Origin: Anthopleura xanthogrammica
Taxonomy: Eukaryota > Cnidaria > Anthozoa > Actiniaria > Actiniidae
Assembly: GCA_964019055.1 (NCBI GenBank)
Contig: OZ025208.1
Span: 374,501-438,500, forward strand
Direction: 5' to 3'
Length of the DNA: 64,000 nucleotides
Positions 1 to 64,000 of the stretch are shown here, in pieces; the first letter of the stretch is position 1, and each line of letters begins with the position of its first letter. The translations under genes and the position numbers were made by a program. The notes below the pieces were generated by a model. It made no database searches. It had not been told where the DNA came from and saw only the letters and a program-made list of their open reading frames with translations.

Positions 1-982
1 AAGCCGTAGGCTGAGGCGGATAAGCGGATAAAACAGCCGAGGTCTTCATATTTACGATATCATGCGAAAACCGAATTCAATAATTGTTTTATTATACATT
101 TTGTAAACTAAGAATAAAGATTTAATTCTGCTGTCGAAAAAAAAAAGCAAACGTATTTCCATTTCCATGGTGACCTTGAGTGAACTCAACATGATAAATG
201 TATTATCTGCTACAGATATCAGGGATTGGCTGAGGGCTCTCGACCAATCAAAATTGAGATATATTGAATAAAATGTATAACAATGAATATTATTTTCCTC
301 TTCATCGAAATTCAATACATTACAAGATACACTTCAGCCAGTTTCAAGATCGAAATTTAAATTCAAAAAGGAAAAATTTTAATGGCGACTTCTGTTCTTA
401 AAGCACAACATTTACTTTTGAATTAAAAAAAAGAATTTTAAACTACCTGATTCCATCCCAGCATGGACTGTTTTTGTTTTCAAACATTATCTTTTTATTC
501 ATAATAATTTTGTGTTATTTGTGTATTCTTTACGATCTTTCGAACACGACTTCTTGATGAAAAACAGGCGAAAAACAACTCTAATAAAACCTACTAATTA
601 TTATCCCTTTTCCTCCCAAAGTTTGGACCAGCAAAGTGTTAAATCGTGTAGTCAAGATTAAGCCCTTTTGTTCATAGTGCACTATTTAAAAGAAAATAAT
701 TAAAACTTCCGTGAAAGGAAAGGGTTAATTCAACAGCTTGCCTACCGGCCAACATATTTTTCCATGCATTTATTTGTAAAGGTAGCCAACTTCAGTCGCC
801 CATATCTTCGGCGCTATTCGATAAAACCACTTCACACTTCCCATTTTTACTAATTTTGGCATGCTCTTCATAAATATTTTATTTTCGTTTTTGTTGAACT
901 AAAATTTAAAATGTCACGCAAGACCGGATTCTATCACCTCTATTCCAGTACTGACATCAGTCAGTAGCATCTGCAGCTCGCC
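1..982. other. Upstream region of lectin gene A
   Basis: I see no gene here. The short open frames on both strands are AT-rich and have no recognisable domain. The stretch around 50-110 resembles 42940-42990 (shared text around ttcaataattgttttat), so it is probably part of a dispersed repeat. From about 475 onward the sequence is nearly repeated at 8291 onward, where the A/B segmental duplication begins. The 5' UTR and promoter of gene A should lie just before 983, but I see no decisive core promoter motif. Confidence 0.5.
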
Positions 983-3900
983 ATGCACTTGTCGTGTTTC
1001 ATCCTTTTCGGGATTTTTCTTCACAACAATTTTCCTACCGAAAGTAAAACAGTTACTCCTGATGGAGTTGTGGGCGAGGCATTTAAAGAAGATGCTTTTC
1101 GTCGAATCACCACTCACCTTATCGAGACACACATAGTCAACAAACTTGGCTCGTGTGCCTTCAGATGTTCCAAACACCTTGAATGTTTGTCGTTTAACTT
1201 TGGGAATCGTATCAATGGCAAACACGACTGTCAGTTACTAAGAACAGACAAGTACAACTCAGGATCGTCCTACATTACCAGTACAGACTTCCACTACTTC
1301 TATTCTGTGGTAAGTACATAGAGAATACTTCATGATTGGTGAGCGCGTACAAGTTTTATTCACGAGTTGTGAAGAATCGCAAACGAACGAACGAGTCCTC
1401 GAGCGATCGCGTTTTTTTTAACTTACATTTACATGCGCAAAACTTACTTTCGTCAGCTTATCAACTATTATTGTGCTATTTAAATCATAAATTATCATCA
1501 AATCATTATATTACAAAATCAGGCCTTCAACATGTAACTTAGAAAGATTTTTTAAATTTTACAAAACTATGAAACTCGTTTTGATATAAGTAAGCTTAGT
1601 CGACGAACTTCCTAAAGTAAGCTTAAAAGTCCAAAAAAGTACAATGTGGGAGCAGTTCTAACCTTCAAAACTATGTCTCAGATTTTTGACATCTTTTTCA
1701 GATCGCGCGCAATGACGCATTAAATCCAGATGTTTGAGTTTTCGATAGTTATGAATGCAAAATAGATAATATCTTTTCAGGAAGAAATAAGCAAAAATCT
1801 TTGGTGATTTATCAAATCCAAAGTTTCAGTTCGATCCGATGTAATCCGAATGAGTTAGAACGTTTTTTAAGGTGTTTCAACATTTTTGCGCGGCCGTTAA
1901 ACAAGAATATTTGAATTCAGCTAAGCCTACATTCTTAGCGTTTTCGAGTATATGACAAACAAAATATCTAAAAACTAGAAAATTTTATTCGACTGATTTT
2001 GAGTAAATCGTTAAAAAAAAATTGAATCCGAGATTTTGCGTTACTACACGTTAACCATAAAGTTGCTTAGTTTGGCTTTACAAATTACGACAAAATGTTC
2101 CTTTAACTTTGAAATTGAAACCTTGAAAGCTTTAAAGAGTTTCTCCTTTTCATTTTTGAGAATGAATTTTTCTAGGAAACCACGGTTTTTAGACTGAGTT
2201 CCTAATACCTTATTATGGGAAATTAACGCTTCATGAAATTAAAGCGAATTTCAAGAAATCGTTTCTTTTAATGTTATTTTCCATATCATTAATAAAGTGG
2301 AACGTTAATTTTCACGACATGAATTTCTGGCAATTGTATCTGTTATCTACTTTTGAAAAAATATTTCAGTATTTAAAACTGAACTTTACAACTAGTCACT
2401 TAATAACAACAACACTTCAGCATTTGTCGGAAATTATCTTTTCGTTTTCTATTCTACAAGCTCTTCATCAGTTTTCACTTTCAGATGAGTTATCTTTGTG
2501 ACCATCGCGTTAATTTCATTTAAATCGAAATTTTGGCTTGACTTTAGCGTTAATTTTCTTTATTTCGACGTATTTTTGCCCTCAATTTGCGTTAATTTAA
2601 GTCGCGCTAATTTCTAATACTTTAATTTCGTGGAGCGTTAGTTTGCTATAATAAGACATAGTACTTCTATCGAGCTTTAGCGCTTTTCTTGATATTACAA
2701 GAACAGCGACTTAGATTTATTTTAAACTTTCGTGAACCTTTTTTCATTATATAAACAACAGTGTCTCAAAGTTTCATCTGGATTGAAGCATTTTAACGTG
2801 GTCAAACAAATTAATAAACTTAGTTAGCCTGTATAAAATGCAATGAAAGTTGTGCTATGATTCCAGCTGACTTATAATTAGCACTCTTCAATTCAATCAC
2901 AGCTTTAATTCATGCTTCACTCAAAAACTGTGGTTTCCTCTAAAAAAATTCATTCTGAAAACGCAATGAAGAAACTCTCTAAAAGTTTCAAGGTTTCAAA
3001 TTATAATTTAAAACATTTTGTTGTGATTCAGAAGTAAGGTTGTTACAAATTATAGCCCTACTAAGCATGTAACCATGGATACACATACGCACCCAAAATC
3101 TCGGATTCAAATAGTTTAACAGAATAGTTTTTTTTTTTTTTTTTGGTACCGTCGTAATCGCTCAGAATTTAGGTTTAGGTGAATTCACCGATTCGTGTTT
3201 ATCGCCGTTATCCTAATGTGATTTTTTTCTAATTTTAAAAGTTATAAACTTCCATTTTAGGTAGAATATTTTGTGTGAATTTCATAATAATCTAACTACG
3301 GAAAGTTAAGGCTCCGACACACGGTGCAACATTGTGTGCAACATCACACTAAAATATTAAAATGGAAACCTCTGTTTAAGTTTATTATGTTGTTTGTATT
3401 ATCCTCGTATAAAATTAAATGAAAATATCGAGATTTTCTCTGATTTTGCTGCTGAAATAATACCGTAATCATAATGTTGCAAGGAATGTTGCACCATGTA
3501 TCTGAGCCTTTAGTTTAACGGCCGCTAAAAAATGTTCGGTACGGTTGTTTGAAAACAGGAAGCTATTTTGGTCACCCCAAAACTTCGGAGAAACCCAATA
3601 TTCTTTGTGTGTGTTGAAAACAGAAAAAGAAATTTCGAAAACTTTATTTATTGCTTTAAGAAAATGTATATTTTTATATAATAATTTTGAAAATTTAGCG
3701 CAAAATTTTACTCTCGCGTAAAGTGATCTCGAAGGTATCCTGAAAACTTTTAAAAACCAATCTTCACAATATTTTTCTTTAATATTTCACTCCAAAACTA
3801 AAATAATAAGTAATTTTCTCAGAATATCTATTCTAGACATTTTTTTACGAGAAGTTACGAGAGATATAGTAAAACGCGGCCGACAAGGCGAAAAAAATTA

Positions 3901-5532
3901 AAATCTGCTCAATCTCAACCGATTTTTGTGATTTCAACATTTTTAACAAACAGTACCTAGTAATAATGAGAATTAACAGTGGAATCCACAGAGTGGCTCT
4001 TCTTCCACTGCATTCCAATTGGAATTGGAAAAACCCTCGAAGCACAGGAGAGAACCAACAAACAACTCTACTCACATACGACAGCGAGCCCAGCGGGGCT
4101 CGAACTTGGGTCGCCAGCCGTGCTTCCCAGTAGATCTTTTATTATGGATAACAATAGGAACTAATCTTGAAAAACATTATTTGAACTAAGAATATTTTGG
4201 TATCTATAACTCTAATCTTATTTTTCACCATCATTGCAAATTTGTAATATTTGTCGAACGAAATCTCCCGCACACATGCATGTCTTTGACTATCTCTATA
4301 GCAACGAGAATAAATAGCATAACTAAAGATACAATAGCCTTATTTGGTAAAACACAAGGAGTCAACAACATACTTAATTTAGACACAAGAACCATGTGGA
4401 GGAGAAAAAAATAAAGTTATGAAAATACTCCACAATACTGCAATTGAAAAAAAGAAACTGCGAAATGACTTGATTGAAATAAAATAAATTTCACTTCTGA
4501 CGCACAATAATCTGCTCATAATCAACTGACTTTCTTTTTAAAACAAAATATTTAGAAAAGTTTGGATGACAAGCTGTATTTTTTTTTTTCGTTCTAGAAC
4601 AAGTGTATGGATCCCTCACTATGTCAGAACAATGGATCGTGTTACCCTGACTACGATAACAACGACTATCATTGCGTCTGTAAGTCTGGAATTGAAGGAC
4701 GAAACTGCGAAATATGTGAGTATTTTATTCGAAGACGAGTTCGTAGAAAGAATGTAAGTTAAAGTTTACAATCCTCGCTGTGAAACAATTGCAAATAGGT
4801 AAAGAGGCTAAAAGGGAGGAAGGACGTGTGTTTACATTCTGCTGTAACAAATCAACAAAAACTTTTCACTTTTATGATTCAGTTTACAGCAACTGTTCAT
4901 CGCTTCTCTCTGCTGGCTACACTGCAGATGGAGTCTATCACATCGATCCTGATGGACAAGGCTCCTTCCCAGTCTACTGTGACATGACCACTGATGGAGG
5001 AGGGTGGACTGTGTTCCAGAAGCGCTTTGACGGCTCGGTAGACTTCTATCGCGGTTGGCATGACTACAAAACCGGTTTTGGTAACCTGGCTGGTGAGTTT
5101 TGGTTGGGCCTTGACAAGATCCACCGACTGACCAAAAGACAAGTCACATCATTACGTGTTGATCTGGAGGACTGGATGGGCAACACGGGTTATGCTGTGT
5201 ATTCATCGTTCTCTATCGCTGATGAGAGTGATTTTTACCGCCTGAGGGTAGGCGGATACTCGGGTACTGCTGGAGACTCTCTGACAAAAGGGACATTAGC
5301 TAGAAGGATCCACAATAACATGAGATTCAGCACATTTGATAAGGACAGTGACAATAGGGATACTAGCAATTGCGCAGCGTCCTACGAAGGCGCCTGGTGG
5401 CATAATGATTGCTTTGATTCACACCTCAATGGAAGATACCTCGTGACCCAGCAGGATTCTAAAGCAATGTCCTGGTATGAGTTCAAATCGGATTTAAGAA
5501 GCTTGAAAACGTCGCAGATGAAACTGAAATAG
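983..5532 (+). CDS. Gene A: secreted PAN/Apple-EGF-fibrinogen-domain lectin-like protein
   Basis: Three exons are supported: 983-1309, 4598-4715 and 4799-5532 (phases 0 and 1), giving about 392 residues. Exon 1 starts with a hydrophobic signal-like stretch (LSCFILFGIFLH, residues 3-14) and a PAN/Apple-type cysteine pattern (C58, C62, C68, C83). Exon 2 is an EGF domain (CMDPSLC, then NNGSC, then HCVC and NC). Exon 3 holds a fibrinogen-related domain from about residue 178 to the end, with YCDMTTDGGGWTVFQ, EFWLGLDKIHRL, a calcium-loop-like DKDSDN and WWHNDCFDSHLNG. Donors GTAAGT and GTGAGT and acceptors TTCTAG and AAATAG flank the exons. Established knowledge: FReD proteins (ficolins, tachylectins, FREPs) bind carbohydrate or acetylated ligands extracellularly. 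The pocket His that follows Cys in ficolins (CHASNLNG) is Phe here, so ligand preference is uncertain. An immune or adhesion role is inference. Confidence 0.85.
2206..2668. repeat. Nested inverted-repeat element in the foldback loop
   Basis: The ends CTTATTATGGGAAATTAACG (left) and AGCGTTAGTTTGCTATAATA (right) are imperfect reverse complements. The interior repeats GCGTTAATTT-like text. The equivalent in gene B (from about 10042) has lost much of the right end. A 76-codon frame inside it (2271-2501) is conserved only because the duplication is recent. Confidence 0.5.
3308..3512. repeat. Short terminal-inverted-repeat element (MITE-like)
   Basis: The ends read AAGGCTCCGACACACGGTGC on the left and, in reverse complement on the right, AAGGCTCAGATACATGGTGC, followed on both sides by AACAT. 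It sits inside the right arm of the larger foldback, so it inserted later. The copy in gene B (about 11114-11330) has an extra tandem 13-bp block (GCAAGGAATGTTG doubled). Confidence 0.65.
4012..4140 (-). mobile_element. tRNA-derived SINE fragment
   Basis: Read on the minus strand it contains a B-box-like AAGTTCGAGCCCCGC followed by TATGTGAGTAGAGTT and TGGTTCTCTCCTGTGCTTCG. The same body follows a tRNA-like head in the fuller copy at 51741-51992. The A-box end is missing, so this copy is 5'-truncated. The A/B duplication copied it to 11827-11953. Confidence 0.65.
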
Positions 5533-5662
5533 TGAGTATATAACATGTTTCTGATGATTTTTAGCGGAGATTCCTACTCACGTTTACGTTCTATTATTAT
5601 CCTATAGATATGAAAGAAGCCCGTTAAAATAAAATAAAAAGTCAAAAAAACGAATTATTATC

Positions 5663-6790
5663 CACTGTCAATCGTGTGGTGTAACCAGAAGTAGATTCCA
5701 TTCAACACAAGCACTATCACTAACAAGACCAGACACTGTCAATCGTGTGGTGTAACCAGAAGTAGATTCCAGTCCACACAAGCACTATCACTAACAAGAC
5801 CAGACACTGCCAATCGTGTGGTGTGACAAGAAGTAGATTCCATCAGTCCACACAAGCACTATCACTAACAAGACCAGGCACTGTCAATCGTGTGGTGTAA
5901 CCAGAAGTAGATTCCATTCAACACAAGAACTATCACTAACAAGACCAGACACTGCCAATCGTGTGATGTGACCAGAAGTAGATTCCAGTCCACACAAGCA
6001 CTATCACTAACAAGACCAGACACTGTCAATCGTGTGGTGTGACAAGAAGTAGATTCCATCAGTCCACACAAGCACTATCACTAACAAGACCAGACACTGC
6101 CAATCGTGTGATGTGACAAGAAGTAGATTCCATCAGTCCACACAAGCACTATCACTAACAAGACCAGACACTGCCAATCGTGTTATGTGACAAGAAGTAG
6201 ATCTCATTCCACACAAGCACTATCACTAACAAGACCAGACACTGTCAATCGTATGGTGTGACAAGAAGTAGATTCCAGTCCACACAAGCACTATCACTAA
6301 CAAGACCAGACACTGTCAATCGTGTGGTGTGACAAGAAGTAGATTCCAGTCCACACGAGCACTATCACTAACAACACCAGACACTGCCAATCGTGTGGTG
6401 TGACAAGAAGTAGATTCCAGTCCACACAAGCACTATCACTAACAACACCAGACACTGTCAATCGTGTGGTGTGACAAGAAGTAGATTCCAGTCCACACAA
6501 GCACTATCACTAACAAGACCAGACACTGTCAATCGTGTGGTGTGACAAGAAGTAGATTCCAGTCCACACCAGCACTATCACTAACAAGACCAGACACTGT
6601 CAATCGTGTGGTGTAACCAGAAGTAGATTCCAGTCCACACCAGCACTATCACTAACAAGACCAGACACTGTCAATCGTGTGGTGCAACCAGAAGTAGATT
6701 CCATTCCACACAAGCACTATCACTAACAAGACCAGACACTGTCAATCGTGTGGTGTGACCAGAAGTAGACTCAAGTCCACACAAGCACTG
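5663..6790. repeat. 71-bp minisatellite downstream of gene A
   Basis: There are about 16 tandem units of 71 bp, with variants of about 74 bp that carry CCATCAGTCC. Each unit contains CACTGTCAATCGTGTGGTGT, AGAAGTAGATTCC and CACTATCACTAACAAGACC. It begins about 130 bp after the stop codon of gene A. A matching array follows gene B, but none follows C or D. Reverse-strand open frames across it are by-products. Confidence 0.95.
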
Positions 6791-8290
6791 AATTGCCAAA
6801 AAAAAAAAGTTTAAAAAGATTAAGTAATTTAGATTTTCAACGATAACTCTTGTAGCACCTAACTAACATGTAAAGGAAATCCATTCCTCCAAAGTGTTTA
6901 AAAACTCTCAGCGAGAACACTTGTCGGCTTTCAGCCAGTCTTTTTCTGTATTCTTGTTTAAATATTTCATATTGTAAACTGAGCTGAAAAGCTATGATGG
7001 GATATTCAATTAAAAAAATGCACGTATGTCCCTTAGTAGGTGTGGTTACTCGACCATCGTTGAAGGTTTTTCAAAACTCCCCGATATTGAGCCGAGAAAA
7101 TACTCCAGAGTAGTTGTTTATGATCAGCCTAAAGACATTACTTGCTAACTGACACAAGGCGTAAAACGTTAAGCAAAAAAAGAAAAGAAATAAAGTAAAG
7201 GATGGAAATGATATGAAGTACTTGAAAAGGAAACAAAGCAAAGTAAAAGAAAATAAGAATGAAAGAATGAAAGTCAAAAAATTAACAAAGGTATGAAAGA
7301 AAGAACGAAACTAGAAGAAAGAAATAAGAAGGGAAAGAAGCAATAAACAAAGAAAAGAGAAGGAAAAAAAAACAAGAAAAGAAATGCTTTCTTGAAACTG
7401 AATAATAATAATAATGGGTTCTTATATAGCTGAACTAAACTGAACTCAGCATCAACCACAAGGCATGAAGAAGGCATGGATCTAGTAAACCTTAAAGTTT
7501 TGGTGAGATTTGTTTTCTTGTCTAGAAAACATCCAATTGAAAATTCGAGTTTTTTAAAAAGTTTGGAAAAAAGCTTTTCTTTATGATCACTTACACGTGC
7601 TTCTGTCTGCGAATAGAGTGGTTTTCGTATGAGTGGGAAACATTACGGTGGATTCATAGCCGTACTGTAGCCGTGCCGTATCTTATCGTACCCGTAACTA
7701 CGCGTTGTGATTGTTGAATTACTGGAAGACAATGGGAAGCCATTCAGATGTCACGGCATATTGTATCGTGTACGTGCTGTAAGTCAGTACCGTATGTTTC
7801 CCACTCATACTAAAACTGCTAAAAAAGTTTTAAAAATATACAATGCGCGCAGTATGTATGGTTTTTTTTCTCAGGAAGTTCATGACTCACTATTGTGATT
7901 AATGAAAGACATTCAATCGAAGATATTCATAGCTGTACGATAATTTCCATGCAGTTTAAAACGACAGAATTGTTAGGAATTCTTTTAATAACAGGCTTTG
8001 CAGGTTATAGAAAATGCTTTTCTCTCTTATGGAGAATTCTGGGAAAATTTATGGTCATGTTACAACTATGACATCACGAATTTTGTAACGACGATTGAGA
8101 TTTTGATAAAATGTAGGCATGGCAATGCAATAGGCTTGGGACATCCTCTTTAGGACTGTATGGACCCTTTTTCATGCTGCAGCCATGTTGGCTGGAACAT
8201 TATTATTATTATTAATATTATTATTTATTTATTATTACGAGCTACTGACGTAAAATAAGGACGCTTTACCTTATTACCCACACGTTGGAT
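6791..8290. other. 3' flanking block of gene A, duplicated after gene B
   Basis: No gene is evident. The block contains a purine-rich tract (about 7160-7395), a foldback element (7620-7816) and an ATT microsatellite (about 8205-8238). It is repeated almost base for base at 16940-18165 downstream of gene B. The identical 63-codon frames at 7707 and 17799 have no recognisable domain and overlap the foldback, so I do not call them genes. Confidence 0.7.
7620..7816. repeat. Foldback element, duplicated at 17712-17908
   Basis: GGTTTTCGTATGAGTGGGAA on the left is mirrored on the right by TTCCCACTCATACTAAAAC. Between the arms are short repeats around CCGTACTGTAGCCGTGCCGT. The second copy lies at the same place in the block downstream of gene B. 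Confidence 0.65.
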
Positions 8291-8799
8291 TTGTTTCCAA
8301 ACATTATCTTTTTATTCCTAATAATTTTGTGTTATTTGTGTATTCTTTACGATCTTTTGAACACGACTTCTTGATGAAAAACAGGCGAAAAACAACTCTA
8401 ATAAAACGTACTAATTATTATCCCTTTTCCTCCCAAAGTTTGGGCAGCAAAGTGTTAAATTATGTAGTCAAGATTAAGCCCTTTTGTTCATAGTGCACTA
8501 TTTAAAAGAAAATAATTAAAACTTCCGTGGGAGGAAAAGGGTTAATTCAACAGCTTGCCTACCGGCCAACATATTTTTCCATGCATTTATTTGTAAAGGC
8601 AGCCAACTTCAGTCGTCTATATCTTCGGCGCTATTCGATAAAACCACTCCAAACTTTCCATTTTTACTAATTTTGGCATGCTCTTCATAAATATTTTATT
8701 TTTGTTTTTGTTGGATTAAAATTTAAAATGTCACGCAAGACCCGATTCTATCACCTCTATTCCAGTATTGACATCAGTCAGTAGCATCTGCAGCTCGCC

Positions 8800-11700
8800 A
8801 TGCACTTGTCGTGTTTCATCCTTTTCGGGATTTTTCTTCACAACAATTTTCCTACAGAAAGTAAAACAGTTACTCCTGATGGAGTTGTGGGCGAGGCATT
8901 TAAAGGAGATGCTTTTCGTCGAATCACCACTCACCTTATCGAGACACACATAGTCAACAAACTTGGCTCGTGTTCCTTCAGATGTTCCAAACACCCTGAA
9001 TGTTTGTCGTTTAACTTTGGGAATCGTATCAATGGCAAACACGACTGTCAGTTACTAAGAACAGACAAGTACAACTCAGGATCGTCCTACATTACCAGTA
9101 CAGACTTTCACTACTTCTATTCTGTGGTAAGTACATAGAGAATACTTCATTATTGGTGAGCGTGTACGAGTTTTTTCACGAGTTGTGAAGAATCGCAAAC
9201 GAACGAACGAGTCCTCGAGCGATCGCGTTTTTTTTAAACTAACATTTACATGCGCAAAACTTACTTTCGTCAGCTTATATCAACTATATTGTGCTATATA
9301 AATCATAAATTATCATCAAATTATATTAAAAACCGTTTTTAAATTTCACAAAATTTATTCAACTTAAATTTGTACAGATAAATAAGAATCAGGCCTTCAA
9401 CATGAAACTTAGAAAGATTTTTTAAATTTTACAAAACTATGAAACTCGTTTTGAAACCAAAAAAAGTACAATGTGGGAGCAGTTCTAACCTTCAAAACTG
9501 TGTCTCAGATTTTTGACATCCAGTTTTTTTAGATCGCGCGCAATGACGCTTTTAAATCCGGATGTTTGAGTTTTCGATAGTTATTACTGCAAAATAGATA
9601 ATATCTTTTCAGGAAGAAATAAGCAAAAATCTTTGGTGATTTATCAAATCCAAAGTTTCAGTTCGATCCGATGTAATCCGAATGAGTTAAAACGTTTTTT
9701 AAGGTGTTTCAACATTTTTGCGCGGCCGTTAAACAAGAATATTTGAATTCAGCTAAACCTACATTCTTAGCGTTTTCGAGTATATGACAAACAAAATATC
9801 TAAAAACTAGAAAATTTTATTTGACCGATTTTGAGTAAATCGTAAAAAAAAAAAAAATGAATCCGAGATTTTGCGTTACTACACGTTAACCATAAAGTTG
9901 CTTAGTTTGGCTTTACAAATTACGACAAAATGTTCCTTTAACTTTGAAATTGAAACCTTGAAAGCTTTAAAGAGTTTCTCCTTTTCATTTTTGAGAATGA
10001 ATTTTTCTAGGAAACCACGGTTTTTAGACTGAGTTCCTAATACCTTATTATGGGAAATTAACGCTTCATGAAATTAAAGCGAATTTCAAGAAATCGTTTC
10101 TTTTAATGTTATTTTCCATATCATTAATAAAGTGGAACGTTAATTTTCACGACATGAATTTCTGGCAATTGTATCTGTTATCTACTTTTGAAAAAATATT
10201 TCAGTATTTAAAACTGAACTTTACAACTAGTCACTTAATAACAACAACACTTCAGCATTTGTCGGAAATTATCTTTTCGTTTTCTATTCTACAAGCTCTT
10301 CATCAGTTTTCACTTTCAGATGAGTTATCTTTGTGACCATCGCGTTAATTTCATTTAAATCGAAATTTTGGCTTGACTTTCGCGTTAATTTTCTTTATTT
10401 CGACGTATTTTTTCCCTCAATTCGCGTTAATTTAAGTCGCGCTAATTTCCAATAATAAAGCATAGTAGTTTTATCGAGCTTTAGCGCTTTTCTTGTAATT
10501 ACAAGAACAGCGACTTAGATTTATTTTAAACTTTCGTGAACCTTTTTTCATTATATAATCAACAGTATCTCAAAGTTCCATCACCTTGATTGAAGCATTT
10601 TAACGTGGTCAAACAAATTAATAAACTTAATTAGCCTGTATAAAATGCAATGAAAGTTGTGTTATGATTCCAGCTGACTTATAATTAGCACTCTTCAATT
10701 CAATCACAGCTTCAATTCAAGCTTCACTCAAAACTGTGGTTTCCTCTAAAAAAATTCATTCTGAAAACGCAATGAAGAAACTCTCTAAAAGTTTCAAGGT
10801 TTCAAATTATAATTTAAAACATTTTGTTGTGATTCAGAAGTAAGGTTGTTACAAATTATAGCCCTACTAAGCATGTAACCATGGATACACATACGCACCC
10901 AAAATCTCGGATTCAAATAGTTTAACAGAATAGGTTCGGGTTTTTTTTGGTACCGTCGTAATCGCTCAGAATTTAGGTTTAGGTGAATTCACCGATTCGT
11001 GTTTATCGCCGTTATCCTAATGTGATTTTTTTCTAATTTTAAAAGTTATAAACTTCCATTTTAGGTAGAATATTTTGTGTGAATTTCATAATAATCTAAC
11101 TACGGAAAGTTAAGGCTCCGACACACGGTGCAACATTGTGTGCAACATCACACTAAAATATTAAAATGGAAACCTCTGTTTAAGTTTATTATGTTGTTTG
11201 TATTATCCTCGTATAAAATTAAATGAAAATATCGAGATTTTCTCTGATTTTGCTGCTGAAATAATACCGTAATCATAATGTTGCAAGGAATGTTGCAAGG
11301 AATGTTGCACCATGTATCTGAGCCTTTAGTTTAACGGCCGCTTAAAAATGTTCGGTACGGTTGTTTGAAAACAGGAAGCTATTTTGGTCACCCCAAAACT
11401 TCGGAGAAACCCAATATTCTTTGTGTGTGTTGAAAACGGAAAAAGAAATTTCGAAAACTTTATTTATTGCTTTAAGAAAATGTATATTTTTATATAATAA
11501 TTTTGAAAATTTAGCGCAAAATTTTGCTCTCGCGTAAAGTGATCTCGAAGGTATCCTGAAAACTTTTAAAAACCAATCTTTACAATATTTTTCTTAATAT
11601 TTCACTCCAAAACTAAAATAATAAGTAATTTTCTCAGAATATCTATTCTAGACATTTTTTTACGAGAAGTTACGAGAGATATAGTAAAACGCGGCCGACA

Positions 11701-14700
11701 AGGCGAAAAAAATTAAAATCTGCTCAATCTCAACCGATTTTTGTGATTTCAACATTTTTAACAAACAGTACCTAGTAATAATGAGAATTAACAGTGGAAT
11801 CCACAGAGTGGCTCTTCTTCCACTGCATTCCAATTGGAATTGGAAAAACCCTCGAAGCACAGGAAAGAACCAACAAACAACTCTACTCACATACGACAGT
11901 GAGCCCAGCGGGGCTCGAACTTGGGTCGCCAGCCGTGCTTCCCAGTAGATCTTTTATTATGGATAACAATAGGAACTAATCTTGAAAAACATTATTTAAA
12001 CTAAGAGTATTTTGGTATCTATAACTCTAATCTTATTTTTGACCATCATTGCAAATTTGTAATATTTGTCGAACGAAATCTCCAGCACACATGCATGTCT
12101 TTGACTATCTCTATAGCAACGAGAATAAATAGCATAACTAAAGATACAATAGCCTTATTTGGTAAAACACAAAGAGTCAACAAGATGCTTAATTTAGACA
12201 CAAAAACCATATGCCGGAGGAGAAAAAAATTAAAGTTACTGTGAAAAAGAAAAAGAAACTCTGTGAAATGACTTGATTGAAATAAAATGAATTTCACTTC
12301 TGACGCACAATAATCTGCTCATAATCAAACTTTCTTTTTAAAGCAAAATATTTAGAAAAGTTTGGATGCCAAGCTGTATTTTTTTCTTCTTTCTAGAACA
12401 AGTGTATGGATAATTGAATAGTTCATTTTGCGTGATTGAAGAAAGTTTATGAATATTTAAAGCCGGAGTGAGCGCTTTGGTTCAAGTGAAGCCGAAATTA
12501 GATCTGCGTATGATACATCGAAGAGTCGTTTAGCTGCCGAGAAGTATTTGCGTTCCGAGGCTGATATTTTCAAGAAATAAAGTACAATAAATAAGCTTTC
12601 AGAGCAAATAGTTTTAATGAGAAAAAAACATATACCAGGTAATGACTAAGGTGGCTCCCTACTACAGAAAAAATCCATGAAAAAGTTTTTGAATCACGAT
12701 TTTTTAAACTCAAATTTAATGCTGATTTCAAATCTGGAAAGACAAAAAGGGGTGTCCCGAGGTCGTTTTCGAGATATTCACCATTAAACACAAGCATATC
12801 AAAAAAATTTTGAAGAAAAAGAAGCGAAAACCAACTCTCTACGAAAAAAATCATAACTTCACCAGTGATCAAGCTTTTGACATTATTTTTTCAAGAAACC
12901 CAAATTATACATCGTTATTCGCACCAAATAGCAGTCTGTATCACAATCAGTCTTATTATCAATTCGTATCTTGATCATACAAACAAAAAATTCAGTAAAC
13001 TTTAGCAGTTTTCGATTTCGAGTTAAAATCGGAAATCATGATCAATGTTTAGGCGTCTTCAAACACCCATATTTGAGTGACGTTTTATTCATTCTATCTG
13101 TTGCTAATAGTAACGTTCCTACATGAAAAGCCAACACAAGTCCTTTCCCTCACCCCCCACAAGCAACTTTATACTGTAACAAAGTCTTATCACTACCACT
13201 CCCACAGTATAAATTTGGATCCTTCCGGACTTTTCCCGAACATTCAGGCTACCGCTAAGCGAACCGTGATATTCAAATTTTCCTCGAACAATAAGTTCCT
13301 ATTGTTTTTTAATCTCCCGCGCTAATCCACGTCTATAAGCCAGTTCAAAGTTTAAGAATCGTTTTCAGTGCGCATGCGATTTTATCCCGAATTTCTCACC
13401 TTCTTTTGTTTAAACCTTCTTTTGTTTTTAATTAAACAAAAGGTGAGAAATTCGGGATAAAATCGCATGCGCACTGAAAACGATTCTTAAACTTTGAACT
13501 GCCTTATAATGTGGAGGGCCTTTTGTTTTCGAGATGTCTACCCCAATCTTTGATACGTTACAAATATAAATCAAAAGATTTGGAAAATATTGAGAAATAT
13601 AGTCAAAAATAATTTTTTTATTCGGCTTGTACTTGAAAATTTAGTCTGAAACGAGTGGGAAAAATGTACACTTACCGCTTTTTCTATAAGTAAAACCCAT
13701 GTAATTTGTTCAAACTTTTTCAAAAGTTTCTTTTTAATATGCTTTTTTGGAAATCCGCAAAAGAATTATAGAGTCTCGTGCAAATAGACCATTTCACGAG
13801 TGTCGTCGCTCAACCTCAGCCTCGATAGCGTGTAATTTATTCTTTAGAATTTGATTAAAGCCCGTGGAAGTTTTAAGTGTTTCACTAGATATTTTTGAAA
13901 GCGCTCGTGCATGTCGAAAATTAATGGTCTATTGTTTGATGATGTGTACATTCCTTAAATTACCGTGAGCTGTAGTCAAATTCTAAAGAATATATTACAC
14001 ACTATCGAGGCTGAGGTTGAGCGACGACAACCGTGAAATGTTCTATTTGAGGGTTTTGCGCTGTTGAAGTTCAAAACGTGTATGGTTCCTCAATAAAAGT
14101 TTGAAAGTTATTCGTGCGCGCGCACATAGTGGCGTCAGATTGCCTACTTCATGGCGTCATTGTGATTGCGTAGTAGCGTGCGCAGTAGCTTCGTTTTTCT
14201 ATAGTAGACAGCCACCTTAAGGGCATTTAAATTAGGCTAACATTTGCTTCGAGTACTAGCTGCTTAGAATGGCATCAGAAAAATTGCCAATAACTCGAAA
14301 AAAATGTATTTACATAGAAATATCTTACTTTCGTTTTGGAGTCTGATAACTAGTTCAAATGTTCAAAATGTATTAGATCGGTGGGAGTATTTTTGAATGA
14401 GCCATACCTTCTTAAAGATGAGAACTATTTTGAGCTGTTCGGATCGGTCCAGAACCGACCGGAAGTCGATTTTCAAACTGTTGTAAAATTTGAAAAAGTA
14501 AAAAAAAAAACACTCGAAGTTTTAAAAGATTTTTTGAAAGAGCTTACTAAAGGGTATCTTCTGACAAAATATGTTAAATTTGAAAATTCTGCAACTGTTC
14601 CGCTATTCTCGACCGTTGCGGACAGCCACTTTTAAATAGTCAATTGTACATGAAGGAGCAGGAATGGTATTAACCATGGAGTTCAACGAAATAAATTGGT

Positions 14701-15901
14701 CAATATTCTAAAAAACACTGTCAAAAATTGAATGACAAATTATATCCGTTTCAAATTGCTTCTCTTTCGAAGTCATTTAGAATTCTTAGACGACAAGTCC
14801 CTTTTTATTAATATTTAATGACTGAAATCACTTGATTGAACTGAAATGAGTTTTTATTTTCTGACGCAGAATAATCAGCTAATAATCAAACTTCCTTTTT
14901 AAAACAAAATATTTAGAAAAGTTTGGATGCCAAGCTGTATTTTATTTTTCTTTCTAGAACAAGTGTATGGATCCCTCACCATGTCAGAACAATGGATCGT
15001 GTTACCCTGACTACGATAACAACGACTATCATTGCGTCTGTAAGCCTGGAATTGAAGGACGAAACTGCGAAATAGGTTAGTATTTTATGATTCAAAGATG
15101 CGTTTGTAGAAAGAATGTAATTTAAAGTTTACAATCCTCGCTGTGAAACAATTACAAATAGGTAAAGAGGCTAAAAGGGAGGAAGGACGTGTGTTTACAT
15201 TCTTGTGTAACAAATCAACAAAAACTCTTCACTTTTATGATTCAGTTTACAGCAACTGTTCGGCGCTTCTCTCTGCTGGCTACACTGCAGATGGAGTCTA
15301 TCACATCGATCCTGATGGACAAGGCTCCTTCCCAGTCTACTGTGACATGACCACTGATGGCGGAGGGTGGACTGTGTTCCAGAAGCGCTTTGACGGCTCG
15401 GTAGAATTCTATCGTGGTTGGCATGACTACAAAACCGGTTTTGGTAGCCTGACTGGTGAGTTTTGGTTGGGCCTTGACAAGATCCACCGACTGACCAAAA
15501 GACAAGTCACATCATTACGTGTTGATCTGGAGGACTGGATGAGCAACACGGGTTATGCTGTGTATTCATCGTTCTCTATCGCTGATGAGAGTGATTTGTA
15601 CCGCTTGAGGGTAGGCGGATACTCGGGTACTGCTGGAGACTCTCTGACAAAAGGGACATTAGCTAAAAGGATCAACAATAACATGAGATTCAGCACATTT
15701 GACAAGGATTTTGACAATACGGATGATAGGAAGTGCGCAGTGACCTACGAAGGCGCCTGGTGGTATAATGATTGCTTTTATACACACCTCAATGGAAGAT
15801 ACATCGAGACCTTGATCCAGAATGATGGTAAAGCAATGGCCTGGTATGGGTTAAAATCGGATTACAGAAGCTTGAAAACCATTCAGATGAAACTGAAATA
15901 G
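8800..15901 (+). CDS. Gene B: secreted PAN/Apple-EGF-fibrinogen-domain lectin-like protein
   Basis: The exons are 8800-9126, 14958-15075 and 15162-15901, phases 0 and 1 as in gene A, for about 394 residues. Exon 1 differs from A at only a few residues. Exon 2 reads CMDPSPC...HCVCKPG. The exon 2 donor is GTTAGT, which makes residue 149 Gly rather than the Cys of gene A. The FReD is intact, with YCDMTTDGGGWTVFQ and EFWLGLDKIHRL. Its C-terminal half differs from A: DKDFDNTDDRKC, WWYNDCFYTHLNGRY and an inserted IQND-like segment. Intron 1 is 5.8 kb and holds a spare truncated exon 2 (12397-12411) and nested transposons. Exon 2 and the DNA just upstream resemble gene C more than gene A. The frame is open, but splicing across this intron is predicted, not observed. 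Confidence 0.8.
11827..11953 (-). mobile_element. tRNA-derived SINE fragment (duplicate)
   Basis: This is the counterpart of the fragment at 4012-4140, carried by the A/B segmental duplication, with the same B-box-like and TGGTTCTCTCCTGTG-like body (one or two substitutions). Confidence 0.6.
12397..12411 (+). pseudogene. Truncated spare EGF exon inside intron 1 of gene B
   Basis: After a good acceptor (polypyrimidine tract, then TTCTAG) the first 15 bases of exon 2 (AACAAGTGTATGGAT) are present. Homology then stops abruptly and TAATTGAATAG-type DNA follows. A complete exon 2 lies 2.5 kb downstream. If spliced in, this relic would soon meet a stop codon, so it is a potential decoy acceptor. 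Confidence 0.8.
13334..13508. repeat. Foldback MITE, family shared with 20447-21148
   Basis: The arms begin CCAGTTCAAAGTTTAAGAAT and run about 80 bases through TGCGCATGCGATTTTATCCC, with a near-perfect reverse complement after a tiny loop. The flanks contain TATAA/TTATA. A second, longer member lies at 20447-21148. Confidence 0.8.
13781..14049. repeat. Second foldback MITE nested in the 1.57-kb transposon
   Basis: CAAATAGACCATTTCACG at the left end is mirrored by CGTGAAATGTTCTATTTG at the right end. The arms continue through CGCTCAACCTCAGCCTCGAT on the left and ATCGAGGCTGAGGTTGAGCG on the right. Confidence 0.75.
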
Positions 15902-16033
15902 TGAGTATAGAACATGATATTCTGATGATTTTTAGCGGAGATTCCTACTCACGTTTATGTTCTATTATTATCCTATAGATATGAAAGAAGCCCGTTAAAA
16001 TAAAATAAAAATGTCAAGAAACGAAAATTTATG

Positions 16034-16939
16034 CACTGCCAATCGTGTGGTGTAACCAGAAGTAGATTCCAGTCCACACAAGCACTATCACTAACAAGAC
16101 CAGACACTGTCAATCGTGTGGTGTGACAAGAAGTAGATTCCAGTCCACATGAGCACTATCACTAACAAGACCAGACACTGTCAATCGTGTGGTGTAACCA
16201 GAAGTAGATTCCAGTCCACACAAGCACTATCACTAACAAGACCAGACACTGTCAATCGTGTGGTGTAACCAGAAGTAGATTCCAGTCCACACAAGCACTA
16301 TCACTGACAAGACCAGACACTGTCAATCGTGTTGTGTGACAAGAAGTAGATTCCAGTCCACACAAGCACTATCACTAACAAGACCAGACACTGTCAATCA
16401 TCTGGTGTGACGAGAAGTAGATTCCAGTCCACACAAGCACTATCACTAACAGGACCAGACACTGTCAATCGTGTGGTGTGACAAGAAGTAGATTCCAGTC
16501 CACACAAGCACTATCACTAACAAGACCAGACACTGTCAATCGTGTGGTGTGACAAGAAGTAGATTCCAGTCCACACAAGCACTATCACTAACAAGACCAG
16601 ACACTGTCAATCGTGTTGTGTGACAAGAAGTAGATTCCAGTCCACACAAGCACTATCACTAACAAGACCAGACACTGTCAATCATCTGGTGTGACGAGAA
16701 GTAGATTCCAGTCCACACAAGCACTATCACTAACAAGACCAGACACTGTCAATCGTGTGGTGTGACAAGAAGTAGATTCCAGTCGACACAAGCACTATCA
16801 CTGACAAGACCAGACACTGTCAATCGTGTTGTGTGACAAGAAGTAGATTCCAGTCCACACAAGCACTATCACTAACAAGACCAGACACTGTCAATCGTGT
16901 GGTGTGATAAGAAGTTGATTCCAGTCCACACCAGCACTG
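16034..16939. repeat. 71-bp minisatellite downstream of gene B, with higher-order structure
   Basis: About 12-13 units of the same 71-bp repeat as the array after gene A. Diagnostic variants recur at multiples of the unit: CAATCATCTGGTGTGACGAG appears near 16395 and 16680 (four units apart), and the GTTGTGTGACAAG variant appears near 16328, 16612 and 16826. This indicates amplification of a multi-unit block. Confidence 0.95.
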
Positions 16940-18165
16940 AATTGGTAAAAAAAAAAAGTTTAAAAAGATTAAGTAATTTAGATTTTCAACGATAACTCTT
17001 GTAGCACTTAACTAACATGTAAAGGAAATCCATTCCTCCAAAGTGTTTAAAAACTCTCAGCGAGAACACTTGTCTGCTTTCAGCCAGTCTTTTTCTGTAT
17101 TCTTGTTTGTTTAAATACTTCATATTGTAAACTGAGCTGAAAAGCTATGATGGGATATTCAATAAAAAAAAATGCACGTATGTCCCTTAGTAGGTGTGGT
17201 TACTCGACCATCGTTGATATTGAACCGAGAACATCATTCAGAGTAGTTGTTTATGATCAGCTCAAAGGCATTAAATACTTGCTAACTGACACAAGGCGTA
17301 AAACGTCACACAAAAAAAGAAAAGAAATAAAGCAAAGGATGGAAATGATATGAAGTACTTGAAAAGGAAACAAAGCAAAGTAAAAGAAAATAAGAATGAA
17401 AGAATGAAAGTCAAAAAATGAACAAAGGTATGAAAGAAAGAACGAAACTAGAAGAAAGAAATAAGGAAGGAAAGAAGGAATAAACAAAGAAAAGAAAAGA
17501 AACGAGAAAAGAAATGCTTTGTTGAAACTGAGCTCAGCATCAACCCCAAGGCATGAAGAAGGCATGGATCTAGTAAACCTTAAAGTTTTGGTGAGATACA
17601 TTCTTTATTGATAGAAAACATCCAACTGAAAATTCTAGTTTTTTAAAAAGTTTGGAAAAATAGCTTTTTTCTTTATGATCACTTACACGTGCTTCTGTCT
17701 GCGAATAGAGTGGTTTTCGTATGAGTGGGAAACATTACGGTGGATTCATAGCCGTACTGTAGCCGTACCGTATCTTATCGTACCCGTAACTACGCGTTGT
17801 GATTGTTGAATTACTGGAAGACAATGGGAAGCCATTCAGATGTCACGGCATATTGTATCGTGTACGTGCTGTAAGTCAGTACCGTATGTTTCCCACTCAT
17901 ACTAAAACTGCTAAAAAAGTTTTAAAAATATACAATGCGCGCAGTATGTATGGTTTTTTTTCTCAGGAAGTTCATGACTCACTATTGTGATTAATGAAAG
18001 ACATTCAATCGAAGATATTCATAGCTGTACGATAATTTCCATGCAGTTTAAAACGACAGAATTGTTAGGAATTATTTTAATAACAGGCTTTGCAGGTTAT
18101 AGAAAATGCTTTTCTCTCTTATGGAGAATTCTGGGAAAATTTATGGTCATGTTTCAACTATGACA
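16940..18165 (+). repeat. Duplicate of the 3' flanking block of gene A (6791-8085)
   Basis: It contains the purine-rich tract (about 17300-17520) and the foldback (17712-17908). Similarity to the first block ends near 18165, just after ATGACATCACGAAT. No gene is recognised. Confidence 0.8.
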
Positions 18166-19124
18166 TCACGAATCAAGAGAGACCTTCCGGTGACCTGTCC
18201 GTCACTCTGTCCAGGTGATCTGACTAGGCGCGCAAAGCATGATTTCCTGATCTTAAAAAGAATCAATCCCATCACCCACCGCACGCTCAATTCACTTGAG
18301 TTTCATGGCGGTTATTTTGAAAATAAGCTAAATATAAGCGACTTTCTCGCCAGTAAATATTTTCTTGTTCAAAACGAGACACTCTAAATAACAGATAAAA
18401 GAATTTTCTTAAAGTTTAAAGCATCCTGGAGATTGCCAAGGACCAAAGAGCAGCGTAAGATGTGGAAATTTTAGTTAAAAAATCCTTTGCTTAATGACAC
18501 TTCTTCTTGAAATATTGTACTCGTGTGCCATTTTCTTTCTTTTTTTTTTACCCCCTCTTCTTTTTTAGAAAAATGATTCGCAATCTGATTGGCCAATCGT
18601 TTTTCCTTAGATCCCCTGGATGACGTTTCAATAGGTTCGATAAAACTTTCTTCCGAATAGTTGAGGTTGATTAATAGGAAATAGGTATTGTATGAGTTTG
18701 CATCATTCTATTACGTAAAAAAAATCCACTTAATTCTAATTTTTTTTTTTAAATGTTTTTTCCTGTTTTTGTTTTTGACGATTTTCCTGTTTTGTTTTGA
18801 TAGGTGTTTTTTAAGGAAGTGCCTACGGTTGCTAGGTTACTGTTACGGGAAGCCATTTAACTGTCTATTGACAAATATTTTAAAGTCTAAATCACGCTTT
18901 CCTTGGTTATCGATGTTGTGTTTGTGTCGTGTAGTAATTATTATTTTGTTGGCAGGAAGAACGTACACTTGTGAATCTAGTATGAACTGCATGGACTTAA
19001 ACGACTTTCTCGCCAATAAATGTTTTCTTATTGAAAACGAGACTTATTGTATTTTTCTTCAAACTTCGCATGGTGAAATAGCACCATCATAGAAGTTCCA
19101 TGAGCAAATAAAAGATGTGGGACA
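18166..19124. other. No confident gene; paired short duplicated segments
   Basis: Two segments (about 18331-18386 and 18993-19046) are similar and translate to DFLASKYFLVQNET and DFLANKCFLIENET, each near the end of an open frame (18106-18387 and 18688-19092). This could be a dispersed repeat or remnants of a duplicated exon. Codon use is AT-rich and no family is recognised. Confidence 0.35.
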
Positions 19125-19527
19125 CCGTTCTCGTTTATGTAATATCCAATTTACTTCCGGTCAGTCCCGTTTATGTAATATCCAGTTTACTTCCGGTCAG
19201 TCCCGTTTATGTAATATCCAATTTACTTCCGGTCAGTCCCGTTTATGTAATATCCAGTTTACTTCCGGTCAGTCCCGTTTATGTAATATCCAGTTTACTT
19301 CCGGTCAGTCCCGTTTATGTAATATCCAGTTTACTTCCGGTCAGTCCCGTTTATGTAATATCCAGTTTACTTCCGGTCAGTCTCGTTTATGTAATATCCA
19401 ATTTACTTCCGGTCAGTCCCGTTTATGTAATATCCAGTTTACTTCCGGTCAGTCCCGTTTATGCAATATCCAATTTACTTCCGGTCAGTCCCGTTTATGT
19501 AATATCCAGTTTACTTCCGGTCAGTCA
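19125..19527. repeat. 36-bp minisatellite, about 11 units
   Basis: The unit contains CCCGTTTATGTAATATCC and AGTTTACTTCCGGTCAGT. Because 36 is divisible by three and no unit has a stop in two forward frames, overlapping frames of 152 and 146 codons run through it with 12-residue repeats (VISSLLPVSPVY and RLCNIQFTSGQS). I regard these as products of the repeat rather than genes. Confidence 0.95.
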
Positions 19528-20446
19528 CGCCACGTATCACGTGATGAGCACATGTAATTATGTCTATGTGTGATTTGTTATGAGGAAGAAAACCATGAAG
19601 TACAACCGCACACCGTTTTAGGAGTATTTTAACGGACACAACAGTTAAGGAGTGACATATCAAAGCGCAGCCATTGTTGTCGAAAATTGGTTGCGCGAAA
19701 TACATAAAAATCGAGCAGTAAAGTCATTTTTTGTAGAAAAAAAATAATGGATTGCTAAATTTTTTTAGAAGCAACTGTTTAATAACCTATAGATAAATAT
19801 TATAATGTGTAAATATTTATGAATACATACACAGGCAGCCCAAGCTCTTTTTCTGAAGTGTTGTGATGACATGAATATTTACGGCAATATTTCGTAATAT
19901 CTAAAATTGGTACTTTTATGAATAAGAATGACTTACCTTGATAGCTTGTTAAATGTTTTGAATTCTGGTCGATTTTGAAGCCATTTGGGAGCGTTTTTAC
20001 GGAGTCATCGTCATTTTGGTTCCCCTACTAAAGAAAATCCAAAGACTGCACACTCACGGCGACAGCGACCTCTACTCGGAGCTCAATAAATCCAAGAAAA
20101 GTTAAGCTACGGCCATAATTTCACGACAGAATCAAAGTACACATGCCAATGCTTCTCTCCAGTACGCTCAAAGTAGCATTCTTTATAAAACGTAAATGCT
20201 AGAAGACATTTTCTTCCATGATAAATTCACTTCTGACTCTGTAGTTTGGCTTGTGATGCTCACCATAATGGGTCCTACGCCCGAATTGTATGCTGGTTAG
20301 CTTTCTAAAACCCTAACAGGGGTAGACAGCGTCCATTTTCGGCAAACAAACCCTAACCTACCAGGGTCCCCTAGTGTCCTTTTGGCTAATGGCTCATTGT
20401 TTTCTCTCAACCAATCAAAATCATGAGGGTACACGTGGGATCATAT
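19528..20446. other. No gene seen
   Basis: AT-rich single-copy-looking DNA with short frames only. I found no RNA gene, domain or promoter I can support. Confidence 0.4.
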
Positions 20447-21148
20447 TTATAATCCAGTTCAAAGTTTAAGAATTGTTTTCAGTGCGCATGCCATTTTATC
20501 CCGAACTTTTCACCTTCTTTTGTTTAATGAAAAACAAAAGAAGGTTTAAACAAAAGAAGGTGAGAAATTCGTGATAGAATCCCATATCACAAAATAAACT
20601 CGCGCGCTGATTGGTCCGAGATGACGAATATGTGACGTAATAGCGAAGGATTCAGCGCGGAATCCAACGCTTTCAAAGCTGAATTCAATGAAAGATCAGG
20701 GATCCCGCACAAAAAAAAATTGCTTTGTCTTATTATCACTTGATTTTCTTAACGTATGGCATTAAAAAACAATCAAAAAAAGATTAGTTTGCAAAGAATA
20801 TAAATGGAAATAGTTAACTTTGTTAAAAAGCGAATTTTGCTAAAAAAACGAAGAATGTTTGATAGCAGTCTGAAAAGAGGAATTCAATGAAAAATCAGGA
20901 AGCCCGCGTTTTGTTTTTCTTTCTCTTGCTTTTTATCCTCATCCGAGTCGCTGTTAGAGCAATTATTTTGTGATATGGGATTCAAGAAAAATTCATTGTC
21001 TGACTCGGGAATTCCACGATGAATTTCACTCGAAAAAACGATATCGCACTCGTATTTCATCGTGGAATTCCCTCGTCATCCAATGAATTTTTCTATAAAA
21101 TCGCAGGAGCACTGAAAACGATTCTTAAACTTTGAACTGGCTTATAAA
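20447..21148. repeat. Longer member of the CCAGTTCAAAG foldback family
   Basis: It begins CCAGTTCAAAGTTTAAGAAT and ends with the reverse complement ATTCTTAAACTTTGAACTGG, flanked by TTATAA-like text. It is interrupted by a separate element at 20577-20983. A further internal palindrome (GGAATTCCACGATGAA and TTCATCGTGGAATTCC) lies near 21008-21072. Confidence 0.75.
20577..20983. mobile_element. 407-bp element with perfect 21-bp inverted ends
   Basis: The left end GAATCCCATATCACAAAATA(A) and the right end (T)TATTTTGTGATATGGGATTC are exact reverse complements. There is no coding capacity. It is nested in the 20447-21148 foldback. Confidence 0.75.
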
Positions 21149-22169
21149 TTCGAATAGTTTTCAATGTATTTTTGCGCGCGCTGTAACGCCATACGCCCAG
21201 AACAGATGTGCACAAACAATGCCGCGAACGTCCTTAATACGGAAATTATAGGCCTTACTCAAAATTGGGCTGCATTCCGACGTGCTGCAAGGGGTCTATA
21301 CAGGGAGTTTGATTTAGATAAGAGAAATAGATGAAAAGAAATTGAGAAAACTTACCAATAGCCCTCCTGTTCGCTCAATAATCCATTCTTTCCCATGAAA
21401 CTTCAGATTCTTGGTAAGTATATTGTATAATTTTGTCTGTCGATGTAAGAGAAAATCTATCGGTTCCGTTATTCTTATGGTCAGTTTCAGTTTAGGCCTA
21501 TCTTGCCATGCAACTGCTTGCAATTGATAGATTTTATCCAAACCGGGCGGACAAAATTATGAGGACAACCTATTTCCCAAGAATCTGAACTTTCATGGAA
21601 ATAGATGGAATTTTGAGTGAATAGGAGGACAATATTATGAAAAACCAATCCTAGAAAATTAACCCGTAACTGAAATCTTGACTGAAAAATAAGATTTTGA
21701 ATACACCGTTGCCGATAGCCGAAATGTTTGAGGTACTACATGTGCTCAATTCAGAAATAACCGTGTGTTTTTTAAGCGTTTCGATTTAGCGAACAAGCTA
21801 AAAAAATCACAAAATGCATTACTCAAAGCTATGTTGTTCAACTTAACTACACGCCGGAATCTCATTACTTTCTCATTCATTGGATTACAAACCTTAACAG
21901 CTTCTTTTGTACATAAAGCATCCTGGAGAGCAAATCTTCTATTGACAATATACATTGCTGTATACATGCTCTTTAATATTCAATGAAGTGTGTTGTGAGT
22001 ATGCCTAGTGTGATGTCAATTCATCACACTATCTTACAGTGGAATAAAAGAGAAAACTACATAAATAATTCAAAATTCTAGAAATACGAGAAAATTCAAT
22101 TCCATCCATCGCCCCCTAACAACAGAGAAACACGATTACTTTTACCTTCCTCTTGTTGACTTCAGCATC
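21149..22169. other. Upstream region of gene C
   Basis: No gene recognised. The frames at 21314-21541 (-), 21746-21967 (-) and 21765-21986 (+) overlap one another or lack a domain. The last 20 bases before the ATG (GACTTCAGCATC) match the equivalent position in gene D but not A or B, so C and D form a separate pair. Confidence 0.4.
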
Positions 22170-25014
22170 ATGCACTTGTCGTGGTTCATCCTTTTCGGGA
22201 TTTTTCTTCACAACAATTTTCCTACCGAAAGTAAAACAGTTACTCCTGATAGAGTTGTGGGCGAGGGATTTAAAGGAGATGCTTTTCGTCGAATCACCAC
22301 TCACCTTATCGAGACACACATAGTCAACAAACTTGGCTCGTGTGCCTTCAGATGTTCCAAACACCTTGAATGTTTGTCGTTTAACTTTGGGAATCGTATC
22401 AATGGCAAACACGACTGTCAGTTACTAAGAACAGACAAGTACAACTCAGGATCGTCCTACATTACCAGTACAGACTTCCACTACTTCTATTCTGTGGTAA
22501 GTGGGGATTTCTCCTTGATACTATTACTCTTTGAAATAGCTTTGATGTGATTTTAAATAGTTTGTTGATTTTGGATCATCTTTCTGGGAACACACGGTAA
22601 AGTCACGATTATAGGTCCATTAGTGTACTAACGCAAATATCCTTCAAGTTATCATTCCATCCGCTTCTATTTAGAAACCTTCCCCGAATATAAAGTGTCT
22701 GTCTGTTTGACGGTCGAGAATAGCGGGACAGTTGCAGGATTTTCAAATTTCTCATATTTTGTCAGAAGATACCCTTTCGTAAGCTCTTTCAAAAAATCCA
22801 GTTTAAAACTTCGAGCAAAAACAACTTTTTGAAAATTTGCGAATTTATTTTTGCAAGTTTGAAAATCGACTTTCGGTCTGCCCTGGACAGGTGTGAACAG
22901 CTCAAAATAATAAGACCCATCTTTAAGAAGGCATGGCTCGATCAAAAATATTCCCACTGATCTGATACTTTTTGAACATTTGAATTAGCTATCACATTCA
23001 AAAACCAATGTGAAATATTTTCTAGAAAAGTTTTGTTTTTTGTGTTCTTGGCAATCTTTCTGATGCCATATTCTAAGCAGCTAGAATGCGAATCAAATTT
23101 TAGCCTAGCTAATTTGAATGCCCTTAATTATCATCTAGTATACGTTTTTTTCTCATTAAAACTATTTTCTCTGAAAGCTTGTTTGTTGTACTTTATATCT
23201 TGAAAGTATCAGCCTCGGAACGCAAACGCCTCCCGGCAGCTAAACGACTCTTCGATGTAGCTTTTGGCTTCAGAACAAAAGCGCCCGCTCTATAAATATT
23301 AATGAACTTTCTCCAAATAATAACCGGTTTTGAAACTGAGCAGAAAACACCTGGGCGATATGTTATTAGAGTCCGAAAATATTTTTTCCTGAAAATCTAA
23401 GGTTCCATAAATGACTGTGTGAAAACCCTGTTCTTGGCCCGAAAAAAAACGTTTTTCTTGGCGAAGCGAAAATGTGGACGTATTTTGCTAAAATTTGTAA
23501 AGTCTCGAAATCATGGCTTTTTAAAAGTTTTAACTTACATTAATTTGTAAAAGACGAACGTCGTGAGGCTAAGCCATCCTTGCTACCCCTATCACTTAGT
23601 TCACTGAGTATTTGCCTTTCTGATTCAATTTATAATCACTGGTAAATGAAGGACAAGGAATGGTATTTTAAAACCATGAAATTCCACGAAATATACTTGG
23701 AATACTGCTTCGCGACTACGGCCAATACAGAATATATTTTCTCTCAACTAGCCGCCAATATAAACCTGTATTGGCTCCTCAAAATCGCAACAAGTTATAA
23801 AAATTGTAATTTAGATTTTATATGCACTCCCGTATTGAAAATCAGCTTTGTTGAATATGTTAGCGTGGTAAAATAAATCTTTAAGAATTCTTAGGTGACG
23901 AGTCCCTCGTTATTAATAATTACTGACTGAAATCAATTGATTGAAATAAAATGAGTTTTTAACTTCTGACGCACAATAATCTGCTAATAATCAAACTTCC
24001 TTTTTCAAAGAAAATGTTCAGAAAAGTTTGGATGTCAAGCCGTGTTTTGTTATTGTTTTTCTTTTCTTTCTAGAACAAGTGTATGGATCCCTCACAATGT
24101 CAGAACAATGGATCGTGTTACCCTGACTACGATAACAACGACTATCATTGCGTCTGTAAGCCTGGAAATGAAGGACGAAACTGCGAAATAGGTTAGTATT
24201 TTATTGAAAATGAGTTCGTAGAAAGAATGTAAGTTAAAGTTTACGATCCTGGATATATAATACAATTGCAAATAGGTAAACAGGCTAAAAGGGAGGAAGG
24301 ACGTGTATTTACATTCTGCTGTATAAGAAATCAACAAAAACTTTTCACTTTTATGATTCAGTTTACAGCAACTGTTCGGCGCTTCTCTCTGCTGGCTACA
24401 CTACAGATGGAGTCTATCACATCGATCCTGATGGACAAGGCTCCTTCCCAGTCTACTGTGACATGACCACTGATGGAGGAGGGTGGACTGTGTTCCAGAA
24501 GCGCTTTGACGGCTCGGTAGACTTCTCTCGTAGTTGGCATGACTACAAAACCGGTTTTGGTAACCTGCAGACTGGTGAGTTTTGGTTGGGCCTTGACAAG
24601 ATCCACCGACTGACCAAAAGACAAGTCACATCATTACGTGTTGATCTGGAGGACTGGATGGGCAACACGGGTTATGCTGTGTATTCATCGTTCTCTATCG
24701 CTGATGAGAGTGATTTTTACCGCTTGAGGGTAGGCGGATACTCGGGTACTGCTGGAGACTCTCTGACAAAAGGGACATTAGCTAGAAGGATCCACAATAA
24801 CATGAGATTCAGCACATTTGATAAGGACAATGACAATAGAGATACTAGTAATTGCCCAGCGTCCTTCGAAGGCGCCTGGTGGCATAATGATTGCTTTGAT
24901 TCACACCTCAATGGAAGATACCTCGTGACCCAGCAGGGTGTTAAAGCAATGTGCTGGTATGGGCTCAAATCGGATTACAGAAGCTTGAAAACCTCGCAGA
25001 TGAAATTGAAATAG
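22170..25014 (+). pseudogene. Gene C: PAN/Apple-EGF-FReD lectin-like gene with a 2-nt frameshift
   Basis: The exons are 22170-22496, 24074-24191 and 24276-25014, with the same phases as A and B. Exon 1 starts MHLSW rather than MHLSC and has the same PAN cysteines. The EGF exon is intact (CMDPSQC, HCVCKPGNEGRNC). In exon 3, near 24321-24330, GTATAAGAAATC replaces GTAACAAATC. This net gain of 2 nt leads to a stop at about 24464-24466. Downstream, the FReD frame is fully open from at least 24463 to the stop at 25012-25014, with an in-frame 3-nt gain (NLQTGEFW). It is either a recent pseudogene or a sequencing/assembly error. Start at the FReD methionine (MTTDGG) would lack a signal peptide. Intron 1 (1577 nt) contains repeat X in reverse. 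Confidence 0.75.
22667..23330 (-). mobile_element. Dispersed repeat X, uninterrupted copy in intron 1 of gene C
   Basis: In reverse complement it matches 12430-14635 with the 1.57-kb transposon absent, which defines the empty insertion site. It carries a 96-codon minus-strand frame (22667-22957) similar to the 84-codon frame at 14381-14635, with LLKDGSYYFEL and KELTKGYLLTKYEKFEN. The family is unknown. Confidence 0.6.
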
Positions 25015-26399
25015 TGAGTATATAACATGATATTCGGCTTATAATTTTTAGCGGAGATTCCTACTCACGTTTATGTTTCTATGGCAGATCTACCAGATCT
25101 GGCAGATCAGATCTGGCAGATCTGCAGCCGAGCTTCTGTTTGGTGGTATCATCGAGAAGTGATTTGCCCAACACCCCAGCAGCATTAAAGTGCATACAGG
25201 ATGGCTTCATGATTTGAAAGTCCTTACAAAATCAATATGGATGGCGTTTACTATTCTTTGATATCTCTCTTTTGCCGAGATATTCAATATCAAAATTACG
25301 AAGTGATGACGTCGATTAAAGATCTAGGGATCCTGCACCTAGTAGTACTCAATCAGTGAAATATTTATAACTTCGCGAGTACGGCCAATATGGAATATAT
25401 TTTCTCCCAACTAGCCGCCAATATAAACCCGTATTGGCGGCTCAAAATCACAATACGTTTTGTATCGCGATTTTCCTATCGCCCGGCAATTCTGAGCCGA
25501 CAATACGGGTTTATATTGACGGCTCTCTCCCAATGAAACTTATAGGAGAACCGCGATACTGTTTAAGATGGAAAAGATAGTTACAAAATGTAGATATATA
25601 TAAATAGATATAGTTTAGGTTATACCACGCAACAGATTCAATCTCGTGCTATTCGGAGCTTCACCTTCACCTTCACCTTCACCTTCAAGCAAACCTGGTC
25701 AGAGCATGGATGGAAACGCTGATGTGCCCTCTCGAACTCGATCTGGTTAATTAGTTATCACTTTGTGATTGTATATGTTAAATAACCTAGAATAAAGTCA
25801 CTTGATAATCAGTACTGGTGGTAAAGCACTGCGTTTCTTTATCAAAGTAGTTTTACTTCTGTTTTACTCTAAAGCTATCCAAAGCCGTTAGAAGTTCACA
25901 TAATCCATGTGAGTTGAATGTTGTGCGTTGTAAATAGTGAATGTACTGGAAGTGCGTGTGTGGGGCGAACATCTTAGAAGATCCCCTCATAGGGAGTGAT
26001 GGTTGTAAAATATACGAGTTATAAGTACCTTAACAACCTTTTGAAGGTAATTCAGCGGTTTTGAACAGTTACTATAACGTTCCAAAGTAGGCAGCTACCA
26101 TAAGAAGAGAGAAGTAAAGACCCGGGGGCTAGTCACGTGTTTGTACAAAGTTAACGCAAAAAGGGCCCGTCCCTTGCAGTGATTTGTTGGTTAATGTTTC
26201 CCCGATTTCCCCGCGGAGGATCATGGGAAAAAATATCAAACAATACATTAAGTTTTTTGATACAAACTGCAGCTTAAGGAATCTCACATGAGATGTGTTT
26301 GGTAAAAGGTCTCAAGTCCATCAACAGATAAACCAAAGGGGCGATCAGTAAAATGCATTTTTTGAAAATGATTTGGAAAATTCTATCAATAATTATCAA
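25015..26399. other. Intergenic between C and the LINE relic; short repeats
   Basis: No gene. Near 25085-25132 there is a dense cluster of CAGATCTGG palindromes. At 25375-25540 an inverted repeat pairs AGCCGCCAATATAAACCCGT with its partner near 25500-25520, and related text lies at 23700-23790. At 25660-25686 there is a short CACCTT repeat. Around 25195-25330 the sequence resembles 28940-29060, part of the 28445-29720 element family. Confidence 0.5.
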
Positions 26400-26815
26400 G
26401 TGGAGTGGTTGGAACATGTAAAATATATCTACCCATAATCCCTGCTGGTCTTGGATTTGTAGCTTCTCAGGTGACTAACATTACCTGTGATCCGTCATCA
26501 CGCCTACATTCGATCCTGCCACCGACCAGAGCCGATTCAAACGGCCGTAGGTTGCGCAATGCATCGCATTTTTCTTTATTCAAATATAGCACTGAGAGGT
26601 TAAGAAGAAGCTTTTTTCCTAGTGCTGTCGCGGTTTTTAATAGAAACTTGTAATAGAATGTTTTACAATTAAGTAAGTGTTGATTATATCGGACAATCTT
26701 TTTAACATTTGTTATTCATTAGTAGTTTTTGCGATTTTAGTGATACTGTAATTCACCGAATGGTGCTAAAGTATTGTCAATAAACCTTATTTATTTAAAA
26801 GTGTGAATCGTACAA
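26400..26815 (+). mobile_element. Probable 3' end of a non-LTR (LINE) retrotransposon, 5'-truncated
   Basis: An 82-codon frame (26405-26653) ends in TERLRRSFFPSAVAVFNRNL, which has the typical look of the C-terminus of a LINE reverse-transcriptase polyprotein (basic residues, then SFFPSA and a hydrophobic Trp/Phe-Asn stretch). It is followed by about 150 bases of AT-rich tail with AATAAA-like text (GTCAATAAACC). No RT core is present. The assignment rests on this short motif only. Confidence 0.5.
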
Positions 26816-27469
26816 ATGGTACAAATTAATACGACCGTGAAGAAAAAATGTATAAGATAGGCGCGGCCATGTTGAATAATCATCCAAGATGGCGGGCATG
26901 TCTCTCATGATACTGAAAACTTCCACTCTAAGGATATAATAGCCTCCTTTGCAGACGTTCTTAGGGTCGTCACGTCGTCACGCAACGTTTCTCTCGTATT
27001 GCGTGACGACCCTAAGAGCGTCGTAGGCGATAGGTCATAGTCATCATTCAAAGACTTAAAGGATTTATGGGTACACAACTAAACACGAATAATCGAGGCT
27101 TTGAATTGCTTTCATCGACTACAAACAACACTGGATATTAACACTAACTTCCGTGTTCTTGAGGAGAATATAATATGAAACAAAAGTCATTTCAGCTGTT
27201 CTTGGAACTTGGAATTACCTATCTTCTATCGCTTATCGCATATGTATCCCGTTGCTTATCCCCTTTGGTTCTGGCAACTTTTTGAAATAGGTAAACACAC
27301 TGACTACTTTTCACTTTTTTGGTGAAGATAGAGCAACAGCAACAACGATGAATGTTTTGTTATTGAAAGACAAGCAAGTTCGTTGTTTTTAGCAATAATC
27401 CTATTTCAAAAATAGGACTTTTTAAATACTGAATACCGGATACCAAAAAGAATTAGTTGCCATTTACCG
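26816..27469. other. No gene; short inverted repeats
   Basis: GACGTTCTTAGGGTCGTCAC near 26951 is mirrored near 27003-27021 (GTGACGACCCTAAGAGCGTC), forming a short hairpin. A second small pair (TTTTGAAATAGG and CCTATTTCAAAA) lies at about 27280 and 27400. Confidence 0.5.
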
Positions 27470-28031
27470 ACAGCGGTTCTCAGTCCGGCACACGTGCCCT
27501 TTGGAAAACGTCTCGCCTCCATAAATGAACTTGCATTTCAATGGATTTCCATGAACTCTGTTTCTCAGAAGTACGAACATTCGCAAGGGAAAATTATAAA
27601 ACTTATAAAAACTTCAGTTTTGTTATGAATAAATTGTTTTGCTGGAAAAAGTAAATCTTTACAAGAATGATTGTCGTTGGAAGCTTTCTTTTAGTTGCCT
27701 CTCACAGCGAGATCTAAACTTCAACTACCGTTACATGAAAACACATTCAGTGTATGTCTGTTGTTTGAATAAAGAATATTTCTCGTGCTAAATGCTTTAT
27801 CAATGCTATATATAGTCCTCTCGTGTATAGCTTTTAACTTTGCTAATAACGCAGAAAAACAAAGCTTTGGCTACTTTTCTATTCCTTTACCTTAGCGAGT
27901 TCTAAAATAACTTGATGAAGCTACTCGGTGCCAGTGAACTGCCCGTTACCTTAGAAACACCTTTGATTGACGTCCACCAAGTTCACGTCTGAAGGCGAGA
28001 CGTTCTGGTACGTGTGACTGAGAACGGCTGT
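27470..28031. mobile_element. 562-bp terminal-inverted-repeat element
   Basis: ACAGCGGTTCTCAGT on the left is mirrored by ACTGAGAACGGCTGT on the right. The arms continue through AACGTCTCGCC on the left and GGCGAGACGTT on the right. No coding capacity. Confidence 0.7.
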
Positions 28032-28142
28032 AAAAGGTAAGGAAAAAAATAAAGAAAATTATACAAAAAGAGCTCAGCGTATTAACTACAATCTATAAGC
28101 TACGATACATTAATGGACATTCATCTGTACTGGTAGGTACTA

Positions 28143-28292
28143 TCGCAAAATGTTTGAATATGACAAAAACGTGGTATACAATTTGAAAACTTACTTTATC
28201 TTTCAACATCCTAGATCCTAGTTTAGATCGAAAGCTCAAGTAAGTTTTCAAATTGTGTACTGAGTTTTTATAGTAAGTTCAAACATTTTGTG
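28143..28292. repeat. Foldback repeat
   Basis: GCAAAATGTTTGAA and ACAATTTGAAAACTTACTT on the left pair with AAGTAAGTTTTCAAATTGTG and TTCAAACATTTTGTG on the right. Confidence 0.7.
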
Positions 28293-28444
28293 AAAAGTAA
28301 GGATTTTTTTTCGAGAATTAATCAGTAGACTACGAACCCTTTTCAATATTTACATCAGTACAGACATACATACAAACTTTATTCTCGTTCTAAAAAGGCT
28401 TTTCAGAGAACATAAAGTATTTAAGTATCAAACTGAAAAGCCCT

Positions 28445-29720
28445 TTACAGCGCGACGCGCCTTACCGTAGCCACCCAACAAACTTTTTTTACAAGTTAGC
28501 CAATCAGAAAGCGAGAATCTGTAAATTTGCGTGTTAACTTGCTTTGTTGTTACCGCAAATATTTGAACTTCGGAGCAAGAACTTGAAGAAAATGCTTAAA
28601 AATCTCTATTTCTAAAACCAGTTTTGCTCTTTTGGCTTGCTAACACTTAATACTTTCGTAGGCATTCTTTTTCATGTGGAAATTCTTTGCAAGAAGTGAT
28701 TTATCGTACTTGTACGAAACTTTGGCAGGGTGGCCACGGTAATAGTCAGGTCTGTTAGCGAAAAGATTGTGCACTTTTGAGTACAAGCACCAAACTTGGC
28801 ACAAATGTTCCTTGGGGCACACTAAACAGATTTAGGGGTGGGTGCCAAAACATGGTGGTCGGGGGGAGGCACGCCACACTCTCTACGAGATGGATAAACT
28901 TTATCAAAATTTATATGTAACAAAAAAACGTTTTAGCGCTAACATGAAGGTGCTGTTTAAAAATGTCAGAATGGCGTTTACATTTTTTTGATATCTCTTT
29001 TTGTTGCAGAGATATCAAAAGTTTTCCAAATATGCAAATTAGCAACTGATGACTTCATTGGCTGGACAGAGTCAGTTTACAAAACATATAATAAAGAATT
29101 TCTCTGTAAAAATAAGACAAAATGACTAAAACTTCACATAATTAATATACCTTTTAAAACAGACACATGAGCGAAGCTTTTCAAAGCTTAAAAGTACTTA
29201 CAATTGAAAGAAAACTGTGCCGAGACAGCTATTTTAAACAAAATTACAAAAAACCTCTTTCTTATTAGAATTGGTGAAGAAATGGCTGTAAGAATCATCC
29301 CCTATGGTCATAGAGTGGATCATGTCAGTCTTATTTCTACCGATATATACATCATTTTATGACTGATTACGTCATCATTCGCTAATTTGCATATTTGGAA
29401 AACTTTTAATATCTCTGCAACAAAAAGAGATACCAAAAAACTGTAAACGTCATTCTGACTTTCTTAAACAACTTTTCCATATTAGAGTTAAAACTTGAAG
29501 GAAAGTTTTTTGTTTCATATAAATTGTGATGAAATTTAACCATCTAATTGAGAGTGTGGTGTGCCTCCCCCCGACCCCCATTTTTTGGCACCCACCCCTT
29601 AATCTGTTTGGTGTGCTCCAAGGAACATTTGTGCCAAGTTTGGTGCTTGTACTCAAAAGTGCACGATCTTTGCTATTTTTGTCGCTAACAGACCTGACTA
29701 TAAGGCGCGTCGCGCTGTAA
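28445..29720. mobile_element. 1.28-kb foldback transposon with perfect 20-bp ends and long arms
   Basis: The ends are TTACAGCGCGACGCGCCTTA and its exact reverse complement. Inside, arms of about 300 bases (about 28737-29050 and 29395-29700) are near mirror images, with TAGTCAGGTCTGTTAGCG and GGTGGGTGCCAAAA among the shared blocks. The central 340 bases are unique. Open frames in the arms are mirror artefacts. A related arm lies alone at 31325-31630. Confidence 0.75.
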
Positions 29721-30175
29721 CAATTTTAGTACCAAACACACGAACATTCTTCAGTTCTGTTCTCAGGCAGCTCAGCATCAGCATGAATGATCTTCTTCAT
29801 TGTCTTTGGTCTGCAAGAGAAGAGAAAGTGTTTAATAAGATCACTAGTCTCCTACACAGTTGCTATTACTGTTGTCACGCAACGCTCCGGCTCCTCTACT
29901 TATACAAAAAGCTTCCTAGGCCGGGAGATAGGATTGCGTGACGATATGATTGCGAGACTTAAAGTGAATAGAGTGATGCATGATGATGGCCTTGACCGAC
30001 AACGGTTGAGTATGACACTACGTGTAACAGGAAAAGAGAGCAAAGCAGTATCGCATCAGTGTGAAGAAAATCATAGTCTCGCAATAGCAATACGGAAAAC
30101 TAGGAAAGACAAGATCCAGTAAACTAGTGCACTATTCTACTGCTTACATAGTTCCTTAAAAATGCACAACTTACT

Positions 30176-32364
30176 TTATTTCAGTTTCATCTCGGTGTTC
30201 CTAAAGGCCTGAAAATATGTACCGGTCCACCAGGTTTTCACTCCATTAAGATCAGAAGCACTGCACCAACCATACCACCAACAACCTTCTAGAAACACTG
30301 CACAATTACCACGTGGCCATACATCGTTATCCTTGTCAGGTGTGGTAAACATCATGTTATTACTATCCCAGTCCAGACGATCAGCAATTGTTAAAGCATC
30401 ACCAGCAGTACCTGAGTACCCACTTACTCTCAGGCGGTAAAAATCACTTTCATCAGCGATAGAGAACGATGAATACACAGCATGTTTCTTGTTGCCATTC
30501 AAGTCCTCCAGATCAACACGTAATGATGTGACTTGTCTTTTGGTCAGTCGGTGGATCTTGTCAAGGCCCAACCAAAACTCACCAGTCAGGTTACCAAAAC
30601 CGGTTTTGTAGTCTTGCCAACTACGGTTAAAGCTTACCAAATGGTTGTTGCGTCTTTGGAACACAGTCCACCCTCCGCCATCAGTGGTCATGTCACAGTA
30701 GACTGGGAAGGAGCCTTGTCCATCAGGATCGATGTGATGACTCCGTCTGCAGTGTAGCCAGCAGAGAGAAGCGCCGAACAGTTGCTGTAAACTGAATCAT
30801 AAAAGTGAAAAGTTTTCTTTGGTTTGTTACACAAGAATGTAAACACACGTCTTTCCTCCCCTTTGGCCTGTTTACCTATTTGTAATTGTTTCATAGCGAG
30901 GATTGTAAACTTTAACTTACATTCTTTCTACGAACTCATCTTTGAATAAAATACTCACATTCGCAGTTTTGTCCTTCATTTCCAGGCTTACAGACGCAAT
31001 GATAGTCGTCGTTATCGTAGTCAGGGTAACACGATCCATTGTTCTGACATGGTGAGGGATCCATACACTTGTTCTAGAAAGAAAAACAATAATAAAACAC
31101 GGCTTGGTATTAAAACTTTAATTTTCTAAACCTTTTCTTTGAAAAAGGAAGTTTGACTATTAGCAGATTATTGTGCGTCAGAAGTGAAACTCATTTTATT
31201 TCAACCAAATCGTTTCAGTCATTAAATATTAATAACAAGGGACTCGTCATCTGAAAATTCTAAAGGGTTTCTGAGAAGCAATGTGAAAGCCACATTTTTC
31301 CAGCCAATTTTCGACAGTATTTGGGTATAGTCAGGTCTGTTAGCGACAAAAATAGCAAAGATCGTGCACAAAATGAGATATCAACAAACCATAAACGCCA
31401 TTTTGACATTTTTCCATGTTGGCGTTAAAACTTGAAGGAATTATCTTTCGTTTCATATATTTTTTGATAAAGTTTATCCATCTAGTACAGAGTGTGGCGT
31501 GCCTCCCCTGAACACCATTTTTTGCCAACCACCCCTAAATCTGTTTAGTATGCCCCAACAAACAGGTTTGCCAAGTTTGGTGCTTGTACTCAAACTGAGC
31601 ACGATCTTTCCGCCAACAGACCTGAATAGTATAGGATGAAACCCTTTCAGGATATTGACCAAATCGAATTCCATTGTAAGTACCATTGCTGCTCTTACAG
31701 TCACCATTGATCATAGGTTTTATCAGGAAGGAAAATATTTCGAGTTAAAAATACTGAGTGATCGAAAGTATCGAGTAGGAAGGATAGTTTAGTGTTTAAA
31801 CGTTCATCTCTTAATAGTGTGAATCATACTTTTCCCTACATGAATAAACCTTGTGTCATGTGTTGTTCTAGGCATCTTCCTTTTATTAGTATTTTTTTAT
31901 CCCGCGAAGAAAATTCGTTATCTTTTCAGTGGAATTAATATCTCAAAAGATAACCCGAATTCAACAAACCAACTTGAAATGACATAAAATCTAGACGTTT
32001 CAAAGAGTAATAGTATCAAGTAGAAATCCTCACTTACCACAGAATAGAAGTAGTGCAAGTCTGTACTGGTAATGTAGGACGATCCTGAGTTGTACTTGTC
32101 TGTTCTTAGTAACTGACAGTCGTGTTTGCCATTGATACGATTCCCAAAGTTAAACGACAAACATTCAAGGTGTTTGGAACATCTGAAGGCACACGAGCCA
32201 AGTTTGTTGACTATGTGTGTCTCGATAAGGTGAGTGGTGATTCGACGAAAAGCATCTCCTTTAAATCCCTCGCCCACAACTCCATCAGGAATAACTGTTT
32301 TACTTTCGGTAGGAAAATTGTTGTGAAGAAAAATCCCGAAAAGGATGAACCACGACAAGTGCAT
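30176..32364 (-). pseudogene. Gene D: inverted PAN/Apple-EGF-FReD lectin-like gene with a 2-nt deletion
   Basis: On the minus strand the exons are 32364-32038, 31073-30959 and 30875-30176. Phases match A-C; exon 2 is 3 nt shorter. Exon 1 (MHLSW start, PAN cysteines) and exon 2 (CMDPSPC, HCVCKPGNEGQNC) are intact. In exon 3, near 30737-30741, the text corresponding to GGAGTCTATCACATC reads GGAGTCATCACATC-like with 2 nt missing, so the frame closes at about 30688. The rest of the FReD is open to a TAA at 30176. Its C-terminal half is the most divergent of the four: LTIADRLDWDSNN, DKDNDVWPRGNC, EGCWWYGWC (one extra Cys) and SDLNGVKTWW. It lies tail-to-tail with C. Intron 1 is 964 nt. Confidence 0.75.
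31325..31630. repeat. Solo arm of the 28445-29720 element family in intron 1 of gene D
   Basis: It begins TAGTCAGGTCTGTTAGCGAC and ends near CAACAGACCTGAATAGTAT, with CACCCCTAAATCTGTTTAG and GTGGCGTGCCTCCCC inside. These match the arms of the larger element. It contributes only fragmentary open frames. Confidence 0.65.
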
Positions 32365-32775
32365 GATGCTGAAGTCAACACTAGCAGCAACTGAAGGTAA
32401 AAGTAGGCGTGTTTTGGTCTGTTCTTTAGTCGGCGAATTCCTAGTGTTTTGAAGTATTTATTATTTCTTCTTTTGTTCTCATGTACAATAAATAATAACA
32501 AAATTAATTCTTAATATCCTTAATTGGACTCCGAAGGAATACTTATTAAGTTGCTATGAGAAATACATAATATACAAATTCATATCCATGTGTTTAACTT
32601 ACGGAAAAGGATACTTTTACCTCTACGACTTATCCTTTTTATGTTGTTTTTTATAAATTCGTTCTGATTTAGAAGTGTTTTTCAATAAAATTGGCCAACT
32701 AGAAAGCTTAATGCTTTGTTAGCTTTGAATATTTTGTTGTATGTACAATAAATGAAAAACAACACGAGTTTCTCT

Positions 32776-32982
32776 TAAGGCCCGTTTACACTAGCAAATT
32801 TATCGCGCGACTTGAGCGGCGATTTCAATGGCGATTTTATCGCGACCCAAATCGCAGCGAGTTGCATTAAATTTCGATCATGTTTGAATTGGCGGCGACA
32901 TAGCTGCGATCATCGCCGTGAAATCGCCATAAAATCGCTGCTCAAGTCGCGCGAAAAAGTTGCTAGTGTAAACGGGCCTTTA
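32776..32982. mobile_element. MITE with GGCCCGTTTACAC ends
   Basis: TAAGGCCCGTTTACACTAGC at the left is mirrored by GCTAGTGTAAACGGGCCTTTA-like text at the right. The interior is itself foldback-like, rich in ATCGC motifs (GCGCGACTTGAGC and GCTCAAGTCGCGC). It lies upstream of gene D. Confidence 0.85.
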
Positions 32983-33969
32983 CGATTTATTATTAATAGG
33001 TATTTGGAATGTTTTGGAAGTTTTTTCAAACTTAAAGATTGTTAAAATGATTAAGAGGTAGCGTTTTGGCGCTCCTGTCGAGATGATTGTGTTTAACAAT
33101 AACTAAAGAAGTAGTCACGAAAGAATAGAAAAATAGAGGAAGGACAAAAAGAAGGAAGTTAGAGAGGAAGGAAGGAAAAAAGAAGCTAAGAAGGAAGGCA
33201 GTTCCTAATAATATAAGAGATAGAAAGATACAGAGAGAGGGAGAGAATGAAACTTTATTTTAGAACCGAATTTCATGAAATTACAAAACTTGGTTTCCAT
33301 CGGCAGCAATAATTGAGGTCATCAGGAGAAAACAGGAAGTTTGGGCTTCTACTCCTTTGCATAACATTATAAGTTTTTTCCTATCTGACAACAGAAGATA
33401 ACAAGAGAGTCTTTTGTTAACAGTACAACATCATCGAAGAGAGCGTTTTGTATAGGGAATCATATGGTTTTGAGTGCAATTTGGAATAAATTTGCACGAG
33501 TGGGTCGTGCTATTTTGAACTCTTTGAAAACCCACCCATAAAATTTCTTGTTAAAAATACAGATACAAAAACTTCGAAAGAACTTCATTTGAAAATTAGC
33601 ATATTTTAATATCAATGAGTTGAACTGGGAAACGCGCGCGTACCGCCTTGTTGCACGCTTGCACCTTTGGTAAACAAGATGCAGTCTTCGTGGAGTTCAC
33701 AAACCAAAATTTATTCAAAATTTATTCAATTTTTAAACAAGAATTTTTTTTAGAGAAAAACCCTCAAGGAGTCCAGGAACAGCACAGGTAAAACATAATC
33801 CGCTGAGACTACATCATTCAAGCATATGAAGATATCAAAACAATAGTCGCTCGATAGAGACTTATAGTGCTTTCGGCGTTTCCTAACCCTCCACCTCATT
33901 TTTAGGAGTCTATAATGGATTCAATTGTACAGCTTTAATATTCTTGTCAATCAATATTTTGAGAATAGA
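32983..33969. other. No gene; purine-rich tract
   Basis: An A/G-rich stretch at about 33115-33255 (GGAAGGAAGG and GAGAGAGGGAGAG runs). Nothing else is recognised. Confidence 0.4.
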
Positions 33970-34700
33970 CCTCCATGATCCCAGAAGCTCCATGGTCGGA
34001 TCCACCAGCAATAATTGGGGTCATCAGGTGGAACCGCAACCAGTTTCGGCCCCTACTCCTCTACTATTTGTTGTGGCGGGACCCCTCCAGATGGGAGGCT
34101 CCTTATGAACAAAGAGACTTTCCAAGCTGTTTCTTGAGGATCAGTCACACTTCTCTTTACCTCCATGAGTGAAAATCCAAAGCGAACGCGTAACAGCTAC
34201 GCCAACTCACGGCTGACATAGCCGTGGCACCCCACTGACATGAAGTGGCATTCCATCCTCTCTCTATGCACGCCTCAACCAATTGATCATAACGTTTGTC
34301 TTTCCTGTCCTTTGCATCCGCAAGGTTCTCTTCCCATGGCACTGTCAATTCTAACATTATAACTCTTTTTCTATCTTCATTCCATGGGTGAAAATCCAAA
34401 GCGAAAGCGTAACAGTTACGCCAACTCACGGCTGACTCTTTTTCTGTCTTCATTCCAAATCACAATATGCGGTCGTTGTGTGGTGGCTAAGGGAAAAGTC
34501 AAAGCATTTTGCAGATCAGCTGTTAATCTCCAATTTCCCTACCACTCTTCGTCCACCACTTGTACCTTGGGAGCCGCCTTCATTGGTCCTTTCCTTCCAG
34601 CACTACGGACCTGGCCAAGCACCTCGCGTTTGGGCAGTTTTCCTTCCTTAATTTGACTCAATTTGGCATCTAGCGCTTCCACGATAACCTCACACATACA
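33970..34700 (-). mobile_element. Decayed retroelement C-terminal domain
   Basis: Minus-strand frames contain LTADLQNALTFPLAT, RPHIVIWNEDRK and then KRVIMLELTVPWEENLADA, interrupted by stops and insertions. This ordered motif set (aromatic/Asp-rich segment, PDIVxW-like, ELTVPWE, KxxKY) is common near the ends of multicopy retroelement polyproteins in cnidarian genomes, and ELTVPWE resembles a PD-(D/E)XK-type strand. Family assignment is from memory of such repeats. A segment of about 50 bp (AGCCGTGAGTTGGCGTA...) is inserted twice, at 34168-34219 and 34386-34440. Confidence 0.55.
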
Positions 34701-35199
34701 CTTAAAAATGTGTTCCACTGTCCCTGGCTATGAAAGTGGTTGCCATAGATACGGTCACGGGCGGGGAGGGATATATGTGAGACTCACTCTCCCCAAACCC
34801 AGACCTGCAGCTGAAATTTAAGGCCTGACGCAGGTACTTCATCTAAACAAAAACCGTGCGACACAATAAATATAACATTTTTCAGGGTCTTTTTTCGAGA
34901 CAAACAACTCCAGGTTGCCATGTTTTAAGCTTTCACTTGATGGAGGCCAAAATGCGAGACCTTCAGTAAAATTTTGAATTAGATGAAACAGCTCTAAAAC
35001 AGGATGCGAACGCTCAGATAGTGAGGTAGCATGGCTCGCTAATGGCATTATGGGGCCGGCATATTGTGTTCGTAGCTCAAAAATGCAGATAATTATATAT
35101 TTGTGTACTAATATTTGATGTTTACTCAGCTACCATATATTTATTATTTGGGCTCCCTGTGCTGACCCACGTTTTCCCATGATGCCTTTTGGCCAGTAT
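34701..35199. other. No gene seen
   Basis: Short frames only. I see no supported signal in this stretch. Confidence 0.3.
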
Positions 35200-35604
35200 A
35201 TACAAGACAAACATGGCGGATGTACTGCCCGTGTCCTGCCCGTGTCCTGCCCGTGTCCTGCCCGTGTGGTGTGCTAGACTATCACGTGATCCACCATCTT
35301 CGGTTGACTGAGCTACACAAACATGGCGGATTTGTAAGGATTTGAATGAGAAGAAAATATCGCTGTTTGAACGGTAAGAAATGTTGGAAAACACGAAAGA
35401 AGCAGTTAGAATTTGTCCTTAAGTAGTTTTGGAGTTCCTGGAGTGTCTTAATTCTGAGTTTTCTCTTTATTTTTAGTGTATTTTTCCACTGACATTTTTC
35501 ACTCATGGAGACATGTTGACACGTGTGTTCATTTGCTGAAGATCTTCTTGGCTGCTGGAATACTACACTGGAGATTATAATCTATGAAACGACGTTATTA
35601 CAAT
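35200..35604 (+). promoter_or_regulatory. Possible promoter and first exon on the plus strand
   Basis: ACAAACATGGCGGAT occurs twice (about 35208 and 35316), resembling the YY1-type AANATGGCG motif found near animal start sites. Between them are four copies of an 11-bp repeat (CTGCCCGTGTC, 35225-35267) and a CACGTG box. The region is more GC-rich than its surroundings. Downstream, TTACAATGTAAGTTAAC (near 35600) looks like a 5' splice donor. I cannot follow a second exon, so the gene is hypothetical. Confidence 0.3.
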
Positions 35605-36678
35605 GTAAGTTAACTTTCTCTTGTCTTTCCTAACGTCTCACATCATTTTAATCACTCCCAAAGACTCAGCAGCTGTTGAATTTGGATTCAATATTTTGTC
35701 CCTCGCCCTCCCCTTGACAGAACTAAACACAGTACTCAAACGTCTACGCAAACCTAATGAATTATTTTGATGGAGTTAAAAAAAAAACCCAGTTTATTAA
35801 CATTGAGGCCAGCCAGCTAAATTTTCTTTTATTGAAATCCTTTTTGAAAAATTCCTTGTTATTACTGGGATACCTGTGGTATCACAGTCTAAAAATGCCT
35901 TTGTTTTTTCTGATTTCTGATTCCAAGTTGCCAAGTAATTAAGAGAGGGTGGAGCTAGCTTATCGTGTGACATAAATTAATGTCTACATATGCTCTATTT
36001 TGTTGACTGCTGTAATTCAAGAGTGAGCCGAGTCAGAATTTTTAATTTATTCTTAAACAAGAATAATTCTAATCAAACCAAGATTTCTAAAAAATAGTCA
36101 TTGCTTACATGATTAACTACTCGTGCTTTGACTCAGCTATTTAAAGCAGTATTATCTGTATTACTATCAGTACCAAGGGAAAAGCTAGCCAAATTTTATT
36201 TAATTCTTGTGTTGCTAAAGAATTACTATGCTAAATCGACGAGGACTTCATTCAAGTTTCACTGAGCCAATTCTTGGCTGCTATATTAAATGTTTTGACT
36301 CAACCATATTACTACAAAGAAACATGAGGTACAAAGAAGTTTATTTGGGCTTTCATTTTGTTATCAAGTATGATAAATATTGTCTTCAAACTCATTTATT
36401 TTGACCTTCAATTCAATCTCAACTCACAGCTCACTGGTTAAACATTTACGAACTGTTGATTGATTTACAAATATATACAAACATAGAAAATTATAAAATC
36501 TAATGCAATCAGCTGAGGGAAGTTTTGAGCAATTATTTGCTCATCTTACCATTGTAATTCAAGGATTCTAGTAGTAAACAAATGCTGTGAACATGACCAC
36601 AGTGTAACCTGCTTTGCCGACTCTGTCTCCGACTTAATTACACGTCTGGTAAAACTCGGACTGGAATTGGAAAGAAGT
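35605..36678. other. No gene seen, left flank of the BEL element
   Basis: AT-rich DNA with no recognisable domain. It would be intronic if the possible first exon at 35.2-35.6 kb is real. Confidence 0.3.
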
Positions 36679-36829
36679 TGTCGTTGCTGTTTATCGGGAT
36701 TCCTGTGGTAGCCTCGTTTTCATGTCACATCGGACCGCATGGTCAGTTTGTCACGTTCAAAATCGGTAGTTATTGTAAGTTTTGTACGATCAAAACAAGT
36801 GTAAAAGCAATAAACAAACGTTTACGACA
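36679..36829 (+). repeat. 5' LTR of the BEL element
   Basis: 151 bp, ends TG...CA, identical by eye to the 3' LTR. It contains AGCAATAAACAAACG near its right end, a plausible polyadenylation signal (AATAAA) in R. Confidence 0.95.
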
Positions 36830-36836
36830 CCAATAG

Positions 36837-36854
36837 TGGCGACCCAAGACCAGG
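36837..36854 (+). other. Primer-binding site of the BEL element
   Basis: TGGCGACCCAAGACCAGG begins seven bases after the 5' LTR. The leading TGG pairs with the CCA end of a tRNA; I did not identify which tRNA. Confidence 0.6.
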
Positions 36855-36951
36855 ACATCATGTCAGGAGGAGAAAAACAAGGATTTTAGCGAGGATTTTA
36901 GCGAGGAATTTAACACAGGAGTGATCAGACATCGACAACAACAACACAAAC

Positions 36952-39900
36952 ATGGCGGACAAAATCATGGAAAATTACACAAAGGATCTAAAAAAGGCTC
37001 GATTTCACGTAGCAGAACTAGAGGAAGTTCTTTCAAGTAGCGACAAACAGGATCTCCAGATGGCTTACGACAAAATATGCGACATTTACAAAGGTTTGGA
37101 TACAGCGAGTACACTAGTAAAGGACGCCATGTTGGACGGGGAAAAACCGCTAGAAGAGGTAAAAGTCTGGTCACAATCTTCTAAAGCAGAGCTAATGCCT
37201 GTTCGTGAGTTAAGAAACAAGTTAAGAGATAAGTTAACTGATCTTGAGAGGAGAGAATTACATCAGAAAGAGGATGATTCGTACAAAAAGAAGCTTGAAT
37301 TTGAATTAGAAGTGATGAGAAAGAAAAGCGAAGAAAAAATGTCTACACCACAAGCTGTTAAATTGCAAAAATACACCATAACACCATTCAAAGGAGATTA
37401 CAAAGACTGGATGAGATTTTGGAATCAATTTGAAGTTGAAGTTGATGGATCAACCATTTCAGAAATTAGCAAGTTTAATTATCTCTTGGAGCTAGTACAT
37501 GGTCAGCCTAAGGAGCATATTTTGGGGCTTCCCCATTCCCCTGAAGGTTACAAAGAGGCCAAGAAAATTCTAGAAATGACCTATGGGAAAGATAATCAAG
37601 TTCACAAGGCCCTGATAAAAGATCTAGAATCATTACCTGCCATAACAAATATTCATAAGATCAAAGAGATTCATGAGTTCTATACAAAGTTATCAAGGAC
37701 TGTTAGAACATTAGCCACTATGAAGAAATTAGATGGATCACAAGCTTTCATCTATAGTATAATGGACAAACTTGGTCCAGTAAGAGAAGTTATGATACAA
37801 AAGGATGACGACTGGGAAAAATGGGGTTTGGAGGAAATAGTGGATCACCTAAGGAGGTATACAGATAGAAACCCATTACCAACAACACATTCGGATACCA
37901 ATACTACAGCATCAAAGAGGTTTACCGGAGACCAGACTACTGATGTGAAGAAAAGAGAGAGAGTTATGATGGCAAGTCCACCCCCACAGCAGTCTGCATT
38001 CACACCCAAAAGTTGTGTATACTGTGACTCTACACACCATGGATCTAAATATTGTGACAAGGTTCTGGACATTGCAAGCAGAAGAGAAACCCTGAAGAAA
38101 AAGAGGTTGTGCTACAATTGTACAAGACCAGGACATTCAGCCTCTAACTGTAAGTCACGTGGTTGTATGAAATGTAATGGCAAACACCATACTTCTTTAT
38201 GTGATAAAACATCATCTACACTTACATCATACACTGAGTCTCAACCACCCAAGGAAAGGTTCTATAGTGTACTTGATGTACAAACCACATTACATGCCAC
38301 AGTGATTGCAAAAGTTAATGGAATACCAGCACGTATAATGTTAGACAGTGGAGCAGGAAGCTCATACATCAGCAGTAACCTGTTAAGTAATCTCAGCATT
38401 AAACCTGCACGTGTTGAAAGGAGAGTCATTGAACAAATGTATGGAACTGTAGACAAAAATGTTGAAATCTTCAAAGTAGAAATAGAGTCTTTCAACTCCC
38501 AAGCAGCATTCAGTATGGATCTCCAGTGCATCAATGCAGAGAAACCAACTTTAACACACTTGCCAAACCCAAATGTCCCAGAGCTCAAGAGCAAGTACCC
38601 ACATTTACACCAGTTAGTATTCAGTGATGAGGATTCTACTCAAGACAGCCTACCAGTACATGTGATTCTTGGTGCTGCTGATTTACTGAGAATTAAGACT
38701 ACAACCGCACCCGTCCTAGGTCAAAACCCAGACACAGATCCAGGTGCAGAGCTCACCCGGCTTGGATGGATTGTTACTGGAAGGTCAGCATTGCCTTCTG
38801 TGGAAGCAGATAAGAGTTTTTTCATGAAGACAAGCTCAGAGGAATTCAAACAAATGTGTTCTCAGGAAGTGTTTGGACTGTCTGATAGCACCAACAACCA
38901 AGACTTGTGTCATGAGGATTTTCAAAATCAAATAAATAGACAGGATGATGGAACATATTCTACTAAGTTGCCATGGAAACCAGATCACCCAGAGATCACA
39001 GAACATAAGGAATTGGCCTTAGCAAGACTCAGAAGTACTACCAATAAGCTCCAAAACATGCATAAGCTTGAAGAATACCACAACATAATGAAGGAACAGT
39101 TACAAGCAGGAATTCTAGAGCCCATACCTGAGACTCCTTCAGGACGAGTCGTGCACTATGTCCCACACCAACCAGTGGTTCGTGAAGAGGCTGAGTCCAC
39201 AAAGTTAAGAATAGTGTATGACTGTTCAGCAAAGAGTAAATCAGAAGAGCCATCACTCAATGACTGCCTCGAGGTTGGTCCTCCCTTACAGCCCATGATC
39301 TTTGACATTCTACTGAGGAACAGAACAAAGAACTTGTGTATTGCAGGGGACATTCAAAAGGCATTCTTGCAAATTCAAGTTGATCCCGAGGACAGGGATG
39401 CACTACGCTTATTATGGTACGACAATTTACAAAGTAAGAACATTGTGACATACCGCTTCACAAGAGTTATATTTGGATCAGGCCCGAGCCCCTATATACT
39501 CGGTGCGACACTTAACAAGCATGTTAGTCAGTATGCTGATAGTTATCCAGAGACAGTGAAGGAGTTGTTAAGCAATACCTATGTGGATGATATACAGTCA
39601 GGTGGTGACAACAAAGAACAGTTGCTGAAATTCAAGAGAGAATCAACAGAGATTATGAAACAAGGAGGATTTCATTTGCATAAATGGCATAGCAACATCC
39701 CGGAAGTTGAAGATCAGTCGACTAATCAAAAACAGTTTGCAAAGACCAAGATATTAGGAATTGCATGGAACAAGAGAGAGGACACCATAGCAGTTGACTT
39801 CACAGCCTGCTTACAGAAGAGTGACGAAGGAAGTGTAACAAAGAGAAAGATGTTGTCATCCATCAATCAAGTATTTGACTTGCTCGGACTAGCTGCGCCG

Positions 39901-42168
39901 GTCGTCATCACAGCAAAGATCATCTACAGCGAAGTGTGCTTAAAGAAGCTGAAATGGGACGACGCAGTACCAGACGATGTCAAAAGAAGATGGAGGAAAT
40001 GGCTTGAAAGCTTGAGAGAATGCCCAGTGATCATTGTACCTCGCAGCGTCGTAAGTACTTGCTTGATCAAGATGACATTGCATGGATTTGCAGATGCTAG
40101 TAAGCTAGCGGTTGCAGTAGCTGTCTATTTGTTGGCGTTCCATAATGATTCTTCAGTTCGTCAGAGTCTTCTTGTTGCCAAATCAAGAATTGCACCAAAG
40201 GACCAGACGATTCCTCGACTAGAGCTCATCGCAGCCCATACACTCAGCAGATTGATTAATCACGTGAAGCATGCCTTGCCAGACCAGTCCATTACAGAGT
40301 ATCATGGATGGGTTGACAGCACTACTGTACTCCACTGGATAGAAGGAAGGGGAACATGGTCTCAGTTTGTACGCAACAGGACAAAAGACATCAAAGACAA
40401 AGAGTACATACAGTGGCATTACGTCCCATCAGAAGAGAATCCAAGCGACATAGGAAGTAGAGGAGCTGCGCCAAGTAAGCTTACACCGTTCTGGTTCGAG
40501 GGACCAACATGGATGAGGAAACCACACGATTGGCCAGACCAACCACACACGTGTGAGACTGAAGATGTCGTGAAGGAAGCTGTGTACAAGAAAGCTGAGA
40601 AGCAACTGTTGGCAAAAGATGAGAAGAAAGAGGAAGGCACATTCGACCTTCTTCTGCAGCGCTACTCATCTTATTGGAAGCTCTTAAGAGTTACAGCATT
40701 CATAAAACGCTTTATCAAAAACTGCAGAGGTGTCAAGCGAACCGGTGTACTAACTACTGAGGAAGTAAATGATGCTGAGAAGTTCTGGATCTGGAGAGCA
40801 CAGTCGTCGCAGGAACTAAAGTCAAATGTGGAGCTACGCAAAGATGCTGATGGAATATGGAGATGTGCTGGAAGGATACCCAACTATCATCCCATCTTTC
40901 TTCCAAGGAAACACCATTTGGCAGTACTTATTATCGGGCAGAATCACGAGAAGACCTTGCATGGGGGAGTATCATCTACAATGTGTCGAGTACGAGAGAC
41001 AATATGGGTACCAAAGCTTAGAGGATTGGTGAAGAAGGTGGTCCATGAATGCAATGTGTGTAAACGCTACAGAGTCTCAGCTCTGTCAGGAGCGTGTACT
41101 TCCAAGTCTCAGCTACCAGAATGCAGATCAGAGCTGACAGAACCATTTGCTGTTACAGGCGTCGACTTTGCAGGACCAATCTATTACAAGACTAGGAAGA
41201 AAGCTACAAGTAAGGCGTACGTTGCACTGTTCACCTGCACAAGCACTCGAGCGGTACACTTGAAGTTGTGCCCCGACTTGTCTGCATTGGAGTTTCAGCG
41301 AGTACTGAAGGAAGTTGTTGCCAGAAGAGGATGTCCAAGGACGATAATAAGTGACAATGGAAAGACATTTGTAGCTACAGGAAAGTGGATCAAAACACTG
41401 AAGAAGGATCAAAGTCTTGCGAACTACATGGCAGCCCTTGACATCAAGTGGAAATTCAACTTAACTCGCGCCCCATGGTGGGGAGGTTTCTTTGAGCGCC
41501 TCATTGGCATCATGAAACGAACACTCTCAAAGGTGATTGGGAGAGGCCTACTTACCTTCCAAGAGCTTGACGAAGTTCTGATTGATACAGAGAACATGAT
41601 GAACAACAGACCACTCACTTATCTTGGAGAAGAGTTTGAACAACCAGTGATAACTCCTAACACTTTGTTGAGAGGGAGACCCAACCCAGTCTTACAGGAA
41701 GACTTAGATAAGCTTCAGGAGGACAGTGATATCTACAAGCGTGTTAAACACATCCAGAAGACCAAAGCAGATCTGAGGAAAAGATTCATCAAAGAGTATA
41801 TCCATGCGTTGGAAGAAAGACAACCTAAGCTTACAGAAGAAGTAGAGAAAGTACCCAAGACCGGAGCTGTAGTACTGTTGAAAGAAGACGTTAAGCACAA
41901 AGCACAATGGAAGCTTGGACGTGTTGTAAGCCAAGTTATTGGTAAAGACAAGAAGGTTCGAGGACTTAAAGTAAAGCTTGGCAACGGTTACCTCGTCGAA
42001 CGCCCACTGCAGTTAGTGTGCCTGTTAGAAGTCGGAGGTGAAGACCCAAGCTGGAAGCCAACTCGTGAGATGATCAACACGACTAGAATTCAACCAAGCA
42101 GAAAGGCAAAGGATAATGCTGTTGACAAGATTAAGCTGATTGCACAGCAAGAGAACATTGACATTTGA
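36952..42168 (+). CDS. BEL/Pao gag-pol polyprotein, 1738 residues, intact
   Basis: One frame encodes the full retrotransposition machinery. In order: an N-terminal gag region (about 1-350); zinc knuckles (about 354-418, including CYNCTRPGHSASNC, a CX2CX4HX4C); an aspartic protease with LDSGAGSS (D465); reverse transcriptase with DIQKAFLQI and the catalytic YVDD (Y877-D880); RNase H with HGFADAS (D1048); an integrase with an HX(n)HX(n)CX2C zinc region (HHLAVL...NVCKRY) and a D1405, D1468, E1515 triad (VDFAGP, SDNGKTF, GGFFERL); then a C-terminal chromodomain-free tail. The order PR-RT-RH-IN and the DUF-like RT/RH linker fit BEL/Pao. The start lies in ACAAACATGGCGGAC. No stop or frameshift interrupts it. 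No envelope frame follows. It should reverse-transcribe in cytoplasmic particles and integrate in the nucleus. Confidence 0.95.
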   Translation: MADKIMENYTKDLKKARFHVAELEEVLSSSDKQDLQMAYDKICDIYKGLDTASTLVKDAMLDGEKPLEEVKVWSQSSKAELMPVRELRNKLRDKLTDLERRELHQKEDDSYKKKLEFELEVMRKKSEEKMSTPQAVKLQKYTITPFKGDYKDWMRFWNQFEVEVDGSTISEISKFNYLLELVHGQPKEHILGLPHSPEGYKEAKKILEMTYGKDNQVHKALIKDLESLPAITNIHKIKEIHEFYTKLSRTVRTLATMKKLDGSQAFIYSIMDKLGPVREVMIQKDDDWEKWGLEEIVDHLRRYTDRNPLPTTHSDTNTTASKRFTGDQTTDVKKRERVMMASPPPQQSAFTPKSCVYCDSTHHGSKYCDKVLDIASRRETLKKKRLCYNCTRPGHSASNCKSRGCMKCNGKHHTSLCDKTSSTLTSYTESQPPKERFYSVLDVQTTLHATVIAKVNGIPARIMLDSGAGSSYISSNLLSNLSIKPARVERRVIEQMYGTVDKNVEIFKVEIESFNSQAAFSMDLQCINAEKPTLTHLPNPNVPELKSKYPHLHQLVFSDEDSTQDSLPVHVILGAADLLRIKTTTAPVLGQNPDTDPGAELTRLGWIVTGRSALPSVEADKSFFMKTSSEEFKQMCSQEVFGLSDSTNNQDLCHEDFQNQINRQDDGTYSTKLPWKPDHPEITEHKELALARLRSTTNKLQNMHKLEEYHNIMKEQLQAGILEPIPETPSGRVVHYVPHQPVVREEAESTKLRIVYDCSAKSKSEEPSLNDCLEVGPPLQPMIFDILLRNRTKNLCIAGDIQKAFLQIQVDPEDRDALRLLWYDNLQSKNIVTYRFTRVIFGSGPSPYILGATLNKHVSQYADSYPETVKELLSNTYVDDIQSGGDNKEQLLKFKRESTEIMKQGGFHLHKWHSNIPEVEDQSTNQKQFAKTKILGIAWNKREDTIAVDFTACLQKSDEGSVTKRKMLSSINQVFDLLGLAAPVVITAKIIYSEVCLKKLKWDDAVPDDVKRRWRKWLESLRECPVIIVPRSVVSTCLIKMTLHGFADASKLAVAVAVYLLAFHNDSSVRQSLLVAKSRIAPKDQTIPRLELIAAHTLSRLINHVKHALPDQSITEYHGWVDSTTVLHWIEGRGTWSQFVRNRTKDIKDKEYIQWHYVPSEENPSDIGSRGAAPSKLTPFWFEGPTWMRKPHDWPDQPHTCETEDVVKEAVYKKAEKQLLAKDEKKEEGTFDLLLQRYSSYWKLLRVTAFIKRFIKNCRGVKRTGVLTTEEVNDAEKFWIWRAQSSQELKSNVELRKDADGIWRCAGRIPNYHPIFLPRKHHLAVLIIGQNHEKTLHGGVSSTMCRVRETIWVPKLRGLVKKVVHECNVCKRYRVSALSGACTSKSQLPECRSELTEPFAVTGVDFAGPIYYKTRKKATSKAYVALFTCTSTRAVHLKLCPDLSALEFQRVLKEVVARRGCPRTIISDNGKTFVATGKWIKTLKKDQSLANYMAALDIKWKFNLTRAPWWGGFFERLIGIMKRTLSKVIGRGLLTFQELDEVLIDTENMMNNRPLTYLGEEFEQPVITPNTLLRGRPNPVLQEDLDKLQEDSDIYKRVKHIQKTKADLRKRFIKEYIHALEERQPKLTEEVEKVPKTGAVVLLKEDVKHKAQWKLGRVVSQVIGKDKKVRGLKVKLGNGYLVERPLQLVCLLEVGGEDPSWKPTREMINTTRIQPSRKAKDNAVDKIKLIAQQENIDI

Positions 42169-42213
42169 ACATTATGTGCAATGATAACATTTAACTGTTA
42201 TGAACATTTAAAT

Positions 42214-42223
42214 GGGGGGAGGG
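42214..42223 (+). other. Polypurine tract of the BEL element
   Basis: GGGGGGAGGG directly abuts the 3' LTR, the expected plus-strand priming site. Confidence 0.85.
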
Positions 42224-42374
42224 TGTCGTTGCTGTTTATCGGGATTCCTGTGGTAGCCTCGTTTTCATGTCACATCGGACCGCATGGTCAGTTTGTCACG
42301 TTCAAAATCGGTAGTTATTGTAAGTTTTGTACGATCAAAACAAGTGTAAAAGCAATAAACAAACGTTTACGACA
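42224..42374 (+). repeat. 3' LTR of the BEL element
   Basis: Identical by eye over 151 bp to the 5' LTR. It begins directly after the polypurine tract. Confidence 0.95.
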
Positions 42375-43258
42375 AAGTGGAAGTTAGACTTCAAAATGGG
42401 TATTTTCGATAATTTAATTTTTGAATTAATTTTTTTTTCCAAAATGGCTTTCACTGGTTTATCACTGTTTTTCGAAAATTAGGAAAGATTCCAGCCAAAT
42501 TGTTATTTTATTGATCACTCCTTTTCTACAAAGGCTGGGTTCAAGGGCACCCTAGGACCCCTCCCCCTCCCACCCAGCCCAGGTATCCCAGTCTACCCTG
42601 CCACCAGGGTCTTGTAACTTTTAGTTAGTAATATTTTTCTGTTTTTTTTTTAGGATAAATAATACTAGTGGAAGACAATTCTAACTGATATACATTCTTG
42701 GTTTTGTGAGTAATGTGTATTTCCTAATACATTAGGAGTGTGTATGCATGCAAGATAACATGGATCACGAACAGTAACAATATAAAAATGTTATTCGATT
42801 TCTGAAATATTTCTGTGTACATCATGAGAGATAACCTGAACAGGAGTTTTGAAAACTTTGATGAGGAATTTTTTTTTGACATTCATTTTCGGCATCGGCA
42901 AATAATTGCTTGCTCGCCACTAACAAATCTCGATATTTTACGAAAACCGAGTTCAATAATTGTTTTATCATTCAAATCATTTTTTCTAATCTTTGAGGCG
43001 CAAGAGTCAAACAATAACAAAGAAGTCAGAAAACTTTGATGAGGAATTTTTTTTGAGATTCATCATTCTTTATTTATCCAACAATTATCATAAGTCATTC
43101 TTATTTTTTTTATGGAGAATCATTATTTTTGGCCATGTACATGTACAGGTAATAGCAATTTTTGGTTTTGAGACATTTTTCAATTTATTTTCTGGGTCTC
43201 ATACAATGTAGTTGCTATAAACTTCTTACTGGATTAATACAGTCAGCGTAGGAACAGA
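42375..43258. other. No gene; AT-rich with dispersed-repeat traces
   Basis: GAAAACTTTGATGAGGAATTT occurs twice (about 42851 and 43028), a short direct repeat. Text near 42940-42990 resembles 50-110. No domain recognised. Confidence 0.35.
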
Positions 43259-43500
43259 ATGACTTTTAAGATAAAAAAACCTGCAGAAATGTCCAAAATT
43301 ATAACAATGGAAACTTTAAACATTTTTGGAAAACCAAAAACCACTGTTTTTGACGTCATTTCACAAAGCCAAAAATCACGCTTTTTCATCGCATCGTTTT
43401 TCCTTCAATTTTTATTTCTAAACTCCAAATATGGTTTTGCTAGGGTTTAGAGAACATTTAGGTCCAGAAAAACCTCAAAAATCTCCAGGAGTCAAAGGGT
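43259..43500. repeat. Short member of the repeat family that ends the window
   Basis: In reverse complement its two ends match 63110-63220 (GACTCCTGGAGGTTTTTGAG) and 63840-64000 (AGCGTGATTTTTGGCTTTGG), so it is an internally deleted version of the larger element there. A direct repeat TTAATACAGTCAGC lies on both sides (about 43235 and 43500). Confidence 0.65.
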
Positions 43501-43699
43501 TAATACAGTCAGCATAAGAGTAAGTTTCCAGTAACAAGAAAATTTTTGGCATTGCAAATTTATAGTTATTACTGTAATTTATGATAAGATTTAATGCTAA
43601 GGTTTCCATGAAAGAGTTATTTGTATAGGAAATACCACCATTCAAGAAGGGTTAATGAAAAATACCATGCCTATTTGATGAAAGTTCCTTAATACCACG

Positions 43700-43822
43700 A
43701 GTGGGTAGCATGTAGCGTGTAGCACTAGTTTTTATAAGACAGTGGCTAATGAACCTGAGGCTCTCGTTCCATGATAGAATTAGAAATTAGAAGTTGATTT
43801 TTATGGAGTGAGGAAAACCGGA
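43700..43822 (-). mobile_element. SINE 3' fragment
   Basis: In reverse complement it matches the 3' half of the SINE at 51741-51992: CGGTTTTCCTCACTCC, AAAAATCAACTTCTAA, GGAACGAGAGCC and TTAGCCACTG. The tRNA-like head is missing. Confidence 0.6.
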
Positions 43823-44490
43823 ATGAGCCAAGAAAGTGATTTTATTGTGCATTAAAATGTTGCTGGGTTCCCATGATAATTGTTTAAGAACTCGTGAAGT
43901 TTTTACAGAATGAAAATATTGTACATCTATCGCCTCTATTTTTGTATTGTGAAAACCTTTTGAAAATGGTTATACACTGATTGATTTGGTCTCACACTTA
44001 AACAACAGTCAAGAGCATAATACTTGCCTATAGAAGCCAACTACAGATAAGCAACCATAATAGTGTGTAAACACTAAATGTGTACAGCACATGACTAAGG
44101 CAAAGAGAATGAAAGTCATAGATTTGTGTCAGGACAATTTTGAAAAGAGATGTGCTTTTTTCCAATTTTCAGTATTCATTATATTATGATAAACGCAACC
44201 ATAAGGTCTTTATTGGCTTAGAAGCACTGATAAAAATTGGCAAGTTTATGCAATATTTTTTTACAGTAAGTCGGTTATCTTACAATGACTCAAGTCAAGA
44301 TATCTTAAGTGATTAAATTTTTCATTCCAAAAACTCAATTGCTAATACAGTTTCCCTAGCAGTCCAAATCTTCTAGCTTTTTGCATCACTTTAAAATAAC
44401 AAACAGTTCTTCCCACTTCAAATAGCATCATTCATTAAGAAGTATTTTTCTGGTATCAGGAAATACAAAAGTGTTGAAGATTTTTGCATC

Positions 44491-44659
44491 AATAGACCTT
44501 TTTAGCTTCGTTGTTTGTTGTGCCCATTTCAGACCACGTGATGCCACTCTTGGGAGTTGAATCTTTCATGTGTAAATATTTTAACAAAAGGACATTTCTC
44601 AAGGGAATGTCATGTGGTCTGAAATGGGCAATTTGCATACGAAGCTAAAAAGGTCTATT
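44491..44659. mobile_element. 169-bp foldback MITE
   Basis: AATAGACCTTTTTAGCTTCG on the left has CGAAGCTAAAAAGGTCTATT on the right. Inner arms GCCCATTTCAGACCACGTGA and its near-mirror GTCATGTGGTCTGAAATGGGC follow. An outer imperfect pair (GAATGAAAGTCATAGATTTG at 44108 and CAAATCTATGACTGTCATTC at 44819) brackets the area. Confidence 0.85.
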
Positions 44660-45149
44660 GACTTTCCTCTGCTAGTTAAAATCAACAATTTTCCAAACTC
44701 TTTAACCATGAATCAACTCATGACAATTTGAATTTGGAATTTTTTAATCTTTTTTTTTTTTTTTTTTGCAAATAATGAAAATTTTAGGTGGTAGTGTTCA
44801 GAGCATCATGATGTTGAAACAAATCTATGACTGTCATTCTCTTGGCCTAAAAGTAAAATACTACAGTAAATCTAATTGGGGAAACTAATTACCGGTAATA
44901 CACTTGTACAAATTTTGGGCTTGAATTCTGATGTAACAGTTTTTGTTTCAAATTAGAGTTGAAATCTTGTGAAGCTACACTCAATACACTCAACTGCAAT
45001 GTTACAAGACAACTGGGTTTAATAGGATATAATTATTATCACAGTCAGCTCTCTGCTCAGAACTAAACAAGGGGTGATAAGACCCTTTTTGGATATCAAT
45101 CAAAATGACATTATTTGATAACAATTGGCATTTATGATATCAAGATCCA

Positions 45150-45470
45150 CAATACTGTTGCAGCATGCTTTATTTGTAGATTACCAACCCATCTGTGGTT
45201 GATATCGCATATAGTAATTGCTCACATTATGCTCAACTGTCATATACTAACAACTGTCTACAGTGAAATACTTACCTCTGGTGTACGTCTAGATTCAATC
45301 AATACAGGATACAGGTGAGTAATTGATACATGTAAGATATCATCACAAGATAGCTAATAGGTTCCAGTTAATGTTTGTATATATATTGTCCAATGTTCGT
45401 CCCTGTTTTACTGGATTACCTTAGTATGGATGTACTCGTTGGTTCAATAGCAGAAACAGTCAAATAGTAT
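45150..45470. repeat. Left copy of a distant inverted repeat
   Basis: In reverse complement it matches about 50850-51160. Long shared blocks include CCCATCTGTGGTTG, ACAGTGAAATACTTACCTCT and GATACAGGTGAGTAATTGAT. The pair is about 5.5 kb apart and encloses all three tandem arrays at 47-49 kb. Confidence 0.75.
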
Positions 45471-45673
45471 TACTGTTAGAAAAAATCTCATATATGTTGT
45501 GCGGCTCAGTAGCATCAGCTTGGCTATTGCTAGTAAACCGTTAGATGCAATAAATACAGGATGAGTAGCTGATAACTGTAAAATAAAATGAGGTACTGTA
45601 AATGAAGAATGCAATATTAAATGCCTGTTGTTTGCCAGTACCCTATTACAACTGTAGGTGTTGTATGTTATAA

Positions 45674-45875
45674 CAGGGTGGTACAGGAGTTATGCATGAT
45701 TCAGGCAAAAATAACTGTCTGATACAGGGGGGATCCAGATCTCTTTCTTGGATGATATTGTTTGTTTTTTTTTGTTTTGTGTTTTTCTCATGCAAGTGTT
45801 CTTCCAATGCAACACAAGAAAATCCTGGGTGCGTCCCTGTGAAATGTGTTGCCGACCTTCCCCTGTACCACCCTG
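45674..45875. mobile_element. 202-bp hAT-like MITE
   Basis: CAGGGTGGTACAGG and CCTGTACCACCCTG are perfect inverted ends, flanked on both sides by TTATAA. CAGGG ends suggest hAT, but a hAT duplication is normally 8 bp, so the family call is tentative. Confidence 0.75.
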
Positions 45876-45881
45876 TTATAA

Positions 45882-47229
45882 GTGTTCAAAAGTATGGTGA
45901 ACAGGTCTAAAATGATGAAGATTTGAAATAAAACTTTTGGTCATAAGAATTAGACATTAAAGTCATTACAACACAAATAAAATTTGTTAAGATAAAATTA
46001 GTTTTTGTCTAAGTTTAAATTGATAAAAATAATACATAAATCATAAAATCCACACCAATATACTTCATATCTATGAATAGTAAGTGCAATAAAATGGAAT
46101 TTAGTAGCCATAATTGAGAAAGATGATAACCATTTATAAAGAAAGCTAGAACTATTTGCATAGTTAAATAAACAATGTAAATTTGTGTCATGTGCCTAGT
46201 AACAGCACTCTGTTGAAAGAGGCATACTGAGTAAGATTTAATATATTTATAATATATTATTATATGTTTTTATCCAAACCGTGGACCTTCTCTTCCACTT
46301 GTGATGAAATACAGCATGAGATGGGCATACATTTTTCACTCTAATGTTTACTCTCTTCAGTAATGTGGCAGGGGAGGCTGCTCCTCAAGACCTTTCTTTA
46401 GCGAGGCTTTGGAAATCTGTAATTCCACCAATTCTTTTTCAAGATACGGAAGTCAGATCCTTTTTGGAGGCACTCGTTTTCAGCTTTTTGCAGTCCTCAA
46501 TGCTACAAGTATATGGTCAGTTGAACGTGGTACTAGCATTTGCTCTTGGGCCATGTCATTAGAACTTGTGGTAGGATCCATGTCTGGATTGGTGGCAAGT
46601 TGATCTTGTGGAATACCTACTTCCAGGACAGCATAATCAATCCATTTGCCTCCATGACCTTCCAGGACTGCCATAACTTTAAATCTAACGACTAAGCACT
46701 TTAAGAACTACAGAAAAAACAATATAAAACAACAGTGTGAGCACTATCAAGCACAAGGGAAACTCTGATGCAAGAAGATCAAATTATGATGCTCTCAAGT
46801 TACAAATATTACTGATAGCTAATCTACAAGAGGAGAGAATTAAACATTTTGATGGAGACTCCAAAATAAATCAATAATTTGCTGTACCAGCTTATAAGGG
46901 ATTGGAGAAAAACCAGGTCACACGACAAGTGGTTAGTCAAGCATGGCTAGTGAAGTGCTGCCCAAAGGGCCAGAGCTAGTCATGAAGGTCACCAGGTGCA
47001 GAAACTTGTAGCATGCAGTTGGAGATCCAGCTGGGCCACAGTGCCAGAAGCAGCTGGAATTGCCACAGAGGAGATGAAATTCACTACAGTTGAGGCCTGT
47101 ACAGCTGCCATTGTGGCTTACATGGCTCCTGTCTGAACTGCCAATAGCATTATCAGTGACAACACAGAAGAACCAGAAGCTCTGGTAGATGCCAATGAGT
47201 TGGATTGTGGAATGTTTGGTTGAGCCACC
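45882..47229. other. No confident gene; two GC-richer patches that may be exon relics
   Basis: Patch 1 (46480-46674, minus) has a 64-codon frame including GGKWIDYAVLEVGIPQDQL. Patch 2 (about 47025-47226, plus) reads ATEEMKFTTVEACTAAIVAY with one stop in an otherwise open stretch. Both stand out from the AT-rich surroundings in base composition, but I recognise no family. Confidence 0.25.
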
Positions 47230-47902
47230 AAGGACGACTAAAGAGTCTTCTAAAGCTGACAAGGACGACTAAAGAGTCTACTAAAGCTGACAAGGACGAC
47301 TAAAGAGTCTTCTAAAGCTGACAAGGATGACTAGAGAGTCTTCTAAAGCTGACAAGGACGACTAAAGAGTCTTCTAAAGCTGACAAGGACGACTAGAGAG
47401 TCTTCTAAAGCTGACAAGGATGGCTAAAGAGTCTTCTAAAGCTGACAAGGACGACTAGAGAGTTTTCTAAAGCTGACAAGGATGACTAAAGAGTCTACTA
47501 AAGCTGACAAGGATGACTAAAGAGTCTTCTAAGGCTGACAAGGATGACTAGAGAGTCTTCTAAAGCTGACAAGGATGACTAAAGAGTCTTCTAAAGCTGA
47601 CAAGGACCACTAAAGAGTCTTCTAAAGCTGACAAGGATGACTAAAGAGTCTTCTAAAGCTGACAAGGATGACTAAAGAGTCTTCTAAGGCTGACAAGGAT
47701 GACTAAAGAGTCTTCTAAGGCTGACAAGGATGACTAGAGAGTCTTCTAAGGCTGACAAGGATGACTAGAGAGTCTTCTAAAGCTGACAAGGATGGCTAAA
47801 GAGTCTTCTAAAGCTGACAAGGATGGCTAAAGAATCTTCTAAGGCTGACAAGGATGGCTAAAGAGTCTTCTAAAGCTGACAAGGACAACTAAAGAGTCTT
47901 CT
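47230..47902. repeat. 31-bp tandem array, about 21 units
   Basis: The unit reads GACTAAAGAGTCTTCTAAAG plus CTGACAAGGAT. Variants (GGATGGC, CTAGAG, AAGGCTG) are scattered and clustered. The array abuts the next one with no spacer. Confidence 0.95.
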
Positions 47903-48540
47903 GGTTATGGTTGGACTGATATGATTGTGGTACCTGTAGTGTTGGACATTGGATGATGTTAATGATGTACTGTATACAAGACTGGTTATGGTTGGACTGA
48001 TATGATTGTGGTACCTGTAGTGTTGGACATTGGATGATGTTAATGATGTACTGTGTACAAGACTGGTTATGGTTGGACTGATATGATTGTGGTACCTGTA
48101 GTGTTGGACATTGGATGATGTTAATAATGTACTGTAAACAAGACTGGTTATGGTTGGACTGATGTGATTGTGGTACCTGTAGTGTTGGACATTGACTGAT
48201 GTTAATGATGTACTGTATACAAGACTGGTTATGGTTGGACTGATGTGATTGTAGTACCTGTAGTGCTAGACATTGACTGATGTTAATGATGTACTGTATA
48301 CAAGACTGGTTATGGTTGGACTGATGTGATTGTGGTACCTGTAGTGTTGGACATTGGATGATGTTAATGATGTACTGTATACAAGACTGGTTATGGTTGG
48401 ACTGATGTGATTGTAGTACCTGTAGTGTTGGACATTGGATGATGTTAATAATGTACTGTATACAAGACTGGTTATGGTTGGACTGATGTGATTGTGGTAC
48501 CTGTAGTGTTGGACTTTGGATGATGTTAATGACTGCATCA
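47903..48540. repeat. 81-bp tandem array, about 8 units
   Basis: The unit includes GACTGGTTATGGTTGGACTG, TGTGGTACCTGTAGTG and GATGTTAATGATGTACTG. Its length is divisible by three, which explains the 91-codon minus-strand frame across it. Confidence 0.95.
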
Positions 48541-48930
48541 TAATATTGTATAATACTTATAAAATGTATTTCATAAATTTTGAATGCAATTAAACCTTTA
48601 AATGTAATTTAAATATATGCCAATTTCTAAATAATTTCTCTAAATGACCATACTAGTGTACTCAAACCTGATGTAGCAAAGATGATGATTAACTAAAAAA
48701 TAAACTTTCATACATGAAAATATACCCTGAGGTATGGATAATGAAGCCAATCATCACACAGAAATAGTGTACTTGATATCATTAGCTATTGAAGATTACA
48801 GAGTGCAGAAAAAGAAAGTAACACATGAAATACATGATGAATTATCAATATCCTTAACACAACTCTGTCAATAGCAGTGAATATCAGACTGTACAAAAAA
48901 CAATACATCAATCTGTAAAGCATCTTCAGC

Positions 48931-49290
48931 ATGTGTCAAGTATATTAGAATCATCTAAATATGATGGACCTGATGCAACTCACTATTGAACATTGTACAA
49001 GATACAGAACAAGACAGGAATGTGTCAAGTATATTAGAATCATCTAAATATGATGGACCTGATGCAACTCACTACTGAACATTGTACAAGATACAGAACA
49101 AGACAGGAATGTGTCAAGTATATTAGAATCATCTAAATATGATGGACCTGATGCAACTCACTATTGAACATTGTACAAGACACAGAACAAGACAGGAATG
49201 TGTCAAGTATATTAGAATCATCCAAATATGATGGACCTGATACAACTCACTATTGAACATTGCACAAGATACAGAACAAGACAATAATGC
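48931..49290. repeat. 89-bp tandem array, 4 units
   Basis: The unit begins ATGTGTCAAGTATATTAGAA and continues through GATGGACCTGATGCAACTC. Starts fall at 48931, 49020, 49109 and 49198. It is nearly perfect. Confidence 0.95.
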
Positions 49291-50849
49291 TCCGCAGTGA
49301 TCATAGGAATCATAAAGCAGAAGCCATCTTAGTTCCAGGTGGAAAGACATACAGAAGCTTGTAGCAAATATTCCAATCAATATATCAAATCAGTTATGGG
49401 ATAATTGTATGACCAGATTCTGTCTTGACTCTTTTATACAGTGCCAGTAACAACCTCTGTTTTTAGGGATCAACACAAGCTTGGGTAACCAACCCCTTGG
49501 GCGTGCCTCATTAACTGTCTAAAAGGAAGTTGCTTTCACTGTTTAAGTTATTTCATGTCACAGGGTGGTCATGATGGTATAAAATGCTGGTAAATAAATG
49601 AAGCGGCAAGGTTGTGCTATGGCATGAATTAAGAAGAAGGAAAAAGAAGAGCGTGGAAGCCTACTTGCAGTGAAAACTATCTTAAAGAAAAACAAGTTGA
49701 GAGTGTTGCCAAAAGTATAGCATTTGTTAATAATATGAAGAAGATCCACGATCCTTACTGAAAACGAAATGGACTGAACTATACATAGTTATAAATCTTC
49801 AATACTATATTTCAGCTGAATGAAGTGAGATACATAATAATCTATTGATATGAGTACACTGTAGTATGGTCATTTAGCCCCTCTTTCCAATATCTCTGTA
49901 GTCTTTATATCAAAAAATACCCTGGTTTTATGGGTGATAATTTTTTTAGTGTCTAAATAATAAGACTTTTTTCATGCTCTACATTTTTCCTATCACAGTC
50001 ACTCTTTCTGTGCTTTTTGAGTAATATGTTGTTTAATCTCTATTGCTGCCACTAGACTGTGATATTACAGAATCTTTTAGTGATGAGCTTTTGAGTGGTT
50101 CCTACTTTGCTTCTCTTCACCGTGAGCAAGGATCACACTGATCTAACTCTAGAGTGTCACAGTATATAAACTCCTAATTTACACAACTCTCCCTAGTTCC
50201 TCTCGTCCATATAGGGAATTATTTCTCTCTTCATTACCAACTCGTTGTCCATTACAAGAGTAATACATGTACCTATGCATTGAATTGCTTGGGAAACATT
50301 GTTAACAGACGGCAGTTCATTGAGAAGTAAACAGCATTATTCATTAGTCGTTTAAACCTTTATTAAACCATTCAAAACAATTAAAAATATTTGTGTTAAT
50401 ACTAAAAATTCTCCATAAAGATTTGAGATTTAGCATAGTTAAAGTTAATCTCTTAAGTGAGAGGTGTCTCACTGTCCAACATGGCAGCAGTTTTCGTTGT
50501 TGATCTTGCATGGTTAATTTAGGTAGCTAGAGTTTGTGCAGCAGGCAATGACTGGTTGATAACCCAAATCAATGTTTCTTACTTAGTCAGTTCTAACTTG
50601 AAGTTTTAAATGTGTAATTTAATAAATTTGAAACCAATGGTAGTGGAAGCTAGAGTCTATATCATGGTAACAGGAATTTGCATCCTCCCCCCCCCCCCCC
50701 CCATTATATCAACAACTCACCCTGTATTTATTTTATCTATGAGTTAGCTGATATTGGCTATGTTTGCATTGCTATTAAACTGACCAGTATTTTGAATAAG
50801 ATAATTGTGCTTTTCCTTGCTTCAGTTCAAGTATGAAATTGTGTTTTTC
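49291..50849. other. No gene seen
   Basis: AT-rich sequence with a poly-C run at about 50685-50702. Nothing else supported. Confidence 0.35.
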
Positions 50850-51160
50850 TCAGATTTAACTACTGATTGCATTGATACTAGATAAATTCAGTAAGACAGG
50901 GATGAATAGGATTCAGTATCTATGATAGCATTGACTAATACCTAGCTATCCACTATCTTGTGATGATATCTTACATGTATCAATTACTCACCTGTATCCT
51001 GTATTGATTGAATCTAGAAGTACACCAGAGGTAAGTATTTCACTGTAAACAGGTGTTAGTATATGACAGTTGGACATAATGTGAACAGTTACTATGTGCA
51101 ATACCAACCACAGATGGGATTGTAATCTTCAAAGCATACTGAAACATGTATTGCGGGTCT
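50850..51160. repeat. Right copy of the distant inverted repeat
   Basis: Reverse-complement partner of 45150-45470; see that entry for shared blocks. Confidence 0.75.
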
Positions 51161-51740
51161 TTTTAGCACAAATGTTTGTGAAATAATCCACCAATTAGCA
51201 ATATCTACTGTCAACACTTAAAAATTCTTTATGATTTATTTGGCAAGACTACTAAGTCTATTAGACTTTGTAAAAAATATTAGCCATGACCTCTCAGATC
51301 AGTGTTTCAGAATGCCTACCTATAATGTTATCCCTAGTACTGCATTGCACTATCTTCACAAGAATGTGACTCTGACAAGAAACTGTTATTTTAAGGGTGT
51401 AAGAGGTTAAAAAGCACAGACCATCAGCTCAAATGATTTTACTGTGCAATTAAGATCATGCATTTCTGTTATTAATGTGCTGATTATGTGTTGTGCATTT
51501 AATGCTTGCCTCTATTATTTGTTGCATATCTGTAATAGCACTCCTATACTATACATAATTTATTAACCTCTTGATTGTTGTTTGCTTTTTACATATTCTG
51601 TTGATTAAAAATTGCTACAAAGCATTTTTAATAAGACCAACTTGTCCCATGTTGAAATGAAATGACTGAACAAAAGATCGTAAGAAGACAAGGGATAAAA
51701 TAACTTTAAGATAATTATATGAATAATAGTTTTAATGATA

Positions 51741-51992
51741 GCAACGGTGGCATAGCAGTTAGAACGCTCAACTCTCACCAAGGTGACCTGAGTTTGAGTC
51801 CCACCGGGCTCAGTGTTGTATGTGAGTAGAGTTTCTAGTTGGTTCTCTCCTGTGCTTCGAGGGTTTTAGGTTTTCCGGTTTTCGTCTCTCCACAAAAATC
51901 AACTTTTAAATTCTAATTCGATCATAGAACGAGGGCCACAGGTTTGTTAGCCACTGGCTGTTAAGTGCTACCCTCGTAAAAAACAAGGACAG
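51741..51992 (+). mobile_element. tRNA-derived SINE, most complete copy
   Basis: The head contains an A-box-like GGTGGCATAGCAGTTAGAAC (about 51746) and a B-box-like GAGTTTGAGTCCCACC (about 51790), about 45 bases apart, as in RNA polymerase III promoters of tRNA genes. The body continues TATGTGAGTAGAGTTTC, GGTTCTCTCCTGTGCTTCG and GTTAGCCACTGGCTG. The cloverleaf is degraded, so this is not a tRNA gene. Fragments of the same family lie at 4012, 11827 and 43700. Confidence 0.75.
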
Positions 51993-52321
51993 AATAATCT
52001 TGACATGTTTTGGCATTGCTTATGCCATTCTCAAAACAATGAATATACAGTTCATTACAAATACTATATATAGTGAAATTGATTGACAGATAATATTATA
52101 CTATGATTGATGTTACTATATGACTAATTAGGAATAAAAGAAGTTCACTAAGTGATAAAACTAAGGTAGTCCACATCTTGCACAAGTAAATTCATAAATG
52201 ACAGAGGATTTAAGAGAGTCTAGAATGGGATCCTTGAAGCTGAGAAGATGTTTAATTATAAAAGATACTTGAATCAAATTGGTTTTCATTCCTTAGATAC
52301 TCGATAAGGGCAGCAGAGCAA

Positions 52322-53568
52322 CACAGGGAGCCCACAGGCACTGGTAGAATCAGTGATTAGAATAAAATCTATCATGCGTAAATGCACGTGCTAGCTTTCG
52401 CACGAGCTTTTCAAGTCTGAATAAATTATCAGCTGCTAACGTTGCTAGTGTAGAATATAATGACAAGGGATGAAACTTCAAATGGACCCCTCGAATAAAA
52501 TTGCTTTTAAAAAATCATGAAATGTCTTTTAAGCTTTAAACCTCAAAATTCCGATACTCGAAAAGTTTGTCTAACGTTATGTGAGGACAGAAAAAATCAG
52601 CATGGACTTATGTCTTCAAAAAATGGCAACAAATTAAAATCTTGTTTTCGTTCTATCTGCGCCCCGAGTAAGGGGGGACGGAAGCGGAAATGTAGTCTTC
52701 TAAATTTGACAGGTAGTCATCAAAATCGACGATTTTACTTCCATTCTGCATCTATAATAACTTTCTCTGCATCTATAATAAGCTTTCTCTGCGTATGACG
52801 GGATAGCCATCGCATGTCTCGTCGCTTTGTGCATTTAAAAACTCACAATACTCTTCTTTCATCTTCACAAATGAAAACTCAAATCTTGGGGATAGCAAGG
52901 CCAAGTCTTTCCATTCTAACGTTGTTTGACCGGCTCCAGCCTCATGCTTTTCACATAAATTTCGGTAAACATAGCATCTGTCGTTGCCTATTCTAGAACG
53001 TATTCTTTGGCATTCGAATTCCGGGAAAAGCTTTTTTATAGCTCTTCCTATATTATCAATAGACAAACAGTTCTTCTTATCCGAAGAGTATTCACACTCG
53101 TACTTATTTTGTACGGCCTTCACAGAAGTAAACGTCCCAGGCACTTGGGAGTAATTATCGATAAGCCTGAAAATTCAAATAATTAATGATGTTTTACTCT
53201 GACTTAGTACAGCATAAACTAGACATCTAACGATAAACAACAGCGAGTTACCATTGAATTTCGTCGAACGGTTTGGAAGGAATTTCATTGTTACTGCATC
53301 TTCCATTGTTACTGCTATCCTTTAAACGGAAGACGCTCATTTCCGGTGCTATTGTTCATTTCCGCTTCCGTCCCCCCTTACTCGGGGCGCAGATAGAACG
53401 AAAAATTCTTGGAGTTTCATCCCTTGTCGTTATATTCTACGCTAGCAACGTTAGCAGCTGATAATTTATTCAGACTTGAAAAGCTCGTGCGAAAGCTAGC
53501 ATGTGCATTTACGCATGATAGATTTTATTCTAATCACTGATTCTACCAGTGCCTGTGGGCTCCCTGTG
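52322..53568. mobile_element. 1247-bp long-TIR transposon carrying an RFX-like gene
   Basis: The ends read CACAGGGAGCCCACAGGCAC on both sides in inverse orientation. Each arm matches for about 160 bp with a few substitutions. A further 48-bp block (CGCCCCGAGTAAGGGGGGAC on the left at about 52662) extends the match, with 164 extra bases in the left arm. A perfect 7-bp direct repeat AGAGCAA flanks the element (52315-52321 and 53569-53575). Between the arms the only sizeable content is one two-exon gene on the minus strand. I see no transposase. A 7-bp duplication with CA...TG ends would suit P-like or Dada-like families, but I cannot assign it. Confidence 0.85.
52773..53340 (-). CDS. Small RFX-like winged-helix protein encoded inside the TIR element
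   Basis: Exon 1 is 53340-53252 (29 codons plus 2 nt). The intron is 53251-53167 (85 nt, starts GTAACT, ends ATTTTCAG), and exon 2 is 53166-52773 with a TAG stop. The split codon makes Trp30, and the product is about 160 residues. Residues about 28-100 follow the RFX DNA-binding pattern: EIQWLIDNYSQVPGTF, then NKYECEYSS, then IGRAIKKLFPEF (compare FGKLIRSVFPGL in RFX) and RIRSRIGNDRCYVYRNL. The related D5/primase-type winged helix is an alternative. The remaining 60 residues (KHEAGAGQTTLEWKDL...) are not recognised. The ATG lies a few bases inside the right TIR arm, so promoter and 5' UTR should be TIR sequence. DNA binding, perhaps to the TIRs, is inferred. Confidence 0.7.
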
Positions 53569-53575
53569 AGAGCAA

Positions 53576-55160
53576 TTTACTATTTTTGTCAATATGCTGC
53601 AGCTTTTCTATTCCAAGTTATTGTGACTTTAAACCCAGGGGGGTTTCATTCCATAGCATTAGTATGGCATTACCTCATTTTTTCAATACCAGATAGTTAT
53701 AGTAGCATTTAACTTTTCTAACTGCACAATCAGACTGTAAATTCACAAATCATAATAAGTCTTAGGAGCAATTGTGACCGTGACGATGTAGGTTAAATAC
53801 TTATTAAAAAGACGTGGTGTTCTCTTCCATTGCCTTTAATTCCTTCCACAATGGATCTTTTTCCAGAGGACAATAAATAGGAATCGATAAATAGGAACCC
53901 ATCAGTGTCATCAGTGGCCAATTATCTAATTAATCACTTAATTTTGTTGAACAAAACCTATAAGGTTTAAGCAGGTGTAGTGCATCACTGGCTGTGTTGC
54001 TTGATTAAAATAATCGCATATATCCATTCTCGCTTCTTGTACAAAAATCAAATATACTGCTCACAAAAAATCCCATGCTCTCTTCTGGCTGAAACTACAT
54101 TCCAAATTATGGCTTGTTCATACCAAATTTTATTCAATGAGTAACTGACTACATCATTTTGGGTGGGACACTGAAATGCTATTGTTATGTATAGTTCACT
54201 TAAGTATTGTCATTGTTTTCTATTGTTTCAGCAGTAATATTTTATACAAAAATAGTATTAAGTATTTAGTACCACAGAAACAGAGATGTGTGTTCTATTA
54301 GTATTGAGTTAGTGAAAGGTATTAATTGTGAGAATTTGTGATGAACTGTTTTAAGGCATGATATTAGCAATCCCCATTTTCCATAGTCTGCACTGACCTT
54401 CTGATTAATGGTAGTTCTATTTATTCATAAATCATGAGAGTTTATTATTTATTGTTAATTAGGTAGGTGTCTGCAGCCAATCAAAATCTGTGAAAGGTTT
54501 CTTCTGAATTCTAAGTGACAGCAGAATATTGACTTTAAGGAGTAATGATAGGGGTATTGTCCTTGATAATTACTGTCACTTTTCTAATATGCCAACATGA
54601 AATGAGCAAGCACTGTTGTTATACAAGAGTATGAGCTGCCCAAAAGTAACTTGAAGTAATTGATTGTTTGATAAACACCATCCTGATTTAAGATGTAGTC
54701 ATGAAAATGTTATTTTCTAAGAGCTTTCATTTTCATACTAATTGCCTTGATGTTAGCTTAATGATTTATTTTTGGACTTTTATTTTGTTTTGGTGAATGC
54801 ATCGACACATCTTTTAATGCATTAGTGGTATCATGAAAAATTTTCCTTTTTACTAATTAATGGCTTTCTGTCAGTGGGAACATGAATAATTCCTGTGATA
54901 ATACCTAATAATACATTTATGACAGATCCAGGGTAGGGGTATAAAGGTTCACCTTACTATCCAAATTCAGGACATTTATTTTTGAGTTTTTATAATGTAA
55001 CCACCACTTTGGATATGGATTTGAAAATATTCACACCAAATGCTGTATAAGAATAAGGCTTCACTGATAATTATTAAATCAATGCAAAAAGCAATATTTT
55101 GGCTGCAATAACAGACTCGTGTTTTAGAATTACTTTTACTCGATTCCTGTTCAGGTTATT
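53576..55160. other. No gene seen
   Basis: AT-rich DNA with short frames only. Confidence 0.35.
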
Positions 55161-55164
55161 CTTG

Positions 55165-55365
55165 TGATGTACTTCGGAGTGATTCCATTTAACCTGTCCG
55201 AAACAAAACTGGCTGGCAGGATCATAAGCCAGACTGCCCTTTGAAATTCACTGCTTACACAATCAACGTTACATAAATGTTTTAGTAGTCAAACTAAAGC
55301 AAATGGAAATGACATTACTGAATGATTTTCAACCCTTGTCAGATTGAATGGAATCACTCTGTTTT
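55165..55365. repeat. Imperfect inverted-repeat element
   Basis: CGGAGTGATTCCATTTAACC near 55168 pairs with TTGAATGGAATCACTCTG near 55342. No coding capacity. Confidence 0.5.
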
Positions 55366-55794
55366 CCTTATTGATTGATCATATAATGATGAGTAATTAG
55401 AAATATGGAAGCCTGCCAGCAAACCCTCCTACCACCCCAACCCCCCCCCCCACCCCTTCAATACAATCAATAAAAATGTTGAAACAAGGGGGAGGGGTTA
55501 CTACACATACCAATCATTACATTCGTTTGAGGCATGCTGCAAATGACTTGGGACTAAAAGTTATGACTGTTGGGAGAATCAATGATGCATTACATTGATA
55601 ATATGATATGGGAATGAAAGAAAGTAATTGAACAGGTGGGGAAAATGATATCTGGATTAATCATATCCATTTTGAAATCATTAGCAAATCCTGCAATCTG
55701 ATTGGCTACGATTTTGTCAAACAATCACTTTTGAAGCTACATATAACTGTTGAGTATTTGAATATATTAAGTTTCAAAATGGAAATGATTAATA

Positions 55795-55936
55795 GGTAAT
55801 AGAACTGAGTGTCTTGCAATTTTGGGCAGAAATCACACTCGTGATTAACAAATTGCACTCCCGCTGCGCGGTCGTGCAATTTTGTAATCACTCTTGCGAT
55901 TTCAGCCCAAATTGCACTCAACTCAGTTCTATTACC
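55795..55936. mobile_element. 142-bp hairpin MITE
   Basis: GGTAATAGAACTGAGTG at the left and its mirror CTCAGTTCTATTACC at the right. The hairpin continues through GCAATTTTGGGC and GCCCAAATTGC, then AAATCACACTCGTGATTA and its partner. It is bracketed by a wider pair (ATTCGTTTGAGGCATGCT at about 55521 and AGCATGCCTCAAACGAAT at about 56118). Confidence 0.8.
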
Positions 55937-56196
55937 ATTGTTAATGAAAACATAACAATCTGTCATGAATTGCTGATGAAGAGGAAGCAAGAACACTATC
56001 AGACTTGTTAAATCTTTGGTTATAAAATTCAATGTCTGCCACACACTGCCACCAAAATGATCACAAATTACTCGTGATATCATGTCCCTATGAATAATGT
56101 CCTGAACAAGTTTTGCTAGCATGCCTCAAACGAATGATCCACACACATTCACACACTTGAGTCATTTGTTGTCCAGCATTTATTTTGAAAGATAAA

Positions 56197-56682
56197 GTTA
56201 AACCCAGTTGTAATTGACCAGAGCAATTAGAGTGATTTTACTTAAGTTCAATTCCGTATTTGGCAACAAGCATTGTACACGTCTAACATTGTACTTGTGT
56301 ATGACATGCAATGATGTCAACGTAATGTTTCTTGGTTTTCACACATGAAATGACTATTCTTCTTATGGCATTGCAAGCCTAGAACTGAAGAAAAAATCCA
56401 CTCCTGACAAAATTGTCCTTGAAATTCTGTATTGTTGCCCTTAAAAAAGTTTTAAGTAAAATCACTCTGGAATACCTAACTAATACAAGTTACATTAAAA
56501 AAAATTGGATGTTTTGGCAAACTGTTCACCAAAATAATCGAAGTCTACATTCAAACTAAAATTGAAATATTTCCAACAATTTCATCGGATTGGACTATAT
56601 TGTCTTTATATCCCTATGAATCATGACTTGTTAAAAATATAAGAAATATGGAGAAACATGGTCAATTACAACTGGGTTTAAC
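56197..56682. mobile_element. 486-bp terminal-inverted-repeat element
   Basis: AGTTAAACCCAGTTGTAATT and AATTACAACTGGGTTTAACT-like ends are mirror images over about 23 bp. A second inner pair lies near 56230 and 56458 (AGTGATTTTACTTAA and TAAGTAAAATCACT). Confidence 0.8.
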
Positions 56683-56689
56683 TCATATG

Positions 56690-56880
56690 GGGGGAGGGGA
56701 TGCAACATATAGGGGGAGGGGATAAATGACAAATTGGGGGGAGGGGATAAACGACAAATTGGGGGGAGGGGATAATTGACATATAGGGGGGAGGGGATAA
56801 CCGACATATAGGGGGGAGGGGATAACATATATTGGGGGGGGGGGTTGAAGCCTTCTGCTGGGGGGAGGGAAAGTGTGTTG
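56690..56880. repeat. G-rich minisatellite
   Basis: Five to six units of about 28-30 bp carry GGGGGGAGGGGATAA separated by ATATA or ACAAATT text. There are many closely spaced G runs on the plus strand. The proline-rich 144-codon minus frame (56631-57065) is a by-product. Confidence 0.85.
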
Positions 56881-57149
56881 GGGTAGGGGAGGGAGAATCT
56901 ACTTAGTACAGTGGAAGGGATTTTGTATGACTTTCTCTGACTTATACTTTGAAATTTTCCAGGAATCAGACAGACAGACACAGACAAGTTGGCACTTAGG
57001 AACTTTTTGGTAAGTTGCTTATTTTTCTCTTGTAAGTTGTTTGGTGTTTGTAATAAATTTTTCATTTTTGGACTTAGTAGTTTTCTTGTGTTTTTTAATG
57101 AATTCCATCTTTACCCTCTCCACTCCCTTTTTGGACTTCCAAAAAAAAT

Positions 57150-57290
57150 ACCTCCCCGAGGTCCTACCAGCACCAAGTCTCACTACCCCAGTAGACCAGG
57201 ACCAGGCAGTACTTACTGTCCCGACAAGAGCCATCTTATGAAACCACAACCAGGTGGCTGCTCTGATGGTGAACACTGTCAATAGGGATA
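57150..57290. repeat. GC-richer dispersed segment, related to 59920-60130 in reverse
   Basis: GAGGTCCTACCAGCACCAAG here corresponds to GAGGTCCTGCCAGCACCAAA on the minus strand at about 60120. Further matches follow in the same order (GGTGGCTGCTCTGATGGTGA against ATGACTGCTCTGGTGGTGAA). Both read partly open (VLPAP and QVAALMVNTV against QMTALVVKVV), so this may be a decayed coding repeat of unknown family. Confidence 0.45.
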
Positions 57291-57299
57291 TCAGACTCT

Positions 57300-59919
57300 G
57301 AACCCCCTACAGACTCATGAGATTACCTCGATGGCAAAGCCAGCCTTGATCCTGTGAGGATTAGTGCAAATAGGAGACTTATAAAAATAACCACACCCCA
57401 ATACCCATAGGTTTTACTGCACAACAGTGATGTATATCTTAGGGTGGTATGATCAATAGACTTAAGGTGGTATTCAGATATCCACAAAGCATGTGTGATT
57501 ATCAAACATGGTTTGCGAAGACTAAAATAACAAAGTTTCTAGGCTACTAAACTTGTGAAAAATGAGATGGTCTATCCCGAAAAGGAAACTACCAACATGT
57601 AATTTAATAGAAAAAACTAAGCCGAAGTCCTTATGAATGAATGGAAGTTTATGAATAAATTCATGACTTAAGAATGGACTAAGTCTATAATTAATTCATT
57701 AGATAAATAATTAATTCAGTATCTCCTAGGGGATTTGGCCTATAATTTATTCAAAATCTCCTAGGTTACCAGATCTATGATTATTAATTCAGTTGACATT
57801 GATTAATTTAGTATTAAGTGCTAAGAGGACTATGTTTATACTGTGCCTTTTGAAGCCGACAGTCATGAGCTATTTGGAGAAATCACAAAATACTTCATAT
57901 CTAAATATCCATAACATGTAAGGCCAATAGATAATTTTAATGAAAGATTTTTGATCACAGAACTAGTGATAAAATACGTTTGTGCTGTATAACTGTTGGC
58001 TAAAAAAGGCCTAGTCCTACAATTTTTTCATTGATGTCTAAATATGAAAGGGACTTGTTCGATAAATTTAAAACTTATTTTAACTGAGTAGATTTCATAT
58101 CAGGCAAAAATATATGGGATTACGAGAGTTAGGTGCAATGAAATAAACGGCAACTGTCTCAATTTTGGGACAAATCTCATCAAAAAAATGACGATGGTCA
58201 TACAAAATCTACTCAATCAAATTCGTATTAATGGGAACCGAGCTGTTAATGGCTGTTATATGGTCACTGGTTCTATTTTTTTCAAGACCAAAAAATTAGT
58301 TTATCTTAATTTGCTAAAGAAAAGAGCCTCCGGTTTATTCCTAGTTTCACATGGTTGATATGAACTCTGCATCTTTTTCTTATATTTAATCTTCTGTTTA
58401 TTTCCTAAGATCAGTTTTTTTCACCAGCAAAAGAACTTCATAATAGAAGTAAATTGGCCAATCATGAATAGTGAAAGATGAATATTTGCACTGTCAATAT
58501 TTGAATTTCCAAATCAGGAGCAACTAACATGTATCACAATGTAAAACAAGCTTTCAGTTTTCTGCCAATGTTTAAATTATCAAGTATTTCGTTTCAAAAT
58601 GTTTAATATTTGGACAGTTTGTGCATATAATACAAGTGCTTTGGACAAAATAATTCATAGTAAAACAACTCTTGGTTTTACTTCAATGTAATGATATTTC
58701 ATTTTCTTCAAGTTTAATAGTTTCTTGAATGTGAGGTATGGTGTTTCAATGCCATTCTTTGATGGCTCACCTTGTTGTCCTCTATTCATTCATTTTTCAT
58801 TCACATTTGCCTTGTTTGGCTTGTATGTATTTGTCTGCACTTTCTCTTTGTTATATTTCTGCACAGCTAATTTTGGGTGTTTCCCCATCATATATTTGGA
58901 AAAATATGGTAAGAAATACAGAAATACTGAAATTTAGTCAGACTTTGTTGGTATGACATATCAAAAATAATATTAATTTGAAGAAATGTTTTTTGATTTG
59001 ACAAAATGATACATCTTGAAATTTAGGCAGAGTTTATCGGTATGATGTATCAAAAATGATTTTATTTTGAAGAAAAATTTTGTTTGATTTGACAGAGTGA
59101 TACTTGTTTTGTAGTTGCTTTGGTTGATTTTAAATTGATTTTTGAGAGCATATTTACCTCTTAAATGTGTAAACTTAAAATGGAAATGTTTTCGTCCCAT
59201 TTCCCAAAAACTAATTTCTTTGAAGCTGAAATATTTTCTAATTAATTTTCAGATGATGCTTTGTATTTCAAATGATTTGACAGTGCTAAATTTTTATATT
59301 TGAACTAATTTGGTTGATTCCAATTGTGTATTGAAATGATAACAGGTTTTGTTAAGACCTCAGTTTCATGAAGAAAAAAAACAAGGAATTCACAAGAAAA
59401 GTTTATTTCTGTTATATGCTACTTAGACTGTTATTGGTTTTTTGATTTTCTTGTTTGAGAATAGTTTTCTTTTACATTCAAGCATTTTATCTAGAATTGG
59501 TTTCTGTATTTCTTGCTTTTCATTTGACAATGATAAAATTGATATAGCATTTTTCATCTGTTTCAGTTTGCTTTAATTTGATTTTTTCATGTGATTATTT
59601 TATTTTAAAAGATCATAGAGAATGTTTAACATTTTGAAGAAACTGAGGTCTTGTTTTGCTGGTGAAAAAAACTTATTAAATTACAATCCTATGATAGAAC
59701 CTTGTATATCAGTCTAGCCAAACATCATTGATTGCAAGATTAGATCACCTAGAAATGATTCAACTCCTATTCTTCCCAGCTTGATGATCTACTTTCTGGA
59801 AGTCTGAATGGTTTCTTATGCAAGTCTATTGAACACACCAACCTAATGTTATCACTGCTGTACACACCCATGAATAGTGAGGTATGATTATCTCTGCTCC
59901 TACTTACACTAACCTTCAC
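57300..59919. other. No gene; one short tandem duplication
   Basis: An imperfect direct repeat of about 88 bp lies at 58930-59105 (GGTATGACATATCAAAAATA and GGTATGATGTATCAAAAATG). The rest is AT-rich without a supported feature. Confidence 0.4.
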
Positions 59920-60130
59920 AGTGACTGGCATTCATGCCACCGGCGCAATCCCACGAAATCTGCAGAGGACCATCCTCTTGTATCCTTACCGACAACCTTC
60001 ACCACCAGAGCAGTCATCTGATCATGGCCTCAAGGTTAGACTCTGCCAAGAGCAGCAATATTCTACCGCCATTATTGGTTTCCTGGCCTTGTGGGGCAGC
60101 TTCTGTTTGGTGCTGGCAGGACCTCGTGAG
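59920..60130 (-). repeat. Second copy of the GC-richer dispersed segment
   Basis: On the minus strand it reads MTALVVKVVGKDTRGWSSAD and LRRWHEC within an interrupted frame. It is related to 57150-57290. Plus-strand frames over it have no domain. No family recognised. Confidence 0.4.
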
Positions 60131-60180
60131 AGGTATCAAGTGTATTTCATTTTTCTGGTGTACAAATAATAAATGATAAT

Positions 60181-60471
60181 AATATTAGATATAGGAGAGT
60201 GTGACTAACTAGTGGAGGGTTCTCAGTAAAGTTTAAAACATAACTTAAAATGACCAGCCAGTTGAAATATTGGCAATAGAATTGTGTGAAAAGATAGAAA
60301 TTGAAATGGAGCAGCACCAATACTACTGTTCATTGTTTTTGATTGTTTTTTTCTTTACTGAGAACCCACTTACTAGCTGCTGTGGAAAACCTTATTTTTT
60401 CCCTTTCTTGATTAGGAATATTCAAATTTTTTCAGTTTTGGGTATGTACACACTCTCCTGTATCTAATATT
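60181..60471. mobile_element. 291-bp inverted-repeat element
   Basis: AATATTAGATATAGGAGAGT at the left is mirrored by ACTCTCCTGTATCTAATATT at the right. Confidence 0.75.
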
Positions 60472-60477
60472 AGTGGC

Positions 60478-60790
60478 TAGAGGACTGGCAGGGATGGTTA
60501 TCTACTGTATAACTAGACCTGCACGGGTGATCAGCTATTTCATTATTCTATGAAGCTGTAATTTGTTAACTTTTGTTGTTTTTCCCTCCTAGTCTTTTGT
60601 TTTTTCTCTTATGCCTCAATCATGAAGTCTGATATTATAAAATGAAAGGCATATAAACTTATCTGAGAATCTTAATGAGGAATTCTAATGAAAGCAAAAC
60701 CAAAATTTAGAACATTTTAGATGTGAATAGCTATCAGAGCCACAATTATTTGGTTGAACTATGAGATTTGTTTTGCCAGTCCTCTAGCTA
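60478..60790. mobile_element. 313-bp inverted-repeat element next to the previous one
   Basis: CTAGAGGACTGGCA and TGCCAGTCCTCTAG form its ends. It starts a few bases after the preceding element stops. Confidence 0.65.
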
Positions 60791-61529
60791 GGAAAATATC
60801 TTTTAATTGCCCTATTTCATAATGACGTCACATGTTAACAACATATTGTTTGTTTGAGTGAATCAGAGTGATGAATCTTTTATAAAATTTGGTAAAAACG
60901 TTTTTGAATTTTTTTTTTTTTTCAAAATGGAATTTTTTAAAAGTTGAATCATTTCAATTTTTTATTTTGTTGATGTATTTGGTACCATTTCATTGTGAAA
61001 TAGCAATTTGTTTTGGTTGGTGATGTCATTACGAAATAGGGTCACATTATTTCTATTATTTATTTTTTTCTCACAATTTTTCTTTCCTCTCTCTCTTTCT
61101 TTTTTTACTTCTTTCTTTCTTTCTGTTTTTTTTTCTTTACCAGGGCTCAAAATATACAAATCTTAGCCACACTTATTTTTGGTGAGAAGTAAATTTTGAG
61201 AAATGATTTTCATCTGTCAGTATTAATAAGATTTGCTTTGCATGTGCAGACTGCTATCTTGAGCCCTGATATTTTTTGTTTTGTTTTGAAAAATAATAGC
61301 CTGATAATCTTCTTGAAATTTCAGGTATCCTTTCTTCTGGTTGTTATTCTAGACTATGCTTCTTCTTTTCTTCTTGTTATATTGCTGTGCACAAGACAGG
61401 TTTGTGTTTTCTGAAAGTAATAGATAAACAATTATAAATAACTTGTTGTAAAGGCAGAAGCAGTGAATTAAATATTTCTAGTATTATGACAAATGATAGG
61501 CAATGACAGGTTGTCACTACCAGTGAAAT
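60791..61529. other. No gene; small hAT-like MITE inside
   Basis: CAGGGCTCAAAAT (61141) and ATCTTGAGCCCTG (about 61256-61268) form a small inverted-repeat element of about 128 bp. A T-rich tract with CTTTCTTTCTTTC runs lies at about 61060-61140. Confidence 0.5.
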
Positions 61530-62960
61530 ATCAGTCAGTGATTGGTGAAGTGTTATTCAATAGATGGCTAGGTGTCAGTTGATGGTTGTATCAGTCAGGT
61601 TGATAAGGTGTCAGTCAGTGATTGGTGAAGTGTTATTCAATAGATGGCTAGGTGTCAGTTGATGGTTGTATCAGTCAGGTTGATAAGTTGTCAGTCAGTG
61701 GTTGATAAGGTGTCAGTCAATGGTTGATAAGGTGTCAGTCAATGGTTGATAGTGTGTGAGTCAGTGGTTGATACGGTGTCAGTCAGTGGTTGATAAGGTG
61801 TCAGTCAATGGTTGATAAGGTGTCAGTCAATGGTTGATAGTGTGTGAGTCAGTGGTTGATACGGTGTCAGTCAGTGGTTGATAAGGTGTCAGTCAATGGT
61901 TGATAAGGTGTCAGTCAATGGTTGATAGTGTTTGAGTCAGTGGTTGATAAGGTGTCAGTCAATGGTTGATAGTGTGTGAGTCAGTGGTTGATAAGATGTC
62001 AGTCAGTGGTTGATAAGGTGTCAGTCAGTGGTTGATACGGTGTCAGTCAGTGGTTGATAAGGTGTCAGTCAGTGGTTGATAAGGTGTCAGTCAGTGGTTG
62101 ATAAGGTGTCAGTCAGTGGTTGATAAGGTGTCAGTCAATGGTTGGTAAGGTGTCAGTCAGTGGTTGATAAGGTGTGAGTCAGTGGTTGATAAGGTGTCAG
62201 TCAGTGGTTGATAGTGTGTGAGTCAGTGGTTGATAGTGTGTCAGTCAGTGGTTGATAAGGTGTAAGTCAATGGTTGATAGTGTGTGAGTCAGTGGTTGAT
62301 ACGGTGTCAGTCAGTGGTTGATAAGGTGTCAGTCAGTGGTTGATACAGTGTCAGTCAGTGGTTGATAAGGTGTCAGTCAGTGGTTGATAAGGTGTCAGTC
62401 AATGGTTGGTAAGGTGTGAGTCAGTGGTTGATAAGGTGTGAGTCAGTGGTTGATAAGGTGTCAGTCAGTGGTTGATAGTGTGTGAGTCAGTGGTTGATAA
62501 GGTGTCAGTCAGTGGTTGATAAGGTGTCAGTCAGTGGTTGATATGGTGTCAGTCAATGGTTGATAGTGTGTGAGTCAGTGGTTGATACGGTGTCATTTAG
62601 TGGTTGGTCAGGTGTCAGTCAGTGTTTGGTAAGGTGTCAGTCAATGGTTGATAGTGTGTGAGTCAGTGGTTGATACGGTGTCAGTCAGTGGTTGATAAGG
62701 TGTCAGTCAGTGGTTGATAGTGTGTGAGTCAGTGGTTGATAGTGTGTCAGTCAATGGTTGATAAGGTGTCAGTCAGTGGTTGATAAGGTATCAGTCAGTG
62801 GTTGATAAGGTGTCAGTCAGTGGTTGATAAGGTGTCAGTCAGTGGTTGATGAGCTGTCAGTTGATGGATGGCAAAGTGTTATTCAATAGTTGGCTAGGTG
62901 TCAGTGGGTGACGCAGTTGCAGTCTGTGGTTTTAGAACTGTCAGTCAGTGATTAGGGAAG
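61530..62960. repeat. 22-bp tandem array of about 1.4 kb with 88-bp higher-order units
   Basis: The unit is GGTGTCAGTCAGTGGTTGAT plus AA. Variants (TGTGTGAGTC, GATACGG, CAATGG) recur in a fixed order of four, for example starting near 61707 and 61795, so 88-bp blocks were amplified. The left edge contains a longer duplicated segment with ATTCAATAGATGGCTAGG. Confidence 0.95.
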
Positions 62961-63109
62961 TGTCAGTCATAGGTCATGTGCCTATAACTTCTAACTCAAT
63001 ATTTTCAAAATTGATTCTACATGAAGTGAATAGTTGAATGGTAAAATATATTTATATGATTTGAGCAATGCATCTTGGAGATATAAAGGTTTATACTTCC
63101 AATATGTTA

Positions 63110-64000
63110 TCCCTTTGACTCCTGGAGGTTTTTGAGGTTTTTCAGTGTTTTTCTGGACCTAAACGTTCTCCAAGCCCTAGCAAGACCATATTTGGAGTTT
63201 TGATTGACTCGGTCAGTGTTTTATGTAAATGAGGGATGACGTTTACTGGCTGCATAATTAGTTCTCGCTTGGAGCCGTTCTTCTTGGAATTGGGCTGCCT
63301 TGTTTTCGACTATTTTGGAAAACCAGAGATTTTGAGAGCCATTTTGTTCATCTATGGAGTGCTGGAGGGCATCATGAAGCCCTAAGACAGCTTAAATCAG
63401 CATGATCTCGAAGAACTGAGAGTATGCAAGGGATTTTAGCGTCAAAAGTTCGTAGATCATGTACATTCGTACAAGTTAGAATTTCTGGAGCAATTATCCT
63501 ATGAGCTCTGAAATGATGAACAGCCAGGACCTACTGAGGGATTTTATTTGATATTTGGCTTGTGGAGAATGCTCTGAAGCTGATATTTGGGCAGTAGGAC
63601 CTAGTGGCTCTATTTTGAGAAAAAAGTCCTTGAAATGTGGGGGCGGACTACTGTCCTGTTGAATAAAATCACATTTTTCCTAGAATGCATTGCGAAATAG
63701 AGTAGTGAAAATCGAATAAGCAATGAAATGGGTTGAGGAAAAGGGTTGTCGCTCACTGTGTGGAAGGAATTGATGAAAAAAAAAAGCACCAAAAGCCAAG
63801 TACTAGGTCCAAACTATCCTGTGTAAGGGTATTGTTTGAGTAGAAATAAAAATTGCATGAAAAAAAATGCGATGAAAAAGCGTGATTTTTGGCTTTGGGA
63901 AATGATGTCAAAAACAGTGGTTTTTGGTTTTCCAAAAATATTTAAAGATTTTTCATTATAATTTTGGACATTTGTGCAGGTTTTTTGATTTAAAAAGTTG
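63110..64000. mobile_element. Larger member of the 43259-43500 family, running off the window
   Basis: It begins TTTGACTCCTGGAGGTTTTT and its far part (63840-64000) matches the other end of the short copy in reverse. The 600-base interior is missing from the short copy. No coding frame above about 60 codons. The right boundary is probably just past the window end. Confidence 0.6.

Follow-up and report, generated by a model that had tools for sequence, protein, structure and literature searches.

The DNA-binding domain usually regarded as diagnostic of P elements is THAP. The Drosophila P element has a single gene and is not known to carry a helicase. Harbinger, which has a Myb-like accessory gene, is an example of a transposon with an extra DNA-binding protein, and the helicase of the AcademH transposons is of another class than the PIF1-like helicase described below. 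The P transposase consists of THAP, dimerisation, HTH and RNase H regions, the last with a GTP-binding insertion, followed by a CTD, and small elements give rise to KP, a repressor of 207 residues (sections consulted of PMC7776569). The lineage described here resembles the P element and KP in its P-type RNase H transposase, in its short internally deleted copies potentially able to code for a repressor and in direct duplications of similar length, but the P element has a THAP finger, 31-bp terminal inverted repeats (TIRs) and an 8-bp duplication (same sections of PMC7776569). Galileo, also of the P superfamily, has long TIRs and mostly 7-bp duplications, as found here, and these features are therefore not new in the superfamily. 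Its TIRs, however, reach up to kilobases, it has a THAP domain, and no helicase is noted in the consulted portions of its descriptions (PMC4168063, PMC3688188). AcademH, a lineage of DNA transposons in animals and fungi, is similar in that it carries a helicase, but differs in its Academ transposase and its 9-10-bp duplications (consulted portions of PMC10045372).

The element under study occupies positions 52322-53568 (1,247 bp) of the window, by which the whole analysed stretch of 64,000 nucleotides from Anthopleura xanthogrammica is meant. Its sequence points to a non-autonomous copy, shortened by internal deletion, from a transposon lineage whose full-length form encodes a P-type transposase with an RFX-type domain (RFX-P) and a PIF1-like helicase, a reading to which we give a probability of about 0.86. 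On the evidence, the RFX gene of the window is what internal deletion has left of a P-superfamily transposase gene, namely exon 1 and a portion of exon 2, which code for the N-terminal part.

The element has inverted repeats and is flanked by a perfect 7-bp target site duplication, AGAGCAA, at 52315-52321 and 53569-53575, in accord with the first-pass annotation. Both arms consist of a single unit of about 212 nt. The outer blocks of 160 nt (52322-52481 on the plus strand and 53409-53568 on the minus strand) are 98% complementary, and the inner blocks of 48 nt (52645-52692, plus, and 53357-53404, minus) are 100% complementary. The left unit, which begins with the family terminus CACAGGGAGCCC, is interrupted between its blocks by 163 extra nucleotides (52482-52644) that the right arm lacks and that other copies have too. 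The earlier figure of 160-220 bp for the arms is therefore right.

The gene lies on the minus strand and its product has 160 residues. Exon 1 (53340-53252) starts with the ATG at 53340, 16 nt from the right inner block, and exon 2 (53166-52773) ends with the stop codon at 52775-52773, 80 nt from the left inner block. The predicted 85-nt intron is present at 53251-53167, has GT-AG borders and falls within a Trp codon. The protein ends in ...PVIRRESLL, past the internal-deletion junction. The stretch between the stop codon and the left arm (52693-52772), opposite the RFX start, is unique; in the longer copy L010 a scrap resembling a helicase start is present more internally at this end, and it is gone from the window copy.

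An RFX-type winged helix had been recognized in this product by pattern only, and two kinds of evidence now agree with it. The Pfam profile RFX_DNA_binding matches residues 28-101 (52953-53259, minus strand, split by the intron) with an E-value of 7e-6 and 27 bits, which is at the curated cut-off of 27. A structure model of exon 2, built from 6 sequences, has a mean pLDDT of 62, with block means of 71-85 in the first 80 residues; Foldseek places RFX5 first (E 9.8e-4, probability 1.00) and RFX1 second (2.7e-3, probability 1.00), and 482 weaker matches rank below them. Searched by sequence against the PDB, the protein finds RFX1 (1dp7; E 0.0025) and RFX5 (0.3) as its only solved relatives. The TIR contains one GTTGCT that matches a half-site of the RFX X-box; chance may give as many.

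The assembly searched comprises 289.8 Mb in 125 contigs. The 160-nt TIR gave 388 first-look candidates, and the 40 that were scored are 97-100% identical. A degenerate 23-mer, allowed up to 2 mismatches, finds 381 termini (196 + 185) compared to 0 for the reversed control pattern, and a 32-mer of the window subfamily, with up to 1 mismatch, finds 170 compared to 0. These matches are not due to chance. Nineteen complete copies, two of them from one tandem array, were inspected for duplications: 15 have a perfect 7-bp duplication, two a 6-bp one (L017, L024) and two a 7-bp one with one mismatch (L013, L028). The window family thus shows the 7-8-bp target duplication of the P superfamily. An empty site was found for the copy L022 (C4:14270636-14271381). 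Its flanks, joined with one copy of the duplication, match a plus-strand repeat copy at 51837-51982 of the window with 87% identity over 150 columns, extending 26 nt past the junction; the site is paralogous. In this test 18 copies were compared only with the sequence stretches of this analysis, and L022 alone is clean. The matches of L010 and L020 span the junction too, but involve repeats of their own flanks and a gapped match of 68%. Further copies, an empty site and a significant winged-helix match, by which the first-pass annotation was to stand or fall, have thus all been found.

The family contains several different internal-deletion forms, and the start codon varies between its subtypes. 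The window form is about 1.2 kb long. In a longer form (L010, L009) the RFX reading goes on, with PVIRTVRVYKN... in place of PVIRRESLL. In a third form (L013, L014) RFX is gone and the following part is kept. Forms of 746 bp and of 273-316 bp, in which the RFX gene was neither found nor would fit, have also spread. Three long copies, of 4.8 kb (L009), 3.3 kb (L011) and 9.0 kb (on C19), were considered as autonomous candidates and rejected, as their extra length consists of unrelated insertions; these presumably represent a LINE-like ORF, Penelope-like ORFs and another DNA-transposon-like ORF. The C19 copy (L065/L026, C19:6224426-6233431) is a window-type copy split by about 7.8 kb coding for another DNA-transposon-like protein.

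Two local arrangements were also observed. Five window-type copies form a tandem array at C1:20224853-20251532 (L018) with a spacing of 6.3-6.4 kb, apparently the result of segmental duplication after one insertion. At C13:3923933-3936744 the window TIR bounds three elements of 284 bp each, spaced by about 6 kb, which are probably MITEs in a tandem duplication.

The same genome contains a second element of 9,244 bp, C2:22428531-22437774, bounded by perfect inverted CACAGGGAACCCGGC termini. Its TIRs, of 239 and 274 nt, are 86% identical, and the termini CACAGGGAACCCGGCTTCAATACG lie at C2:22428531 and C2:22437774. With up to 3 mismatches allowed, 91 termini of this type are counted genome-wide, against 0 for the control, and short pairs are found among them. 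The element consists of two convergent genes, each beginning near one TIR. The model of the transposase gene has 7 exons and encodes 887 residues without a stop, and all of its introns are GT-AG. Pfam identifies a P-type RNase H core in this gene: TNP-like_RNaseH_N (PF21787) matches residues 441-588 with an E-value of 7.4e-11 and 42.9 bits (cut-off 24.6), and TNP-like_RNaseH_C (PF21789) matches residues 822-845 with 6.5e-4, below the cut-off. RFX matches residues 36-113 with 2.9e-4, also below the cut-off. No THAP domain is found by Pfam in the 887 residues, and the same scan does detect THAP in another locus of this genome, L075. Exon 6 (HNLKKLRNNI...) lies at the place expected for the GTP-binding insertion. 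Other P-type loci can be aligned with it, but Pfam gives no significant match for this exon; phmmer finds no match between the core and solved P transposases. The predicted protein is read as a P-superfamily transposase with an RFX-type N terminus where THAP is usual. The lineage has its winged-helix profile and fold in common with the RFX transcription factors, but differs from them in that the full-length gene joins this domain to a P-type core.

A duplicate of this element lies nearby. The stretch C2:22428531-22455562 (L066/L060/L059, L067, L068) consists of two 9,244-bp elements around an 8,544-bp stretch; only the ends of the second copy were read. The two flanks of each copy mismatch each other, as do the inner flanks, but CTTCATC is found at both outermost flanks. 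By its flanks, the element-spacer-element arrangement looks as if it had moved as a composite unit.

Relatives of the transposase were sought in a collection of 5.8 billion proteins. Three metagenome proteins, P0002-P0004, are 53, 46 and 67% identical over the aligned part, and their RFX matches (E 0.061, 0.0014 and 0.00035) are all below the cut-off. P0005, from Ptychodera flava, combines in one chain a WLLDNY-type, RFX-like start recognized by eye with PF21787 (6.1e-9). Pfam finds no RFX match in P0005-P0007, of which P0006 and P0007 come from Paramuricea clavata. Within the genome, the N terminus of the L063 transposase has RFX as its sole Pfam match (0.0024, below the cut-off). The N terminus of L061 is not matched by Pfam RFX, and that of L062 was not found. 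Clear TIRs of L063 were sought and not found, nor was the right end of L061 found in the downstream sequence examined.

These genes bear on two other origins of the RFX gene. According to the first-pass annotation, it could be an accessory gene for a TIR-binding protein, in the manner of Harbinger's Myb-like gene, the transposase being encoded separately. The RFX gene is indeed the sole gene of the window copy. However, in the 9.2-kb element a single gene model, its exons intact, spans both RFX and the P core, and the hemichordate P0005 has its WLLDNY-type start and PF21787 in a single chain, so that, unlike in Harbinger, the DNA-binding domain belongs to the transposase; a separate accessory gene is very improbable. 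The other origin, a host RFX gene captured by an unrelated transposon, would agree with the ranking of RFX1 and RFX5 as the sole solved relatives by sequence and the top two by fold. Their identity to the window protein is about 25% in the structural alignments, however, and the RFX domain is found at the N terminus of divergent P-type transposases, both in this genome and in the metagenome relatives. A recent capture is not borne out, and the chance that these sequences reflect any such capture appears close to negligible.

The second gene of the 9,244-bp element encodes a PIF1-like helicase (PIF1, 2.3e-35) that is divided between a frame of 281 residues and one of 688, which are presumably joined by an intron. 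The two genes occur together again at divergent loci. The helicases of L063 (PIF1, 2.1e-19) and L062 are 36% and 37% identical to it, and that of L061 lies 24 kb away. The association was examined in a neighbour test with a window of 30 kb, in which all 67 rows of the core search (36 places) and all 47 rows of the helicase search (39 places) were used. Places were called RFX-P-type if their core was split by exons in the same way or if identity was high, and not by RFX itself, since only the C2:22.43-Mb gene and L063 gave an RFX match. These places are C2:22.43 Mb, from which the query was taken, its duplicate, C1:21.98, C6:12.65, C19:5.65 and the relic C2:385796, which was included by its 68% identity. 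All 6 of them have a convergent helicase downstream at a distance of no more than 30 kb (5 being independent, and one having given the query). Among the other places the figure is 1 of 30, a weak 99-nt fragment 28.4 kb off at C15:1899569; a same-strand helicase occurs at two of these places, at 8.0 and 27.1 kb. The chance of a helicase neighbour per locus was estimated at about 0.0003-0.0016 for 5-25 kb. A 963-residue frame resembling a retroelement polyprotein was also seen at the far end of C19:5648800-5661300 (L063 + L069), beside the divergent RFX-P/helicase pair.

Several observations tie the window element to this two-gene lineage. The first 12 nt of the window family equal those of the 9,244-bp element except for one A/G change (CACAGGGARCCC); past these 12 nt only short matches exist between the two TIRs. 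The exact window terminus, CACAGGGAGCCC, recurs at L061:539, 745 bp before exon 2 of the third related gene. The first intron falls inside the Trp codon, in the same position and phase, in the window (IQ-W-LIDNY) and in the transposase genes L059 (TI-W-LLRNF) and L061 (KL-W-LFKNY, exon 1 having been read by eye). Residues 2-187 of the extended family protein, which has 190, match the frame at C2:22436672-22437241 with an E-value of 1.2e-13, and a genome search with this protein finds, beyond the family and older relics, two equal-scoring places on C2 with an unbroken 373-residue frame. L009, which contains one stop, is 32% identical to the N terminus of the transposase over 164 columns.

At the opposite end, older or longer relatives of the window copy retain weak traces of a helicase start. 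In L057 a helicase-like start, FTEEQQRAIEQ...GVGKSFLISCIYKSLF, lies opposite the RFX gene and matches AAA_30 with 3.3e-4, below the cut-off. L053 and L054 have weaker helicase-like scraps, one piece of L054 being without any Pfam match. In L010 the sequence FTEEQQRAIDLVI, an oppositely oriented scrap resembling a helicase start and without a Pfam match, lies beside the deletion junction. By tblastn the helicase scraps in the window relatives have E-values of 0.08-0.7. A peptide close to the far TIR, MQNGSKIVDFDDYLSNL, was considered as the C terminus of the transposase; this interpretation was dropped because the peptide has no match in the 9.2-kb transposase and the scraps at that end are helicase-like. 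Because the older relatives have helicase-like starts, the window family most likely derives, judging from these fragments, from a two-gene parent with the RFX-P transposase at one end and the helicase at the other, the middle having been deleted. The window element has the N-terminal part only and no P-type catalytic core, as befits a deletion derivative. The autonomous relative with exactly the window's TIR that the first-pass annotation called for was looked for in the assembly, and no full-length copy combining the CACAGGGAGCCCACAGG TIR with a P core was found there; the link is a cousin sharing the 12-nt terminus.

The first-pass annotation also suggested a non-autonomous element, mobilised in trans and carrying its own TIR-binding factor. 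The element is non-autonomous and therefore presumably moved in trans, and binding to the TIRs is plausible, but on the evidence a stand-alone accessory gene is not what the element carries. By analogy with P-element biology, the RFX-P transposase would bind the TIRs via its RFX domain and its P core would cut and join, also moving window-type copies in trans. The helicase may aid excision, gap repair or replication. If made, the 160-residue protein would have the DNA-binding part but lack the catalytic core, and may compete for TIRs as KP does.

The odds are roughly even that the RFX reading frame of the deletion copies is instead an inert leftover, the copies moving because they keep both ends. 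The 746-bp and 273-316-bp forms without RFX have spread as well, and motif search finds no complete gene in 9 of 21 copies, although one of the nine (L025, on C10) escaped the motif and contains an open frame of 150 residues. For the RFX coding sequence, 8 older relics, of which 3 contain stops, give dN/dS values of about 0.4-1.1 and show no clear constraint; the ratio is uninformative on selection because relics mix master evolution and decay, and by these values constraint appears weak. On the other hand, the ATG and splice sites, together with an exon 2 that is open throughout, are kept in 12 of 21 copies, or in 8 of 17 if the five-copy C1 array is counted once, and seven of these encode an identical protein, although the copies that keep the gene are young.

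By analogy with KP, window-type copies may instead code for a repressor, an RFX-only protein that would occupy TIRs or poison multimers of the transposase; this is a tentative proposal, a little short of even odds. KP is the product of a small, internally deleted P element that codes for the DNA-binding end of the transposase (sections consulted of PMC7776569). Correspondingly, the intron of the window gene is intact and the stop codon follows soon after the deletion junction. The window protein stops, however, before a long helix of the transposase (residues 290-339 of the 373-residue frame, in a low-confidence model) that is taken for a dimerisation coiled coil, and KP-like dimerisation is therefore unsupported. 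Overall, the inert leftover and the repressor are about as likely as each other.

The genome also contains a P element of the THAP type (C2:2406457, L073/L075), the core of which is 31% identical to the RFX-P core. It differs from RFX-P in having THAP upstream (L075, Pfam, 2.2e-6), in having the RNase H match in one long frame where RFX-P has introns, and in lacking a convergent helicase within 30 kb. A motif scan of the upstream stretches of L074 and L076 shows no convincing THAP. Nothing on RFX or a helicase in P transposons was found among the literature matches listed, which mostly exclude subscription papers and Repbase, and RFX occurs 0 times in the main text of PMC10027918, on factors derived from transposable elements. 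As far as could be seen, RFX in place of THAP and a recurring helicase are new in the P superfamily, and this branch of P-element transposons is apparently undescribed.

With RFX on a P catalytic core, and with a helicase as recurring partner, two questions become open to testing: how transposases swap their DNA-binding domains, and whether a transposon-coded helicase helps P-type excision or gap repair. RFX joins the DNA-binding folds of mobile DNA, which may be a source or a sink for animal RFX-like genes. It is possible, though we would put it at somewhat less than an even chance, that there is an ancient animal lineage of two-gene P transposons, with an RFX transposase and a dedicated PIF1 transposition helicase, whose RFX-only deletion products regulate the family. 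If so, control by internally deleted P-type copies would have arisen with a DNA-binding domain unrelated to THAP.

The rest of the window contains other repeats and genes. Four ORFs with the motif TTDGGGWTVFQ, which we take to be fibrinogen-domain-like, lie at 4747-5532, 15110-15901, 24289-25014 and 30176-30796; they form a local gene cluster, and 71-bp tandem arrays follow two of the four. The unbroken ORF of 1,747 residues at 36925-42168 presumably encodes a polyprotein of the BEL/Pao type. Tandem arrays occur at 47229-49283 and 61531-62861, with units of 31, 81 and 89 bp, and of 22 bp in about 54 copies.
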